DNA of 64,000 nucleotides, taken from positions 1-64,000 of the forward strand of contig JAQUTK010000005.1 in NCBI GenBank assembly GCA_028709785.1, in the 5' to 3' direction. This document shows positions 1 to 64,000 of this stretch, in pieces. Position 1 is the first letter of the stretch. Every line of letters begins with the position of its first letter. The stretch comes from Bacteroidales bacterium. Lineage in GTDB: Bacteria; Bacteroidota; Bacteroidia; Bacteroidales; JAQUTK01. A program made the position numbers and the translations under genes. Below the pieces are notes generated by a model, which worked only from the letters and a program-made list of their open reading frames with translations, was not told the DNA's origin and did no database searches.

Positions 1-2
1 TT

Positions 3-92
3 GTGAACTGTATTTCATGTTACGCCTATTTTGACCATAAAGATAACTGTTTCTTGAGATATTTGAAAGAAATAATAGAACTATTTATCTAA
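3..92 (+). CDS. Possible 3' end of a gene cut by the window start
   Basis: Frame 3 is open from the window edge to a TAA at 90-92, giving about 29 codons with two Cys residues four apart near the edge and a Leu/Ile-rich end. Nothing identifies a family. The other plus-strand frames stop within about 35 bases. It may be the tail of a gene lying to the left, or chance. Confidence 0.2.
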   Translation: MNCISCYAYFDHKDNCFLRYLKEIIELFI

Positions 93-148
93 ATATCAGT
101 TCATTACTCGAATTCAGTGAACCCTATATAGAGGAAGCGAAGAAGGAA

Positions 149-658
149 ATGCAGACACTAGCTTCCCTCCTTCAGCTCTTTCGCAAGGCATCCGGCATAT
201 CTGTTGCAAAAATGTGTGAGGATTGCGGCATTTCACACGCTACATGGGAAGATATCGAAAAAGGAAAAGACATGAAACAATCCACATTCCTGGTCTTTTT
301 AGATCACCTGTTTTACAATGCCGATCGGAAACCAAACTACCTGGTATTATTAAAAACTATCATTCTAGCCGAATTGAATGACGAGTACGTAGTTGCAAAA
401 AGAATAAGCAAACACGAATACCCCCTGCCCTCCATGTCCGATTGTATTTTTGGCTTCGATCCGGATCCAAATTGGTATAATGACGAAAAGACCATGCAGG
501 TGATCGAAGAACTGAAGGAATTAATACAGGCAAGAAAGGAGGAACACAAAGCCGAGAAGGAAAAACTGAAAGCTGAAATAAAGAAAGAGAAAGCTGAAAC
601 GAAGAAACTGAGAGAGGAAATCAAAAAGCTGAAAGCCGAAAAGAAGAACGGGAATTAA
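149..658 (+). CDS. Helix-turn-helix protein with C-terminal charged coiled coil
   Basis: The 169-residue product has an XRE-like N-terminus at about residues 5-38: short helices, then the stretch SVAKMCEDCGISHATWEDIE, which resembles a Cro/C1-type recognition helix pair. The middle (40-110) is unrecognised. The C-terminus, about 115-167, is almost entirely Lys/Glu/Ala/Leu in heptad-like order and should form a long coiled coil, probably for dimerisation. A purine-rich GAAGAAGGAA sits just before the ATG. The gene stands alone, with its own terminator hairpin at 674-697. It could be a small DNA-binding regulator at the edge of the defence island. No catalytic motif is visible. Function is not assigned. 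Confidence 0.7.
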   Translation: MQTLASLLQLFRKASGISVAKMCEDCGISHATWEDIEKGKDMKQSTFLVFLDHLFYNADRKPNYLVLLKTIILAELNDEYVVAKRISKHEYPLPSMSDCIFGFDPDPNWYNDEKTMQVIEELKELIQARKEEHKAEKEKLKAEIKKEKAETKKLREEIKKLKAEKKNGN

Positions 659-672
659 GAAGAGTGATGAAG

Positions 673-702
673 AGGAAGCAGCCGGTAGGCTGCTTCCTTT
701 GT
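673..702 (+). terminator. Rho-independent terminator after the HTH gene
   Basis: A perfect 10-bp stem (GGAAGCAGCC at 674-683, GGCTGCTTCC at 688-697) with a four-base loop is followed by TTTGTTG. It lies 15 bases after the stop codon and isolates the HTH gene from the defence genes. Confidence 0.85.
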
Positions 703-772
703 TGCATGAATGTAATCAAGCGTTATTTTTAAAAATATAGTCTGTATTTTCGATAGTTTAAATATTTATGAT

Positions 773-780
773 TACGTTTG
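773..780 (+). promoter_or_regulatory. Candidate Bacteroidota -7 box (TACGTTTG)
   Basis: Matches the TAnnTTTG -7 consensus in an AT-rich gap, about 107 bases before the TIR gene. No well-spaced TTTG -33 element is seen, so this is only a candidate. Confidence 0.35.
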
Positions 781-886
781 CCAGATTAAAGAAATAAGCA
801 TTGAAAAATTTATGTGAGCTGTCCCAATTGGAATGCTTACTTTATGTATTTGATAGGTGAATAGATGTTGTGAAAATGGTCATTAA

Positions 887-1891
887 ATGCAATACACAAT
901 AATGAAAAAAAACAATTTTGATATTGCTCTTTCATTTGCAGGAGAACAGAGAGAATATGTAGATCAAGTTGCAAATATTCTAAACCAAAAAGGAATATCA
1001 ACATTTTACGACAAGTTTGAAGAAGCTAATTTATGGGGAAAAAACCTCTATGATTATCTTTCAGATATTTATATGAATCAAGCGAGATATACGATAATGT
1101 TTATTTCTAAGGATTATAGTAAGAAATTGTGGACAAATCATGAAAGGCAAGCTATGCAAGCTAGAGCTTTTCAAGAAAATTCGGAGTATATACTTCCTGC
1201 AAAATTCGATGATACTGAAATATCTGGAATTTTACCTACAACTGGATATATTAGCCTTCAAGATAAAACGCCAGATGAATTTGTTTCAATTATTGAGAAA
1301 AAACTCATTTATAGTGGTGGAACTATACCAAGTGAGAATTTACGAAGTGCCTTATCGACAATAATTACTATTCCCAAAACAGACCCTAAGAATATTAGTT
1401 TAACAGTAATCTCTGATGATAATCTAATTCAAGGAGCACAAGTTTGTTTAATCGCAAACAATGGAACAACATTAAATGCAACAACCGACGTTGAAGGGAA
1501 AGCTAACTTTCGTATTACAACAAGAAGACTGTATTCCGTTTTAGTTGCTCATTCTGATTATTCTTCTGCAATTATGGAACAATTTGACACAACGGAGAAT
1601 TTGAAAATCACTTTAAAGCCTGTTGAGAATGTAGGATCTATTATTTGTCATAGCACTTGCTATATTCCAAGACTTCAAGGCAGACTAAATCCAATCTTGG
1701 ATTCTCCAAGAAGATATTTTTATGCTGATAATATTGCAATTGAAGGAGGAAAAGAGCAACCTGTACTGTTTGAGCTAAATAAACCAGTACAAGTTGAAGA
1801 CTGTAATGGAATAATCATGAATCTAATTTTCAGGTTCATGCTAGCTCGCACAACCTTAATTGATTTCATAAAGCCTGTTTTTAAAGAATAA
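887..1891 (+). CDS. TIR-domain effector protein with accessory C-terminal domains
   Basis: The 334-residue protein starts with a bacterial TIR domain (about residues 11-135). The first strand is DIALSFAGEQ, and W82 with E86 in the block KKLWTNHERQAM fit the W-x-x-x-E pattern that carries the catalytic glutamate of TIR NADases. Residues about 170-245 resemble a carboxypeptidase-regulatory or Ig-like beta-sandwich (GAQV...T-D-x-E-G-K-A). Residues 248-334 form a further conserved-looking module I cannot name. There is no signal peptide or membrane segment, so it is probably cytoplasmic. An alternative start is Met6 at 902. It lies 56 bases before the Shedu gene on the same strand in AT-rich DNA, consistent with one transcript. 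Known bacterial TIR proteins deplete NAD or make cyclic-ADPR-type signals on phage infection; that this one does so is inference. Confidence 0.85.
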   Translation: MQYTIMKKNNFDIALSFAGEQREYVDQVANILNQKGISTFYDKFEEANLWGKNLYDYLSDIYMNQARYTIMFISKDYSKKLWTNHERQAMQARAFQENSEYILPAKFDDTEISGILPTTGYISLQDKTPDEFVSIIEKKLIYSGGTIPSENLRSALSTIITIPKTDPKNISLTVISDDNLIQGAQVCLIANNGTTLNATTDVEGKANFRITTRRLYSVLVAHSDYSSAIMEQFDTTENLKITLKPVENVGSIICHSTCYIPRLQGRLNPILDSPRRYFYADNIAIEGGKEQPVLFELNKPVQVEDCNGIIMNLIFRFMLARTTLIDFIKPVFKE

Positions 1892-1947
1892 AGGCCGTCG
1901 CCAAGAATGCATAAAACAGAATAGGAATAAATTTAAATCGAAAGAAA

Positions 1948-3165
1948 ATGACTGAAGCTGAGGAATACAAAATCTTTGTGAATAAGCAAACAGATAAGAT
2001 TTATTTAAGTAAGTCAATCGACGACGTAACGGAAACTGTCCCTGGTAAAGAAAGTATAGAAACAATTCGCCAAATAAGATATATTTCTAATGTAGGAGAA
2101 TCTGACCAACAAGAACATATTAAATTAAATGACGAAATTGTATTACGATCAACGCCAAAAGCGCGGCAAGAAATTATTGCTAAATTCTACGAAGACTCTC
2201 GAAATCTTGTATCTCTTCAAATACAGAAATTTTCGACAGATTCAGGGAATCCCCACAAAACCTATTTTACATTTATCGGGGATGAAATTTGGAAATTGTA
2301 TTCCTTTATTCGAAATATTCCACTTATACCAATCAAGGGAAGTGAAAAACAACAATTTCAAGAAAACGACATCAACAATATCGTCTTAAGTAAAAAACAT
2401 ATACTACAATTTATTTATGAACAGCCTGAAATTATTCCAGAACTAATTGAGGAATTACAGAAACACAAAATAAAACGTGAAGACATAATTGGGCTTGCTC
2501 ACAGAAAGAGTCAACTTGAAGAGTTCAGAAGCATGCTTTACGTTGAAGGTTACTTTGAGGGTTTAAAGGAAAATTCAAAAATTGATAAAGATGAATTAGT
2601 CTGGCAGAAATTCTTTGAAAAAAACACTTGGATTTTGGGTTATGGACTTAATTATATATTTAATTCAGAATTGGATGGTAAGAAACTAGAACAAGTAACC
2701 AATGGATATGACTTTAAAGGTTCTGGGAAAAGAGTTGATTTACTAATGAAAACAAAAGGAATGATAAACTCATTGTGTTTTGGAGAAATAAAGACCCATA
2801 AGACAAGTTTGTTAAAGAACTCTTCTTATCGTAGTGAATGTTGGTCTGTGAGTGATGAAGTTATTGGTGGAGTTGCCCAAATCCAAAGGACAATTCAAAA
2901 ATCACTCGAAAATATAAGAACTAAAACAGAAATGAAAGATAATAATGGAGATTTAACGGGCGAACAGTTGTACTTATACCAACCGAAATCATTTTTACTA
3001 GTTGGCTCACTAAGCCAATTTACAGCAGATGATAAAGTAAATGAAGATAAGTTTTCCTCATTCGAATTGTTTCGACGTAATTTGGTAAATCCTGAAATTA
3101 TTACTTTTGATGAACTCTATGAACGAACAAAACACATAGTGAATAATCCAATTGAAGATATTTAG
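1948..3165 (+). CDS. sduA: Shedu-type anti-phage nuclease (DUF4263 family)
   Basis: This 405-residue protein has the C-terminal PD-(D/E)XK nuclease fold of Shedu proteins. A block FFEKNTWILGYGL (about 222-234) is followed by GSGKRVDLLM with D264 and then GEIKTH with E280 and K282, matching the D...ExK metal-binding core. The first 200 residues are a poorly conserved domain of the kind that varies between Shedu proteins and probably senses infection or binds DNA. SduA alone is a described defence system, acting as an oligomeric DNA nuclease. Here it directly follows a TIR gene in the same orientation, which suggests a compound system or at least a defence island. The start ATG is preceded by AAAGAAA. 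Confidence 0.88.
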   Translation: MTEAEEYKIFVNKQTDKIYLSKSIDDVTETVPGKESIETIRQIRYISNVGESDQQEHIKLNDEIVLRSTPKARQEIIAKFYEDSRNLVSLQIQKFSTDSGNPHKTYFTFIGDEIWKLYSFIRNIPLIPIKGSEKQQFQENDINNIVLSKKHILQFIYEQPEIIPELIEELQKHKIKREDIIGLAHRKSQLEEFRSMLYVEGYFEGLKENSKIDKDELVWQKFFEKNTWILGYGLNYIFNSELDGKKLEQVTNGYDFKGSGKRVDLLMKTKGMINSLCFGEIKTHKTSLLKNSSYRSECWSVSDEVIGGVAQIQRTIQKSLENIRTKTEMKDNNGDLTGEQLYLYQPKSFLLVGSLSQFTADDKVNEDKFSSFELFRRNLVNPEIITFDELYERTKHIVNNPIEDI

Positions 3166-3520
3166 AAATTGAGAGAGATTGTGAATATTGCAGAGCCACA
3201 CTTTATCTTCTTTTCAGTCGTTGGAAAATTTCTATTGGTTGGTATGATAAATTCAATATTTTAAGCTTCATCAAATGTTGAGGGGTGAGATTCCAATTGA
3301 ATTCGTTAAAAAATTAGATATCCCAATTGCTTGATTAGTACAGTAGAGAAACGAATCTTCTACTTTAAATATTTTAAAAATTGTAATAAAATTTGTCGTT
3401 TGACTTTGCAGAAGTATAGAAAGTACTAAATATTTTTAGTTTGATGAATTAATTTTGCGAGATACGATTCCTTGTCTTATATTTTGTATAGCTTTGCGTA
3501 AATTAAGTAAAATAATAATT
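3166..3520 (+). other. 355-base AT-rich gap without a supported gene
   Basis: No long open frame, RNA gene or clear hairpin is visible. Short open stretches exist (for example about 20 codons from an ATG near 3275 to a TGA, and about 33 open codons up to a TAA near 3430), but neither resembles a known protein. A TAGCTTTG box near its right end probably drives the NTPase gene. Confidence 0.5.
3489..3496 (+). promoter_or_regulatory. Candidate -7 box (TAGCTTTG) for the NTPase gene
   Basis: TAnnTTTG match ending 24 bases before the ATG at 3521. Transcription would begin downstream of the earlier TTG codon at 3455, which supports the ATG as start. No clear -33 element. Confidence 0.45.
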
Positions 3521-5647
3521 ATGTCAGATAATACCATTAGTTTATACAAACTTCGAAGTAAAATTAGTAAAAATGGATTAGATCCTTTTAATTATCAAAT
3601 TGATCAAATCGAGTCACTTAAATTAACAAAAAAAACCAATCCCAAATATGTAGAGCCAATTTTTTCCCTGCAAGCATCAAGTATAGAAGGAGGATCTTTT
3701 GATAATGCAACAATTATACTTATATCCGCAGCAGGTGCTACAGGCAAAACATCGCTAACCGAACACTTATCGTTCGAATTGAAAGCTCCAATTTTTGATT
3801 TAAGTAAACATGATCCTGTTGCCAGTAACTCTTTGACTGGATTACTATTTAACAGCATGGATTTACCTGATTTTACTGATTATTCGGCTAAACTAAAAGC
3901 AGGTAAATCAACTATGATTATCGATGCTTTAGATGAAGGATTTCTTAAAACTACAGTAGATGGTTTTTATGCTTTCCTTGATAATATTGCAAGAATGTCA
4001 ACTGAAGCCAAAGGCGTTCCTTTTGTCTTGCTGGGAAGGACTAATATTGTTGAGCTCGTAACATTATATTTAGAAGCAAAGAATATAAAAGTTGCTTTAT
4101 TACAAATAGAACCTTTCACAGTAGATGCAGCTAAATCGTTTGTTGATAAGCATGTCGACTCCGAAAGTAAAACAAGGTTTGAAGACCAATATATAGCTGT
4201 TCGGGATTATATTGTTGATGCAATTGAAGGTTTTTTTAAAAATCAATCTGAAATCAATCACAAACAATATTTGCAATTCATTGGATATGCCCCAGTATTA
4301 CTTGCAATATCAACTTTATTAAATGACAATGGCAATTATCATGCTTTATTGGAAAATTTGAAATTAAACAACAGAAGAAATATCCAATTGGTTATTGATA
4401 TTATTGAACGAATACTCAAGAGGGATAAAGAAGAAAAAATAGTTAAATTACTGCTACCCTCATTGATAGGAGACAGAGATGAGCCATTTGTAGAATCAGC
4501 GAAAATAAACATTTATACCATTGAAGAACAATGTGCTAGATTGTTATGTAGCCAATTTGGGGAAGACTTTAATCCTTCTGTTACAGGTGATATATATTTT
4601 GACTTAGAATATAACAAACAGATAAAATCGTGGTTGAAAGAACATCCTTTCTTGTCAAATAATGGTAAAATTCAAAATGTTGTTTTCGAAAGCTATATTA
4701 TAGCAAAGCTCATTAAAAAAGAAGAATACAAAGACTGTGTTTTTCGATATTTACAAAGTCTCTATAGAAATGCTTATATGCTTTTCTATATTTTTGACGA
4801 GCTTGTGAGTACTAATAGAATTGTCGACAAAGACTTCGTTTCGTATCTATTTGATTCTTTAAAAGCTTTAGATAAGAAGGGACATTATTCAACGATGGAA
4901 CTAGTTATGCAATCGATAGATGAAAACACAGGAGATATTGAATGTGATCTTAACTTCTTTAAAGCTGATAATGACAATGAAGATTGTTGTTACACAGTGA
5001 AAACTAATATAAATGACACAATATCCCTTGGTTCAGAAATTTCCAATATGACTATTGATCTACCTTTAACAATTAAATTATCTTCAAATAAGGCTGACTG
5101 CATTCCTCCTGCATATATTAAATGTGATACAATACGATGTTCAGCTTGTGAGATATTGTTAAATTCCGGTTCTGATAACAATAGTATTATTTTTGAATGT
5201 AAAAACTTCGTTGTTGAATGTAGTGAGAAAGACACTCTTCCAATGTTAACAAGCCAAAGAAATTTCAGCAAAGAACAGTTTAAAATAATATGCAATAATA
5301 GTCTTACTTATCCTTTTGTACAATACCTTTTTGATGCTTCTTTACAAAAAGCACCTGTAGATATCATTGAGAAGTATCATAAAATGAGAAGAATTTTTTT
5401 AATGTTTCGATCACATAGTAAAGGTGATTTGGCTAGATATAAAGAAAAAATCGACAACAGGATAGGTAATAGCTATATAGGGAAAAGTGTTATTGCAGCT
5501 TTATTGAGTGCTGAAATAATATATTCAAGGGATATTATGTATTTTGTCAATACAGAAAAGATGGCATCAGAGTTAGGAGTGAAGTATAATGACATAAGGT
5601 CCTCTGTTATCAATGATAAGATACAATCATTTTTATCTAAAATATAG
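3521..5647 (+). CDS. NACHT/STAND-like P-loop NTPase, probable defence protein
   Basis: The product is 708 residues from the ATG at 3521; the frame also opens at a TTG at 3455. A Walker A motif, AAGATGKTS (about 70-78), is followed by a Walker B with acidic extension, TMIIDALDEG (131-140). The DALDE form is typical of NACHT/STAND ATPases. A sensor-like stretch FVLLGRTN comes next, then about 170 residues of helical character. Residues 460-708 match nothing I recognise and could be a sensor or effector domain. There is no signal peptide or membrane helix. AT-rich composition and position after the TIR and Shedu genes suggest a defence role. It is separated from them by 355 bases and probably has its own promoter, so it may be an independent module. 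The family assignment beyond P-loop NTPase is inference. Confidence 0.75.
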   Translation: MSDNTISLYKLRSKISKNGLDPFNYQIDQIESLKLTKKTNPKYVEPIFSLQASSIEGGSFDNATIILISAAGATGKTSLTEHLSFELKAPIFDLSKHDPVASNSLTGLLFNSMDLPDFTDYSAKLKAGKSTMIIDALDEGFLKTTVDGFYAFLDNIARMSTEAKGVPFVLLGRTNIVELVTLYLEAKNIKVALLQIEPFTVDAAKSFVDKHVDSESKTRFEDQYIAVRDYIVDAIEGFFKNQSEINHKQYLQFIGYAPVLLAISTLLNDNGNYHALLENLKLNNRRNIQLVIDIIERILKRDKEEKIVKLLLPSLIGDRDEPFVESAKINIYTIEEQCARLLCSQFGEDFNPSVTGDIYFDLEYNKQIKSWLKEHPFLSNNGKIQNVVFESYIIAKLIKKEEYKDCVFRYLQSLYRNAYMLFYIFDELVSTNRIVDKDFVSYLFDSLKALDKKGHYSTMELVMQSIDENTGDIECDLNFFKADNDNEDCCYTVKTNINDTISLGSEISNMTIDLPLTIKLSSNKADCIPPAYIKCDTIRCSACEILLNSGSDNNSIIFECKNFVVECSEKDTLPMLTSQRNFSKEQFKIICNNSLTYPFVQYLFDASLQKAPVDIIEKYHKMRRIFLMFRSHSKGDLARYKEKIDNRIGNSYIGKSVIAALLSAEIIYSRDIMYFVNTEKMASELGVKYNDIRSSVINDKIQSFLSKI

Positions 5648-5808
5648 CATGATTTTAGTAAGAACTCTGTTAAGGATTAAAATTTTGACGATTTAAGATA
5701 AGCTATTATATACTGACGTTCAAATGTGATCCTTTTTGATAGACATAGAGGCGATTTTCTATTCATTGCAACTGTGGACAAATCAAAATCAGGAAAGACA
5801 AGCGATTC

Positions 5809-8181
5809 ATGAAAACTAAATATGTACGAAGTACCTTATCAATGAGAAGAGCGATACTCTTCCTTATGACTCTGTTTTTATCGGTAATCAATAGCTATTC
5901 GAAAGACTATTCCGGGACAGTTGTTGACAGTCTGACATCTGAAAAGATTGGCTTTGCGACAGTCTCTTTACTGAATCAGTCAGGAGAAAAGCAATTTATC
6001 GGGATAACAGATGATCAAGGTCGGTTTACAGCTACAATTCAAGAAGAGATAGCGTTCATAAAGATAAGTTTCATCGGTTATAAGACTATTGAACAAAGGA
6101 TTGATAATTTGAATGGCGCCGGCGATTTAGGAGTATTCAGGTTGGCTCCGAATGTTAGCCTGCTTGGCGAGGTGTCGGTTCAGGCAAATACCGTGGAACA
6201 TAAAGTGGACCGTACTGTACATGTAATTACTCCGGCTATACGCAAAGGAACTTTTACTGCGCCGGAGATGTTGGGTAATATTCTTGGTTTGAGATTTGAC
6301 CGGATCAATGACAAGGTATTGGTAAACAATAAATCGAACGTTCTGATTCTTGTGGATGGAATTCAGAAGTCTCAGGAATATGTAAACAGTCTGGATCCTT
6401 CCAGAATTCAGGAAGTTGAAATTGTCAAAGAGCCGACCGGGCGATATATTTCCGATGACTACTCGGCAGTGATCAACCTCGTTCTTATAAAAGAGTATGA
6501 AGGATATTGTCTCAATATGAGAAACTTGATGATTATCAGTCCTTCGGGTTCCAATGGGGATAACGGATTGGCAAATGAACAACCAAAAATTCTTTTCAAT
6601 TACACGAAGAACAGGTGGAATGTGTATGCCAATTATGTGTATGCCGATATTCATTGGAACTACGCAAACAGAATCCGAAAAACTTATTCTAATGTCATGG
6701 ATGTGACATCTGAGAAGGTAACCAGTAAGAATCCGAATGAAGACTATGATTACTTTGCTCATGCTGCTTCCGTGGGAATGGATTATCAGATTGCAAAAGA
6801 TCATTCGATCTCTATTCAGGATCGGTTCAGTTATGAGGATACCCGTACGGATCTTCTATATAACCAACAGGTTTCCTATCTGAAATCGGGATTGTCTGAA
6901 AATATCCGGCAAAGAACTTTGAATCAGGATTTGCGTAAGAATAACTCTGCAAGCATCTTTTATGTAGGGAAACTGAATGAGAGATTGACAACACACAGTG
7001 ATCTGACGTATGACTATTATTCCAGCGATTTGCATCACTTGTATGATCAGAACCGTAGTTTAACTCAGGATTATAAGTATGTCAATGCAAAGAACTATAT
7101 TCGTTTCAACGCGGATGCTGATTACATGATAGCATCCAACCTGAGTCTGAATAGTGGGTATACTTCTATCTGGAATAATTACAGAACGAAGGATTCAGTT
7201 GGCAACCAATTATCTCTGTATAATGAGTACAGGAACAGACTATTTGCCTACCTCTTTTTCTCACCAATTCAAACAGTTAGCGCAAAGGTGGGTGTTGCAG
7301 TTGAAAATCTCTATACAAAGAATCTCTCTTCTGAAAGGAACTATTGGGGGGTACTTCCTTTTGCTCAACTGAACTATGCTGCGCATCCAATGTTGAATCT
7401 GAATCTGAGTTACAACTCTTCTATTTCCTATCCCAGACTTTTTCAGCTGAGTCCTTCGAATTATGCTCTTGATTCTTTGATGATGCAGACGGGTAATCTG
7501 GGTCTGGTGCAAACGATGAATCACCAGACTCAACTCGAAATGACTTTCCTGCAATGTCTGACCCTTACTTCGACCTTTGCTTATTCTCCGAATGCAATCG
7601 AGCCGCTCTATTCCCTATCGGCTGGAAAGTATTATAGTACTTATGCGAATGTAAGTGGTCGTATGTTTGCTTTAGGATTGGATTATAATCAGTCATTGGG
7701 AGAGTTTCTGAACTGGAACTCTTCTGCCGGCTACTATAACGGCAAAGTCATGTACAATGGAACTCAGAATTCATGAAAAGTATGGACATTTAATTCTGCA
7801 TTGGAATGCTACCACCCGAAGCTTGGCTTGATGACTTCTCTGGAATATAATCGTACGATGAATAAATCGATTCTTCCCCAAGGGTATCGGATGGAAGGAC
7901 AAGATAGTTGGATGCTTACGGCAAGCAAAAAGTTCTGGAAAGATAGAGCTTCTTTGATGGTTTCCTATATCCTTCCCATTGATTGGGGTACTCGTATGAA
8001 ACAAGAATCGAAGATCAATACTCCTTTTTATCAGGAATATAACTCCCTGGATCTGAAAACGTATCACAACATGTTGTTCGTCCGTCTGAATATCCGCATC
8101 AACGGAGGCAAGAAAGTGAAACAGATCGAGAAACAAACAACTATTGAGAGTGAAGAGAAAAAAGGACGTGGTTTGTTTTGA
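5809..8181 (+). pseudogene. Outer-membrane beta-barrel receptor gene interrupted by an in-frame TGA
   Basis: One reading frame encodes about 790 residues but is cut by a TGA at 7774-7776; the same frame then stays open to the natural stop at 8179-8181. Part one (655 residues) has a signal peptide (best from Met12 at 5842), a carboxypeptidase-regulatory beta-sandwich (about 32-110), a TonB-receptor plug-like region (about 120-220, with VLILVDGIQ and a following VEIVKEPTGR) and most of a barrel of the outer-membrane beta-barrel family. Part two (134 codons) holds the last strands and a Lys/Glu-rich end. Without it the barrel cannot close. The likely cause is a nonsense mutation such as TGG to TGA, or a sequencing error. 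The gene stands alone and has no SusD partner. Its substrate is unknown. Confidence 0.8.
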
Positions 8182-8211
8182 TCGGCTCAAGAATAGACAT
8201 TTCCTTTGAAT

Positions 8212-8266
8212 TATCGGGTCATTTTGAGCTGATTATTCACTATTTTGAGCAGGTTTTGACCCGATA
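8212..8266. repeat. 10-bp inverted repeat enclosing direct repeats
   Basis: TATCGGGTCA at 8212-8221 and its exact reverse complement TGACCCGATA at 8257-8266 enclose 35 bases. That interior carries ATTTTGAGC twice (8221-8229 and 8242-8250). It lies after the broken receptor gene and before the glycosidase promoter. It may be a weak terminator or an operator. Confidence 0.5.
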
Positions 8267-8293
8267 GCCTTTTCTCTGATTTGAAAAATGCAC

Positions 8294-8301
8294 TATATTT
8301 G
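8294..8301 (+). promoter_or_regulatory. Candidate -7 box (TATATTTG)
   Basis: TAnnTTTG match 20 bases before the ATG at 8321. It excludes the upstream in-frame ATG at 8288 as the real start of the glycosidase gene. Confidence 0.5.
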
Positions 8302-8320
8302 CGCCATTGATAAAACCTCA

Positions 8321-9664
8321 ATGACTACCTCTATGAAAAACATTCTTCTTTGCGGAGCGATCGCTTCCCTCCTTTCTCTTTCTTTTACACCAGCACAAGC
8401 TGAAAATGAAAAGGCTCGTCCGGTCAATGACTTTCTGGAATCTATCGGTGCCTGCGTGCATGTGCAGCATGGTCAGGACGCTTCCAAAATGGTTGATTTG
8501 CTAAAATATGTAGGAATCCGTCATGTGCGTGATGCGGCGGATCGTAACTATGACATGTCGGGATTGTTGTTGCTGCATCGGGAGACGGGTGTGAAAGTGG
8601 TGATGGGTCCGGGTAGCGGTGCACGGGATGCGGATCTTCCGGCAACACTTGTGATGGCGCGCCAACTGCATGAGGCCGGGGCATTGCTTGCGATTGAGGG
8701 GCCCAACGAACCGAATAACTTCGGGGGGTTGACGTATCAGGGGGAGAACTCAAACAGCGTGAAGAGCTGGATGCCTGTGGCTAAGTTTCAACGGGATCTG
8801 TACAAGGCGGTGAAGGCGGATGCACAATTGAAAAAGTATCCGTTGTATAGCGCGACGGAGATGGGGGCGCAACCGGACAACGTCGGACTGCAATTTCTGG
8901 TTATTCCGAAGAGTGCCGGCACGTTGATGCCTGCGGGTACGCGCTATGCGGATGTGCTGAATGTGCACAACTATATGTATCATGATGCGATGTGGCCCGG
9001 GGGTGTGCATGATAATCAGATATGGAACGCGGCTGATCCGACGTCGGAGTGCCGCATCGACGGACTGTATAATAATCATGGGCGTACCTGGGGGAAGAAG
9101 TTTGCGGGGTATAGCAACGAACAGCTGATGGCTTTGCCGAGAGTGACTACGGAGACCGGCGTACGGGTTGGAGATTGTAACGGGGCAGTAACGGAAGAGG
9201 TGCAAGCGAATAACTATATCAATATCTATCTGGCACAGTTTAAAAGGGGCTGGAGCCATACGTTTATCTATGAGTTTCTGGATGATCCCGATGGTTCGTT
9301 TGGCTTTTACAAGATAGATTATAAAACACCCAGAAAGGCTGCTTTGTATCTGCATAATCTCACGACGATACTGGCGGACAAGGGGAAAGCGACGAAGGGA
9401 AAGGTGCTCTCCTACTCGATCATCGATCAGCCTGAAACGACGCACGACTTGCTGCTTCAGAAGAGCGACGGTTCGCCGGTGCTTATCATCTGGGGCGAAC
9501 GGGTGCAGGGGAGCGACAGCGTCAAACTGCAATTGAAGAAGGGATGCAAAAGGATCACGGTGTATGATCCGACTGTGGGTACTGAACCGATCTTGACGCT
9601 GGAAAACAAGGATAACGTGACGCTGACGATCTCGGATCATCCGTTGATTCTCTTCCTGAAATAG
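8321..9664 (+). CDS. Secreted clan GH-A-like glycoside hydrolase
   Basis: About 447 residues; the start may equally be the ATG at 8333, giving 443. A clean signal peptide ends near TPAQA-EN. The fold appears to be a (beta/alpha)8 barrel of clan GH-A. Counting from 8333, the motif IEGPNEPNNFGG places a likely acid/base at E126, and VTTETG places a likely nucleophile at E274. DVLNVHNY and HTFIYEFLDDP match strand-end segments common in GH5/GH39/GH79-like enzymes. A small beta domain follows (about 355-443). I cannot assign the family or substrate. The gene is monocistronic between the broken receptor and the amgK-like gene. It probably acts in the periplasm or at the surface. Confidence 0.75.
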   Translation: MTTSMKNILLCGAIASLLSLSFTPAQAENEKARPVNDFLESIGACVHVQHGQDASKMVDLLKYVGIRHVRDAADRNYDMSGLLLLHRETGVKVVMGPGSGARDADLPATLVMARQLHEAGALLAIEGPNEPNNFGGLTYQGENSNSVKSWMPVAKFQRDLYKAVKADAQLKKYPLYSATEMGAQPDNVGLQFLVIPKSAGTLMPAGTRYADVLNVHNYMYHDAMWPGGVHDNQIWNAADPTSECRIDGLYNNHGRTWGKKFAGYSNEQLMALPRVTTETGVRVGDCNGAVTEEVQANNYINIYLAQFKRGWSHTFIYEFLDDPDGSFGFYKIDYKTPRKAALYLHNLTTILADKGKATKGKVLSYSIIDQPETTHDLLLQKSDGSPVLIIWGERVQGSDSVKLQLKKGCKRITVYDPTVGTEPILTLENKDNVTLTISDHPLILFLK

Positions 9665-9822
9665 CTTTTCGGGATGATCAGCGCCGACTTTCCGGCACAG
9701 TGAGATGCTGCTGCAAAGGAAATAAACTCGTTTTTATGTATTTCTACTTTGTAATCTGAACAACTCTGCGTTACTTTGTATAAAAATACGGAAATCTTTT
9801 GTAATGTATCAAACTGAGAGCT

Positions 9823-10842
9823 ATGATTGATATCAATAATAATACGTATCCGCTGCTGGTTTTATTCAAGGAAACTTTTGGAAGTCTACCTGATCATATC
9901 GAACAATTAACAGGTTCGGGTTCGAACAGGGGGTATTTCCGTCTTCAGAAGGAGCATGTTTCTGTGATTGGGGTGAAGGGTGAGATACGGGAAGAGAATC
10001 GTGCTTTTATCAAGATCGGAACGCTTCTGCGCCAACAGGGTCTTCCTGTGCCGCAGATCTATGGGGTAAGCGGCGACGAACTGTTTTACCTGCAGGAGGA
10101 TCTGGGGAATGTGTCGTTGTTTGATCTGATTCAGAAAGAGATTCCTAACGGGTTTACTTCGCCCGGGGTGATCGCGCTGCTGAAAGAGACGATCAAACGA
10201 TTGGCGGAGATACAGGTCAAAGGGGATAATCTCGACTATAAGGTCTGCTATCCGGATGCTGAGTTTGATGACGTGGCGATGCTATGGGATCTGAACTATT
10301 TTAAATATTGCTTCCTGAAGTTTACAGGGGTGACTTTGAATGAACGGAAACTGGAGGAGGATTTCAAACGGATCGTACAGATGACTAGCCGGAAGGAGAT
10401 TCCTCAGCTGTTTATGTACCGTGATTTTCAGTCTCGCAATGTGATGATCTGTAACGACAAACCGTATATGATCGACTTTCAGGGGGGACGGAAGGGTCCG
10501 GTTCTGTATGATGTGGTTTCTTTTCTCTGGCAGGCGAAGGCGCAGTTTCCGGACACTCTTCGGAAGGAGTTGTTTGCTGTGTATGTGTCGTCTATGAGGG
10601 ATCTCGGGGTTGGAAAGGGCGTGCCGTATACGAATTTCCTCCCCTGGTTTGTCTTACTCAGACAACTGCAAACGCTTGGGGCGTATGGTTTCAGGGGCTT
10701 TGGCGAGAGAAAGAGTCATTTTCTGGAGAGTGTTCCTTATGCCTTGAAGGAGGTGACGAAAACATTGGAGAATGAGGAGCTTCGTAGCTTAGACTATCTG
10801 AGAGAGGTGATGAAGGCGGTGAATGAAAAATATAGTAACTAA
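9823..10842 (+). CDS. amgK: AmgK-like amino-sugar (MurNAc/GlcNAc) kinase
   Basis: The 339-residue protein belongs to the aminoglycoside-phosphotransferase fold (COG3178-like). GSGSNRGYFRL near residue 30 is the nucleotide-binding turn, LFMYRDFQSRNVMI carries the catalytic Asp and metal-binding Asn, and MIDFQGGRKGP is the DFG-equivalent. In Pseudomonas, AmgK phosphorylates MurNAc or GlcNAc at the anomeric position and MurU then makes the UDP-sugar precursor. A MurU-like gene sits two genes downstream here with a RapZ-like gene between, spaced 3 and 1 bases, so the three are almost certainly one operon. Substrate assignment rests on family and context only. Confidence 0.82.
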   Translation: MIDINNNTYPLLVLFKETFGSLPDHIEQLTGSGSNRGYFRLQKEHVSVIGVKGEIREENRAFIKIGTLLRQQGLPVPQIYGVSGDELFYLQEDLGNVSLFDLIQKEIPNGFTSPGVIALLKETIKRLAEIQVKGDNLDYKVCYPDAEFDDVAMLWDLNYFKYCFLKFTGVTLNERKLEEDFKRIVQMTSRKEIPQLFMYRDFQSRNVMICNDKPYMIDFQGGRKGPVLYDVVSFLWQAKAQFPDTLRKELFAVYVSSMRDLGVGKGVPYTNFLPWFVLLRQLQTLGAYGFRGFGERKSHFLESVPYALKEVTKTLENEELRSLDYLREVMKAVNEKYSN

Positions 10843-10845
10843 CGG

Positions 10846-11280
10846 ATGGAACAGAAGAATAGCAGCCTGGTGGTCCGGGTTTTCAGTTTCTCGTACAAAC
10901 GGGGGATCCCGGACGATTGCTCCGGCAATGGCGGCGGATTTGTGTTTGACTGCCGGGCGATTGAGAATCCGGGGCGCTACGAGGCATACAAACAGATTAC
11001 GGGTCTGGATCAGCCGGTGATCGATTTTCTGGAGGAGAACGGTGAGATCGTTCAATTTATGGAACAGGTGATCGCTTTAATTAATCCGTCGGTGGAGAGG
11101 TACATGGAACGTGGTTTTACGGATCTGATGGTCTCTTTCGGATGTACGGGCGGGCAACACCGGTCGGTGTATGCGGCGCAACATCTGGCGGAGTATCTGC
11201 ATACGAGGTTTGGTATTGAGGTGGTGTTGCGACACCGCGAACAGGATATCACTCAACTTTTTAATAGCAGAGAGGGTTGA
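10846..11280 (+). CDS. Stand-alone RapZ C-terminal-domain protein
   Basis: These 144 residues match only the C-terminal half of RapZ (the YvcJ/RapZ family); the P-loop N-terminal half is absent. Recognisable blocks are FSFSYKRGIP near the start, VFDCRAIENPG, GLDQPVIDFLEE and FGCTGGQHRSVY. In E. coli RapZ this domain binds RNase E and small RNAs and senses glucosamine-6-phosphate. Here it sits between an AmgK-like kinase and a MurU-like uridylyltransferase, so a link to amino-sugar levels is attractive. Whether it binds RNA or a sugar phosphate here is inference. It starts three bases after the kinase stop. Confidence 0.85.
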   Translation: MEQKNSSLVVRVFSFSYKRGIPDDCSGNGGGFVFDCRAIENPGRYEAYKQITGLDQPVIDFLEENGEIVQFMEQVIALINPSVERYMERGFTDLMVSFGCTGGQHRSVYAAQHLAEYLHTRFGIEVVLRHREQDITQLFNSREG

Positions 11281-11281
11281 T

Positions 11282-12010
11282 ATGAAAGCGATGGTTTTTG
11301 CGGCGGGTATGGGTACACGGTTGAAACCGCTGACGGATAGTATGCCCAAGGCGCTGGTTCCGGTGGCGGGAGTGCCGCTCCTGGAACATGTGATCGTCAA
11401 ACTGAAGGGTGCGGGCTTCACGGATATTCTGGTTAACGTACATCATTTCGCCTCGCAGATCACTGAGTTTCTGCAACAAAAAGAGTCTTTCGGGATTCAT
11501 ATCGAATGCTCGAACGAGACGGATTGTCTGCTCGAAACGGGCGGAGGGATTCGTAAAGGGGCCTGGTTCTTTGATGATAACGCTCCTTTTCTGGTACATA
11601 ACGTGGATATACTTTCGGATCTTGATCTGGGGGAATTTTATAGAAACCATCTGGCGCAAAATGCAGCGGCAACGCTTTTGGTGAGCAAACGGGAGACGGC
11701 ACGTTATCTGCTGTTTGACGCGAATCGCAACCTGAAAGGATGGATCAATGAACAGACCGGTGCCGTGAAATCGCCGATAGAGGGGTTTGATGCTTCGGGC
11801 TATGAGCGGCTGGCTTTTGGAGGGGTACATATCTTCTCGCCTGCCTTGTTTCCGCTGATGGAGCAATGGCCGCAACGGTTTCCGATCATTGATTTCTACT
11901 TGTCTGTGGCGGATAAGGTGTGCATCAAGGGCGATTGCCGGCAGTTGAGGTGGCTGGATGTGGGCAAACTGGATTCGCTGGATAAGGCGGAACAGTTTTT
12001 CAAACAGTAA
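11282..12010 (+). CDS. murU: MurU-like sugar-1-phosphate nucleotidyltransferase
   Basis: The 242-residue protein has the pyrophosphorylase signature AAGMGTRLKPLTDSMPKAL at about residues 6-24, the acidic metal site HNVDILSD near 103-110 and the usual VHHFA and ETGGGI blocks. This is the Rossmann-like fold of RfbA/GlmU-type enzymes, and it has no added hexapeptide domain. Adjacency to an AmgK-like kinase points to N-acetylmuramate-1-phosphate uridylyltransferase, giving UDP-MurNAc and bypassing the fosfomycin-sensitive route. It starts directly after the RapZ-like stop, so translation is probably coupled. Another sugar-1-phosphate is possible. Confidence 0.82.
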   Translation: MKAMVFAAGMGTRLKPLTDSMPKALVPVAGVPLLEHVIVKLKGAGFTDILVNVHHFASQITEFLQQKESFGIHIECSNETDCLLETGGGIRKGAWFFDDNAPFLVHNVDILSDLDLGEFYRNHLAQNAAATLLVSKRETARYLLFDANRNLKGWINEQTGAVKSPIEGFDASGYERLAFGGVHIFSPALFPLMEQWPQRFPIIDFYLSVADKVCIKGDCRQLRWLDVGKLDSLDKAEQFFKQ

Positions 12011-12074
12011 GATGAATATGGATAACCTGCGATTCTGTTGTTTCTGACAGACGCGGGACTAAATAGGTAGAGAT

Positions 12075-13994
12075 ATGAACTACAGCTTTTTCAGAGTAGC
12101 CTGCGCGATTCCTGATCTTCAGGTGGCAGACTGTTTCTACAATACGGAACGAATGGTCGCAATGGCCCGTGAGGCGGCAAGCCGGGGGGTGCAGGCAATC
12201 TGCTTTCCGGAGTTGTCGATCACCGGATATACGTGCGGTGACTTGTTTAACCAGTCGCTGCTGATCGAACGGTCGCTGGACGCGCTGAAGAGATTGCTGG
12301 ACGAGACGGCTGATCTGGATATCATTATCCTGACTGGTATGCCGCTACGTGTGAATGGCAAACTGCTGAATGTGGCTGTGGTATGTCAGCTGGGTGGCGT
12401 GAAAGGTGTGGTACCGAAAACGTATCTGCCCAATTACAATGAGTTTTATGAGAAGCGTTGGTTTGTCTCCGCGCTGGATGTCTGCCGCACACATACGGTG
12501 TCGCTGGCCGGCAGTGAAGTGCCGTTTGGTACCCGACTGCTCTTTGAAGCGGGGTGTTGTACCTTTGGCATCGAACTGTGTGAGGATCTCTGGGCAGCGA
12601 TACCACCGAGTTCGATGCATGCGATAGCGGGTGCTTCCCTCCTCTTTAACCTCTCAGCGAGCAATGCGCTGGTGGGCAAAACGGAGTATGTGCGTGCGTT
12701 GGTGCAACAGCAATCGGCACGCTGTCTGGCGGGATATGTGTATTGTTCGTCGGGCTGTGGGGAATCTACCACTGACCTGGTCTTTGCGGGGAATGCCATG
12801 ATTGCGGAGAGCGGAACGATCCTGGCTTCTTCGGAAAGGTTTTCACTCAATGAACAGTTGATCGTGACCGAAATAGATGTCGAACGGCTCATCCTTGAGC
12901 GCTCGAAAAACACGACATTCCTGCCTCAACAGCCGGAAGAGGCTTCGTATGAACGAATCAAACTGGTGTTGCCTGAGTCGAAGGATGAAACGATCCACAG
13001 AGTGATTAACCGTCACCCGTTTATTCCCAATGAGGAGAACAGGGAGGGTTATTGCCGGGATATCTTCTCGATACAGACCACCGGACTGATCAAACGGTTG
13101 AAGCATACGGGCGCGACGAAAGTGGTGCTGGGTATCTCCGGGGGATTGGATTCGACATTAGCGCTGCTGGTATCGGTACGGGCGTTTGACCGGATCGGAC
13201 TGGATCGCAAAGGTATCCAGGGTATCACAATGCCGGGATTTGGCACGACGGATCGTACCTACACAAATGCGCTCAACCTGATGAACAGTTTGGGGGTATC
13301 GGTGCGTGAGATCTCAATCGCGGAGGCTGTAACGGGACATTTTAAAGATATTGGTCATGATCCGAAGGTGCTTGATGTGACGTATGAAAACGCACAGGCG
13401 CGTGAACGCACACAGATACTCATGGATGTGGCAAATGAATGTAACGGGCTGGTAGTCGGCACGGGTGATCTTTCTGAATTGGCGCTGGGCTGGGCTACGT
13501 ACAACGGCGACCACATGTCGATGTATGCCGTAAACAGTTCGATACCCAAGACACTTGTTCGCACACTGGTTCGCTGGGTGGCGGATACGCAGGTGGAAGC
13601 TGCTTCGAAAGAGACGCTGCTCGATATCATTGACACACCGGTGAGCCCCGAACTGCTTCCTGCCACCGATGAGGGTGAAATAGCACAGAAGACGGAAGAC
13701 CTGGTGGGTCCGTATGAGTTGCATGATTTCTTTCTCTATTACCTGATCCGTTTCGGATTTGCGCCCCGCAAGATACAGGCTCTTGCCATTCTCGCTTTCA
13801 AAGGGTATTACGAGACTGAAACGATTGAGAAATGGATCCGTATCTTCTACAGACGTTTCTTCTCACAGCAATTCAAGAGATCTTGTATGCCCGACGGACC
13901 GAAAGTGGGGTCTATCAATCTCTCGCCGCGCGGTGACTGGCGAATGCCCAGCGATGCGGTATGCAAGATGTGGCTGGATGATCTGGAAAGCTAA
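12075..13994 (+). CDS. nadE: Glutamine-hydrolysing NAD+ synthetase
   Basis: The 639-residue two-domain enzyme converts deamido-NAD to NAD using glutamine and ATP. The N-terminal nitrilase-type amidotransferase has the E46-K115-C169 triad ([27 protein letters not shown]). The synthetase domain has the PP-loop ATP motif SGGLDS at 355-360, then the [12 protein letters not shown] block. Length is normal for the glutamine-dependent form. It lies 64 bases after the murU-like gene on the same strand. It is a housekeeping gene, but its product is also the substrate that a TIR NADase would consume. Confidence 0.96.
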
Positions 13995-14051
13995 TTGGAC
14001 AGTTGGGGAAAAATAAAAAATAATTTGTATCACTTAAACAAAGATCTTTTG

Positions 14052-14059
14052 TATCTTTG
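14052..14059 (+). promoter_or_regulatory. Candidate -7 box (TATCTTTG) for dnaN
   Basis: TAnnTTTG match 46 bases before the dnaN ATG, in the 111-base gap after nadE. A TTTG lies 24 bases upstream, slightly wider than the usual -33 spacing. It probably drives the dnaN-recN operon. Confidence 0.55.
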
Positions 14060-14105
14060 TTGAATGTATATAAGCAATGATTGTTATATCTAAACAGATA
14101 AGAAA

Positions 14106-15230
14106 ATGAAATTCACAGTATCAAGCTCAGCACTTCTGAGCCATTTGCAAGCTATTAGTCGCGTGATTAACTCAAAGACATCCATTCCAATTCTGGATAG
14201 TTTTCTATTCAAATTGGAGGGTACAGTTTTGACAATGACGGCTTCTGATACCGAAACAACTTTGGTTACTTCGATGGAAGTGCTTAATCCGGAAGGCGAA
14301 GGTCTTTTTGCGCTCTCAGCCAAACAGCTGCTTGATCCGTTGAAAGATTTTACGGAACAGCCGCTGACTTTTGACATTGATCAGGAATCCATGGCGGTTA
14401 CACTTGTTTCACCGTACGGAAAGTATTGCTTTGTCGGACAAAACGGTGAAGAGTATCCGAAGATGAACGAAATTAAGGAGACAGCAACCTGGTTTAATCC
14501 GAACGCGCAGCAACTTTTAAAGGGAATTACCCGGACCATCTTTGCTTCGGCTGACGACGAACTGCGACCGGTCATGAATGGTGTATTTTTTGATTTGGGA
14601 CCGGAAGGGGTTACCATGGTGGCTTCTGATGGACACAAACTGGTAAAATATACAACTACCGAGGTGAACAGCGAAGTGAAAACGTCGTTCATTCTTCCGA
14701 AAAAACCGGCGAATCTGCTGAAGAATATTCTTCCGAAAGAAGAAGGTACGATAAAAGTGGGATTTGATGACAAGAACGCCGTGTTTATCATGTCGGGGTA
14801 TCAACTCTCCTGCCGTCTGATTGATGGCCGTTTCCCGAATTATAACTCGGTGATCCCTCAAAATAATCCGAATAAGGTGATTATTGACCGTGTTTCTCTG
14901 ATGAACTCGGTGAAACGTGTGGCTTCGTTCTCCAACCAGGCGACGAACCTCATCAAACTGTTGTTCGAAAACAACAACGTGGTGATCACAGCGCAGGATC
15001 TGGATTTCTCTACTTCCGGTGAGGAGATTATGACGTGTCAATATGATGGTAATCCGCTGAAGATCGGGTTTAAAGCGACTTTCCTGATAGAACTTCTCAA
15101 TAATATTCCTTCAAGTGATGTGGTTTTGGAATTGGCTGATCAGTCGCGTGCCGGTATCATTCTTCCTTCTGAAAATGAAGAGAAAGAGATCTTACTGACG
15201 TTACTGATGCCGATGATGCTTAATGATTAA
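14106..15230 (+). CDS. dnaN: DNA polymerase III beta sliding clamp
   Basis: The 374-residue clamp protein has the expected length and three-domain repeat. The N-terminus MKFTVSSSALLSHLQAISRV is typical, and HKLVKYTT (second domain) and the end LLTLLMPMML are recognisable; the last is the hydrophobic protein-binding pocket side. It encircles DNA and tethers polymerase. As in other Bacteroidota it is not next to dnaA. It heads a run of five plus-strand genes with gaps of at most about 9 bases, so it likely shares an operon with the exonuclease, coaBC, the DUF4835 gene and recN. Confidence 0.97.
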   Translation: MKFTVSSSALLSHLQAISRVINSKTSIPILDSFLFKLEGTVLTMTASDTETTLVTSMEVLNPEGEGLFALSAKQLLDPLKDFTEQPLTFDIDQESMAVTLVSPYGKYCFVGQNGEEYPKMNEIKETATWFNPNAQQLLKGITRTIFASADDELRPVMNGVFFDLGPEGVTMVASDGHKLVKYTTTEVNSEVKTSFILPKKPANLLKNILPKEEGTIKVGFDDKNAVFIMSGYQLSCRLIDGRFPNYNSVIPQNNPNKVIIDRVSLMNSVKRVASFSNQATNLIKLLFENNNVVITAQDLDFSTSGEEIMTCQYDGNPLKIGFKATFLIELLNNIPSSDVVLELADQSRAGIILPSENEEKEILLTLLMPMMLND

Positions 15231-15239
15231 TTGGGAAGT

Positions 15240-16007
15240 ATGAAACTGGAACTTAAAAAACCGATTATTTTCTTTGACCTGGAAACAACCGGTATTAATC
15301 TGCAATCGGACAGAATTGTGGAGATATGTTATATCAAAGTATTTCCGAACGGAAATGAAGAGTGTAAAACGTTGCGTGTGAACCCGGAGATGCATATTCC
15401 GGAAGAGGCAAGTGCAGTGCATGGGATCTATGATAAGGACGTGGCAAACTGTCCGACGTTTCGCGAACTGGCTACCAATATCGCTAAAGATTTTAAGGGG
15501 TGTGATCTGGCGGGATTTAATTCCAACCGTTTCGACATTCCGTTGCTGGCGGAGGAGTTTTTAAGAGCGGGTACGGATATTGACCTGCGCAAGAGCCACT
15601 TCGTGGATGTGCAGACGATCTTTCATAAGAAGGAACAACGCACGCTTTCTGCTGCTTACAAGTTCTATTGCGATTCGAATCTGGAAGATGCTCACTCTGC
15701 CGAGGCCGACACAAGGGCAACCTTTGAAGTACTTAAAAAACAGTTGGATCGGTATGATGATTTGAAGAATGACATTAATTTTCTCTCAGAATATTCTTCC
15801 TTTACCCGCAACGTGGATTTCGCCGGACGAATCATCTACAACGATAAGGACGAAGAGGTATTTAACTTCGGAAAGCATAAGGGCAAACGGGTGGTTGATG
15901 TAATGAAATCAGAGCCCTCTTACTATGACTGGATGATGAACGGGGATTTCTCTCTGCACACCAAGAAGGTACTGACGGAAATACGGCTGAGAGAGTTTAA
16001 AAAATAA
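15240..16007 (+). CDS. DnaQ-like 3'-5' exonuclease
   Basis: The 255-residue protein carries the DEDDh exonuclease motifs: FFDLETTG (Exo I), GFNSNRFD (Exo II) and HSAEADTRAT (Exo III, with its His and Asp). The C-terminal part, about 200-245, with FNFGKHKGKRV resembles the extra domain of exonuclease X (DUF3820-like). It starts at the ATG at 15240, nine bases after the dnaN stop; a TTG nine bases earlier is less likely. Coupling to the sliding clamp gene suggests a proofreading or repair role. It is not the large polymerase-associated epsilon subunit with certainty. Confidence 0.92.
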   Translation: MKLELKKPIIFFDLETTGINLQSDRIVEICYIKVFPNGNEECKTLRVNPEMHIPEEASAVHGIYDKDVANCPTFRELATNIAKDFKGCDLAGFNSNRFDIPLLAEEFLRAGTDIDLRKSHFVDVQTIFHKKEQRTLSAAYKFYCDSNLEDAHSAEADTRATFEVLKKQLDRYDDLKNDINFLSEYSSFTRNVDFAGRIIYNDKDEEVFNFGKHKGKRVVDVMKSEPSYYDWMMNGDFSLHTKKVLTEIRLREFKK

Positions 16008-16013
16008 ACGGAC

Positions 16014-17216
16014 ATGCTGAAAGGAAAGAAAATCGTTCTTGCCATCACCGGAAGTATCGCGGCCTATAAGGCTGCGCTACTGGTGCGGCTCCTGATCAAG
16101 GAAGGGGCTGAGGTGCAGGTAATCATCACGCCGGCCGGAAAGGAATTTATCACACCGGTGACTCTTTCCACACTCAGTCAGAAGCCTGTGCTTTGTGACT
16201 TCTTTACGGCGAACAGTGGGACATGGAACAGTCACGTGGATCTGGGCCTCTGGGCGGATGCTATGATTGTGGCTCCTGCCACAGCGAGCACGATCGGAAA
16301 GATGGCCAACGGTATTGCGGATAACTTTGTCGTTACGGCTTATCTCTCTTGTAAAGCACCTGTATTTGTGGCTCCTGCGATGGATCTGGATATGTTTTGC
16401 CATCCTTCCACTCAACGCAACCTGGATATATTGAAGTCGTATGGCAATCGGATCATTGAACCGACCAGCGGCGAACTGGCTAGTGGTCTGGAAGGGAAAG
16501 GGCGTATGGAGGAACCGGAGGCTATCGTAAGAGTGCTTCGGGAGTTCTTTACCACAGGTCAATCGCTTGCAGGGAAGCATATACTGATTACTGCCGGACC
16601 GACATACGAAAAGATAGACCCGGTACGTTTTATCGGAAACTATTCTTCCGGAAAGATGGGATTTGGATTGGCTGAGGTTTGTGCTGAAAGAGGTGCGCAA
16701 GTGACACTGGTTAGTGGTCCGGTGCAGCTCAAGACTTCTCATCCGCTGATCAAGCGGATTGATGTGGAGTCTGCCGGAGAGATGTATGAGGCATCCACGG
16801 AGGCTTTCAAACAGTGCGACGCAGCCATCTTATGTGCGGCTGTGGCAGACTTTATGCCGGCTTCTGCTTCGTCTGAAAAGATCAAACGGGGGAAAGATAG
16901 CCTGACTCTTCAACTGCAACCGACACAGGATATCGCGGCTGCTTTGGGGAAACAAAAAAGTGAGAAGCAGGTGTTGGTGGGCTTTGCTTTGGAAACCCAT
17001 GACGAGACTGTCAACGCGCTGTCCAAGATGGAACGGAAGAATCTGGATCTGATTGTCCTGAACTCACTCAATGACAAAGGGGCTGGTTTCAGGAGCGATA
17101 CCAATAAAGTGACAATCTTTGAACGCAGCGGGGCTGTCAAGGCTTATCCGCTGAAAGACAAGAGTGAGGTCGCGGCTGATATCATCGATGTATTGGAACG
17201 TCATCTTCAAAAATAA
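16014..17216 (+). CDS. coaBC: Phosphopantothenoylcysteine decarboxylase/synthase
   Basis: The bifunctional coenzyme A enzyme has 400 residues. The N-terminal flavin decarboxylase domain begins KKIVLAITGSIAAYKA and includes the active-site His segment NSHVDLGLWADA and VAPATAST. The C-terminal synthase domain begins near residue 185 with ITAGPTYEKIDPVRFIGN and SSGKMG. Together they turn phosphopantothenate plus cysteine into phosphopantetheine. It starts six bases after the exonuclease stop and is part of the dnaN operon. Confidence 0.97.
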   Translation: MLKGKKIVLAITGSIAAYKAALLVRLLIKEGAEVQVIITPAGKEFITPVTLSTLSQKPVLCDFFTANSGTWNSHVDLGLWADAMIVAPATASTIGKMANGIADNFVVTAYLSCKAPVFVAPAMDLDMFCHPSTQRNLDILKSYGNRIIEPTSGELASGLEGKGRMEEPEAIVRVLREFFTTGQSLAGKHILITAGPTYEKIDPVRFIGNYSSGKMGFGLAEVCAERGAQVTLVSGPVQLKTSHPLIKRIDVESAGEMYEASTEAFKQCDAAILCAAVADFMPASASSEKIKRGKDSLTLQLQPTQDIAAALGKQKSEKQVLVGFALETHDETVNALSKMERKNLDLIVLNSLNDKGAGFRSDTNKVTIFERSGAVKAYPLKDKSEVAADIIDVLERHLQK

Positions 17217-17225
17217 GCAGTGGTC

Positions 17226-18122
17226 ATGAAACGACGGATTGGTTTGTTTATCGCTTTCTTGCTGGCTTTCTCTGTGACACGGGCACAGGAACTGAATTGC
17301 ACGCTTACGATCAATGCCAACAAGATTCAGACAACGGACAAAGCTATTTTCCAGAACCTGCAAAACTCATTGAACGAACTGCTCAACAACCGGAGCTGGA
17401 CGGAGGCAAAGTTTACCGAAACCGAGAAGATCGATTGCTCGATCACGGTGATCGTCAACACCATGCCTTCTGAGAATCAGTTTAACTGTGAGATGCAAAT
17501 CTCATTGCGCAGACCTGTTTACAACACGTCGTACAACTCGCCGCTGTTTCAGTTTCAGGATAAAAACTTCAACATCAACTACCAGGACATGCAGCAGATA
17601 GAGTTTAATGAGAATAACATCACCGACAACATGACGGCGGTGCTCTCGTTTTATGTCTATGTGATTCTGGGATATGATTTCGATTCTTTTGCACCCATGG
17701 GCGGTGAAGCGCTGTTTCGGAAGGCGGAAGCGATTTCCAACGCGGCTCAGTCATTGGGAGAGGCCGGATGGAAAGCGTTTGAGAACGACCGCAACAGACA
17801 TGCGCTGATCACTGCCTTGCTGAATGAGAAATACAAGCCGATGCGCGAACTGAACTACAATTACCATCGGCTGGGAATGGATGAGCTGTCTAAAAACACC
17901 GATGAAACCCGCGCAAAGATGACGACTTACCTGAAGAAGCTTCTCGAGGTACAAAAGATTGATCCCATGAACGTCGTGCTTCAGGTATTTGTGGAGACGA
18001 AAGTGGATGAGATCGTCAATATCTACTCCAAAGCATCGCCTTCTGAAAAGAAAACAATCTTCGACATACTCTCACAGGTAGCTCCTACCCTTTCTGACCG
18101 CTACTCGTCGTTACAAAAATAG
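17226..18122 (+). CDS. DUF4835 family secreted protein (PorD-like)
   Basis: The product is 298 residues from the ATG at 17226; a GTG at 17220 is an alternative. A signal peptide ends near VTRAQ-EL, and ELNCTLTINANKIQ with INYQDMQQIEFNEN are typical blocks of this Bacteroidota-only family. It is probably periplasmic. The family is found between coaBC and recN in many genomes, as here, and from memory related flavobacterial proteins are called PorD in the T9SS literature. The T9SS link fits the sorting domains elsewhere in the window but is not shown by this sequence. No catalytic motif is seen. Confidence 0.85.
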   Translation: MKRRIGLFIAFLLAFSVTRAQELNCTLTINANKIQTTDKAIFQNLQNSLNELLNNRSWTEAKFTETEKIDCSITVIVNTMPSENQFNCEMQISLRRPVYNTSYNSPLFQFQDKNFNINYQDMQQIEFNENNITDNMTAVLSFYVYVILGYDFDSFAPMGGEALFRKAEAISNAAQSLGEAGWKAFENDRNRHALITALLNEKYKPMRELNYNYHRLGMDELSKNTDETRAKMTTYLKKLLEVQKIDPMNVVLQVFVETKVDEIVNIYSKASPSEKKTIFDILSQVAPTLSDRYSSLQK

Positions 18123-18126
18123 CTGT

Positions 18127-19785
18127 ATGATCAAGAGCTTATCTATCACAAATTACGCGTTAATTGCCTCTCTGGAGATTGAGTTTGAAGGTGGTCTTTC
18201 TGTGATCACCGGTGAAACGGGTGCGGGAAAGTCTATTTTACTGGGCGCGCTCTCGTTGCTTCTCGGACAACGGGCCGATGCCAAATCAATCCGCCAAGGT
18301 GCTCCCAAGTGTGTGGTGGAGGCTACGTTTGAGATTCAGGGTAACTCGCTGGATGGTTTCTTTGAGGATCAGGAGCTGGAAATCATCGACGGGGAATGTG
18401 TGATCCGCAGAGAAGTGCAGGCCAACGGCAAATCACGGGCTTTTATCAATGATACGCCGGTCTCTCTGGCTGTACTGAAAGAGCTGACGGATCAACTGAT
18501 CGATATTCACTCCCAGCATCGCAACCTGTTTCTTGCAGATTCGCTTTTTCAACTGAACGTGGTGGATATTGTGGCGGCACATCCCGAAACGCTGGCAAGC
18601 TATGCCCGTGCTTTTAAGGAGTTCACCGAGGCCGGCAAGGTATTGGCCGAACTGCTCTCGATGGCTGAGAAGAGCAATGAAGAGAATGATTATCTGACGT
18701 TTCAGTTTAACCAGCTGGATGAGGCAAAGTTACAGTCTGGCGAACTGGAGTTGCTGGAGGAAGAACAGATAATGCTCTCCCATGCGGAAGAGATCAAGAG
18801 TGCTTTGTTTGGCGTGGATGAGCTCTTTTCCGGCGAAGGGTTCAATGTATTGAGCTCCTTGCATGAGATCGTTCGTTCGATTCAGAATGTGGAGTCCTTC
18901 CAACCCAACGTAAAAGAGCAACGTGATCGTCTGGAGAGTAATCTGATCGACCTCAAGGATATTGCTTCCGAACTGAGATCCATTCAGGAGAAGGTTGAAT
19001 ATAATCCCGAGCGACTACTCTTTATCAACGACCGGCTCGACACGATCTACTCGCTGATGAAGAAGCACAAAGTGGACAGTGTGGATGAGTTGGTTGCGCT
19101 GCACAAGGATCTGGGCAAACAGTTGGAGAAGTTTTACTCGCTTGAGCAGGAGATTGTGGACGCAAACAAACAGTTGGAGAAAGCACGGAAAGCTCTCGCA
19201 ACGATTGCCACACAGCTCACTGAAGAGCGGAAACAGTCTGTTCCACGTATCGAGAAACAGCTGGTGGAGACCTTATTGCAATTGGGTATGCCGCATGTTC
19301 GTCTCAAAGTGGAACTCACGGCTCATGAACCGGACAAGACCGGAGCGGACACTGTCTCTTTCCTCTTCTCTGCCAATAAGAATGCACCACTGCAACCGAT
19401 CGGTGATATTGCCTCGGGTGGTGAAGTGGCCCGGGTCATGCTGAGTCTGAAAGCACTGATTGCAGGGGCTATCTCATTGCCTACGATTATCTTTGACGAG
19501 ATTGACACCGGCGTATCCGGCGAGATGGCAGGCAAGATGGCAACGATCATGCAGCAGATGGGTAAAACCATGCAGGTTATTGCGATCACGCATCTCCCGC
19601 AGATCGCAGCGAAAGGAAGCACGCACTACCATGTGTACAAGGAAGACACCGAACTGGATACCATTACACACATCCGTACACTGGACAGCGACGAGCGTGT
19701 TCGTGAGATCGCGCAGATGCTGAGTGACGGTGTCATAAGCGAAGCTGCGATCAATAACGCGCACTCGCTGCTGGATAATAAATAA
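18127..19785 (+). CDS. recN: DNA repair ATPase RecN
   Basis: The 552-residue SMC-like protein has Walker A TGETGAGKS (28-36), a long coiled-coil middle (about 160-370), the ABC signature IASGGEVARVMLSLK and Walker B TIIFDEIDTGVSG. Length and motif order are those of RecN, which acts in double-strand break repair. It starts five bases after the DUF4835 stop, and a terminator directly follows its stop, so it closes the dnaN operon. Confidence 0.97.
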   Translation: MIKSLSITNYALIASLEIEFEGGLSVITGETGAGKSILLGALSLLLGQRADAKSIRQGAPKCVVEATFEIQGNSLDGFFEDQELEIIDGECVIRREVQANGKSRAFINDTPVSLAVLKELTDQLIDIHSQHRNLFLADSLFQLNVVDIVAAHPETLASYARAFKEFTEAGKVLAELLSMAEKSNEENDYLTFQFNQLDEAKLQSGELELLEEEQIMLSHAEEIKSALFGVDELFSGEGFNVLSSLHEIVRSIQNVESFQPNVKEQRDRLESNLIDLKDIASELRSIQEKVEYNPERLLFINDRLDTIYSLMKKHKVDSVDELVALHKDLGKQLEKFYSLEQEIVDANKQLEKARKALATIATQLTEERKQSVPRIEKQLVETLLQLGMPHVRLKVELTAHEPDKTGADTVSFLFSANKNAPLQPIGDIASGGEVARVMLSLKALIAGAISLPTIIFDEIDTGVSGEMAGKMATIMQQMGKTMQVIAITHLPQIAAKGSTHYHVYKEDTELDTITHIRTLDSDERVREIAQMLSDGVISEAAINNAHSLLDNK

Positions 19786-19817
19786 GCCGGTAAGGGTTCC
19801 CCCACCGGCTTTTATTT
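19784..19817 (+). terminator. Rho-independent terminator after recN
   Basis: Stem AGCCGGT (19785-19791) pairs with ACCGGCT (19804-19810), followed by TTTATTTT. It starts at the recN stop codon and separates it from the convergent Smr gene. Confidence 0.85.
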
Positions 19818-19875
19818 TCATTAATCCCCCAATCACAGTACTACTTCTCTCCCATCGTTCGCTGAAGGCGATCGT

Positions 19876-20931
19876 TTAACGGATCGTGACCTGTGTGGCT
19901 CCAAAGCCATACTCACGGAATGAAGCATCTTGCACGTAACACTCCTTGTATTTGGACTTCAGTTCCTTGAGGATCGCATTGCGTAACACACCTTCTCCTT
20001 TGCCGTGAATGAAGACGATCTTCTGTCCCTTTTTCATTTTGTTGGCTTCCATCACCTCACGAAACTTATCCAGCTGATAGTTCAGCAGTTCGGCGTTCTC
20101 CATTCCACGGGTCGTGTCGAGCAGCTGATTAACATGTAGATCCACTTCGATCACCGGTTTCTCGATCCGTTTGCGGGCGATAGGTTGCTGAGGAGCAGGA
20201 GTTGCTTTGCTGTTCATCGCAGCCTGGATCTCCGCCTGTGAGATCGCCAACTGGTGACAAGCCACATCTTTCTCCACCAATGGGAAGAGAAGTGCCTCTT
20301 CGTCAAAGAAATCGTTCTCACGGAAGCTATGGAGTTTGTAGAACTTAACGGTATCGATCTTCAGATCCACAGAAATCGCATTCTTCTGAGCAAAAGGTTT
20401 GCCTTGTTTGAAGGCGATAAACTGCACGGTAAGCCGTTCGATCTCGTTCAGATGCGATTTATCCACCTCCTCCACAAAAGCCTTGATATTGGGCTCTATA
20501 ACGCCACAGTAGCGGCTCACCCACCCGTTTTCCCGCTTACTCATTATATTGACAGAAAGGTAATAATTACTATCGTTGAGCAGGTAGCACTCATAGGCAC
20601 ATTCCTGAATATGTTTGACATCAACCGGAAGATAAGCCAGATAAACATTGAGTACTTCCCCTTCCTTCGTCTCAATAGGTTCAATCTCTTTCTCTTCAAC
20701 CACAGGAGGTTGCATAAAGAACTCTTTGGTAGAAGGCTTTTGAGAAGTGTTTGCTGTGGTTTGCGGCGATTTGTTGCCTCTTTCAATCAAAACACACTCA
20801 CGGACTTGAACGGGTGTTTCAAAGCCATCCTCATCCAGCACACCGACAAGATCTTTACTGATGTATCGGACCACTTCCCCACCGCCCACTGCATTCAGAA
20901 AGCGTACTTTATCTCCAATCTTAATTTCCAT
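19876..20931 (-). CDS. DUF2027 / Smr-domain protein
   Basis: The product is 351 residues starting at the ATG at 20931 (MEIKIGDKVRF), in preference to an upstream codon. The N-terminal DUF2027 region (about 1-60) looks like a small beta-barrel with a KVRFLNAVGGGEV turn. A linker of about 40 residues follows, then a beta-rich middle (100-240). The C-terminus, 270-351, is an Smr domain as in MutS2: EVDLHVNQL, then VFIHGKGEGVLRNAI with the HGKG motif, ending FGATQVTIR. Smr domains nick or bind nucleic acids, and MutS2-type Smr domains act on collided ribosomes. The role here is unknown. It is transcribed divergently from queA. Confidence 0.88.
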   Translation of the reverse strand: MEIKIGDKVRFLNAVGGGEVVRYISKDLVGVLDEDGFETPVQVRECVLIERGNKSPQTTANTSQKPSTKEFFMQPPVVEEKEIEPIETKEGEVLNVYLAYLPVDVKHIQECAYECYLLNDSNYYLSVNIMSKRENGWVSRYCGVIEPNIKAFVEEVDKSHLNEIERLTVQFIAFKQGKPFAQKNAISVDLKIDTVKFYKLHSFRENDFFDEEALLFPLVEKDVACHQLAISQAEIQAAMNSKATPAPQQPIARKRIEKPVIEVDLHVNQLLDTTRGMENAELLNYQLDKFREVMEANKMKKGQKIVFIHGKGEGVLRNAILKELKSKYKECYVQDASFREYGFGATQVTIR

Positions 20932-20980
20932 GATTTCTCTATTAATTGCGACAGTTCGCGTTATTTTCGACAAAGTTCAC

Positions 20981-20988
20981 TAATTTTG
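20981..20988 (+). promoter_or_regulatory. Candidate -7 box (TAATTTTG) for queA
   Basis: TAnnTTTG match 18 bases before the queA ATG, within the divergent gap between the Smr gene and queA. Spacing fits a short leader. Confidence 0.5.
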
Positions 20989-21006
20989 CCGAGATTATAG
21001 AAGAAA

Positions 21007-22260
21007 ATGAAAGAAACTCAACATATCCGCATCGAAAACTTTGCATACGATTTACCCGACGAACGGATTGCCAAATATCCGCTCTCTGAACGGGATCAAT
21101 CCAGGTTACTTCTTTACCGCGACGGAAAACCTTCTGAAAGCAGCTTCTTTAAGTTGCCGGAATATATCCCTTCCGACGCTTTGATGGTGTTCAACAACAC
21201 GAAGGTGATTCAGGCACGTATGCACTTCCATAAAACAAGTGGAGCACTCATCGAGATATTCTGTCTGGAGCCGGAAGAGCCCCGTGATTATGTGCTTTCG
21301 TTGAGTGAGATCTATCGTTGCACATGGGTCTGCATGATCGGAAACCTCAAGAAATGGAAAGAGGGTTCGTTAAAGAAAGAATTTAAGTCAGGATCACGAA
21401 CATTCTGTTTGACAGCTACTAAAAAACAACAGATAGGTTCCAATTATCTGGTGGAATTTGAATGGGACGGTGAGATCTCTTTCGCTGAAGTACTGGACAG
21501 AGCCGGCGAATTGCCGATTCCTCCTTATCTGAATCGCGAGACGGAAGAGAAGGATAAAGAGACGTATCAAACGGTTTACTCTAAAATAAAAGGTTCGGTG
21601 GCGGCTCCAACGGCCGGTCTTCATTTCACAGAAAGAGTGCTTCAGGCATTGCATGAGAAGGGCGTTGTGTGCGACGAACTGACGTTGCATGTAGGCGCCG
21701 GCACTTTCAAGCCTGTCAAATCGGACACCATCGAAGATCATGAGATGCATATCGAGTCGTTCAGTGTCAGCAGAAGTCTCGTCAGGGATCTGATTGACAA
21801 GGAAGGAAAGATCTTTGCGGTGGGCACCACCTCTGTGCGCACTCTGGAGAGTCTCTATTATATGGGACTGAAAGCCATCAAACGGCCGGATATCAGCGAA
21901 GAAGAGCTGGTGGTGAGACAATGGGAACCGTATCAGGAGCAACCGGATATCTCGACACGAGAGGCGTTGAAAGCGCTCCTCGATCTGATGGATCGCCTCG
22001 AACTGACCTTGCTGCATACGGCAACGCAGATAATCATTGCGCCGGGCTATCATTTCCACATCGTTTCGGCGATGGTTACTAACTTTCACCAACCCAGAAG
22101 TACCCTGCTCCTGCTTGTATCCGCATTTGTCGGTGGAGACTGGAAACGGATCTACGACTTTGCACTGTCCAACGGATTCCGTTTTCTGAGCTATGGCGAC
22201 AGTTCGTTGCTTTTTCCTGCATCGGAAGAGACGGTGAAAAAGGAGATCCTGGTACAATAA
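21007..22260 (+). CDS. queA: S-adenosylmethionine:tRNA ribosyltransferase-isomerase
   Basis: The 417-residue protein makes epoxyqueuosine in tRNA. DLPDERIAKYPLSERDQSRLL and VFNNTKVIQARM at the start, VAAPTAGLHFTE and LHVGAGTFKPV in the middle, and NFHQPRSTLLLLVSAF near the end are QueA hallmarks. It is longer than the about 350-residue E. coli protein, as is common in a Bacteroidota QueA subgroup; the extra residues lie around 95-140 and 280-330. Some genomes of this phylum carry two QueA paralogues, so the exact substrate may differ. Confidence 0.93.
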   Translation: MKETQHIRIENFAYDLPDERIAKYPLSERDQSRLLLYRDGKPSESSFFKLPEYIPSDALMVFNNTKVIQARMHFHKTSGALIEIFCLEPEEPRDYVLSLSEIYRCTWVCMIGNLKKWKEGSLKKEFKSGSRTFCLTATKKQQIGSNYLVEFEWDGEISFAEVLDRAGELPIPPYLNRETEEKDKETYQTVYSKIKGSVAAPTAGLHFTERVLQALHEKGVVCDELTLHVGAGTFKPVKSDTIEDHEMHIESFSVSRSLVRDLIDKEGKIFAVGTTSVRTLESLYYMGLKAIKRPDISEEELVVRQWEPYQEQPDISTREALKALLDLMDRLELTLLHTATQIIIAPGYHFHIVSAMVTNFHQPRSTLLLLVSAFVGGDWKRIYDFALSNGFRFLSYGDSSLLFPASEETVKKEILVQ

Positions 22261-22325
22261 ACAGGGTTAAAACGTGTTATAAATAGGAACAATCAACAGA
22301 CGTTCATCAACGACCAAACCAGACA

Positions 22326-24296
22326 ATGAAGTATATCGGCCTCTTTTTTATCTGCATCGTGACGCTACTGTATCTCTCGACGGGATGCAGTCGGGCTACC
22401 ATTGCCAAAGCGGAGGAGAAATATGCCATCGGAGAATATTATGATGCGGCTTCGATCTATAAAAAGCTCTATAACAAGACGAAGAGTAAAGACAAGCCAC
22501 GCAGGGGACTACTCGCCTATCGGATGGGCGACTGTTACCGGCTGATCAACTACTCTGCCCGCGCGGAGGCATCGTTCATCAATGCGGTGCGTTATGGACA
22601 TCCTGACAGTACCACACTTCTCTATCTGGCGGAGACGCTGAAGAAGAACGGAAAGTATAAAGATGCGATTGGCTACTATGAACAATTCCTTAAGATCGTT
22701 CCGGATAGTAAGCTGGCTAACAATGGAATAATAGCATGTAAACTGGCTCCGGAATGGAAGAGTAAACCCTCTCTTTATCAGATTAAGAAGATGGATAAGT
22801 TCAACTCCAGAAGAGGCGACTTCTCTCCGATGCTGCTTCCTCCCGAAGGAGATCAACTCTACTTTACTTCCTTCCGCGATCAGACCGTTGGCGATAAAAT
22901 CAACGGAATAACCGGTGCCCGCTTCAATGATATCTTTGTAGTCCTTCAGAATGAGAAGAAGGAATGGCTGCTCCCTTCCACCATTGAGTCGGAGATCAAC
23001 TCCGAGTATGACGATGGCGTCTGTTCGTTTACGGCCGATGGCAAGACAATGTATTTCACCCGTGGAAATATGGATCCCGAACGTGCCGCTCCGGCAGAGA
23101 TATACTCTTCCAGTCGTACCGAGGCAAGCTGGGGTACTCCGAAAGCCATCGATATTGTTAAAGACAGTATCACTTCGGTCGGCCATCCGGCGGTATCTCC
23201 CGAGGGAGACTATCTGCTGTTTGTGTCTGACATGGCCGGCGGACAGGGAGGCAAAGATATCTGGATGTACCACCTCACAGGCACCGAACAAGGGATGTAT
23301 GAGAACATGGGACCGATCATCAACACACCGGGAGATGAGATGTTTCCGTTTGTGCGCGACAGTGTGATCTATTTCGCATCCGATGGACATCCCGGTATGG
23401 GCGGTCTGGATCTGTTTAAGGCTACCAAGGTACAGGGACATTGGGAGATTGACAACATGCGTTACCCGATCAACTCCAATGGCGATGATTTCGGGATCAC
23501 CTTTTTCCCGAAGAAGGAAGAGGGTTTCTTCTCTTCCAATCGCGGCGATGCCCGCGGCTGGGATCACCTCTACAGTTTCTCCTATCCGACATTCACGACT
23601 TTGATTACCGGTATCGTATGGGACAGCGAAGATGAACCGGTAGGCGAATCGGTTATACGGATCGTGGGAGACAATGGTACCAACCAAAAGGTGGTTACCA
23701 AACTCGATGGTACCTACTCCTATCCTGCCGAACCGGGGGTAACCTACATCATGCAGGCGAGCAAAGAGGGGTATCTCAATGCGAAAGAAGAGGTGATGAC
23801 GCTCAACGAAAGCAAGGATCACACCTATCTCAAAGACTTTACCGCCATCCTGATAGGCAAACCGGTGCTGATCGAAAATATCTTCTATGACTTCGATAAG
23901 GCTACGTTGCGCAAAGAGTCTGAAGAGTCACTCAACGAACTGATCAAGGTGCTCAACGACAATCCGAATGTCTCCATCGAACTGGGTGCGCATACCGACA
24001 TGGTAGGTACCGATAAATATAATCTGGATCTCTCTCAACGACGTGCCGAGTCGGTGTGCGAATACCTGATCAAACAAGGGATAGAAGCTGGACGACTCAC
24101 AGCGAAAGGCTATGGGGAGAGTTTGCCGGTAACGGTATCAAAAAAGCTGGCTGCCACCCACAGATACCTGCAACAGGACAGCATACTGACTCCTGACTAT
24201 ATCATGAAGTTAACCCCCGAACAGCAGGACTCAGCTTGTCAGATCAACCGACGCACCGAGTTCCGCGTATTGAAAACAACGTATAATCTGTATTGA
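22326..24296 (+). CDS. porE: OmpA-family lipoprotein with TPR, beta-propeller and regulatory domains (PorE-like)
   Basis: The 656-residue lipoprotein has lipobox LSTGC near residue 21. Domain order: TPR-like helices (about 28-140), a PD40/WD40-type beta-propeller (about 155-420, with repeated [17 protein letters not shown] and [10 protein letters not shown] strands), a carboxypeptidase-regulatory sandwich (about 425-510) and a C-terminal OmpA peptidoglycan-binding domain (about 520-650, [12 protein letters not shown] and [20 protein letters not shown]). This is the order described for PorE (PG1058) of the Porphyromonas T9SS, which anchors the machine to peptidoglycan. Similar OmpA proteins exist in species without T9SS, so the symbol is tentative. 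It has no obvious operon partner except close spacing to thyA. Confidence 0.8.
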
Positions 24297-24298
24297 CA

Positions 24299-25093
24299 AT
24301 GAAACAATATCTCGACTTATTAAATCGCGTACTAACGGAAGGAACACACAAAGAAGACCGTACTGGCACAGGAACACTCAGCGTCTTTGGCCATCAGATG
24401 CGTTTCCGCATGGAAGACGGCTTCCCCATGCTCACCACCAAGAAGCTTCACCTGAAATCTATCGTGTACGAACTGCTCTGGTTCCTCAACGGCGACACCA
24501 ATGCGAAGTATCTGCAAGATCACGGGGTGCGTATCTGGAATGAATGGGCCGATGAGAATGGCGATCTGGGACATATCTACGGTTATCAGTGGCGTTCCTG
24601 GCCGGACTATAAAGGCGGCTCTATCGACCAGATCACCGAAGCGGTGGAGACTATCAAACACAATCCGGACTCACGACGTATCATTGTCAGTTCATGGAAC
24701 GTGGCTGATCTGCCCAACATGAATCTGCCTCCCTGTCATGCCTTTTTCCAGTTTTATGTAGCCGACGGCAAACTCAGTCTGCAACTGTATCAGCGCAGCG
24801 CGGATATCTTCCTCGGAGTGCCTTTCAACATTGCCTCTTATGCCCTGCTGTTGCAGATGATGGCACAGGTCACCGGACTGAAAGCGGGCGATTTCGTACA
24901 CACACTGGGCGACGCGCATATCTATACGAACCACATCGAACAAGTCAAACTGCAGCTCTCGCGTGACTGTCGCGCATTGCCGCAGATGCAACTCAATCCG
25001 GATGTAAAAAGTATCTTTGACTTCAAGTTTGAAGACTTCGAACTGACCGGCTACGATCCTCATCCACACATCAAAGGAGAAGTTGCCGTATGA
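24299..25093 (+). CDS. thyA: Thymidylate synthase
   Basis: The 264-residue classical enzyme methylates dUMP to dTMP using methylenetetrahydrofolate. [11 protein letters not shown] (phosphate-binding loop), the active-site Cys146 in [29 protein letters not shown] and the end [10 protein letters not shown] are all in place and match E. coli length and numbering. The ATG at 24299 is preferred over a TTG at 24293. Its stop overlaps the folA start (ATGA), so the two are translationally coupled, matching the biochemical coupling through dihydrofolate. Confidence 0.98.
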
Positions 25094-25578
25094 TCTCGAT
25101 CATTGTTGCCATCGCGCAAGAGAATGCCATCGGAGCAGGAAACCGCCTCCTCTGCCATTTATCAGACGATCTGAAGCGTTTCAAACGGCTCACAACCGGC
25201 CACACGGTGATCATGGGGCGCAACACGTTTGACTCGCTACCCAATGGTCCGCTGCCCAACCGGAAAAACATTGTGCTGACCTCCCGCCCGCAGTCACTAC
25301 CGGAAGGATGCGTTGCGGTCACCTCGCTGGAAGAGGCAATAGCCTGTACCAACAAGGAGGAAGAGCTGTTTATCATCGGAGGAGCCTCTGTGTACAAACA
25401 GGCGTTACCTTTGGCAGATAAGCTCTACCTGACGATCATTCACCACTCCTTTGCCGAAGCCGACACGTTCTTCCCCGAGATCGACTTCTCCCAATGGCAG
25501 CTGACTGCCAGCGAAGAGTTCGAGGCCAATGAGAAGAATGCCTTCCCCTACTCGTTCGATGATTACGTTCGGGTGTAA
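25090..25578 (+). CDS. folA: Dihydrofolate reductase
   Basis: The 162-residue enzyme reduces the dihydrofolate left by ThyA. Visible motifs are [20 protein letters not shown] (substrate loop), [16 protein letters not shown] (NADPH site), NIVLTSRP and [13 protein letters not shown]. Start overlaps the thyA stop by four bases. A pair of hairpins follows within 100 bases. Confidence 0.97.
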
Positions 25579-25599
25579 GTTCCGCTTCTGAAAGTCATC

Positions 25600-25677
25600 C
25601 CGTTCGCTTTCCGAACGGATCCGTATCCATTAAAAAAAACATCCTGATGTTTCTTCCGTTTCACATATATGAAACGG
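25600..25677. terminator. Tandem hairpins after folA
   Basis: CCGTTCG (25600-25606) pairs with CGAACGG (25612-25618), and CCGTTTCA (25656-25663) pairs with TGAAACGG (25670-25677). An exact palindrome ACGGATCCGT lies at 25615-25624 and an A-run at 25632-25639. Probably a terminator region; the run of A favours minus-strand use but no minus-strand gene is adjacent. Confidence 0.55.
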
Positions 25678-25680
25678 AGC

Positions 25681-25696
25681 ACGGATGCCTATCCGT
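25681..25696. repeat. 16-base palindromic repeat, copy 1
   Basis: ACGGATGCCTATCCGT, with arms ACGGAT/ATCCGT. The same 16 bases recur at 27852-27867 on the other side of the fucosidase gene. A partial ACGGAT lies near 25717. Confidence 0.65.
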
Positions 25697-25822
25697 AAAT
25701 CCATTCATAAGGACAAACGGATCTGAATGTAAGACCTTATTTAAAAAACGACTCTCTCTATTGAGTGCTTGAAGATACTAACCCGTATTCACTGATAAAC
25801 AATTCTTATATCTAAAAAGCGT

Positions 25823-27715
25823 ATGTCAATCAAAACATGGAAACTGCTCCCGATCTTGCTGATCCTTTCGGCAGGAGTCACTGCGCAGACCCTCTCTGTC
25901 TGTTCCTTTGATAACAATAAGACAATCTGGAAAACTACAAAAGGCAATGCCGTCATTCTTGAAGAGGGCGCCTACAAAGGCAAAGCGTTGAAAATGAGTA
26001 AAGCGACGACCGTCTCCTTTCAACTCTCGCTGCAGCCCGGTTCTTCCTACAAACTCACCGCGTGGATGCGGACGGAAAGCGGTTCGGATGCCGTCACCAT
26101 GCAGGTCAACAATCTGGGTAAGAACAATGTCAATGCCACAACGGCACTCGCAAACTGGACCAAAGTGGAGCGTACCTTCAACGTCTCCGCCGATCAGAAA
26201 GAGGCTGAACTTGAGTTTCTCTTCCCCGACAATCCAAGCAACACCAGCGCTTGGATTGATGAAATCACGTTGGAACGCACAGGCAATTATACCGAGGAAG
26301 TAGCCAAAGGTATTCCCGCAGCAGGCAAACGGATCGTCAAAACAGAGATGGGCATCGCGATGCAACCGGATGAAAAGATGCAATGGATGCTGGATGGCAA
26401 ACTCGGTATGTTTATCCACTGGGGACTCTATGCCGGTCCGGCGAAAGGGGAATGGTATATGGAAAACAATGGAGTATCACCGGAAGAGTATCGCAAACTG
26501 GCCTATCCGGCAGCCGGAGAACAGTACTTTGACGCGAAAGACTTTGATGCCCGCAAATGGGCCCTGCTTGCCAAAAAGGTCGGAATGAAATACATGAGTC
26601 TGACGACGCAACATCACGACGGTTACGCGCTTTTTGAAAGCAAATACATGAACGCCTTCACCTCCAAGCAGACGCACAACCGCGACTTCGTGAAGGAATA
26701 TGTGGCTGCCTGTCGCGAACAAGGTTTGCGTGTGGGTCTCTATAAGACGCTTATCAACTGGCGTTTCCCCGGCTATTACGATGTGACCGGCACCAGCTGC
26801 GCGACCAATAAGTTTGGCTACACCACCGATCCGATGCACAAAGAAAATGCGCGACTGATGAAAGAGGAGCTCTACTGTCAGGTACGCGAACTGATGACCA
26901 ACTACGGACCGATTGACCAGATTTTCTGGGACGGAGGCTGGCTGGGACAAAAAGGAAGTGATGCTGACGCCGCCTATTTCTGGGAATCGGGCAAATACCT
27001 AGATCCGAAGAATGAATGGCCGGTAAATCCTTATTTCCAGGACATGGATAAAGAGAGTGGAAAGCCCCTCGGACTGATGGGGATGATCCGTAAATATCAG
27101 CCTGACGTACTGGTCAACCCTCGGTGCGGTTGGTGCGGGGATTATACCTGTGAAGAGGGAGGAGCCATGATTAAAGGGGGTATCCGCAAAGAATCTGTCG
27201 TAGAAAAGTGCATGTCACTCACCTCTGCTTGGGGATACAATACGCTGATGGAAGATCCCTCCCGCATCATGTCTCTCGGCACCATTCAGCGCATCTTTGC
27301 CGACTGTATCGTTCGCAACATGTGTTTGTTGCTCAATGTCGGTCCCGACCGGCACGGCAACGTTTCCAAACCGGTGGAAAGCCGTCTACTCGAGTTTGGT
27401 GCATGGGTAGAAAAACTCAGCGAGGGCATCTATGGCACACGCGGTGGTCCGTGGGAACCGGAAGAGGGTAAGTACGGCTTCTGCTACAAAGGAAACACGA
27501 TCTATATATGGTTGCTGGGCGACTACACAGACCACACCTTTACGCTCTCGGCAGTCAACAAAGGTCAGAAGATGGTGAAAGCCTACGATGTAGCAACCGG
27601 AAAGAAGCTACAGGCGACGCAGAAAAAGAATCAGATCACCCTGAGCGGTATCACTCCGGTCAAAGGGGAGATCTCCGTACTGGCAGTACAACTCAACAAA
27701 AAGGTGCAGGAATAA
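25823..27715 (+). CDS. Secreted GH29 alpha-L-fucosidase with N-terminal carbohydrate-binding-like module
   Basis: The 630-residue protein has a signal peptide ending near GVTAQ. Residues 22-155 resemble a CBM4/9-like beta-sandwich ending in WIDEITLERTG. The GH29 barrel covers about 175-530: GMFIHWGLYAGPAKGEWY (194-212), TTQHHDGYALF (261-271) and the likely nucleophile D370 in DQIFWDGG. A C-terminal beta domain follows (about 540-630). GH29 enzymes remove alpha-fucose by a retaining mechanism. The gene is monocistronic and bracketed by hairpin-rich DNA on both sides. It converges with the glycosidase operon at 27960. Substrate linkage is not evident. Confidence 0.93.
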   Translation: MSIKTWKLLPILLILSAGVTAQTLSVCSFDNNKTIWKTTKGNAVILEEGAYKGKALKMSKATTVSFQLSLQPGSSYKLTAWMRTESGSDAVTMQVNNLGKNNVNATTALANWTKVERTFNVSADQKEAELEFLFPDNPSNTSAWIDEITLERTGNYTEEVAKGIPAAGKRIVKTEMGIAMQPDEKMQWMLDGKLGMFIHWGLYAGPAKGEWYMENNGVSPEEYRKLAYPAAGEQYFDAKDFDARKWALLAKKVGMKYMSLTTQHHDGYALFESKYMNAFTSKQTHNRDFVKEYVAACREQGLRVGLYKTLINWRFPGYYDVTGTSCATNKFGYTTDPMHKENARLMKEELYCQVRELMTNYGPIDQIFWDGGWLGQKGSDADAAYFWESGKYLDPKNEWPVNPYFQDMDKESGKPLGLMGMIRKYQPDVLVNPRCGWCGDYTCEEGGAMIKGGIRKESVVEKCMSLTSAWGYNTLMEDPSRIMSLGTIQRIFADCIVRNMCLLLNVGPDRHGNVSKPVESRLLEFGAWVEKLSEGIYGTRGGPWEPEEGKYGFCYKGNTIYIWLLGDYTDHTFTLSAVNKGQKMVKAYDVATGKKLQATQKKNQITLSGITPVKGEISVLAVQLNKKVQE

Positions 27716-27756
27716 CTTTATAGTGAAAGAGAGATGAAGAGCGGGCTTCTATTTCA

Positions 27757-27800
27757 CCTTTTCAGCTCAAGGTTCACGCTGTAAAATGAGCGCTGAAAGG
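27757..27800. other. Hairpin after the fucosidase gene
   Basis: CCTTTTCAGC (27757-27766) pairs, with one bulged T, with GCTGAAAGG (27792-27800). It lies 42 bases after the stop and may aid termination. Confidence 0.45.
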
Positions 27801-27846
27801 AGCAAAAGAGAGTCCATTTCTCTTCGAAAAAACTATTAGATGTTTT

Positions 27847-27920
27847 TGCAAACGGATGCCTATCCGTGAAGAAAGTTTCCCTGATGAAATTCTTCACGCA
27901 TAGGCATCCGTTTGTATGCA
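27847..27920. terminator. Long near-perfect hairpin between convergent genes
   Basis: About 27 bases at 27847-27873 pair with 27890-27920 with few mismatches, and the left arm contains the second copy of the 16-base palindrome (27852-27867). It lies between the ends of the fucosidase gene and the minus-strand operon, so it is probably a bidirectional terminator. Confidence 0.75.
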
Positions 27921-27959
27921 ACTACAGACCGCTGTGACGGCAGAATAGGAAAAAAGGAA

Positions 27960-30137
27960 TTACAGAACGATCGTCACAAAAACACCTTGCGGACTGTTTT
28001 CAAAGGTCAGTTTGCAGGTCTTTGAGTTCTCGTCCCACGCATGCTTTGCCTCGGGCATGTCAATGCCCTGCGCATCCTTAACAATGATCTGTTTCGGTTC
28101 AGCATTCAGCAAAATGCGCATCACATTGGTGGTCTTCACCGGACTCTTCGCCACAAAGGAGTAGCGTCCATCCCTGATCTTCTCTTCATACACACGGGCA
28201 GCAGTAGCCAACACCTGCGGTTGTTTTTTGTTTGGGACACGGGCAAGATCATACAGGAAAGCCTTCATACCGGGTGTGACTACCTTTTCAGCCAGCACCG
28301 GCAGTTCGGGGTCAAACAGATCAATCACCGGACCTTTTACCACATAAGGCTTCGTATCGCTGTTCTCATCCATGACGGAAACGATATCAAAAGGACCTCT
28401 CTCCAAGTAAAAATGATTCTTGAAAGATAACGAACCGGCTTTCGCAGCCATCTCGTAGGCCTCTTTCACGCGACTGACAAACAGTTCATCACCGTTCTTT
28501 TCGAGCACATACTCCTTCGGATTCTGTCGAAGCACATACACAGTGCCTTTCCCAAAACTATATTTCCCTTCAGCAGCCTCAGCCTTCATATGCATCAGTT
28601 TGAAAAGATGTTCGGAGGGTGTCTTATACTGGTTACCCTTGGTATTCCACCACTCCTGAACAGTCTGATACGGATCATTATCTCTGGCACAGTAGATGAT
28701 CACTCCTCCTTTATGCACCCAATCGGCCAGCTGTTGATGACTCTCTTCGGTCGCCGGTTTCATGTTGGAATAGCTCATGATAAGCACCTTGATATGCTTC
28801 AGCGACTCCTTGTAGCCCAGATTCTCAATATGCACCAGTTCGACAGGAACTCCCTTTTTCAGCAAAGGGAAGGTCTGTCCGTAGAAGTTCGAAAACTGCG
28901 GATCATCGTAGCTGTTATGTGTCGGGAAGCGTTGAAACATCAGAGAGTTGGACATCAGAACGCCAATCCCCTGCGCACCATTGACCCGATTGGAAGATAC
29001 AGGCATCTGGTTCAACGCATTGACCATCACCATCATCTTGGTCGAATAGTAACGGGGGATCAGGATCCGTTCGTTGCTTCCTGCCACCGGATAGGTTCCG
29101 GTAAAGATACGTTCCGGCCAGGGCATCACCTCATAATCAGCCACACCCGGATAAAGCAGTTTGGCGGTAAAAGTCGCCTCATAGTTCCGTTCGTAGTCCT
29201 TCCAGTCTTTGTTTGGATTATCTTCAATGGGGTCGGTCAGGAAAAAGATCTTCCGGTGTGTCGGAGCAGTCATGGAGACCATCGAACCATATTCCAGAAA
29301 AGCATTCTCAAAGACCCGTTCTTTCCGTTCGCCGTTGTAGAAGGTTGGTTCGCGGGAAGTGCCGGTCCACACCTGCGCGATATAGCCGTCGATGCCGGGT
29401 AACGAGGCCAGACTTGCCTCCGGACTCACAATACTCCACGAAGAGTAGTTGACCAGCGAATGGGTGGGGATATATACTTTCACCTCTTTCCCCACGCTTT
29501 TTCCATACGCCTTTGCATAGTTGGAGACTTCCTTCAAAGCGTTGTAATAGAGGTGATACTTCAATTTATTGGCCAGATAGGTATTCTCAGGCGATTCATG
29601 CTGCGCGCGCCAATCAAAGCCATAATAGGCTTTCCACTCCTTTTTGAAAGACTCGCTATAACCTCCACGCGCCCAGAACTCAGGCTCTTCCAGATAAATA
29701 TCACAAATGCCTGCGTCAATCACTTTCTTGATATGTGCTTCATTCATGTATTTGATAAAATTCACTGTGGGAACAATGTAAGGAACCATGCGCCCATGCC
29801 AAATGGTATCCCCGTTTTGAGTCACCTGTCCCTCGTCCAGATGCCACTTGCCGTCCCACTTGCCGGTAAAATAATCCTGATATTCTCCCCAGGCAATTCC
29901 CGTCATGAAATGAGTCTGATAATCGTGCTCACGCCATGAATCGACACGTTGCTGAAAAGTCATGCCGGTGCGATCGTTGGCACCATAGACGATCGCTATA
30001 TCCGAACGGACATCGATCTCCGGTCTCCATGAACTTGAGGTTTGAAACGCGGTCTTTTGAAGAGCCGTTTGAGCAAAGGTTGTACCGCCTGAAAGCAATA
30101 GCAGTGCGATACAACAGGTACAATTTGTATTTTTCAT
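27960..30137 (-). CDS. Large secreted protein of unrecognised family, possible glycosidase
   Basis: The product is 725 residues from the ATG at 30137, which leaves 13 bases after the GH32 stop. A signal peptide ends near TTFAQ-T. Residues about 45-350 look like an alpha/beta barrel: DIAIVYGAND, then CDIYLEEPEFWARGGY (145-160, with E150, E151 and E153 as possible catalytic acids), then DGYIAQVWTG. Residues about 420-530 resemble the glutamine-amidotransferase-like domain of GH42-type beta-galactosidases (GIGVLMSNSLMF, KVLIMSYSN, WVHKGGVIIY). The end is beta-rich. Its place as last gene of a glycan operon supports a sugar-related role. No known family is claimed. Confidence 0.7.
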   Translation of the reverse strand: MKNTNCTCCIALLLLSGGTTFAQTALQKTAFQTSSSWRPEIDVRSDIAIVYGANDRTGMTFQQRVDSWREHDYQTHFMTGIAWGEYQDYFTGKWDGKWHLDEGQVTQNGDTIWHGRMVPYIVPTVNFIKYMNEAHIKKVIDAGICDIYLEEPEFWARGGYSESFKKEWKAYYGFDWRAQHESPENTYLANKLKYHLYYNALKEVSNYAKAYGKSVGKEVKVYIPTHSLVNYSSWSIVSPEASLASLPGIDGYIAQVWTGTSREPTFYNGERKERVFENAFLEYGSMVSMTAPTHRKIFFLTDPIEDNPNKDWKDYERNYEATFTAKLLYPGVADYEVMPWPERIFTGTYPVAGSNERILIPRYYSTKMMVMVNALNQMPVSSNRVNGAQGIGVLMSNSLMFQRFPTHNSYDDPQFSNFYGQTFPLLKKGVPVELVHIENLGYKESLKHIKVLIMSYSNMKPATEESHQQLADWVHKGGVIIYCARDNDPYQTVQEWWNTKGNQYKTPSEHLFKLMHMKAEAAEGKYSFGKGTVYVLRQNPKEYVLEKNGDELFVSRVKEAYEMAAKAGSLSFKNHFYLERGPFDIVSVMDENSDTKPYVVKGPVIDLFDPELPVLAEKVVTPGMKAFLYDLARVPNKKQPQVLATAARVYEEKIRDGRYSFVAKSPVKTTNVMRILLNAEPKQIIVKDAQGIDMPEAKHAWDENSKTCKLTFENSPQGVFVTIVL

Positions 30138-30150
30138 CGATTTATATAGA

Positions 30151-31962
30151 TTAGTCCTTCCATTCATTCCTCCTTTTAAAGGAGCTCTTCTTTTCAGTGT
30201 CCGGTAAGTTCTTTTGTTTCGGGAGCTTCCAGATGGATTGAAGTTCGTATCCTTCCAACACCTTAAACTTCACATTACCCCCTGTAACACTGACTTTCAT
30301 GGAAAGATTCTGAGGATCCGGGAACAGTGGCATCGGCACATATACCAACCCGTCGCTCGCAAACACTTCCAAAGCAGTCCGGTCCGCATAGACAATGATC
30401 TGTTGACGTCCATTGACCAACGGTGCATGCACACGCTCTCCATTGACTGTCAGTTGCTGCGTTGCGGCATCATACGTGATCGCTATGCCGCGTACCTCAA
30501 AAGAGGTGGTTGAAGTTGGTTCCGGTATAAAAGACGCCCTGAGCTCCAGCAGTTCACCCTTCACCTTTGCAAGCGGATTGGCATCAGCCGGATGAAGTTC
30601 CAACTTCCCAAGGCGATAACTTTTCGCACGTAATCGTTTTAATTCAGCCACCGGTGTCCAGCTCAACCGTGGACCTTCGGCAGTAGGAAGAAGCTTCAGT
30701 TCGAGGGGCAACGACATTCCCTGGTTGAAGGGCATGCCGACGGTTCTCATTTGAAGCCATCCGATCTGAACGATCCGTCCCTTCGGCTCATTCGAGAACG
30801 TTTGCGCCGCATAAAAGCCTCTTCCCTGATGTCCTTTCAGCAGAGGAGTCTGAGGAGTGAACGTCTTTCCATCAAACGTCCCCAACATGTACTCACTGCT
30901 TGCGCCGGTCAGCACCCACAGTTTCTTTCCTTGGCAGGACAGTTCAAAGAAATCAGGACACTCAAAGAATCCCGGAATTCTGCTCTGGTAGGTCCAGTTC
31001 TTCAGATCGGGAGAGGTAAAGAAGTTGAAGTATCGTTCATCACCGATCTCATCATAGACCACATTTACCCAACATTTCGCAGGTTCGTACCACAACGGAC
31101 GGGGATCCCGGTTGGCACGTGTGATGACAGGATTAGCCGGATACTCCTGAAAAGTCCGTCCCTTATCATTGGAATAGACCAGACACTGGCCACGTCCGGT
31201 GCTGGTGTAGGTCGCAACAATCAACGAGTTCTTACCCATTCGCAGACCGCTGGTATTCTTTTTATCCACCACCGCTCCTCCACTGTAAGCCATATCACCA
31301 TATTTATAGCCGTGTATGGCTATCGGCAGTTCTTCCCAATGCACCATATCTTTGCTGACAGCATGTCCCCACGACATGTTTCCCCACTCCCATCCATAGG
31401 GATTATGTTGAAAATAGAGATGATATTCGCCATCGGCATAGACCATTCCATTCGGGTCATTGTTCCATCCCCGGCGGGGAGAAAAATGAAGCTGCGCACG
31501 CAGCGGTTCGCTGTACACCTGCTCTTCGTTCCAGATGGAATCCGATTGAATGATCCGATCCAGAGCTTTCAGGTTGTCTGTGGCATTCTCCACACGGACA
31601 ATCACCTTCTTATGCAGCCATTGGCTCATATCCAGATGCGCATACCAATCCGGATTCTCCACCATATTCATGTCAAACTCGCGAACTGCCGCGCCATCGA
31701 CAAGAACGGATACATGCTTTCCTCCTTTTTCTTCTGTATATTTGAGAGGAAATAACAGATATCTTTTCGAAATCATCAGTTCCTTTTCAAGGGTTCCAAC
31801 CGTTGTTTCAGATACTCCACTTTGAACAGGTTGCTCTACTTGAAGAGGCTTTCCGGCAACAGACGACGTTGCAGAAAAACAAGCTGCAGATGGCTGCAGA
31901 AATAGAATGAGGAACAAACAAACAGCGTGGCTGTTTGAGAATAGAGGTGTGTTTGCTTTCAT
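30151..31962 (-). CDS. Secreted GH32 fructan hydrolase
   Basis: The 603-residue protein has a signal peptide, then an N-terminal beta domain (about 45-145) of the kind found before GH32 in Bacteroidota, then the five-bladed propeller. The GH32 triad is visible: nucleophile D169 in GWNNDPNG, the RDP motif at 285-287, and acid/base E334 in FFECPDFFE. A beta-sandwich occupies the C-terminus. GH32 enzymes cleave beta-fructosides such as levan, inulin or sucrose. Here it is embedded among mannosidase genes instead of a fructan locus with SusCD. It lies 84 bases after the epimerase gene and 13 before the next. Confidence 0.93.
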   Translation of the reverse strand: MKANTPLFSNSHAVCLFLILFLQPSAACFSATSSVAGKPLQVEQPVQSGVSETTVGTLEKELMISKRYLLFPLKYTEEKGGKHVSVLVDGAAVREFDMNMVENPDWYAHLDMSQWLHKKVIVRVENATDNLKALDRIIQSDSIWNEEQVYSEPLRAQLHFSPRRGWNNDPNGMVYADGEYHLYFQHNPYGWEWGNMSWGHAVSKDMVHWEELPIAIHGYKYGDMAYSGGAVVDKKNTSGLRMGKNSLIVATYTSTGRGQCLVYSNDKGRTFQEYPANPVITRANRDPRPLWYEPAKCWVNVVYDEIGDERYFNFFTSPDLKNWTYQSRIPGFFECPDFFELSCQGKKLWVLTGASSEYMLGTFDGKTFTPQTPLLKGHQGRGFYAAQTFSNEPKGRIVQIGWLQMRTVGMPFNQGMSLPLELKLLPTAEGPRLSWTPVAELKRLRAKSYRLGKLELHPADANPLAKVKGELLELRASFIPEPTSTTSFEVRGIAITYDAATQQLTVNGERVHAPLVNGRQQIIVYADRTALEVFASDGLVYVPMPLFPDPQNLSMKVSVTGGNVKFKVLEGYELQSIWKLPKQKNLPDTEKKSSFKRRNEWKD

Positions 31963-32046
31963 CGGTATGTTTGATCTGTTGTTACTCCTATAACTGGTAT
32001 GATATCTCTCTTTTCGGAATCTGGGAATAGCTCTTTATAAAGGGCA

Positions 32047-33204
32047 TTAATCACGGACCAGAAACTTGTAAACTGTTTGAGATTTATACGTCTCTCCCGG
32101 CCTTAATATAGAATTGGGAAAGCCCGGATGGTTTGGCGAATCCGGAAAATGCTGCGTTTCCAGACAAAAAGCACCATTCTTTGTAAACGGTTTTCCTCCC
32201 CTTCCCTTTGTTCTTTCACTCAGATAATTGCCCGTATAAAACACCACACCAGGCTCAGTCGTGTAAACCTCCATCACCCTTCCACTTAAAGACTCATAGG
32301 CAATGGCGGCTAGCGCCAGCTTACCTGTCTGGTTACGTAATACATAGGTAAGGTCATAACCATTATTTTCTTTCACTTCCGCAATCCGTGAGCCAATCAG
32401 TTGAGGTGAAGTAAAGTCAAACGGCGTTCCTTTAACATCAATGAGTTTCCCGGTAGGAAAATTGCCTTCACTTGCCTCCAGATATTGATCACCGGCAATG
32501 GACAATTCAGTATTTAAGGATTTATTGTCCTTGCCTCCGGAAAGATTAAAGTACGAATGATTCGTAAGAATAACAGGTGTCGCTTTATCCGTTTTTGCCG
32601 TATAGTCTATCTTAAGTTCATTCGCATCCGTGAGCGTATAAACAATAACCACATTTAAATTGCCGGGGTAACCCTCTTCTCCATCCTTGCTGTTATACGT
32701 CATCCTTAATGCTACTTCTTTCTTCCCCGGTAGTTCTTTGATCTCCCAAATCCTTTTATCAAATCCTTTCATGCCCCCATGAATATTGGACGTCAGGATA
32801 TATTCTTTACCGTCAAGCGTGAATTGCTTGTTTGTAATACGATTAGCCACACGTCCGACGGAAGCTCCCATAAGGGCATTTGCACGACCGGTGTACGATG
32901 GTAGTGAATCGAAACCAAGCACGACGCTTCCCATTTCTCCCATTTTATCCGGTGTGATGATATCAGTAATGGTACCACCATAGTTAATTACCTTCACCTG
33001 CATACCCTTGCTGTTCGTAAGCGTATACTGGTAGACCTTTTGTCCATCTGTTTCACCGAAAAAGGTTTTACTGATCGCCGGAGTCTCACTCTTACCGCCG
33101 GATGTCTGCTGAGGATACGATCCGGATACTTTTGCAGGTGCCAAAGCATAAACGGTAATCAAAAGGAGACAGAATAATCTGGAGGGAAAAGCAACTCGAT
33201 TCAT
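32047..33204 (-). CDS. galM: Secreted aldose 1-epimerase
   Basis: The product is 385 residues from the ATG at 33204; an in-frame ATG lies 24 bases upstream. A signal peptide precedes residue 35, so this GalM is probably periplasmic. Motifs: INYGGTITDI, VGRVANRI, the catalytic His in TNHSYFNLSG and the C-terminal block LETQHFPDSPNHPGFP. It interconverts alpha- and beta-sugars released by neighbouring glycosidases and speeds uptake. It lies 36 bases after the GH92 gene. Confidence 0.95.
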   Translation of the reverse strand: MNRVAFPSRLFCLLLITVYALAPAKVSGSYPQQTSGGKSETPAISKTFFGETDGQKVYQYTLTNSKGMQVKVINYGGTITDIITPDKMGEMGSVVLGFDSLPSYTGRANALMGASVGRVANRITNKQFTLDGKEYILTSNIHGGMKGFDKRIWEIKELPGKKEVALRMTYNSKDGEEGYPGNLNVVIVYTLTDANELKIDYTAKTDKATPVILTNHSYFNLSGGKDNKSLNTELSIAGDQYLEASEGNFPTGKLIDVKGTPFDFTSPQLIGSRIAEVKENNGYDLTYVLRNQTGKLALAAIAYESLSGRVMEVYTTEPGVVFYTGNYLSERTKGRGGKPFTKNGAFCLETQHFPDSPNHPGFPNSILRPGETYKSQTVYKFLVRD

Positions 33205-33240
33205 CTGATTTACGTTAAGAGGATTCATATATTTGTTTCT

Positions 33241-35373
33241 CTATCTGGTCGTGATCACCAATGTCTTTCCTTTTTTCAGTGCCTCGTGCGTAATAAAATA
33301 TCCATCCACTTTCTTGCCGTCATACGAAACAGAGGTGATCTTCTTTCCGGTATTCTTCTTTAGGATTGTAAAAGTACTGTTTTTTCCCATATTAAACTCT
33401 ACTTTATCAAAAAGTGGTACGGAAATAATATATTCCGGATCAGCCGGCGAGAAAGTATAGAGTCCGATGGCATTAAAGACGAACCAGGAGGACATCTCAC
33501 CGGCATCATCCATTCCCGGATAAGCCAGCTTATCGGTACCCATATCATAGTAATTGTTCATGATGCTATCCAGATAGAGCTGACATTTTTCCTGTTTGTC
33601 TACAAAGTAATACATGTATGGAGCATTGTGATCCGGCTGATTACCCTGACAATACTGTCCGATGAACACAGACATGTTATCGGCTTCCTGTCCCTTAAAG
33701 GGAGTCGAAAAGAACTCATCCATCTTCTTCTCAAAAGCTCCTTTACTCGGATACAGGGCAACTAACCCTTTCGGATCGTGAGGCGCAAAGAAAGAAGACT
33801 GCCAGGCATTTGCCTCGCGGTACATATATTCGTAGTAAACATACGTCGGATCAAACTTCTTTATCCACTCGCCATTAGCCAACTTACCTCTCATAAAGCC
33901 GGTGGAGGGATCAAACACATTTTTATAGTTGCTTGTCCGCTTCATCAGCATGTTATAATTGTCCGTATCGCCCAGTTCTCTGGCCAGCAGAGCCACCGCG
34001 TAATCATCGTACGCATATTCAAGCGTCTTCGTTACCGCTGCATTGGCTACCGTTTGAAGTTTGGGGTTTTCCAGATCTTGTTCCGGCACGTAGCCTTTCT
34101 CAATATATTCCAGCACATGAGGTCTGCTTTTATTTTCAAGCGTAGCATTGCGCAACATCAGGTTATAGGCGCTTTTGACGTCATATTTCCGTAAACCTCT
34201 TAAATAGGATCCCGTGATAAAAGGAGACGCGTGATCGCCGTGAAAGAAGGTCGGCATGACTCCTGTTTTTTCTCCTTTGTCTATCAGCGACTGAATGACA
34301 TCATTAGTAACGTCTGGAGAAAGCATCCCCATCAAAACAAGTTTGTTACGGTAATCATCCCACAAAGAAGGCTCGGTATAATAATTAAAACCCTTATTGA
34401 CAACTTTGCCACTCTGGTCTGTAAACTCTCCGTTACAGTCACTTCGTAAAGCAGGCCACAGGAAAGAGCGGTATAACGTAGAATAAAACAATCCTTTCTG
34501 CCGCTCAGTGCCACCGGTCACTTTGATCTTAGACAAGATTGTTTCCCATGTTTGGTTTGCTTCCTTTCTTACCTGCGCAAAGCTTTTTCCCAGCATCTCT
34601 TTCTCCAGGTTCTCCTTTGCATTCTGTATGCTTACAAAGGAAAAGCCGATCTGAATCTCCAGCGGTTTGGATTCATCTTTAAAGTTGACCACCGATGCGA
34701 CAGCCTTGCCCTCTTTTTGCAACAAGTCGATGGACTGAATCGGATGATTCGTTACAGCATAGAAATACATCTTCTCACCTATTTGCTGATAACCGGTAAA
34801 TACATTCTCACCTTCCTTCTCCAGATGCCAGTCACGTACTCCCTCATTGGCTTTCGATAGATTGGCCAGGAGTTTTTTGCTCTCCCCTGCTTTGAAGGTG
34901 TATTTATGATACGCGCAACGCAAGGTGGAGGTCAGTTCGGCATTAATCCCGTATCGTTCGAGATATACCTGATAGTAGCCCGGATGCGCCGACTCATTGG
35001 TGTGACTATACCGTGAACAGTAATCATCTGCCGATACAGTGCCGGTTACGGGTAACAACGGGATATGGCACAAATTCCAATGTCCCTTACTGGTATGGGC
35101 AAAGCCATAGATCACCGTATCTTCATACTGATACCCCGAACCGCTTCTGAACTTTGTGACCGGAGTCAGCTGTACCATCGCATTGGGTAACGACGAACCG
35201 GGGAAAGCCTCCGCTCCCCAGGTACGGTGCGTTGGTCTATATCCAATGTCTGTACTGTCCCATAAGGTGGCAGTACCTAAGAATGGGTTCACATAGTCTG
35301 TGAAACTTTTCTGCGCCTGCACAAAAACCGGTACTGACAGGAGCAAAACAATCGCTGCTAAATATCTTTTCAT
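33241..35373 (-). CDS. GH92 alpha-mannosidase
   Basis: The 710-residue secreted enzyme has a signal peptide (ending VFVQAQ) and a family start TDYVNPFLGT. GAEAFPGSSLPNAMVQLTPV, GFAHTSKGH and the C-terminal catalytic block DDAGEMSSWFVFNAIGLY, followed by FSPADPEYIIS, are GH92 marks. GH92 enzymes are calcium-dependent exo-alpha-mannosidases, mostly alpha-1,2, that invert configuration. With the two GH76 genes upstream it points to alpha-mannan or mannoprotein degradation. It lies 19 bases after the adjacent GH76 gene. Confidence 0.95.
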   Translation of the reverse strand: MKRYLAAIVLLLSVPVFVQAQKSFTDYVNPFLGTATLWDSTDIGYRPTHRTWGAEAFPGSSLPNAMVQLTPVTKFRSGSGYQYEDTVIYGFAHTSKGHWNLCHIPLLPVTGTVSADDYCSRYSHTNESAHPGYYQVYLERYGINAELTSTLRCAYHKYTFKAGESKKLLANLSKANEGVRDWHLEKEGENVFTGYQQIGEKMYFYAVTNHPIQSIDLLQKEGKAVASVVNFKDESKPLEIQIGFSFVSIQNAKENLEKEMLGKSFAQVRKEANQTWETILSKIKVTGGTERQKGLFYSTLYRSFLWPALRSDCNGEFTDQSGKVVNKGFNYYTEPSLWDDYRNKLVLMGMLSPDVTNDVIQSLIDKGEKTGVMPTFFHGDHASPFITGSYLRGLRKYDVKSAYNLMLRNATLENKSRPHVLEYIEKGYVPEQDLENPKLQTVANAAVTKTLEYAYDDYAVALLARELGDTDNYNMLMKRTSNYKNVFDPSTGFMRGKLANGEWIKKFDPTYVYYEYMYREANAWQSSFFAPHDPKGLVALYPSKGAFEKKMDEFFSTPFKGQEADNMSVFIGQYCQGNQPDHNAPYMYYFVDKQEKCQLYLDSIMNNYYDMGTDKLAYPGMDDAGEMSSWFVFNAIGLYTFSPADPEYIISVPLFDKVEFNMGKNSTFTILKKNTGKKITSVSYDGKKVDGYFITHEALKKGKTLVITTR

Positions 35374-35392
35374 ATCACTTTCTTTTTACTGT

Positions 35393-36649
35393 TTACTTTT
35401 TTACGGGGATTGGTTTGAGTACACACATGGCTTCCATCAGCATACAACCCGATAAGTGTGGAGTGAGTCCCACTGCTTCTGTCGTACCGGGTGCCTTGTG
35501 CCAATTGCCTCCGTAAAGCATCGTTTCCTGATTCACTCCTTGTTCAGCCAGTACGGTAGCACAATGAGTAATGTATTGATGAAACTTCACGCGAGCAGCA
35601 TTATCCAGATCCGGTTCGTTAATCAATTTGACAAAATAGCGGAAGAAGATTCCATTGAATAAGCCTCCATCGCCGGAAGTCGCATTGCCCGGCACGCCTC
35701 CATTGTTTGACATGTGATCAATGACATAAGTTGACGCTTTCACCGCATCAGCCAGATATTCTTTCTTACCGGTTATCTTATACAATTCGTGCGCAGCACC
35801 GATAAAAGTTCCCTGATTGTACGTGTAAATGGCACGGTTCACTTCGCCCTTTGCATTCATATTGTCATACACTTTCCCTTCAGCAGCGTCATACAGATTC
35901 TTTCTTAACCAGGAATAAATCTGAATGGCTTGATCCAAATAGGCTTGTTTGGATTTCTTCCCGGGTTGTTTTGCCTGATCATACATCGAGTATATTCTCG
36001 CGGCTATTATGGCTGCCGGTCCGTTGGAACAAGCATTCTTCGTCTTCTTTACATCCGTCTTCCAGGTGATTCCACCATACCAGGGAGCCTCATCCTCCGG
36101 TCCCCATGTTGGCCAGATCCAATCATTATACATCTGTTTTGCCTTGGTAAAATACAACTCATTTTGGGTCGTTTCAAACATCCGTAACTGAGCCAAAACA
36201 ATCCACTCCATATCATCCACAAAGTCATTCCACCAGCGATCTTCCGGTCTGCCGGAAAAGTTGTATTTGGGAGCTCCTTCCCACCACAAGGGATAAAAGT
36301 CGAGATAATATTGACTCTTTGTGCGCATATAGGCATCGACAATCACGTCCATGGCATGCGCTTGCGGCCAGTAATGATTGGTAGTCATGCTTGACATGTC
36401 ACTCCCATAATTAAAATAGTATCTGTTTGCATGCCCTTCAAATTTGGCACCCCAAAAACGATTTACCAAAGCTTTACTCATTCCTTCGGCCATCTTCTCC
36501 CAATAGGCACGATCCTTTTTCGTTTCCGTCACTCCTGCGTTTTGTTTCGCAGATATCATATTCTCAGTACTGTAAGCAACGCTTTTTTCTTTTCCCTGTG
36601 AAGGAAGTGAGAGTGCTGTACACAATAAAATTAAGATAATGTTTTTCAT
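35393..36649 (-). CDS. GH76 alpha-1,6-mannanase-like protein A
   Basis: The product is 418 residues from the ATG at 36649. Signal peptide, then an (alpha/alpha)6 barrel with the GH76 double Asp at 145-146 in WNDFVDDMEWI, where both Asp are catalytic. NACSNGPAAIIAARIY and YNQGTFIGAAHELY are further family blocks. GH76 enzymes cleave the alpha-1,6-mannan backbone of yeast-type mannans. It starts five bases after the stop of the second GH76 gene, so the two are coupled. Confidence 0.93.
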   Translation of the reverse strand: MKNIILILLCTALSLPSQGKEKSVAYSTENMISAKQNAGVTETKKDRAYWEKMAEGMSKALVNRFWGAKFEGHANRYYFNYGSDMSSMTTNHYWPQAHAMDVIVDAYMRTKSQYYLDFYPLWWEGAPKYNFSGRPEDRWWNDFVDDMEWIVLAQLRMFETTQNELYFTKAKQMYNDWIWPTWGPEDEAPWYGGITWKTDVKKTKNACSNGPAAIIAARIYSMYDQAKQPGKKSKQAYLDQAIQIYSWLRKNLYDAAEGKVYDNMNAKGEVNRAIYTYNQGTFIGAAHELYKITGKKEYLADAVKASTYVIDHMSNNGGVPGNATSGDGGLFNGIFFRYFVKLINEPDLDNAARVKFHQYITHCATVLAEQGVNQETMLYGGNWHKAPGTTEAVGLTPHLSGCMLMEAMCVLKPIPVKK

Positions 36650-36654
36650 ATAGA

Positions 36655-37800
36655 TCATTTATTATTTTCAGACAAATCGTAATGACTTTCCAACCAGGCG
36701 AAGCGCGCCAGAATTTCCAACATGCCTCCTTGTTCCACTAAATTATACAAGCCGTTCTTATTCTGAAACAGTCCCTGTTCGTTCTTTTCATTCGTTACAG
36801 CATAATCCAGACATTTCTTAAAGCCAAGGATATACTTCATATCCTTGTTGTATTTCAACAGGTGCTGGTAGGCTCTCAACAGCACGGCATTAAACCAATA
36901 GCCATCTCTAAACTTGTCGCGACCATAAAAGAAGGTTAGAGAGCTATCAGCAATGGCTTTTGCCTCTGTAAGATAGTTCTTATCACCCGTACACTCATAC
37001 AGATACACACACGACTGGAGCATCGTTCCTGTATTGTAAGAGAGTGTGTTCTTATCCACACTGCCGTCTTTCGTCTTGATATTATCATAGAACAATCCCG
37101 AAGGTGCCTGTAACTTCTCTTTCGTCCAGTTGAAGAGCATTAAAGCCGTATCCAGATAACATTTCTCTTTTGTAGCCTGGTATAATTGGAGAGCCACGAG
37201 AACACCAGGTCCATTGGAGCATGTGTTCTTACTGCTTTTAGAGGTCTCTACCCAATACAATCCGCCACCCAACGCCTGGTCGTAGGCTGTCATCATAAAG
37301 TCATACATCGCCTTCCCCAGTTTTAAATCGGACGCCTTCTTTTTGCGTGCGTACGCATCCAGAGCAGTAATACCAATCCATTGGTTATCATCATAATAAC
37401 GTTCTCCGGGCTTCAGCTTCATGATATAATCAGAATAACCGGGCTTAGGAGGTGCTGCATCATAATAATTATTGATATTCTGAAGCATCGGTTCCATCAG
37501 TTTGGCCTTCTTGTCTATCTTCTCAATCTCATTGGTAGCCTGATACAGGGCACACAAAGACCACAAATAGGTGTACTCCCGGTGATAACCATTTTTAGTT
37601 TCCCGTTTTGCCGGATCCAACTCCACAAAATAATAGCCGGAGGCCTTATCGTAATAATTCTTCTGAATAGCATTCAGATGTGATTTCATCTCTTTTTTGT
37701 AAAAGTCATCACCCATTTTCAGACTCTTTTGTGCAGAGACCTGACTAGAGAAAAGGGCAACGAATAAAACAAGGGAAAAACTGTTTCTAACGATCTTCAT
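36655..37800 (-). CDS. GH76 alpha-1,6-mannanase-like protein B
   Basis: The 381-residue secreted protein has a signal peptide ending VSAQ. The double Asp at 137-138 in ERYYDDNQWIGI marks the GH76 active site, and NTCSNGPGVLVALQLY and SYNTGTMLQSCVYLY parallel those of its neighbour. The two GH76 proteins are clearly diverged, so they may act on different chain lengths or branches. It lies 86 bases after a beta-propeller gene. Confidence 0.93.
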   Translation of the reverse strand: MKIVRNSFSLVLFVALFSSQVSAQKSLKMGDDFYKKEMKSHLNAIQKNYYDKASGYYFVELDPAKRETKNGYHREYTYLWSLCALYQATNEIEKIDKKAKLMEPMLQNINNYYDAAPPKPGYSDYIMKLKPGERYYDDNQWIGITALDAYARKKKASDLKLGKAMYDFMMTAYDQALGGGLYWVETSKSSKNTCSNGPGVLVALQLYQATKEKCYLDTALMLFNWTKEKLQAPSGLFYDNIKTKDGSVDKNTLSYNTGTMLQSCVYLYECTGDKNYLTEAKAIADSSLTFFYGRDKFRDGYWFNAVLLRAYQHLLKYNKDMKYILGFKKCLDYAVTNEKNEQGLFQNKNGLYNLVEQGGMLEILARFAWLESHYDLSENNK

Positions 37801-37886
37801 ACTTTGTCATTTATATTTATTTATTGAGAGCGATTACTTTGGAAACTACACCAGGTATCGCAGAGTAGCTTCCATTACCTATTCTG

Positions 37887-39005
37887 TTAATGTTCCGATT
37901 GTCCGGGAATCTCCGGAACACCCGGATCATCCAAAACTTGTACGCTGGTTACCGGACCAAAAGTCTTCCAATCCTGCAAAACCCATACTACTTTCTTATC
38001 ACGAGTTACCTCTACCATTTGCGGGCCATTGCCATCATTGTCGCCTCGTGACGTGAATATGGTATTACCATTGGCCAAACGGGTACAAGTCTGCGGAGCA
38101 GAGGCAAAACGGTACGCTTCAGGCAGATCATTTTTGGTGCTGAATTGCCAGACGGTATCTTTTTTGGAATTAAGTTCGACAGTAAGGTTATCGGCCTCAT
38201 TGGTAATTAAGGTATTGCCATTCTTAAGACGAAGTGATGACCAAGGCTGTTTGCAATTCACTCTCCAAATCTCATTAAAGTTTTTGTCGTATTCGGCTAC
38301 ATAACCCAGTCCGAAAACCGAAATAAGGTAGGTTCCCTGTGCTGTGATACGAGCCCGTCTGTATTGACCGTGAATACCATTCGGATTTGCCGGTAAGGTA
38401 TAAGGAAGTTCATGCTCTACCTCTGTTTTTCCTGTTTTGATATTGACAATCATCAATTTAGGTGGCAAACCATTGACAATAAACATAACCTTATCCAGAC
38501 CAATGGGCTGACAGGTATGGATTTCTGTATGTTCAGGACTGCCTGGGGCCGTTTTACAATCATATCGCCATATTACTTTCTTATCCGGAGTAATCTCAGC
38601 AATGTATTCCTGGCGGGTAAAAAGAATATTACCGTTAGAAAGCATCCACACATCATCATATTCATAACTTTTGCCGGTGGAATAGCTCCAAATCTCTTTG
38701 CCATCTTTAATGAGGGACATTTTGTCGTAATTCTCTCCCACTACCAACATGGGATGTTGCGCCAGTCCCTTGCCGGGTAAATTGGGCGGAGTTACTCCTT
38801 TCACCCAATTACCAACCGGAGCATAAGTTTCGTCCGGACCCATAGCGGGCACGTTGGGTGCTGTAAAGAGATGAAGTACATCCATACAAAGTGTCGAAGT
38901 GGATTTATCTGTTGATATATCCGCTGCTTTTATGTTCTTTTGTGCCGGGAGAGCGTTTGAAAGAAGCATTAAAGCCAGAACAAGAAAGGAACCATTTTTG
39001 TTCAT
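37887..39005 (-). CDS. Secreted PQQ-like beta-propeller protein A
   Basis: The product is 372 residues from the ATG at 39005, with a signal peptide ending ALPAQ. Repeating strands of the form KEIWSY, SNGNILFT, KKVIWRYD, NGNTLIT and NGNTIFTS indicate a six- to eight-bladed propeller of the PQQ-repeat or arylsulfotransferase-like kind. No PQQ-dehydrogenase heme or calcium site is evident. It is paralogous in pattern to the protein at 40662, with the GH28 gene between them. It might bind or modify a glycan in the periplasm; function is not assigned. Confidence 0.8.
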   Translation of the reverse strand: MNKNGSFLVLALMLLSNALPAQKNIKAADISTDKSTSTLCMDVLHLFTAPNVPAMGPDETYAPVGNWVKGVTPPNLPGKGLAQHPMLVVGENYDKMSLIKDGKEIWSYSTGKSYEYDDVWMLSNGNILFTRQEYIAEITPDKKVIWRYDCKTAPGSPEHTEIHTCQPIGLDKVMFIVNGLPPKLMIVNIKTGKTEVEHELPYTLPANPNGIHGQYRRARITAQGTYLISVFGLGYVAEYDKNFNEIWRVNCKQPWSSLRLKNGNTLITNEADNLTVELNSKKDTVWQFSTKNDLPEAYRFASAPQTCTRLANGNTIFTSRGDNDGNGPQMVEVTRDKKVVWVLQDWKTFGPVTSVQVLDDPGVPEIPGQSEH

Positions 39006-39084
39006 AATCAAATCTTTTTTGTGTAAATATTAAAGCGAAAAGACCTCTATTTCATTACAATTGGATATTTCCAGGCATATTCTT

Positions 39085-40578
39085 TTATTTTTTATTCATG
39101 ATTTGCTTTACAATCTTGTCGCAATCTTCCATGATCATTTCATCGCGAGGATCTGTACATTTCAGCTTAAATTGAATATTATACAGCTGAAGGTTATCAA
39201 TATACCGAAGGTATAAGCCATAAGTCGATAGGTTCCCAAACGTGTCCGGTGACGGATAGCCGGGTTTTCTTTCTTTCAGCAACTTAAACATATCCGTGTT
39301 TCTGTCTTTGGCATTTCCGGGATAAGCTAATTCTATGTGTATGTTTTTGAGTGTTATGTTACTAATCCGGTGCTCATTATCTAATCCGGTGACAGAAGAA
39401 GATATCGGACCGGCTCCTGTAGCTGTTACATTTGATATCAGGATGTTATTGATCGTTCCTATTCCCGGTTTGGGTGCTGAGTCTGTATGTTTTCGGTTAC
39501 GGTTGCCCAGCGTCACAAAAATAGGTGTTACACAGTCTGTTGATTCAATGGAGTCAAACCAAATATTTTCCATCACTCCACCGTCGGTAATGATGAGTGT
39601 TATGGCTGTTCGAGTCGTTTCTGTCCCGTTTACAAAGTGACGACCGGTGCCCGATTGAACCACTTTACAATTGCGATAGATGATATTCTTATATCCCCCT
39701 GTTGACTCTGTGCCCAGTTTTAATGCGTTGCAATGGCTTGACGCAGTACAGTTTTCAATCAGGATGTTTTCACAGGCGGAAAGTCCGTTGCTCTTTAAAC
39801 AAATGGCATCGTCATCACTGTCTATGCGACTATTGCGAACATACACATTACGACATCCATCAATATCGATTCCATCGTTGTTTTGGTGAGCATGATTAAA
39901 TACAGTGATGTTTTCAACCATTACATTCTCGCAATCAAGATAATGTTGTAACCACTGAGCTGAATTCATAAGCATCAAACCGCTTACATAAATATTTTTC
40001 GAACTCACAATTCGTATTCCAAAGGGACGGCGTGGATCGTTATTACCTGTAGGCCAATAAATAGGATTCGTACCCTGAAAATCAATGATGCCTTTACCAG
40101 TAAATGAGATTCCATCTACATTCTCCGCATAGAAAAGGGATTTGTCCACCTGTCGGTCGGTATTGTTTTTATAGGCGGGCATGATAACCAGATAGTCTTT
40201 GGGATCTGCACTACCCAGTATTTTAGCTCGTTTATCCAGTTCAATATGTACGCCCGATTTAAGTACGAGTGTCCCCGTGAGGTAAACTCCTTCAGGAAAG
40301 AATACACGTGCCGGACCGATCTTCGAACAGCTATCAATGGCATTTTGTAATTGTTTGGTGGTAATGGTAAGTCCGTTGTTGATTGCTCCAAAATCCTTTA
40401 CTACATCTAATACAGGCAACTGATTGTGACTGACAGCAAGCGACTTCTCAAGCTTTTGGGACATGTTCTCAAGATTAGCAGCTAATTTTAGATGATCAAA
40501 CGTATTCTTTTGAGCTGAAGCGCTGTTTATAAATAAGATCAGCAGACAGATGATAGCGGTTTTTGATTGGGTATTCAT
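39085..40578 (-). CDS. GH28 polygalacturonase-family protein
   Basis: The 497-residue secreted right-handed parallel beta-helix. GH28 motifs: NNDGIDIDG (233-241), SDDDAICLK (254-262, with the paired Asp) and SSHCNALKLGTES (280-292), which replaces the usual GHG with SHC while keeping the His. The start, VVKDFGAINNG, and FFPEGVYLTG are typical of pectin-acting family members. GH28 hydrolyses alpha-1,4-galacturonan or rhamnogalacturonan backbones by inversion. Pectin activity is unexpected in an operon rich in mannosidases. It lies 83 bases after propeller B. Confidence 0.9.
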   Translation of the reverse strand: MNTQSKTAIICLLILFINSASAQKNTFDHLKLAANLENMSQKLEKSLAVSHNQLPVLDVVKDFGAINNGLTITTKQLQNAIDSCSKIGPARVFFPEGVYLTGTLVLKSGVHIELDKRAKILGSADPKDYLVIMPAYKNNTDRQVDKSLFYAENVDGISFTGKGIIDFQGTNPIYWPTGNNDPRRPFGIRIVSSKNIYVSGLMLMNSAQWLQHYLDCENVMVENITVFNHAHQNNDGIDIDGCRNVYVRNSRIDSDDDAICLKSNGLSACENILIENCTASSHCNALKLGTESTGGYKNIIYRNCKVVQSGTGRHFVNGTETTRTAITLIITDGGVMENIWFDSIESTDCVTPIFVTLGNRNRKHTDSAPKPGIGTINNILISNVTATGAGPISSSVTGLDNEHRISNITLKNIHIELAYPGNAKDRNTDMFKLLKERKPGYPSPDTFGNLSTYGLYLRYIDNLQLYNIQFKLKCTDPRDEMIMEDCDKIVKQIMNKK

Positions 40579-40620
40579 ATACTGTTTTTAAATGGTCGTT
40601 TTGTAAGGAAAAAGAGTAAG

Positions 40621-40633
40621 TGACAGGTATCTG
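40621..40633. repeat. 13-base repeat TGACAGGTATCTG, copy in the GH28 leader
   Basis: Same 13 bases as 46431-46443. It lies 42 bases before the GH28 start codon on the minus strand and is flanked by AGTAA and TTTACT, which are complementary. Possible regulatory site. Confidence 0.35.
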
Positions 40634-40661
40634 CAATTTACTGTTTCTCGTCGTGTATTTG

Positions 40662-41693
40662 TCAGTGTATCTCTCCAAACTTAACTTTCTCTGTCGTACG
40701 TGGTTCACTTAAAGGCACAATAATGGTGGAAGGACCCAGATTAGCCGGTTCGTCCCAGGCACGCAGCGCCCAAACGACCTTCTTATCCGGTGTTACTTCA
40801 ATCGCCTGAAGAGGTAGATTGTTTTTATCGAGTTTATCACCCCATTGATTAAACCAGTTGCCGATCAGCGTATTGCCATTCGCCAGACGGATAGAGACCT
40901 GCGGGGAGTTTATCACATAGTCGGCTGTAGCCTCAAATGGATATTCCCATACCACCTCAGACTTACTGTTTACTTCGAAGACTTTATTTCGGGTGGTAAT
41001 CAATATGTTTCCGTTTTTATACGATTCAACGCCCCATACTCCCGGTGCTTCGATGGTGCGAAGTTGGTTGCCTTTGGAATCATATTCCTTCACTTTACCC
41101 ATATCCATGTGGGCTACCAGGAGCGTTCCTTTTGAGGTAAGACGGGCATGACGCAACTGACCATGCGTACCGGTCGGATTACCGGTTGGTATCGGCAATT
41201 CCTTGATTATCTTGCCTGACTCCTTATTGATAACCACAATCTTGGCAGGATTACTGCTTTGCACAAACAGAACCAATTTTTTACCTATTGCCTGAGCGGT
41301 ATGAATCTCGGTGCCTTCGGGTGCGTCATACTTCCACAGAACCTTCTTATCCTGACTAACTTCGGCGATCCCATACTGATGGGCAAAAAGAATGTTTCCA
41401 TTTGAAAGCATCATCGCATCGCTTATTTCTCCTTTACCATCGTGCGTATACGACCATACGATCTTACCATCGCGGACGATGTACATATTTTCCTGTTTGG
41501 CTTCACCGGCATAAAAGAAATCAAAGTGTGACAAACCATTGCCGGGCAAGAGTGCCGGTGCGAATGGTTTCACTTTTGTCGAAGCAGGTTCCTGGGAGAT
41601 AGCTTGGTGGCAAAGTCCAAAAGCAAAAACAGGAATAAGTAATCCCATTTGCAACTGAGACCTGAAAGCGGAAATCATCGTGGTTGTTTTCAT
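40662..41693 (-). CDS. Secreted PQQ-like beta-propeller protein B
   Basis: The 343-residue protein has a signal peptide (about 1-34). Blade strands IVWSYTHDGKG, LSNGNILFAH, KKVLWKYD, TEIHTAQAIG, KNGNILITT and LANGNTLIGNW repeat through the chain, matching protein A in layout, including TEIHT and GTHGQLRHARL / GIHGQYRRARI. The pair therefore arose by duplication. It lies 28 bases after the DUF362 gene. It resembles PQQ-repeat and arylsulfotransferase-like propellers, but no catalytic residue can be named. Confidence 0.8.
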   Translation of the reverse strand: MKTTTMISAFRSQLQMGLLIPVFAFGLCHQAISQEPASTKVKPFAPALLPGNGLSHFDFFYAGEAKQENMYIVRDGKIVWSYTHDGKGEISDAMMLSNGNILFAHQYGIAEVSQDKKVLWKYDAPEGTEIHTAQAIGKKLVLFVQSSNPAKIVVINKESGKIIKELPIPTGNPTGTHGQLRHARLTSKGTLLVAHMDMGKVKEYDSKGNQLRTIEAPGVWGVESYKNGNILITTRNKVFEVNSKSEVVWEYPFEATADYVINSPQVSIRLANGNTLIGNWFNQWGDKLDKNNLPLQAIEVTPDKKVVWALRAWDEPANLGPSTIIVPLSEPRTTEKVKFGEIH

Positions 41694-41721
41694 GAGTCAG
41701 ATAGTTTATTAAATAGTACTT

Positions 41722-43455
41722 CTATTTGGTTCCTAAAGGGATATAAATAAATTCGATGCCACGACCCTTCTTCGGATCCAGGTTTCGGGAGTATTTCATC
41801 TCACTATCATTGTTCCAATGTTCGAAGGTACCCAGACTCTTAACAGGCTTGCCATCTTGCACATACTTCGTTCCTGATGGTGCCTGATCGGGAATAGCCA
41901 TTTCGCGAAGGAAATCATCCGCATTCTCACGCACCAAGATACGTGGTACATTGTGATAGGTCGGTTCGGTGTTGTTCTTGCTTTGAGCATATAGGATGTC
42001 AAGTCCCACAGACTGTATCGCAACGCCATCGAGTGAAGCCAGCATACAGGAAGGCCATTCCGGATTTTCATAAGGAATCACCTGATTGTTGAAAGGAGGA
42101 TTGGGGAAATGGAGCGGGTACGTACGCCATTTGCGTCCGCAATACAAGCCGTCCAACATATACAATATGGTCTTTCCTCCCAGATTAGGGGAAGCAGCCA
42201 GGTCGACCAGTGGAGAATACGCATTCTTCTTTCCTTCCTGTTTGGTGTTCAATATGGAGTGCAATTCAGGTGTGCCTTTTATCGAACCGGCATGATTCTT
42301 ACCGGTCATCGTCACGGCCGTCTGACCTTCATCACCATCTTCCATATAATTATAAGGATAAGAATGCAATTTCAACATGGCCATATTGATCAGGTATGTC
42401 GCGTCTTTAATCTGACGGGGTATCAGTTTGGCTTCCTTGTAATTGACGGCTGAATAGCTGACACCTTCCACCCAATCGGCAGCTTCGATACCGTGATGAT
42501 CGCCATAAGCCGGGTTCAATGGTTGGTTCTTCGTTGCAGGATCTTGTTGCAGAAAACGAACATCCTTAAACTCTTTCCAAACTGTGGTCAGCATCGCAGG
42601 ATAGAAGTTACGCCGTACATCGTAAATAATAATATTGTTTTGAGGAACTTTCGCCTCATTGACCAACTGTCGTACCATGGCCAAAACCATCTGTGGAGAT
42701 GCATCGCTCTGATTGTCCTTTTTCGTATCGCTGCTGTTGTTCAGATTAACCTTCAGCGCTACAACCTCACCGACCATATATTTCCGGTTCTTCAGGTTGC
42801 GGAAGTTTACATTGTAATAGGTAAAGATCTTATTCCAGGCTTCCTTGTCTTTACGTGTGCCTGTGAGCTTTTGCAACGTGACAGACATCATCTCGCTGAT
42901 TACATTCACATCCGTATTCTTATCCAACCACCACTGATCTTCTTCCTTTTTCCAGTTACCGGCCCATTTGCAGGCCTTCGGATTGCGTGCCATAACGACA
43001 CGACCCGGATAGATGCCCTGAGCAACTCCGATAGGCTGATTAGAGGGTCCCGGCTGCCAGTCATATCCCACTGCAGGTTCAAAAGGTTTGTCATCAGCAG
43101 TAGCAGCCAGCGCTTCCATGATGCCTGAGGGCAGTACCATCAGCCATCCGATCAACACAACGGAAGAAGCAATGCCACAAACGGTTACAATCATACGGTT
43201 TGAAGCAAATTTCTTCCCCAGCTTTTTGAAAGCAAATAAGCTTGAGAGTGTTGCTGTGAGCCAGATGACAAAGGCACTGGCAATAGGAAATGCTGCTTGC
43301 TGACAGGGGTATGAAGCTCTGCTTGGTTTTGGTATCACTCGTATGAGGAACCAGATCAACGCCGCCAAACCAATGATTATCGCTGAAGTCTTATTCCAGA
43401 GTTTAAACAATGGAAGCGATAGTTTTACCAGAATAGAATGAAAAGTCTGTTTCAT
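41722..43455 (-). CDS. Membrane-anchored DUF362 protein
   Basis: The product is 577 residues from the ATG at 43455; the frame extends upstream but that part lies before the promoter candidate. Three hydrophobic segments (about 17-35, 47-68 and 80-100) anchor it. A soluble domain from about 115 onward contains the DUF362 block: VVALKVNLNN, IIIYDVRR, ATYLINMAMLKLHS, GMTGKNHAGS-like TMTGKNHAGS and HNVPRILVREN. The DUF362 family often carries 4Fe-4S clusters; no CxxCxxC cluster motif is seen here. Its role in a glycosidase operon is unknown. It may be first in its own transcript. Confidence 0.82.
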   Translation of the reverse strand: MKQTFHSILVKLSLPLFKLWNKTSAIIIGLAALIWFLIRVIPKPSRASYPCQQAAFPIASAFVIWLTATLSSLFAFKKLGKKFASNRMIVTVCGIASSVVLIGWLMVLPSGIMEALAATADDKPFEPAVGYDWQPGPSNQPIGVAQGIYPGRVVMARNPKACKWAGNWKKEEDQWWLDKNTDVNVISEMMSVTLQKLTGTRKDKEAWNKIFTYYNVNFRNLKNRKYMVGEVVALKVNLNNSSDTKKDNQSDASPQMVLAMVRQLVNEAKVPQNNIIIYDVRRNFYPAMLTTVWKEFKDVRFLQQDPATKNQPLNPAYGDHHGIEAADWVEGVSYSAVNYKEAKLIPRQIKDATYLINMAMLKLHSYPYNYMEDGDEGQTAVTMTGKNHAGSIKGTPELHSILNTKQEGKKNAYSPLVDLAASPNLGGKTILYMLDGLYCGRKWRTYPLHFPNPPFNNQVIPYENPEWPSCMLASLDGVAIQSVGLDILYAQSKNNTEPTYHNVPRILVRENADDFLREMAIPDQAPSGTKYVQDGKPVKSLGTFEHWNNDSEMKYSRNLDPKKGRGIEFIYIPLGTK

Positions 43456-43528
43456 GTTTGTAACTAATTTAAGAGAAGTGTTTCTGTGATTGAAAAAAGA
43501 TATTGTAAAAAAACATACATGTAAAGAA

Positions 43529-43574
43529 CAACAATCACACACTTCCACAGAGATGCAAAAGTATGTGATTGTTG
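43529..43574. promoter_or_regulatory. Perfect 11-bp dyad overlapping the DUF362 promoter candidate
   Basis: CAACAATCACA at 43529-43539 and its exact reverse complement TGTGATTGTTG at 43564-43574 flank the minus-strand -7 box, 24 bases apart. The geometry suits an operator for a dimeric regulator; TGTGA/TCACA halves are CRP-like in sequence. Confidence 0.55.
43556..43563 (-). promoter_or_regulatory. Candidate -7 box (TACTTTTG on the minus strand)
   Basis: Plus-strand CAAAAGTA. It lies about 100 bases before the DUF362 ATG, in the 173-base gap after the GH2 gene. Suggests an internal promoter for the genes from DUF362 to the end of the operon. Confidence 0.5.
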
Positions 43575-43628
43575 GGCTACATCAGTGTAATAATGTGCCA
43601 TATTAGTATATAAATGAGCCGAAGGGTC

Positions 43629-46376
43629 TTATTCTCCGAATTTAAAATAGATCTTTCCTACGAAAAGTGTTCCGTCGCAGAGGTTCTTGGCTCCCTGCGG
43701 ACCTTCCTCATTGGCTTGCGAAAACTTCGTACCAATGGGACTGATGGTATTCAGTATCGATATAGAACCCGTTGGGAAAGGTGGATAGACACCCCCGGTA
43801 GACTGTACCGGCTTTTCCGGGGTAAAGAGATGCAGGAACAACTCTTTTGTCGCAGAGACGATGGTGATCGGCAACTCTCTTGTTTGTATCTTCACCGCAT
43901 AGAAATTGGAGTAATATCCTTTAAATTCGGGATAAATCCAGGTCTGTCCGGTAATCGTGTTATTGTATTCTTTTTCGTACACACCAAACTGAGTTCCTCT
44001 CAATCTATTCTTCCAGACATGATACGGACCGTTTGCCATCAGAGTGGCTCCTTTTACCTCACTTTCCGGATAGGAGAAGGTGATGCCGGTATAATCGAAA
44101 GAGCCCTTCGGACTGTATTGATACTCCAACTGCAACCATCCACCCCGAAGCATTGTCCACTTCGCATGGCAGATAGAGTCATAGACTAATTCAACGACAG
44201 TGCCATTGGGTGCTGCGTAGTGTTTCAACTCTTTGAAGGTGGTAGTAAAGCCCGCAAATTGAGGTCCGTTAGTAAAGGATATTTTCTTTCCATTCGTAAC
44301 AACCTCCGAAATCAACCCGTTGTTTTTGTTGAAAGTAACGGATGTCTTTGCCGATTGTACCGTTAGAAATCCATCCCGATCACTTACCTCTACCTGATCG
44401 TTGCTTTCAGACACAAGTTGCGTTGCCATTGTCGCGGGAGTAGTGATATTCCAGGACCAGGTATTTATGTGTCGCTTGTAGCGGTCGGTTGCGGTAATGT
44501 AAAGCGCGTCATACTGTTTCCAGTCTGACGGCAATTCCAGTTTCAGCAATCCGCTTTCACCCGGCGCTACTGAAGGTGCTTTCATCGTTCCGGCCTGCTT
44601 CTGCATTTGCAGTTTAGTAAATGGCTGTTTGAATTTAACCAGTTCGTATGAGAAGGTACACTGATTCAGATTGCTATATAAGAAACGATTGCTTATATTT
44701 AAGCTCCCATTAAAGTCGGCAGGTAAAGTTGTCTGCTTGAATTGAACCGGCGACCATATCTCTTTGATGGTATAAAAGCTTCCCTCCTTCTCGTGATGCG
44801 GTCCTACAATACCATCGGGCGCCAGATTGCCCCGTGTGTCGATGGAATCATTCTTATCTCTGCGTACCACACCCTCATCGGCAAGCACCCAAAGAAAACC
44901 TCCCGCCGAAAGCGGTTTAGAGAGCATTAAGTTCCAATAATCATCCAATCCGGCACCATGACCCCCGTCATAAAGTCCGTGCAGGAACTCTGTCGGGAAA
45001 TAGACCGTATTCCCTTCGTTCAGCGCATTATACACATAACCATATTTGGGATAATGCTTCGTATCCGTATCATTGACTTTCGACCACGGTTCGATCACCA
45101 TTCGCTGTTGAGGATCATACAGGGCATAGTCACCCCGCGCCTCTTTATTAAAGCCCCCTTCATTGCCATTGTCCCATACGACGATGGAAGGATGATTGAC
45201 ATCGCGTCTGACCATATCTTTGATCAGTCGTTGAGCCGTCGGTGTATCGTAGAATTTCTGCCATCCCGCCAGTTCGTCGAGCACAAACAAACCGAGTGAG
45301 TCACACACATCCAGAAAATATTGATCGGGTGGATAATGGCTCATACGCACCGCGTTCATATTCATATCCTTAATCAGATTGACATCATCAATGGCCAATG
45401 CTTTGCTGCTCGTACGACCGGATTCCGGCCAAAAGGTATGTCGGCAGACCCCACGAAACAGGATCTTTGTACCATTTACATAAAAGCCATCGGCAGGTCT
45501 GAGTTCCACCGTACGGAAACCAAACTTCTGCGTATATTGATGTGTAACCGTCTTCCCCTTCTTCAGCAGCACTACAACCTGATAGAGGTTGGGATCTTCC
45601 GGATTCCATAGTTTGGAATTTGCAATCGTGCCTTTGAGTGTGTACTTTTGATCCTCTGCTTGCACATTTGTAGTCAACAGTTCACCCACCTTCGTTCCAT
45701 CCAATGTCTGAATCTGAGCCTCCACAGAATTCTTTTGGGTAGCATCTTGAACAAAAACATCCATATAAAACGAGCCGCTGGCTTTGGCGTCAATGGCAAC
45801 ACTCTCTATATGCGATGCGGAGGTTGCTTCGAGATATACCGGACGGAAGATACCACCAAACACCCAATAATCAGCAATTCGTTCGGCTCTGTTTATACTC
45901 TCATTGGCTGATTCCTTACTGACCGTTACTTCCAACAGGTTCTCCTTCTTATAATCCAGCAGATTGGAAATATCATATTTAAATCGATAAAAGGCGCCTT
46001 GATGAATCGGACCGGCCAACTTGCCATTGATCTTTACTTCGGTGTCGGTCATCGATCCTTCAAAAACGATCTGTACTTTCTTGTTCTTCCACTGTTTGGG
46101 AACGGTAAACTTGTAGGAATAGAGTCCCTTTTCATCGTTTTTGGGTTTATCATGGCCATAGTTATAGGCACCGAAACCTTGTTGTTCCCATTGAGAAGGA
46201 ACTTGAATCGTCGTCCATTTATTGGAATTCATACCACCGGTACAGAAAAAGTTCCAAACCACCGTATGGTCTTTGTCGGTTCCTGAAAGGTATTGAACTT
46301 CGGTTTTCTGAGCACCGGCAAATCCGGCAAACAGCAGCAGCAAACAGAGCATTTGATTTCTTCCGAGAGTCTTCAT
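43629..46376 (-). CDS. Secreted GH2 beta-galactosidase/beta-glucuronidase-like enzyme
   Basis: The 915-residue enzyme has a signal peptide ending FAGAQ. Order: jelly-roll sugar-binding domain (about 30-185), Ig-like domain (185-290), GH2 barrel (about 290-560) and two further beta domains. The likely acid/base is E406 in VWDNGNEGG and the nucleophile E463 in FPTEFLHG. NAVRMSHYPPDQYFLDVCD is the standard GH2 segment. The sugar removed could be galactose, glucuronate, mannose or arabinose; family alone does not say. First gene of the left operon, with its own promoter candidate at 46471. Confidence 0.92.
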   Translation of the reverse strand: MKTLGRNQMLCLLLLFAGFAGAQKTEVQYLSGTDKDHTVVWNFFCTGGMNSNKWTTIQVPSQWEQQGFGAYNYGHDKPKNDEKGLYSYKFTVPKQWKNKKVQIVFEGSMTDTEVKINGKLAGPIHQGAFYRFKYDISNLLDYKKENLLEVTVSKESANESINRAERIADYWVFGGIFRPVYLEATSASHIESVAIDAKASGSFYMDVFVQDATQKNSVEAQIQTLDGTKVGELLTTNVQAEDQKYTLKGTIANSKLWNPEDPNLYQVVVLLKKGKTVTHQYTQKFGFRTVELRPADGFYVNGTKILFRGVCRHTFWPESGRTSSKALAIDDVNLIKDMNMNAVRMSHYPPDQYFLDVCDSLGLFVLDELAGWQKFYDTPTAQRLIKDMVRRDVNHPSIVVWDNGNEGGFNKEARGDYALYDPQQRMVIEPWSKVNDTDTKHYPKYGYVYNALNEGNTVYFPTEFLHGLYDGGHGAGLDDYWNLMLSKPLSAGGFLWVLADEGVVRRDKNDSIDTRGNLAPDGIVGPHHEKEGSFYTIKEIWSPVQFKQTTLPADFNGSLNISNRFLYSNLNQCTFSYELVKFKQPFTKLQMQKQAGTMKAPSVAPGESGLLKLELPSDWKQYDALYITATDRYKRHINTWSWNITTPATMATQLVSESNDQVEVSDRDGFLTVQSAKTSVTFNKNNGLISEVVTNGKKISFTNGPQFAGFTTTFKELKHYAAPNGTVVELVYDSICHAKWTMLRGGWLQLEYQYSPKGSFDYTGITFSYPESEVKGATLMANGPYHVWKNRLRGTQFGVYEKEYNNTITGQTWIYPEFKGYYSNFYAVKIQTRELPITIVSATKELFLHLFTPEKPVQSTGGVYPPFPTGSISILNTISPIGTKFSQANEEGPQGAKNLCDGTLFVGKIYFKFGE

Positions 46377-46430
46377 GGCGATAGTGATTTTAATTAGTGT
46401 AGCATCAAACTTACTCTATAGGATACAGAT

Positions 46431-46443
46431 TGACAGGTATCTG
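46431..46443. repeat. 13-base repeat TGACAGGTATCTG, copy in the GH2 leader
   Basis: Identical to 40621-40633 and placed 55 bases before the GH2 start. It overlaps a small inverted repeat ACAGAT (46425-46430) / ATCTGT (46439-46444). Confidence 0.35.
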
Positions 46444-46470
46444 TGACCTCCGCATCATTATAGAAGAGTG

Positions 46471-46478
46471 CAAACATA
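46471..46478 (-). promoter_or_regulatory. Candidate -7 box (TATGTTTG on the minus strand) for the left operon
   Basis: Plus-strand CAAACATA, 95 bases before the GH2 ATG and just downstream of the terminator of the right operon. No clear -33 element. Confidence 0.5.
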
Positions 46479-46561
46479 CAACTTTCTCAAATACGCCCCT
46501 CTTCTTTATCAAAAAGATAGTCTGTTATAAAATACTTTTAACAGTCAACAAGAGACCGGAC

Positions 46562-46596
46562 AAAAAAAATGCCACTTCAATGAGTGGCATTTTTTG
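46562..46596 (-). terminator. Terminator of the right glycan operon
   Basis: ATGCCACT (46569-46576) pairs with AGTGGCAT (46583-46590), flanked by A8 on the left and T6 on the right, so it can work in both directions. It lies just after the GH27 stop on the minus strand. Confidence 0.9.
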
Positions 46597-46603
46597 ATTC
46601 TAG

Positions 46604-48412
46604 TTATTTGGATGGACTCACCCGGTAAAGAGCGGCTCCATGAAACGGCACAACCGGCGCAAACTCTTTACTGAAGGTGCCGACATCTTTGTGCTGCCAA
46701 AGGTCGCGGATCTTCACCGAACCGGTAAATCCTAGTTCCTGAAGGGAAACAGGTATTTTGACAGGGTCATTCACAACATACGGAGAGGCATTGAAAACCA
46801 TTACTTTTACGGTTGCTCCTCTTCCCTGATCGATACCTCCCTTATCCAGACCGCCAAAAGTCTTGAATCGTGTGTATCCTTCCGGAAGATCGAACTCGAT
46901 AAGGGATGGAGCATGTGTTCCGATACCATAAGCTATCTTTTTACCATCTACTGACATGGGAGCTCCACCTACTGCCGAAGAGGTAGTTGCTCTGCGCCAG
47001 CCGGAAGTGGCACTCTTCCATTTCAGATCAGTCAGCTTCAATTCACCTTTAGGTCCGACAAGACGCGGTTCGCACCAGTCAAAATGATCTGACGCAAAAT
47101 CATCGTTACCGATATCTGCAAGTAAGAAGAGCTTTTTAGCATTCGTAATATCGACATCTATCTCCACACCATGTCCGGGAGTTTGTCTGGTAATCAGTTC
47201 ACTGCTGAAAACAGCCTTTTTCGCATCCATCGCTTCTTTATCGCGGGTATTGAACAGTGCCAGATATTTATCTTTACTTCCCGGCACATCGGCAACCCAG
47301 GCTATTAACCCGTCTTCCGTGCGATACAGCTGACGATTATTTTCACTGTGTTGATTGACAGCGAGCACTTCGTCATTGGTAAGCAACGAGAGAGTCAGAG
47401 AGTCGGTCTTTGTCATGTCGCCACCATGCATAAGAGGTGAACGGGCAATGCTCCAAAGCGTCATCAAAGTAAACTGTTCCTCGGTGGTAAAGTTTGTCTT
47501 TCTTCCCAGTTGCAGCATACCCAACGGAAGCATATCGGCATCCGGATAGGCTCCGGTAATACGATACGGAGTCCAGTCGTGGAGTCGCTTGAACTGATCA
47601 TACAAAGCTCTCCAGTTATCCCAGAAATCGTCGCTGACACGCCACATGTTTGCATTTTGATTGACACTCGGTCCGGCAGAAAGCGGTGTTTCGCCGGGTG
47701 AGGTACTGAACACAATCTTACGGCCTGTTTTGTCGATTGCTTTGCGAATCGCTTCTACTTCAGGTTGATGATAGGGACGGCTGAGATCATCGACTTTGAT
47801 GAAGTCAACACCCCAGGAAGCAACCATTTCCATGATCGAGTTGTAATATTCCTGCGCTCCCGGCTTGGTCATATCCACACCATACATATCCGGATTCCAA
47901 CCGCACGTACTGTTTACATCTGCAATATCTGCGGCACGGGCAGTCGTTCCTTTTATTGGTGTGTTCTGCTTCACTGCCTGACGAGGAATACCCCGCATCA
48001 TGTGAATACCAAACTTAAGACCTTTGGCATGAACGTAATCAGCCAGGGGTTTAAAGCCTTTGCCATTGACGGCAGATGGAAACTTCTTGGGAGCCGGAAG
48101 AAGACGGCTGAACTCATCCATCGTCAATACGGCGTCTTTTGCATATTCATATCCCTTGGAATTCTGTTCATACCACTGGATATCTACCACAAAATATTCC
48201 CAACCATGCTTTTTAAGATTTGCAGCCATGAAATCCGCCTGTTGCTTTGCTTCACTTTCAGTGACTTGCGTGCCAAAACAGTCCCAGCTATTCCAACCCA
48301 TCGGTGGAGTTTCTGCCCACATGTGGTAATCCTGTTTCGATTGCGCGCTGACAACAGAAGCACAGGTCAGGCAGCCTACAAGTAAAAGAGATTTTAGTTT
48401 TCTCGAGTTCAT
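46604..48412 (-). CDS. GH27 alpha-galactosidase with C-terminal NPCBM
   Basis: The 602-residue secreted enzyme has a signal peptide ending VVSAQ. The GH27 barrel begins at TPPMGWNSWDCFG (36-48); the nucleophile is D208 in DFIKVDD and the acid/base Asp is in WRVSDDFWDNW (257-267). A beta-sandwich follows. The last about 130 residues form an NPCBM domain (KIAYGIGTHAPSLIEFDLP, TFGGLDKGG). GH27 removes alpha-galactose from galactomannan or similar branches. Last gene of the right operon, with a terminator right after it. Confidence 0.93.
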   Translation of the reverse strand: MNSRKLKSLLLVGCLTCASVVSAQSKQDYHMWAETPPMGWNSWDCFGTQVTESEAKQQADFMAANLKKHGWEYFVVDIQWYEQNSKGYEYAKDAVLTMDEFSRLLPAPKKFPSAVNGKGFKPLADYVHAKGLKFGIHMMRGIPRQAVKQNTPIKGTTARAADIADVNSTCGWNPDMYGVDMTKPGAQEYYNSIMEMVASWGVDFIKVDDLSRPYHQPEVEAIRKAIDKTGRKIVFSTSPGETPLSAGPSVNQNANMWRVSDDFWDNWRALYDQFKRLHDWTPYRITGAYPDADMLPLGMLQLGRKTNFTTEEQFTLMTLWSIARSPLMHGGDMTKTDSLTLSLLTNDEVLAVNQHSENNRQLYRTEDGLIAWVADVPGSKDKYLALFNTRDKEAMDAKKAVFSSELITRQTPGHGVEIDVDITNAKKLFLLADIGNDDFASDHFDWCEPRLVGPKGELKLTDLKWKSATSGWRRATTSSAVGGAPMSVDGKKIAYGIGTHAPSLIEFDLPEGYTRFKTFGGLDKGGIDQGRGATVKVMVFNASPYVVNDPVKIPVSLQELGFTGSVKIRDLWQHKDVGTFSKEFAPVVPFHGAALYRVSPSK

Positions 48413-48451
48413 TTTCGAATATCTATTATTAAACGGTGTTTGATTTATTTC

Positions 48452-50245
48452 TTATCGTTTGGATGGCACGCTCACCCCTTCTGGTGTTAGTGTTATTGGT
48501 TTAATGCTTCCATCCTTATTGAAGTAAAGATGTTCAGCGCAAACCTGGCGCCGACAATCACCTCCAGGTGTACCATTCAATGGATACGACCCGTCATGAT
48601 AGAAGAAATACCATTGTCCTTTAAACTCAACAACTGCCGGATGGATGGTAAATCCGTGCTTTGCAGGTCCGGTAACGAAACCACCATACGTCCAGGGTCC
48701 GGTAATTTTTTTCGCTGTTGAATAGCATATTTGCTCGGGTTGCACCCCGGGAGCATCAGCTGCATACACATTGTAATACAGATCGCCACGTTTAAAAAGC
48801 CATGGTCCTTCCGAAAAGTTCCTGTATGGTACTTTCGTGATTGGTCCATCAATTTCCACCATATTTTGCTTTAGCTTCACCATGTAGCAGTCACCGTTGC
48901 CCCAAGCCATCCATGAAGTGCCATCATCGTCCGTAAAAACAGTCGGATCAATATCGGAGTTTGCCCTGTGCGAATCTGTTGTCATCGCATCGGTAATCAG
49001 AGGTTTACCTGGAAGTGCCTCCTTAAATGGTCCTGTTGGGCTATCTCCCACGGCTACTGTAATGAAGTGACCTTCTTTACGATCCAGTGTAACATAGAAA
49101 TAATATTTTCCCTTTTTCTCCACCACCTGAGCGGCCCATGCCGAACCGCCATTCGCACCTACAAAGTCTTTTGCAGCCAATACCGAACCATGAGCTGTCC
49201 AGTTCTTCATATCTTTGGTCGAATAACAGAGCCAATCAGGCATATTGAACCACCCACCGGGAGAAGCAACATCATGTCCCACATAGACAAAAAGTTCTTC
49301 GCCAACGACCAAGGTAGAAGGATCGGCGGTAAAGGCATCCGGGAAGAGCGGATTCTGACCTGCCACATGTGGCATGGGTTCACCCGAGATACACACCTCA
49401 TCAATGCCACCGTCAAGCACGGCAAGATTGTTAGGAAAACCTCCGGGATACCCACGACCAATGACCCACTGACCTGCGCCACGATTCATCGCTTTACCTT
49501 TAAAGGTAGTAAAGGCCAACTTTCCAAAGTTTTTCTGTTCCGAGGGTTTAACCTCGATTTGCAATTTGGTTTGATCACTTTTGAGATCGTAATTGGCCTG
49601 AGCACGAACATCGTACCACTTCCCGGCTTCTACATCCTCGCCTGCCACAATGCGACGCGGCACTCCATCGGCACACATCACTTCTACAAAGTACTTTTCG
49701 TGCATATTATCAAACCCTATAGACACATCACCAGCCATCTGTCCGTTTCTTGCTTCTTTGCAAAGATAAACCTGTTCGGTGCCAAGCAGGTTGCATTGTA
49801 AGCTTGCCTCTATCATCCAGCTCTTTTGCATATCGTAATAAGCCAGCGGACGGTCAAGAGTTACCACATATTCTGCATTTTTCAATACAAGAGAACGAGT
49901 ATTGGGTTTCCCATTGACAATACTTACCGATACTTTGTCTGAAAAGACGTTTGGAGATAATCTGCTACCACGTGTCTGTACGTAATTTCCTTTACCTGAC
50001 TCATCAAAAGCAAAAGGCTGCGGCTCACTCGAGCCACGATCCGATGCCGTAAGAGGCTGCCCTATGATGGAAAGAGAGGTTGAATCTCCTCGAAGATGCT
50101 GTACTTTCTCAAAACGCCAATAAGCAAGTACTTCACCGGTTGGTGAAGTACTTGCTCCGACTTTTGATACACCAGATACACATCCAATAAAGAACAGCGA
50201 TAACGCTAAATGCACATTGATTGCACGCATCTGATTATGGTTCAT
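48452..50245 (-). CDS. GH43 enzyme with N-terminal concanavalin-like domain
   Basis: The 597-residue secreted protein may be a lipoprotein (Cys after FFIG near residue 22). Residues about 35-290 form a LamG/concanavalin-like sandwich, including LAYWRFEKVQ and GGIDEVCISG. The GH43 propeller follows (about 300-597) with base Asp in TADPSTLV, pKa-modulating Asp in SDIDPTVFTDDDG and acid Glu in FSEGPWLFKR. It lacks the CBM6 carried by its four paralogues. Likely an alpha-L-arabinofuranosidase or beta-xylosidase. Its ATG overlaps the stop of the preceding GH43 gene. Confidence 0.9.
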   Translation of the reverse strand: MNHNQMRAINVHLALSLFFIGCVSGVSKVGASTSPTGEVLAYWRFEKVQHLRGDSTSLSIIGQPLTASDRGSSEPQPFAFDESGKGNYVQTRGSRLSPNVFSDKVSVSIVNGKPNTRSLVLKNAEYVVTLDRPLAYYDMQKSWMIEASLQCNLLGTEQVYLCKEARNGQMAGDVSIGFDNMHEKYFVEVMCADGVPRRIVAGEDVEAGKWYDVRAQANYDLKSDQTKLQIEVKPSEQKNFGKLAFTTFKGKAMNRGAGQWVIGRGYPGGFPNNLAVLDGGIDEVCISGEPMPHVAGQNPLFPDAFTADPSTLVVGEELFVYVGHDVASPGGWFNMPDWLCYSTKDMKNWTAHGSVLAAKDFVGANGGSAWAAQVVEKKGKYYFYVTLDRKEGHFITVAVGDSPTGPFKEALPGKPLITDAMTTDSHRANSDIDPTVFTDDDGTSWMAWGNGDCYMVKLKQNMVEIDGPITKVPYRNFSEGPWLFKRGDLYYNVYAADAPGVQPEQICYSTAKKITGPWTYGGFVTGPAKHGFTIHPAVVEFKGQWYFFYHDGSYPLNGTPGGDCRRQVCAEHLYFNKDGSIKPITLTPEGVSVPSKR

Positions 50246-51693
50246 TTTTTTGTTTTACTTGCTTGGAATTTCCACCAGTCAAAGTTAAACAATTCTCGTC
50301 CGGCTGTAATATTTAGACCGTTAAAACACAAATAAATATCATGTTTTCCTGTTATCTCCTGTTTCAATGGAGATGTAAACACCTTGAATTGGTCCCATCC
50401 ACCGGTACGAGGCAGCGTGTCTGAACATACCAACGATCCGGCAACACTATCCAAACGAACTTCCAGAATACCACCATCAACACCCGCTGCCAATGAAGCT
50501 GAGAATGAAACAGGCGATTGATCGCCAAAGTTCACCTCACGTACTTTGATATAGCCTTTCCCGCGGGTACCGGTAACATATACACCGATCTTCTCACTTT
50601 GAGCAATGGTACATTTCTGAGACCATGCCATTGTTTCTGCCTCCACACGGTTGTAGGGATTCACCTCACCTACCGGTTTGGGACCTTCTTTGGTAGCTGA
50701 GACTGCAGGAATAGTTCCATCCGCATTGTAAGTGAATTGCTCCACACAAGCAGATCTTCCGTAACTGCCACCACCCGGAAGCCATGCGGTATGATAGAAC
50801 ATATAGGAGTTGCCCTTGTAATCAATGATTCCACCATGATTGGTAAAACTGTTTGTTTTTTGGTCTTCCATAATCTTACCCTGATATTTCCATGGACCCG
50901 TCGGACCGTCGCTCATGGAGTAAGATTGAGTCTCACCTCCTTTTCCCATACCGGCAAAGACCATGTAATACTTGCTGTTGCGTTTGTAAAACCAGGGTCC
51001 TTCCACAAACATATCTTTATTCTGGACATTGGCGTTACGGTCGCCTCTGGCACCTCGGGCACCTCCAAATGTCTCAACAGTAAGTGGAACCTTTTCAATT
51101 TCGCCAGAATAGGAAATCATATCCTTGTTGAGTTTGACATAAAACAAACTGCCATTTCCCCAATAAAGATAGGCCTGACCATCGTCATCAATCCAGACAG
51201 TAGGGTCAATATTCGACCAACTTCCGTTTTGAATTAAGGGTTTACCAATCGCATCTTTGAAGGGACCCGTCGGGCTATCAGAAACAGCCACACCAATAGA
51301 CATATCATTTTTTGTACTCTGAGCACAAATGTACCAATAAAACTTGCCGTTGCGTTCAATACACTGAGCAGCCCAGGCACGATCGCGTGCCCATGTGAAC
51401 GATTCCAATGAGATTTGTACGCCATGATCGGTCCAGTTTACCATGTCTGTAGATGACGCTACCCGCCATTTGGTCATGTAGTAAAAGTCAGTACCCGGGA
51501 TATCATCGCCCGTGTACATATAGACAGTATTATTATATACCATCGGTGCCGGATCTGGAGAATAGTGTGTCTGAATAACAGGGTTATCTGCCCGGGTCAT
51601 ACCAAATGATGCAACGAAAGCAATCATAAGAGCTACACAGCTCTTCCTGCTCAGCCACTGAGAGTGATTATCTCCGTATGTGAAGTTTTTCAT
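50242..51693 (-). CDS. GH43 enzyme with C-terminal CBM6
   Basis: The product is 483 residues from the ATG at 51693; an in-frame ATG at 51735 would add 14 residues. Signal peptide, then the five-bladed GH43 propeller with D47 (SPDPAPM), D163 (NIDPTVWIDDDG) and E231 (FVEGPWFYKR). From about 350 a CBM6 begins with NRVEAETMAW and ends FNFDWWKFQ. A Gly/Arg/Asn-rich insert (about 209-225) precedes the catalytic Glu and is absent in the paralogues. Probable arabinofuranosidase or xylosidase acting on arabinoxylan-type chains. Confidence 0.92.
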   Translation of the reverse strand: MKNFTYGDNHSQWLSRKSCVALMIAFVASFGMTRADNPVIQTHYSPDPAPMVYNNTVYMYTGDDIPGTDFYYMTKWRVASSTDMVNWTDHGVQISLESFTWARDRAWAAQCIERNGKFYWYICAQSTKNDMSIGVAVSDSPTGPFKDAIGKPLIQNGSWSNIDPTVWIDDDGQAYLYWGNGSLFYVKLNKDMISYSGEIEKVPLTVETFGGARGARGDRNANVQNKDMFVEGPWFYKRNSKYYMVFAGMGKGGETQSYSMSDGPTGPWKYQGKIMEDQKTNSFTNHGGIIDYKGNSYMFYHTAWLPGGGSYGRSACVEQFTYNADGTIPAVSATKEGPKPVGEVNPYNRVEAETMAWSQKCTIAQSEKIGVYVTGTRGKGYIKVREVNFGDQSPVSFSASLAAGVDGGILEVRLDSVAGSLVCSDTLPRTGGWDQFKVFTSPLKQEITGKHDIYLCFNGLNITAGRELFNFDWWKFQASKTKK

Positions 51694-51736
51694 ATTCGTT
51701 TGTTTAAAGTCTTGATTATAATTCGATTGATTCATC

Positions 51737-53098
51737 TTAATTCATTTTCCACCAGTCGAAGTTGAACAAGCTGCCCTCTCCGCCTTTAAATACGAGGTAC
51801 ACATCATGTACACCGTTCGTACTTTTTAATTTTGAGGTTTGCGCTGCCCAGTTCTGTAATCCACCGGTACTTTTTACTTTCAGAGTTCCCAGCAATTTTC
51901 CGTTTGGCTCGTCGATGCGAACTTCAATCTTTCCACCGGAAGCAACAGAAGCAACACTGGCTTCAAATTTCTTTGCTCCCTTTCCAAAATCCACACCTCT
52001 GACTTTAATCCAGTCGCCGTTTTCTATTTTGCATACATTCATACCACCGGCAGAGCAGATTTCGGTATAGATACCTGATTGTGCATTCATTGTTTCGGCT
52101 TCCACACGCTCGAAAGGATTCAAATTAGACAATTGTGCCACGCCATCAACCGTGTTCTTCATTGTTTCGATTGTACCGTCGGGATTGTGTTTAAACATAT
52201 CCAAACAAAGATTGCGTTTATATACCGGAGCTATTTTTGCCGTTTTAGCAACCACACGGTTGTGATAAGCCTGGTACCATTGATTATTCATCTTGAAGAT
52301 TGCCTGATGATTGTTGTTGTCATTGAGAGGAGGCTGGTTGGAAACAGCACCTCCATAGGTAAATCCGGATGTCGGACTATTGCTCTTCATATAATCAATG
52401 CGCATCTGAGCTCTGGGATTGGCTGAATAAGAGAAATAGTAAATACCATTTTCCTTGTGCATCCAGGATGCTTCAAAGAAGTTTTGCGCAGATAATTTGA
52501 TTGCCGGACCATCCACACTGATCATGTCGCGGTTCAATTTGATCACACGTACGTTATCGTCGCCATTGCCACCAAAATACATGTAAGCCTGTCCGTCGTC
52601 ATCAATAAATGTCATCGGGTCAAAAAGCCACATGTTTCTGGCCGGTTGTACTCCGGGTGTGCTGTTTTCTACCAGCGGTTTGCCAAGAGGATCAACAAAA
52701 GGTCCGAGTGGATTGTTAGCAGTAGCTACACCAATACCATTTCCTCCATTACCAAAATAAAGGAAAAACTTACCGTCACGTTCTATAGGTGATGGAGCCC
52801 AGCTTCTGGCAGCCCATGAACAATTCTTAGGAACCTCAAACACGATTCCGTGATCGGTCCAGTTCTTTAAATCGCTACTGGATACGCAGACAATGGATTT
52901 CATCTGGTATCCGGACCGGTCATCTCCGGGGTTTTCATCATCATTTGAGCAATACAGGTACACGCGTCCGTTAGATACCATCGCACCGGGATCGGCTAGA
53001 AAGCGGTGAGATACAATCGGATAATCGGCCGATGCTTTGGGAGTAAATCCGATCAAAGCAAGAAAGAGTAATACTAAAAAATGGATTCTGTTCTTCAT
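51737..53098 (-). CDS. Divergent GH43 enzyme with C-terminal CBM6
   Basis: The product is 453 residues from the ATG at 53098; the frame runs 90 bases further up, through the intergenic hairpin. Signal peptide ends ASADYP. Catalytic set D36 (LADPGAM), D160 (LFDPMTFIDDDG) and E209, but the usual EGPW is EASW. CBM6 from about 320 (FERVEAETMNA) to FNFDWWKMN. It is the most diverged of the five GH43 proteins here and may have different specificity. Confidence 0.9.
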   Translation of the reverse strand: MKNRIHFLVLLFLALIGFTPKASADYPIVSHRFLADPGAMVSNGRVYLYCSNDDENPGDDRSGYQMKSIVCVSSSDLKNWTDHGIVFEVPKNCSWAARSWAPSPIERDGKFFLYFGNGGNGIGVATANNPLGPFVDPLGKPLVENSTPGVQPARNMWLFDPMTFIDDDGQAYMYFGGNGDDNVRVIKLNRDMISVDGPAIKLSAQNFFEASWMHKENGIYYFSYSANPRAQMRIDYMKSNSPTSGFTYGGAVSNQPPLNDNNNHQAIFKMNNQWYQAYHNRVVAKTAKIAPVYKRNLCLDMFKHNPDGTIETMKNTVDGVAQLSNLNPFERVEAETMNAQSGIYTEICSAGGMNVCKIENGDWIKVRGVDFGKGAKKFEASVASVASGGKIEVRIDEPNGKLLGTLKVKSTGGLQNWAAQTSKLKSTNGVHDVYLVFKGGEGSLFNFDWWKMN

Positions 53099-53137
53099 AA
53101 TTCTAAGATATTTATTTGTAAGTAATAATCGCAGCAT

Positions 53138-53199
53138 AAAACATCTAAATGATTTTGGAAAACTATACTGAAAGTTTTCCGAAATCATTTAGATGTTTT
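53138..53199. other. Long intergenic hairpin between two GH43 genes
   Basis: 27 bases (53138-53164) pair with 53173-53199 around an eight-base loop with one mismatch, which would be a G-U pair in RNA. The stem begins at the stop codon of the upstream GH43 gene and ends 39 bases before the next start codon. Run-off in the minus direction is TTTTATG. Could be an attenuator, an RNA 3'-end stabiliser or a terminator. Confidence 0.8.
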
Positions 53200-54566
53200 T
53201 AAAATTTCCACCAGTTAAAATTGAACATATCATTGGCAGTTCCCTTAAAGACAAAGAATACATCGTGTACCCCTTTCGTTTTGGTCAGTTTGCAGGAAAC
53301 GGTTTTCCAGTTTAGAGTACCTCCCGTGTTTTTTACATGTAAAGTACCTAACAACGCACCCTCTTTACTGTCCAGACGGATTTCAATCTGTCCCCCTTCG
53401 CTTGCTGTCGCAACGCTAGCTGTAAATTTCGTCGCACCTTTACCGAAATCTACACTGCGCACTTTGATATAATCGCCGTTATCAATGTCGGTGACATAAA
53501 TCGTTCCTGCCGAACTTTTAGCCGTTTCAATGCCCTCTTCCCACGCGATGGTTTCAGCTTCCACCTTATTATATGGGTTCAAATTGGACGCACTTTCAGG
53601 TACGCCCTCTCTGGTCGGTGTAATTAATGGAATGGAGCCATCAGGATTAAATTTGAATTCTTCCACACAAACCGACCGTTTAAAGCCACCACCCTCGGGC
53701 AAAGCGCCATTGTGATAAAACAAATAAGATTTTCCTTTAAATTCTGCGTATCCCGGATGGTTGGTAAATGCTCCACGATCCTGAATCACATGCATGATGG
53801 TGTCTCCATAAACCCAGGGACCTGTTGGCTTATCACTGGTTGAATAGGCTAAATGTTCAGGTACTCCACCGGCGGGATAAAGCAAATAGTATTTACTGTT
53901 ACGTTTAAAAAACCACGGGCCTTCTTCATAGGAAGCTGTCCGGTTATCTATCTTTTTGGCACGGTAGCCAAAATTCTCATCTTTCAGATCTTCCTTGACA
54001 ACACCTAGTTCCTGATCGTAGGAAATCATGTCTTCATTGAGTTTGACATGCCAAAGGTTCGGGTTTCCCCAGTACAAATAGGCTTGACCATCGTCATCAA
54101 TATATACAGTTGGATCTATATATCCATAACCAACCAATAACGGTTTGCCGAGTGCATCTTTAAACGGACCCGTCGGACTGTCAGATACAGCCACTCCGAT
54201 TGCATTCCCTCCGTTTTTTTGATTAACAGGAACATAATAATAAAACTTTCCGTTCCGATAGATACACTGACCTGCCCAGGCATCTCCTCTCGACCAACTG
54301 AAATCTTTATAAGACATCACGGTTCCATGATCGGTCCAGTTGACCATATCGGTTGAAGAATAACATTTCCAGTCATTCATCGTAAAGAAGTTTTTCACGG
54401 TTACATCTTCATCATGACTGGTATAAACATAAACAGTACCATTGTGAACCATCGGAGCCGGATCGGCGGTATAGTTAGTCTGGATAATTGGATTTTGCGC
54501 AAAACCGTTCAACGCATTAGCAAACAATGCGATCGAACATAAAAGAAATACTTTTCGTGCTTTCAT
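53199..54566 (-). CDS. GH43 enzyme with C-terminal CBM6
   Basis: The 455-residue secreted protein has a signal peptide ending NGFAQ. GH43 residues: D35 (TADPAPMV), D151 (YIDPTVYIDDDG) and E215 (YEEGPWFFKR). A CBM6 occupies about 325-455, starting NKVEAETIAWE and ending FNFNWWKF. It is closest in layout to the protein at 62016. A probable arabinofuranosidase or xylosidase. It lies 104 bases after the esterase gene, with no obvious promoter in the gap. Confidence 0.92.
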   Translation of the reverse strand: MKARKVFLLCSIALFANALNGFAQNPIIQTNYTADPAPMVHNGTVYVYTSHDEDVTVKNFFTMNDWKCYSSTDMVNWTDHGTVMSYKDFSWSRGDAWAGQCIYRNGKFYYYVPVNQKNGGNAIGVAVSDSPTGPFKDALGKPLLVGYGYIDPTVYIDDDGQAYLYWGNPNLWHVKLNEDMISYDQELGVVKEDLKDENFGYRAKKIDNRTASYEEGPWFFKRNSKYYLLYPAGGVPEHLAYSTSDKPTGPWVYGDTIMHVIQDRGAFTNHPGYAEFKGKSYLFYHNGALPEGGGFKRSVCVEEFKFNPDGSIPLITPTREGVPESASNLNPYNKVEAETIAWEEGIETAKSSAGTIYVTDIDNGDYIKVRSVDFGKGATKFTASVATASEGGQIEIRLDSKEGALLGTLHVKNTGGTLNWKTVSCKLTKTKGVHDVFFVFKGTANDMFNFNWWKF

Positions 54567-54670
54567 TCGTTATGATTTAAATAATTAATGTACAATGTTG
54601 TTTTGATGAAATAACGTTGTTGCTGACACTTTACTTCCATGAGACAACAATGATACTATTCTTCATCTGA

Positions 54671-57061
54671 TTATCTGTTATTCTTTACAATAATCTTTCT
54701 AAGTTGATACTGTTTTTCATCACTGATTTTCACAAGATAGATACCATCAGCGAGTTGAACAGGAATACGCAAATCACTCTCCCCATTTGTCTCACTGCTG
54801 ATCACCTTAGTGCCAACGACAGTAAAGACCTCCACCTTGTTGTGACGAAAATCAGCCGCATGGATGTTTATCTCGTTTCTGACGGGATTAGGAGAAATCG
54901 TTACTTTCTCTTCAGACACATCATTGATACCTGTTACATCCACACGAATGTCTAGGTAGTTAAGATTAAAGCCACCCGTAGTAGCAACCAACTTCAGATA
55001 ATGTTTTCCGGTAGGTATCGTAATGTTTTTTGTTACCGAAGTAAATGTCTGCCAGTTTCCCGTGCTCGGTACAGTTATTGAGCCAACACTTTTATCGTCA
55101 ATATAGCAGTTGATTACACCGTTACTGCTGGTTGAAGCAACGCGATAAGTTATTTGATAACTCGTCGATGTCGAACTGTTTTCAATGGCATACTCCATCC
55201 AATCGGCATTGTCTATATAACCAACATTTGATCCGCCTCCGGCATCACTGGTCGTTTCTGTTTGAACACCGTACTGAGCAATGTATTTTTCCGCTTCAAT
55301 TTTGGCAGGAAGTCCAACATAAGAAGGAGCAGTTACGCGATTGCTGAGAGATAACTCACTAACTGCTTCCAACGCGCCTTTATCAGCGGCTGTCACAGTA
55401 CCGGGTGTATAACTCACAGAAACCTTATCGCCAAAATGTACGTTCTTAAGAAGCTTGAACTGGATGGATGTATTGGAAACAAAGATCTCGTTGCCTTTCA
55501 CAATCACATCATTGACTCTCACGACAAACTGCTTTAGCTGAATTTCTTGCATGTTCATGGGTTTTGAAAATGTCAGATACACAGAAAAGCCATCCGATTC
55601 AATTCGACCTGATTTCATCTGTACAGGCAGACCTTTTGATAGGTTAGTCACAGGAAAAGCAGTAACAGGCTGTAGCAGTCCGCTGTCGGAAGAAGCAATC
55701 GTATTGCCCGTATAGCTGCATGAAAGCGCATAGTCTGCATACACACGTTCGTTCAAAGCAAATGCCAACCGGGTAGAATCGTTCCTGTAAAAAACACATT
55801 GAAGCATCGGAATCTTCTTTGTTCCATTGTATTCAGCAGTAAGCGACAACGAATCGCTCTCTGTCGGTATCAACATCTTCTTATTAAACTGAACAATAAG
55901 CGTATCTCCGTTTTTGTCCGATGTTATTTCGGTAATTATCGGAGAAGAACCTTGCAGCAGATTCACAACGGAAGTATTCTTAAAGTTTTCCAGTTTCTTG
56001 TCATACGTAGAGAGTACATTACCATTATAGTATGTCAACAGAACATTGTTTTCCTTGCGAATGCTGTCTGCTAAATGAACGGTCAGATGGGTTGAATCAC
56101 TATACACAACGCTATCCACTTTCACCACCTCATTATCCACTTTGACAACAAATCCGGTGTAGGCATCCAGTTTCTTCAACGCAATACTAAAAGCTACTCC
56201 GACCTGCTTTGGAGTAGTATCAGCCACAGAGGCAGAAAGATACTCAGGAACACCAAAACCAAGCGAAAAATTCTTGCAAAAGTTCCAAATCTCCTGGCTG
56301 GTATTTACTCCATTTGCATCATTTGAATGCCAGTGCCCCACTCCTTCCAGACTCAACAAGACAACCTGCACCTGATCCTTTCCGGGACCCCAAACATATT
56401 TTGTTCCATTGGATGAGGTTTTACCAACAGGATAAGGTTTGGTTACTTGGGCAGTAGCAGGACATTCATTTCTGGAAACCCAGGCATCCAGACAGGTTTG
56501 AACTCCGCTATAAGGAACAACGGGATCGCCTGTGCCATGCGTATGGATAATTGGAATCGGACGGGTACTGTTCGTATTCGGTCCACCCATCAGATAACCA
56601 CTTACCGGAGCAAAAGCAGCAATTTTATCAGCGATCACATTGGCGGCATGATAAGTCATCATGCCACCCATTGAAAATCCGGAAAGATAAACACGCTTGC
56701 GGTCAATGCCATAGCGGTTAGACATTTCATTGATGATAGCCAGGATAAAATCAGTATCTATCGTTCCTGAAATATCCCATGAATTATTGATACCGGCAGG
56801 ATAAACCACCACAAATTTGTTGGCTTTCGCAACAGTCTCCCATTGAGCTTGGCCTTTCTGATAGTTTATATCCTGATTCAATCCATGTAAAGAAAGGAGC
56901 AACGGCCTGTTCTTTTCGATTCCCGGAGGCGCATACACCAGCATGGTCCGGGTTCTCGTTCCTACCTTAAGGGTCTCAGTCTGCGCTTTTATTGCGGATG
57001 AGTGCAAGAAAAGAGCCAGCAGTGTCAATAGCAAAGGAAAACGCATGATTTTATTTTTCAT
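54671..57061 (-). CDS. Multidomain secreted esterase with CBM6 and T9SS sorting domain
   Basis: The 796-residue protein starts with a signal peptide, then an alpha/beta-hydrolase of the PHB-depolymerase/CE1 feruloyl-esterase type (about 30-268). The likely triad is S130 in SGFSMGGM, D179 in HGTGDPV and H243 in GVGHWH. Three SwmB-like beta-sandwich modules follow (about 275-580), then CBM6 (585-708: AKIEAEKY, GGGSNVGYIDNADWMEYA) and a type A T9SS sorting domain (719-796: TISPNPVRNEINI, GIYLVKIS). It should be exported through T9SS and anchored or released at the surface. A feruloyl or acetyl esterase on arabinoxylan is plausible. The tail is paralogous to that of the GH5 gene upstream. Confidence 0.88.
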   Translation of the reverse strand: MKNKIMRFPLLLTLLALFLHSSAIKAQTETLKVGTRTRTMLVYAPPGIEKNRPLLLSLHGLNQDINYQKGQAQWETVAKANKFVVVYPAGINNSWDISGTIDTDFILAIINEMSNRYGIDRKRVYLSGFSMGGMMTYHAANVIADKIAAFAPVSGYLMGGPNTNSTRPIPIIHTHGTGDPVVPYSGVQTCLDAWVSRNECPATAQVTKPYPVGKTSSNGTKYVWGPGKDQVQVVLLSLEGVGHWHSNDANGVNTSQEIWNFCKNFSLGFGVPEYLSASVADTTPKQVGVAFSIALKKLDAYTGFVVKVDNEVVKVDSVVYSDSTHLTVHLADSIRKENNVLLTYYNGNVLSTYDKKLENFKNTSVVNLLQGSSPIITEITSDKNGDTLIVQFNKKMLIPTESDSLSLTAEYNGTKKIPMLQCVFYRNDSTRLAFALNERVYADYALSCSYTGNTIASSDSGLLQPVTAFPVTNLSKGLPVQMKSGRIESDGFSVYLTFSKPMNMQEIQLKQFVVRVNDVIVKGNEIFVSNTSIQFKLLKNVHFGDKVSVSYTPGTVTAADKGALEAVSELSLSNRVTAPSYVGLPAKIEAEKYIAQYGVQTETTSDAGGGSNVGYIDNADWMEYAIENSSTSTSYQITYRVASTSSNGVINCYIDDKSVGSITVPSTGNWQTFTSVTKNITIPTGKHYLKLVATTGGFNLNYLDIRVDVTGINDVSEEKVTISPNPVRNEINIHAADFRHNKVEVFTVVGTKVISSETNGESDLRIPVQLADGIYLVKISDEKQYQLRKIIVKNNR

Positions 57062-57097
57062 TTGATTTACTTTTTTGAATACGATTGGCTGAAATGA

Positions 57098-59860
57098 TTA
57101 TTTACCAACGACTATGATCCGTTGTATCTGAGATTGCTTACCGTTATTCATTTTCACAAGATAGATACCATTGTTCAAGCTAACAGGTATTTGCAACTCA
57201 GGTTCATAAACAACCTGTTTTTTGAGTAGAGTTTTTCCTGCCATATCCATAATCTCAATCTCATTGTATTGAAAATCTGCTGAACGAATGACCATCTCGG
57301 TTGAAACCGGATTAGGATAAATCGTTATGTTAGCTGCATTTACCTCTTCAATGCCCACCAAACTAGTTACAAGCATGTAGTTTAAGTTAAACCCACCTTT
57401 TGTCACTACTACTTTAAAATAGTGTCGTCCGGTTGGGATCGTAATTGGTTTCTGAACAGACTGCCATACCTGATAGTTGGTTGTATTTGGAACTGCAATC
57501 GAACCAATTTTCACATTATCTATATAATAATCAAGGCTGGTTCCATCAGAAGGTGTTGCTACCCGAAAAGCAATATCATAGGTAGTCGTCGAACCGGGGT
57601 TGTCGATGGCATATTCCATCCAATCTCCGGTATCAATCCAACCCACATTCAATCCACCTCCGGTATCCTGACAATTTTCTGTTTGCACACCTGATTGCAT
57701 GGCATATTTTTCGGCCTCAACTTTACCGGGAATCCGGTTCCACGTCGGAGCTAGCAGAGGATTTTCAAGCTTATAGTTGGTGAAAGCTTCGAGTGGTCCC
57801 AAATCTGTAGCAGTCACAGTACCGGGTATATAACGAACCTTTACACTATCTCCATAATGCACACTATTCAGCAAAGAGAATTTGAGTGTTTTGTTTAATA
57901 CAAAGAAATCTTTGAAAGGAACACTCTTTCCATTAACTCTGATAATAAAACGACTTGCCTGACCAATTGCTATAGCCAATGGTTTAGAGCATTCCAATGA
58001 AACGGAAAAACCATCCGATGCGATTTTTCCGGATACAATCTGCACCGGTAAACCGATCGATTTATTGGTTACAGCGCGATCTGTAAATGCATTCATCAAA
58101 CCATTGTCTGACGAACCGAAGTCGCTGCCTGTATAGGTAAGCTTAAGATCGTAATCTGCAAATACCGTATCTTTCAATGAGAAGGCCAATAAGGTGGAAT
58201 CATTATTGAAGTATGAAACTTCATTTATTTGAATACTACTCGTTTCATTGAAGGTAGCACTGAGCGCGAAAGCGGACAGATCAGAAGGAAGCTTCATCTT
58301 CTTATTGAATTGTGCCAGAAGAAGAGATCCGTTTTCATCTGTAGAAAGAGTAACCATTTCTGGCACAGATCCTATCATCTGATTACCTACCATAGTATTA
58401 GTTACTTTATCCAACGCTTTATCGTACACGGAAACGACATTGCCATCGCTGTAAGAGAGGGCGATGCGGTTCGAATTCGTAAGAGCGTTCTGAAGATTGA
58501 TAATCAGTTTATTGATTGTATCACCGATTACCACGTTCTCAATACTTGCAGCCTGATCATCAACAGTTACCGAGAACCCTTCAAAATGAACAGAATCGTT
58601 GATCGGATGGTTAAATACCACCTGTATCTGTTTGGGGTTGCTTTCGAATACGGATGCATAGCGTAGGTAAGGTGTGCCATCATCCGGACCTTGAGAAGCG
58701 TAGGATGGTTGCCATTGGAAATAGGACTGAGCACCTTCGCGCGGACTCAAATAGCAACTCTTCGGGCGGCTCTTGGTCAGGTTTTCCAAAAGGTCACCAA
58801 TAAAGCCTACAATATAGGAAACATTGCCCTGATTGTCCATGGCCTTTTTAATGGCATTTCCAAACACTGCAGATTTTCCATTCACCAGGTTCATTGGATC
58901 ACTCGGATAGGGTGTCCAGAATAGTTCGGTAATAATCATCGGCCAACGGTCTGCCGCCGGTTTGTATTGTTTGTTCCACAAATCCTGCACCTTTGTAGCA
59001 TTGTCAAACACACCACCATAGGCTGGATAATAATGCGCTGCCACACCTATATTTGTTCCGGAGAAAGGAAACTCCACCCATTGGTGAGGTGTGCCCTGCC
59101 ACTCAAGTGTAGGCACCCATATTACGTTATTGGCACCGTTATCACGAATCACGTCAATGATCGGTTGAAGCCAGTCTCTAAAAGCTTTATAGTACTTTGA
59201 TTGGTGATTTCCCCAATCACCTGCTCCAAAACTGGATTCAATGGTAACCGGTTCGTTCATCAGCTCAAACATGATATTATCGGCATTCTTCACACCCGGA
59301 GCATTGGATACCCTCTTCCAGAAAGTAAGGAAGCGTTGCTGGCATTTTTGAGTTAGGTTCTCGTTCGGAACAGTCATGGGTCCGGTGGCACTCAATACAA
59401 GATAGAGCCCGCGGGTACTCAGAAACTTGGCGTATGGAACAATAAAATTGCTGATCCATGCATCAAATTGAGTCGTGTCAATCAGTCCGGCCTGGTTGGT
59501 CCAACCACCTACCGCATCCGTATTCATACGCACGAAACTGGTGTACCAGCCGTGTGTCTGATTGTATTTCGGAGTGGTATCGGTCATGAGGGTAGCCACT
59601 TCTTTCAAATAGGTCATAAATCCGTTAATATTGCTGGGATCTTTCCAGTTGCTGGGGTCGCTGTACCATTTTCCTTCTCCATTAAACCAGTTTGATGTAG
59701 GTTGCATCCATCCGTGAAGCAAGACTTCCTTTCCAGTAGGGTCTTTGAGTTTGTTTCCTTCAACGTGCAAAGGAGGAGTTGGCATACCCTTCCACGCAAA
59801 CAATTCAAAGGGAGAACTTAATACGCATACAAGAAGTAATAACTTCAATAGTTTGATCAT
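57098..59860 (-). CDS. Multidomain GH5-like enzyme with CBM6 and T9SS sorting domain
   Basis: The product is 920 residues from the ATG at 59860. After the signal peptide comes a GH5-type barrel (about 30-385) with the acid/base E203 in FELMNEPV and nucleophile E312 in IITELFW; HVEGNKLKDPTGKEVLLHG is the usual GH5 opening. SwmB-like modules (about 400-705), CBM6 (about 715-840: KVEAEKYAMQ, GLNVGWIDTGDWMEYA) and a T9SS type A domain (about 845-920: ITIYPNPVSTEM, GIYLVKMN) complete it. It probably cleaves a beta-1,4 backbone such as xylan, mannan or glucan at the cell surface. GH5 subfamily is not determined. Confidence 0.88.
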   Translation of the reverse strand: MIKLLKLLLLVCVLSSPFELFAWKGMPTPPLHVEGNKLKDPTGKEVLLHGWMQPTSNWFNGEGKWYSDPSNWKDPSNINGFMTYLKEVATLMTDTTPKYNQTHGWYTSFVRMNTDAVGGWTNQAGLIDTTQFDAWISNFIVPYAKFLSTRGLYLVLSATGPMTVPNENLTQKCQQRFLTFWKRVSNAPGVKNADNIMFELMNEPVTIESSFGAGDWGNHQSKYYKAFRDWLQPIIDVIRDNGANNVIWVPTLEWQGTPHQWVEFPFSGTNIGVAAHYYPAYGGVFDNATKVQDLWNKQYKPAADRWPMIITELFWTPYPSDPMNLVNGKSAVFGNAIKKAMDNQGNVSYIVGFIGDLLENLTKSRPKSCYLSPREGAQSYFQWQPSYASQGPDDGTPYLRYASVFESNPKQIQVVFNHPINDSVHFEGFSVTVDDQAASIENVVIGDTINKLIINLQNALTNSNRIALSYSDGNVVSVYDKALDKVTNTMVGNQMIGSVPEMVTLSTDENGSLLLAQFNKKMKLPSDLSAFALSATFNETSSIQINEVSYFNNDSTLLAFSLKDTVFADYDLKLTYTGSDFGSSDNGLMNAFTDRAVTNKSIGLPVQIVSGKIASDGFSVSLECSKPLAIAIGQASRFIIRVNGKSVPFKDFFVLNKTLKFSLLNSVHYGDSVKVRYIPGTVTATDLGPLEAFTNYKLENPLLAPTWNRIPGKVEAEKYAMQSGVQTENCQDTGGGLNVGWIDTGDWMEYAIDNPGSTTTYDIAFRVATPSDGTSLDYYIDNVKIGSIAVPNTTNYQVWQSVQKPITIPTGRHYFKVVVTKGGFNLNYMLVTSLVGIEEVNAANITIYPNPVSTEMVIRSADFQYNEIEIMDMAGKTLLKKQVVYEPELQIPVSLNNGIYLVKMNNGKQSQIQRIIVVGK

Positions 59861-59901
59861 AGTTGTAAATCTTTTAATTTGGAACACTATAGAAATTTGT
59901 T

Positions 59902-61944
59902 TTATTTTTTAGGTATGAATTTATACAAGAGTACTCCGTGAGCCGGAACTTCAATGTCAAGCTGATCGTTAGCAGTATCCATGCTCTTTATGTCTTTCTG
60001 TCTCCAGAGATCACGGACTGTATTTTGTCCGGTAATACCCAGTTTGGCGAATTCATTGTACGACATATTTACAAGTTCGATGCCAAAGTTACAAAAGCCC
60101 ACTGCTTTGCTACCGTCTTCAAGTTCCTTGACATAAATACGTAAATCGCCGATGGTATGCACACAGGTTGCTTCCTTGCCAAGCGGATCCTGATTGATCT
60201 CAATCACTTCATCGTTCGTGAGTAAGTTTAAGGTGAACTCATCCAGCTTTTCCATGTCGCAACCGATCAGAAGCGGTGCAGAGAAAAGACTCCAGAGACT
60301 GATGTGCAGATACTGTTCGTCGGGTTTAAGACGGCTTGGATGTGGATTACCCCACCCTACTGTACCAACAACCAACATATCCGGATCGTTCCAGTTGCCC
60401 GGTTTGGCATAAGGAGCAGACTTTTCCTGATCCAATGCGATATTCTTCACACTCACCCAGGTATCGTTGATATCATTTGTTGTACGCCAGCAGTTACCAT
60501 TGACCGAACCGCCCCATTTCCATACATCAGACATACCGTATTGGCACACGCTAAACACGATATCGCGGGGCTGACTGCGAAGCAGTTCGCCCATCACTTT
60601 AAATGGTTTCATCGCTGTATTCAATTCGCCACCACCGTTGTACGACAAAGACGATACTTTATACGGATCATTATCTTTCAATCCATTGATAACATTACCA
60701 TAGCTGCACCAGTCATATTTCAAATAGTCAAATCCCCATTTGGCATAACTCTCGGCATCCTGCTTTTCGTAGCCATAGCTACCGGCACAACCACCACAGG
60801 TCCACGGGCCGGGACTTGAATAAAGTCCTATTTTTAAGCCCAGATTATGCACATAATCAGCAAGAGGTTTCATATCCACAAAACGAGAGTTGGGAATGAT
60901 ATAGCCAGCTTCGTCGCGCAATTTTCCACGTAAGGTCTCATCTTTTGAATCACGGTGATTCTCCCAGAAATCGTCAATATTGATGTAAGTCCAGCCATGA
61001 TTGATCAATCCGCTCTTAACCATCGCATCAGCAGCCCGTTTGACTTTATCAGCCGACACTTCATTGGCAAAACAGTTCCAGCTGTTCCATCCCATCGGCG
61101 GTGTAAGCGCAATCTGGTCGCCACAGACGATCCGCAATGTTTTCTCCGCTTTTCCTTTTGCGTTCTTTGCACCCAGGGATACAATGTATGTTCCGGCTTT
61201 GGCAATCTTACCGGTGATAACTCCTGTTTTAGAATCAATCTTTAACCCTTTTGGCAATCCTTTCGCTGTAAACTTCATGGGACGATCGCCTGTGGTAGCT
61301 ACAAGAAATTGAAATGGAGAGCCAGGACGAACGCCAAACACCTTTGCTGTGTTGATTCTTGGTGTAGCTGCAGCAGGAGGCGTAAGAATATATTTATCAC
61401 TGGAAATAGGATTGTATGTCTTGAGAGAAGTTTCACCTGTCGTCTCAAATTTAGCATTTACCCAATCTACGTGATCATAATAGTTGCCGTTACCGCCATC
61501 GTTCACCAGCAATTCAAGCTTCTTCACTCCGACAAGCGATACTGAGCAAGTTCTGGCAGTATCGTTGGATCGCATCACGCCACTGGACCAAAGTTTTTTA
61601 TTATCACCCATTACGACAAACTCAGCAGCAGGATTACGGCCGATAACCTCATCATCAATACCAACCTGCGCAGTAAACGAGGTTGCTTTCCCTTCCAACA
61701 AAATCAGCAGCGAACTCACAGAATGTGTACCAAAGCCACGTTCGTACGTTTTTCCTGCGATTGTCAATACCCTTCTATCTACCGTTTTGTTTTTCATCGG
61801 CATACCACTACCTTGTGTGGCGTTACTGAGATCCAATTGATCTAGCCATACTGTTTGAGCTGACGCACGATTCATTCCGATCGTACTGCAAGCAAGAAAA
61901 AGACCTAAAAGGGTCAACATCTTCATTTTGAGTGCTACTTTCAT
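59902..61944 (-). CDS. GH27 alpha-galactosidase with N-terminal NPCBM and Ig-like domain
   Basis: The 680-residue secreted enzyme has a signal peptide to about residue 30. NPCBM (about 31-170: ERGFGTHSVSSLLILLEG), a putative Ig domain (about 195-275: GLPKGLKIDSKTGVITGKI), then the GH27 barrel from TPPMGWNSWNCF (281-292). The nucleophile is D411 in YLKYDWCSYG and the acid/base is near D491 in WRTTNDINDTW. A C-terminal beta-sandwich ends at AHGVLLYKF. The order of NPCBM and barrel is reversed relative to the other GH27 at 46604, so they are not a recent duplication. Confidence 0.94.
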   Translation of the reverse strand: MKVALKMKMLTLLGLFLACSTIGMNRASAQTVWLDQLDLSNATQGSGMPMKNKTVDRRVLTIAGKTYERGFGTHSVSSLLILLEGKATSFTAQVGIDDEVIGRNPAAEFVVMGDNKKLWSSGVMRSNDTARTCSVSLVGVKKLELLVNDGGNGNYYDHVDWVNAKFETTGETSLKTYNPISSDKYILTPPAAATPRINTAKVFGVRPGSPFQFLVATTGDRPMKFTAKGLPKGLKIDSKTGVITGKIAKAGTYIVSLGAKNAKGKAEKTLRIVCGDQIALTPPMGWNSWNCFANEVSADKVKRAADAMVKSGLINHGWTYINIDDFWENHRDSKDETLRGKLRDEAGYIIPNSRFVDMKPLADYVHNLGLKIGLYSSPGPWTCGGCAGSYGYEKQDAESYAKWGFDYLKYDWCSYGNVINGLKDNDPYKVSSLSYNGGGELNTAMKPFKVMGELLRSQPRDIVFSVCQYGMSDVWKWGGSVNGNCWRTTNDINDTWVSVKNIALDQEKSAPYAKPGNWNDPDMLVVGTVGWGNPHPSRLKPDEQYLHISLWSLFSAPLLIGCDMEKLDEFTLNLLTNDEVIEINQDPLGKEATCVHTIGDLRIYVKELEDGSKAVGFCNFGIELVNMSYNEFAKLGITGQNTVRDLWRQKDIKSMDTANDQLDIEVPAHGVLLYKFIPKK

Positions 61945-62015
61945 TCTATTGAGAGTTTAATAATTAATTTTCTAATATGCTTTATTTTGTGTGCCGTATA
62001 GGATTACCGATCGTT

Positions 62016-63422
62016 TTATTTTGCCAGAAAGCTCCACCAGTCAAAGAGGAACAAATCTTTTTCGCCTCTGAAGACAAAGTATACATCGTGCACACCTTTC
62101 GTATTTGTAACCGGAGCCTGTATCTTTTTCCAAATGTCACCTTCACCGGAGGTATTGATCTGAACAGTTCCTATGGTTGGTCCGTCTATCTTGTCAATAT
62201 GGATCTCCATCTTTCCACCGTATAAAGAGGCAACGCCCACTTCAACCGAAGCGGCTCCCTTGGAAAAATCAACACCTTGTACCTGGATATAATCTCCATT
62301 ATGAATAGACGAAACAAACAATCTGTCTGCCATCTTTTTGCCTTTATCCCATGCCACGTTTCTCTCCCACTCTGTGGCTGCTTGTGTTTTAACCCCTTCG
62401 CTGAAAGCCATGGTCTCCGCTTCATTTTGAACGTAAGGATTTAAAGTACCGATTTGTGAGGCTCCCTTTGTGGACCACCAGGGAAGTTTCTGAATGCTAC
62501 CATCCTCGTTAAATTTCATTTGTTCAACGCAGATAGAACGTCTTTCATAGTGTTTTGAGAGAGTCTGCTTCTGAATGGCATAATTAAAACCAAACACATA
62601 CCAATTTCCTTTGTATTCAATGACTCCCGGATGATTTCCCGATGATCTTTGGTCTGGATCCATGATGGTACCCATACATTTCCAGGGACCTTCAGGAGTA
62701 ACGCTCATGGCATATCCAATGCCTTCGGGGCAACAACGGGATGCCCATGACAGATAGTAATGATTTTTTCTCTTAAACAACCACGGGCCTTCCGTGTAGG
62801 ATGCTTCCGGAGCGGTACCTGTAAAGTCTATGGATGCTACTTTGATTTCACCTGAAAGAGAAATCATGTCTTCATTCAATTTCGAAAAATAACAGGGACC
62901 ATTTCCTCCCCAGTATAAATAAGCCTGTCCGTCATCATCAATGAATACAGAGGGATCATAGTCGCTTGGATTGCTGCGGGATACTAAAGGTTTGCCCAAC
63001 GGATCAGTAAACGGGCCATAGGGAGTGTTGGCAACAGCCACTCCGATTGCCATCTTTCCCTTGTAAATAGTAGGACAATAGAAATAGAATTTACCGTTTC
63101 TGGCTATACACTGGGGTGCCCATGCACTATGTCCATCGGCCCAGGCGAATGTCTTGAATGGTTCTTTTACTCCGGCAACGATACCATGATCGGTCCAATT
63201 GACCATATCGGTGGAGGTGTAAAGCATCCAGTTAAACATTTCAAAGCCGAAGGCAGTGTCCTCATCGTGACTGGTATATAAAAAGACTGTGTCATTGTAC
63301 ACCATGGGTGCCGGATCGGCGGTGTATTTGGTTTGGATGATGGGATTGTGAGCATGTGCCACAAAAGACATACCTGACACAATCGTCAAAAAGGAGGCTA
63401 CAATAATTACTTTCGCTTTCAT
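62016..63422 (-). CDS. GH43 enzyme with C-terminal CBM6, first gene of the right operon
   Basis: The 468-residue secreted protein has a signal peptide ending VAHAH. GH43 residues D36 (TADPAPMV), D156 (DYDPSVFIDDDG) and E211 (YTEGPWLFKR) are present. CBM6 runs from about 335 (VQNEAETMAF) to LFDWWSF. It heads nine minus-strand genes with gaps no longer than about 104 bases and a -7 box 30 bases upstream. Probable arabinofuranosidase or xylosidase. Confidence 0.92.
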   Translation of the reverse strand: MKAKVIIVASFLTIVSGMSFVAHAHNPIIQTKYTADPAPMVYNDTVFLYTSHDEDTAFGFEMFNWMLYTSTDMVNWTDHGIVAGVKEPFKTFAWADGHSAWAPQCIARNGKFYFYCPTIYKGKMAIGVAVANTPYGPFTDPLGKPLVSRSNPSDYDPSVFIDDDGQAYLYWGGNGPCYFSKLNEDMISLSGEIKVASIDFTGTAPEASYTEGPWLFKRKNHYYLSWASRCCPEGIGYAMSVTPEGPWKCMGTIMDPDQRSSGNHPGVIEYKGNWYVFGFNYAIQKQTLSKHYERRSICVEQMKFNEDGSIQKLPWWSTKGASQIGTLNPYVQNEAETMAFSEGVKTQAATEWERNVAWDKGKKMADRLFVSSIHNGDYIQVQGVDFSKGAASVEVGVASLYGGKMEIHIDKIDGPTIGTVQINTSGEGDIWKKIQAPVTNTKGVHDVYFVFRGEKDLFLFDWWSFLAK

Positions 63423-63451
63423 GACATATAAATTAAGAATTTATTCATCGC

Positions 63452-63459
63452 CAAAGGTA
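63452..63459 (-). promoter_or_regulatory. Candidate -7 box (TACCTTTG on the minus strand) for the right operon
   Basis: Plus-strand CAAAGGTA, 30 bases before the GH43 ATG at 63422. No terminator interrupts the next eight genes apart from the hairpin at 53138. Confidence 0.5.
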
Positions 63460-63580
63460 AAGCATCTGCATACAGTAGAAAAAAAAGGATGTAACAAAAA
63501 CTTTCTCTCCTGTTACATGAATAACAATATATTTAATTATATCCAAGATAAGAGTGTGTTAAAGCCTCAACCTGCATGCA

Positions 63581-63618
63581 AAAATGAAAAGGGCCTGTCA
63601 GTTTATTGACAGGCCCTT
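63581..63618 (-). terminator. Terminator of the beta-galactosidase gene
   Basis: Perfect 12-bp stem: AAGGGCCTGTCA (63589-63600) with TGACAGGCCCTT (63607-63618), loop GTTTAT. In the minus direction it is followed by TTTTCATTTTT. It lies 24 bases after the stop of the fragment at 63642. Confidence 0.92.
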
Positions 63619-63641
63619 GACCAACATACAATCTTTGTATT

Positions 63642-64000
63642 TTAGTTATTCAGTTGGAAGGTATAACTGAATTGAGTTGGTTTGGCATATACCATGTAAG
63701 GTTCAAGAGGTCTTGGTCCGCATCCATTGGATCCGACACCCAAGGTGAGGTGACTTACACAAAGAACAGTCTTGTTGCTTTGCGGAAGATCAATGCGATA
63801 TTCCGGGACTTCCAATTCCTCGTCACTGTATGGAAGAGCAGAAACTTGCAGCGGAGTGCCATTGCTCATGACAGTCAAACCTGTACCCGATGCATTCTTC
63901 ACACTCGCCCACTTCACATCTTCATGATTACCACATTCCATCGGTTTCTCATAAGGAGTTTGTTGCTCTTTGACAGAGCTGGAATAGAGTCCGATATCCA
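63642..64000 (-). CDS. C-terminal end of a LacZ-type GH2 beta-galactosidase (cut by window edge)
   Basis: The last 119 codons are visible; the gene continues beyond the window. LGLYSSS-type opening (DIGLYSSSV), YEKPMECGNHEDVKWA and LTLGVGSNGCGPRPLEPY are the signature of the small-chain domain 5 of long beta-galactosidases. It is separated from the right operon by a strong terminator and a promoter, so it belongs to another transcript. The active-site domain is not in view. Confidence 0.9.
   Translation of the reverse strand, partial: DIGLYSSSVKEQQTPYEKPMECGNHEDVKWASVKNASGTGLTVMSNGTPLQVSALPYSDEELEVPEYRIDLPQSNKTVLCVSHLTLGVGSNGCGPRPLEPYMVYAKPTQFSYTFQLNN

Follow-up and report, generated by a model that had tools for sequence, protein, structure and literature searches.

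A membrane-anchored DUF362 protein with a predicted LarA fold and a recurrent beta-propeller partner in a Bacteroidales glycosidase locus

The DUF362 protein encoded within a run of glycosidase genes of a Bacteroidales bacterium has, with good support from its structural model, the fold of the lactate racemase LarA, and its partnership with a particular type of beta-propeller is likewise well supported, by computed genome comparisons. As to the reaction, the explanation that we tentatively favour is that the DUF362 protein would be an exported acid/base enzyme of LarA fold that does without the nickel-pincer cofactor and acts on glycans, and that the propeller would be a partner, shared with other enzymes, for binding the substrate.

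The window is the whole stretch of DNA analysed, 64,000 nucleotides in length, and all coordinates refer to it unless a locus is named. Its relevant features are:

63422 to 27960, minus strand: run of 20 consecutive genes, almost all glycosidases, with short or negative gaps
43629-46376, minus strand: GH2 enzyme, immediately upstream of the DUF362 gene
41722-43455, minus strand: DUF362 protein, 577 residues from the ATG at 43455, with membrane anchor and predicted LarA-fold domain
43108-43452, minus strand: predicted membrane anchor, residues 2-116, from the helices in the model, with the motif PKPSRASYPC
42259-42366, minus strand: putative LarA-like core motif, residues 364-399, with H364, K386 and H399, from hhalign and conservation
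40662-41693, minus strand: PropB, predicted secreted beta-propeller of 343 residues
39085-40578, minus strand: GH28 glycosidase between PropB and PropA (PF00295, 1.4e-21)
37887-39005, minus strand: PropA, paralogue of PropB (the ORF caller's TTG start is at 39011)

Along the minus strand the core order is GH2-DUF362-PropB-GH28-PropA, with gaps of 28-173 bp between adjoining genes. The DUF362 ORF as called spans 41722-43548 from a GTG start; we have taken the ATG at 43455. The NCBIfam model nearest to the GH28 gene is that of rhamnogalacturonidase BT4146, with a score under the cut-off. The whole run comprises five GH43 genes (most with CBM6), two GH27, GH5, an esterase-like gene, GH2, DUF362, PropB, GH28, PropA, two GH76-like genes, GH92, an aldose epimerase, a GH32-like gene and a 735-residue protein. 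A sequence-only reading of the window had named the DUF362, PropB, GH28 and PropA genes and set them within a glycosidase operon; the ORFs and Pfam matches place all four where it put them and on the same strand, and the run of 20 genes bears out the setting. The two propellers, which it took for paralogues split by the GH28 gene, are 40% identical over 314 residues. By inspection, each of the four proteins has a predicted signal peptide or membrane anchor. The 735-residue protein at the operon end (27960-30167), which is apparently exported, has no match in Pfam, NCBIfam or the PDB sequences. The G+C content at 1-6000 is 0.31-0.34, against 0.40-0.52 over the remaining window.

The DUF362 protein scores 24.7 bits against PF04015, just over the cut-off of 24, and we regard the assignment as real though marginal. 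Three helices in the model (residues 2-40, 50-83 and 87-116), with which the hydropathy peaks concur, precede the DUF362 domain and confirm the three-helix anchor seen in the sequence-only reading. From the helix pattern, with the N-terminus and a KKLGKK loop both predicted inside, the LarA-fold domain (residues about 139-577) would lie outside the cytoplasm; other DUF362 relatives include secreted fusions. The anchor motif PKPSRASYPC is found in 55 ORFs with a DUF362 domain match and in two further ORFs. This motif or a close variant, P-K-P-S-R-A-x-Y-P-C, is common to DUF362-type proteins whose soluble domains are barely similar; it was noted at 43108-43452 of the window and in loci L055, L056 and L057, and its conserved Cys lies between helices 1 and 2. 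Some long relatives (L045, 9332-12316; L051, 2449-5508; L052) have C-terminal extensions with ends resembling type IX secretion tails, and tandem DUF362 genes occur among the relatives. An iron-sulfur cysteine cluster occurs in some DUF362 members, and the Pfam model does not require one. The window protein has none, its five cysteines being scattered with no CxxC, just as the letters had first been read, and an iron-sulfur redox protein is therefore rejected.

The DUF362 protein of the window was modelled from 63 sequences, with a mean pLDDT of 91 for the domain. The best Foldseek match of the model is malate racemase (E 3e-3). On re-alignment with VIA, each of the top 11 rows is a lactate racemase, a malate racemase or a LarA-like enzyme, with Z between 12.6 and 14.5 over 208-222 residues at 3.0-3.7 Å, and the next row beneath them has a Z of only 4.6. 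The model thus gives good support to a LarA (lactate racemase) fold for the domain. A sequence profile search of the PDB with the DUF362 profile returned nothing at E up to 10, and the link to LarA therefore surfaced only in the comparison of folds. DUF362 and the LarA family belong to one Pfam clan (PMC11770544).

An alignment of the 84-sequence DUF362 profile with LarA by hhalign in local mode (in global mode the alignment is meaningless) gives E 0.0079 against 0.17-0.35 for decoys, which is weak taken alone and agrees with the fold match. It would place H364 on LarA His174, which is catalytic, and K386 on Lys184, the residue to which the nickel-pincer cofactor is bound as a tether (PMC12611868). 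H399 falls 13 residues past K386, beyond the aligned stretch, and is perhaps the counterpart of the nickel ligand His200, which in LarA follows Lys184 by 16 residues. All three residues are invariant in the 84 relatives (84/84). In the same alignment the first catalytic histidine of LarA, His108, falls in a gap beside Arg282, and the nucleotide-binding Asp and Arg of LarA are not kept.

Across 84,980 genomes, searching by profile yielded 80 loci, of which 33, including fragments and nearly all at ≥54% identity, form a close group and 47 are more distant. A propeller is fused or nearby in 10 of the 33 close loci, as a C-terminal fusion to DUF362 in six (L062, L064, where it is split, L065, L066, L071 and L073) and as a neighbour in four (L058, L069, L075 and L084). 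No propeller is nearby in 23/33 close loci, some of them cut by contig ends, nor in any of the 47 distant ones. Within the window's order, this propeller clade, defined by E ≤ 1e-100 and well separated from the next class, which lies near 1e-57, occurs in 9 of 393 genomes and the DUF362 type in 44 of 393; all nine genomes with the propeller also hold this DUF362 type. When the window's own genome is left out the co-occurrence is 8/8 (P = 1.1e-8), and in seven of these eight genomes the two are fused or less than 250 bp apart. The eighth genome, G570, has its propeller fused to GH28 and its DUF362 gene on a separate contig. The pairing of DUF362 and propeller is beyond chance, and its recurrence elsewhere, on which the sequence-only reading had staked its case, is borne out by neighbourhoods and co-occurrence alike. 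Propellers of the looser, 3no2-like class, of which the window's own genome also has one, act as a control: in the fetched neighbourhoods none was found beside DUF362 except the second propeller of L034.

Fusions with the propeller at the N-terminal side of DUF362 are found in L049, L050 and L220. They and the C-terminal fusions fall in different halves of the DUF362 tree, a split that is strongly supported, and no fewer than seven changes of the fusion label are required along that tree; the fusions have independent origins, in both domain orders. The propeller is also fused to GH28 (L219, 8613-11153), to GH88 (L034, 5061-7268) and to GH2 (L069, 11396-15421, the same record as L217), which makes it a shared module and more than a partner of DUF362. 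The order of genes in the window sets most of these fusion partners side by side. Attachment to several enzymes is typical of binding modules, and one explanation is that no new chemistry is involved, the propellers being carbohydrate-binding or scaffold domains and DUF362 a protein that binds or anchors substrate. DUF362-CBM9 proteins, which link the family to carbohydrate, were reported from lignocellulose metagenomes in 2017 (PMC5742341) and fit such a role. However, K, N, H and D residues that are fully conserved across many phyla exceed what binding or anchoring would need, and the known members of the LarA fold are enzymes; we consider this explanation unlikely.

Both propellers score above the cut-off of 27.5 bits for the Mala_s_1-like family PF22701, PropB at 58.1 bits and PropA at 27.6 bits. 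The conserved set of PropB consists of E89, D92, E129, H131, Q134, H177, Q179, R181, W220 and Q265. Among 15 DUF362-type propellers there is no variation at D92, E129, H131, H177, R181, W220 and Q265 and next to none at E89, Q134 and Q179, and PropA retains most of the patch. Whether the propellers have a pocket had been raised in the earlier reading; the invariant polar patch across the DUF362-type propellers answers to it, and the positions of its residues at the blade starts suggest that they line one. The natural DUF362-propeller fusion of L065 was modelled with a pLDDT of 89.6; the linker between its domains is predicted to be disordered, so that no fixed interface is seen. The closest solved structure to its propeller domain is 3no2 (Z 30.6, 25% identity).

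That the propeller itself is the catalyst, acting either as a lyase or as an arylsulfotransferase-like transferase, with DUF362 assisting, would account for the invariant E/D/H/H/Q/R/W/Q patch. Arylsulfotransferases are the next structural matches after 3no2, at Z 22-23, but unrelated NHL and WD40 propellers score barely less (about 20). The match to the arylsulfotransferase family PF14269 is weak, at 15.7 bits under a cut-off of 27, no arylsulfotransferase came up when the PDB was searched with the propeller profile, and the catalytic His of these enzymes has no mapped counterpart. None of the uronic-acid lyase propellers PL22, PL24, PL25 and PL42 is among the 50 structural matches listed, a listing too short to count against them. 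The enzymes to which the propeller is attached already possess active sites of their own, and a catalytic propeller seems to us improbable.

In the close group, the genes lying up to 3 kb from DUF362, given as raw counts with no matched background, include GH2 (8), GH28 (4) and GH115, PL6-like, PF05426 lyase and GH88 genes (3 each); GH2 genes recur beside DUF362 in related loci. The glycan-degradation setting with uronic-acid enzymes nearby that had been read from the window is upheld by the GH28, GH88, GH115, PL6-like and PF05426 neighbours, and the several enzymes acting on uronic acids suggest a substrate of that class. A gene for a 3-keto-disaccharide hydrolase (PF06439) lies 4 bp from DUF362 in L071 (7824-9149) and L121 (3159-4988) and 64 bp from it, between PropB and DUF362, in L075 (838-1932); in L069 (7201-9807) the domain is within a GH27-like ORF that overlaps DUF362. 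These positions suggest a redox reaction, in which the LarA-fold domain with a tethered cofactor would take a hydride from a sugar hydroxyl and the resulting keto-sugar would be cleaved by the hydrolase; hydride transfer is how LarA enzymes work (PMC12611868). However, PF06439 is present in only a few of the 80 loci, a weak enrichment, and the run of 20 genes in the window has none; nor is any dedicated electron acceptor seen, for which reasons we give the redox reaction little credence. In L231 a GH109-type Gfo/Idh/MocA oxidoreductase (16788-18236) is on the same contig, past a regulator and FtsX-like permeases.

In the host genome, which is 99.8% complete, neither LarA nor LarC finds a match, and the sole LarB match, at 46 bits against a cut-off of 175, is probably a PurE-like paralogue. 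With these genes absent and the DUF362 protein predicted to be exported, a nickel-pincer cofactor in it is unlikely. That the protein is nevertheless a true nickel-pincer (NPN) epimerase of the LarA type, for which the fold, the aligned Lys and His and the presence of LarC in the hosts of some relatives (Verrucomicrobia, Acidobacteria) could be cited, is very improbable given its predicted export and the lack in the alignment of counterparts of His108 and the nucleotide-binding residues, and with the synthesis genes LarB and LarC missing from the host it is rejected.

We return to the acid/base enzyme that we tentatively favour, its substrate and reaction being assigned from gene context. The surrounding glycosidases would release glycan fragments, on which the exported, membrane-tethered DUF362 protein would act. 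It appears to retain the tethering Lys of LarA, one catalytic His and a second invariant His, with which it may carry out acid/base chemistry without the nickel-pincer cofactor, most likely the abstraction of a proton beside a sugar carboxylate, leading to epimerisation of a uronic acid or to beta-elimination. The oxidation, desulfation-type or lyase step put forward in the sequence-only reading likewise stands as a proposal. The propeller would be a dedicated partner with affinity for the DUF362 protein's class of substrate and, since it is fused to such enzymes in other bacteria, may help to present it to GH2, GH28 and GH88 enzymes as well as to DUF362.

In the open-access literature we found no characterised DUF362 protein of the window's type and no description of the DUF362-propeller pairing. 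It is possible, though we rather doubt it, that the LarA fold has an exported branch which acts on glycans with no nickel-pincer cofactor, shares a propeller module with GH2, GH28 and GH88 enzymes and constitutes a new class of carbohydrate-active enzyme, be it an epimerase, a lyase or an oxidoreductase. Were this so, an uncharacterised family of many phyla would acquire a fold, a partner and a set of candidate catalytic residues, and a step so far missing from the breakdown of complex plant glycans may lie with it. An enzyme of LarA fold that lacks the organometallic cofactor would also bear on the evolution of cofactor use.

Among known systems, the LarA superfamily, the Lar_N family (PF09861) of which shares a Pfam clan with DUF362, is the closest to the DUF362 domain in its fold, in the aligned tethering Lys and catalytic His174 and in providing the best structural matches. 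The window protein differs in being predicted to be exported, in its membrane anchor and its place within a glycan locus, and in lacking counterparts of both His108 and the nucleotide-binding Asp and Arg. The nearest relative of the propeller, 3no2 (BACCAC_01654 of Bacteroides caccae), keeps the HxQFR motif but has Asn at D92 and Gln at H131. The arylsulfate sulfotransferases (ASST, Cpz4) resemble the propeller as its next-best structural matches, yet stand little above the general propeller background, with PF14269 below its cut-off. Pfam DUF362 (PF04015), including the DUF362-CBM9 proteins, shares with the window protein a family match just over the cut-off and a link to carbohydrate, whereas the window protein is without iron-sulfur cysteines and is distinguished by its membrane anchor and its dedicated propeller partner.
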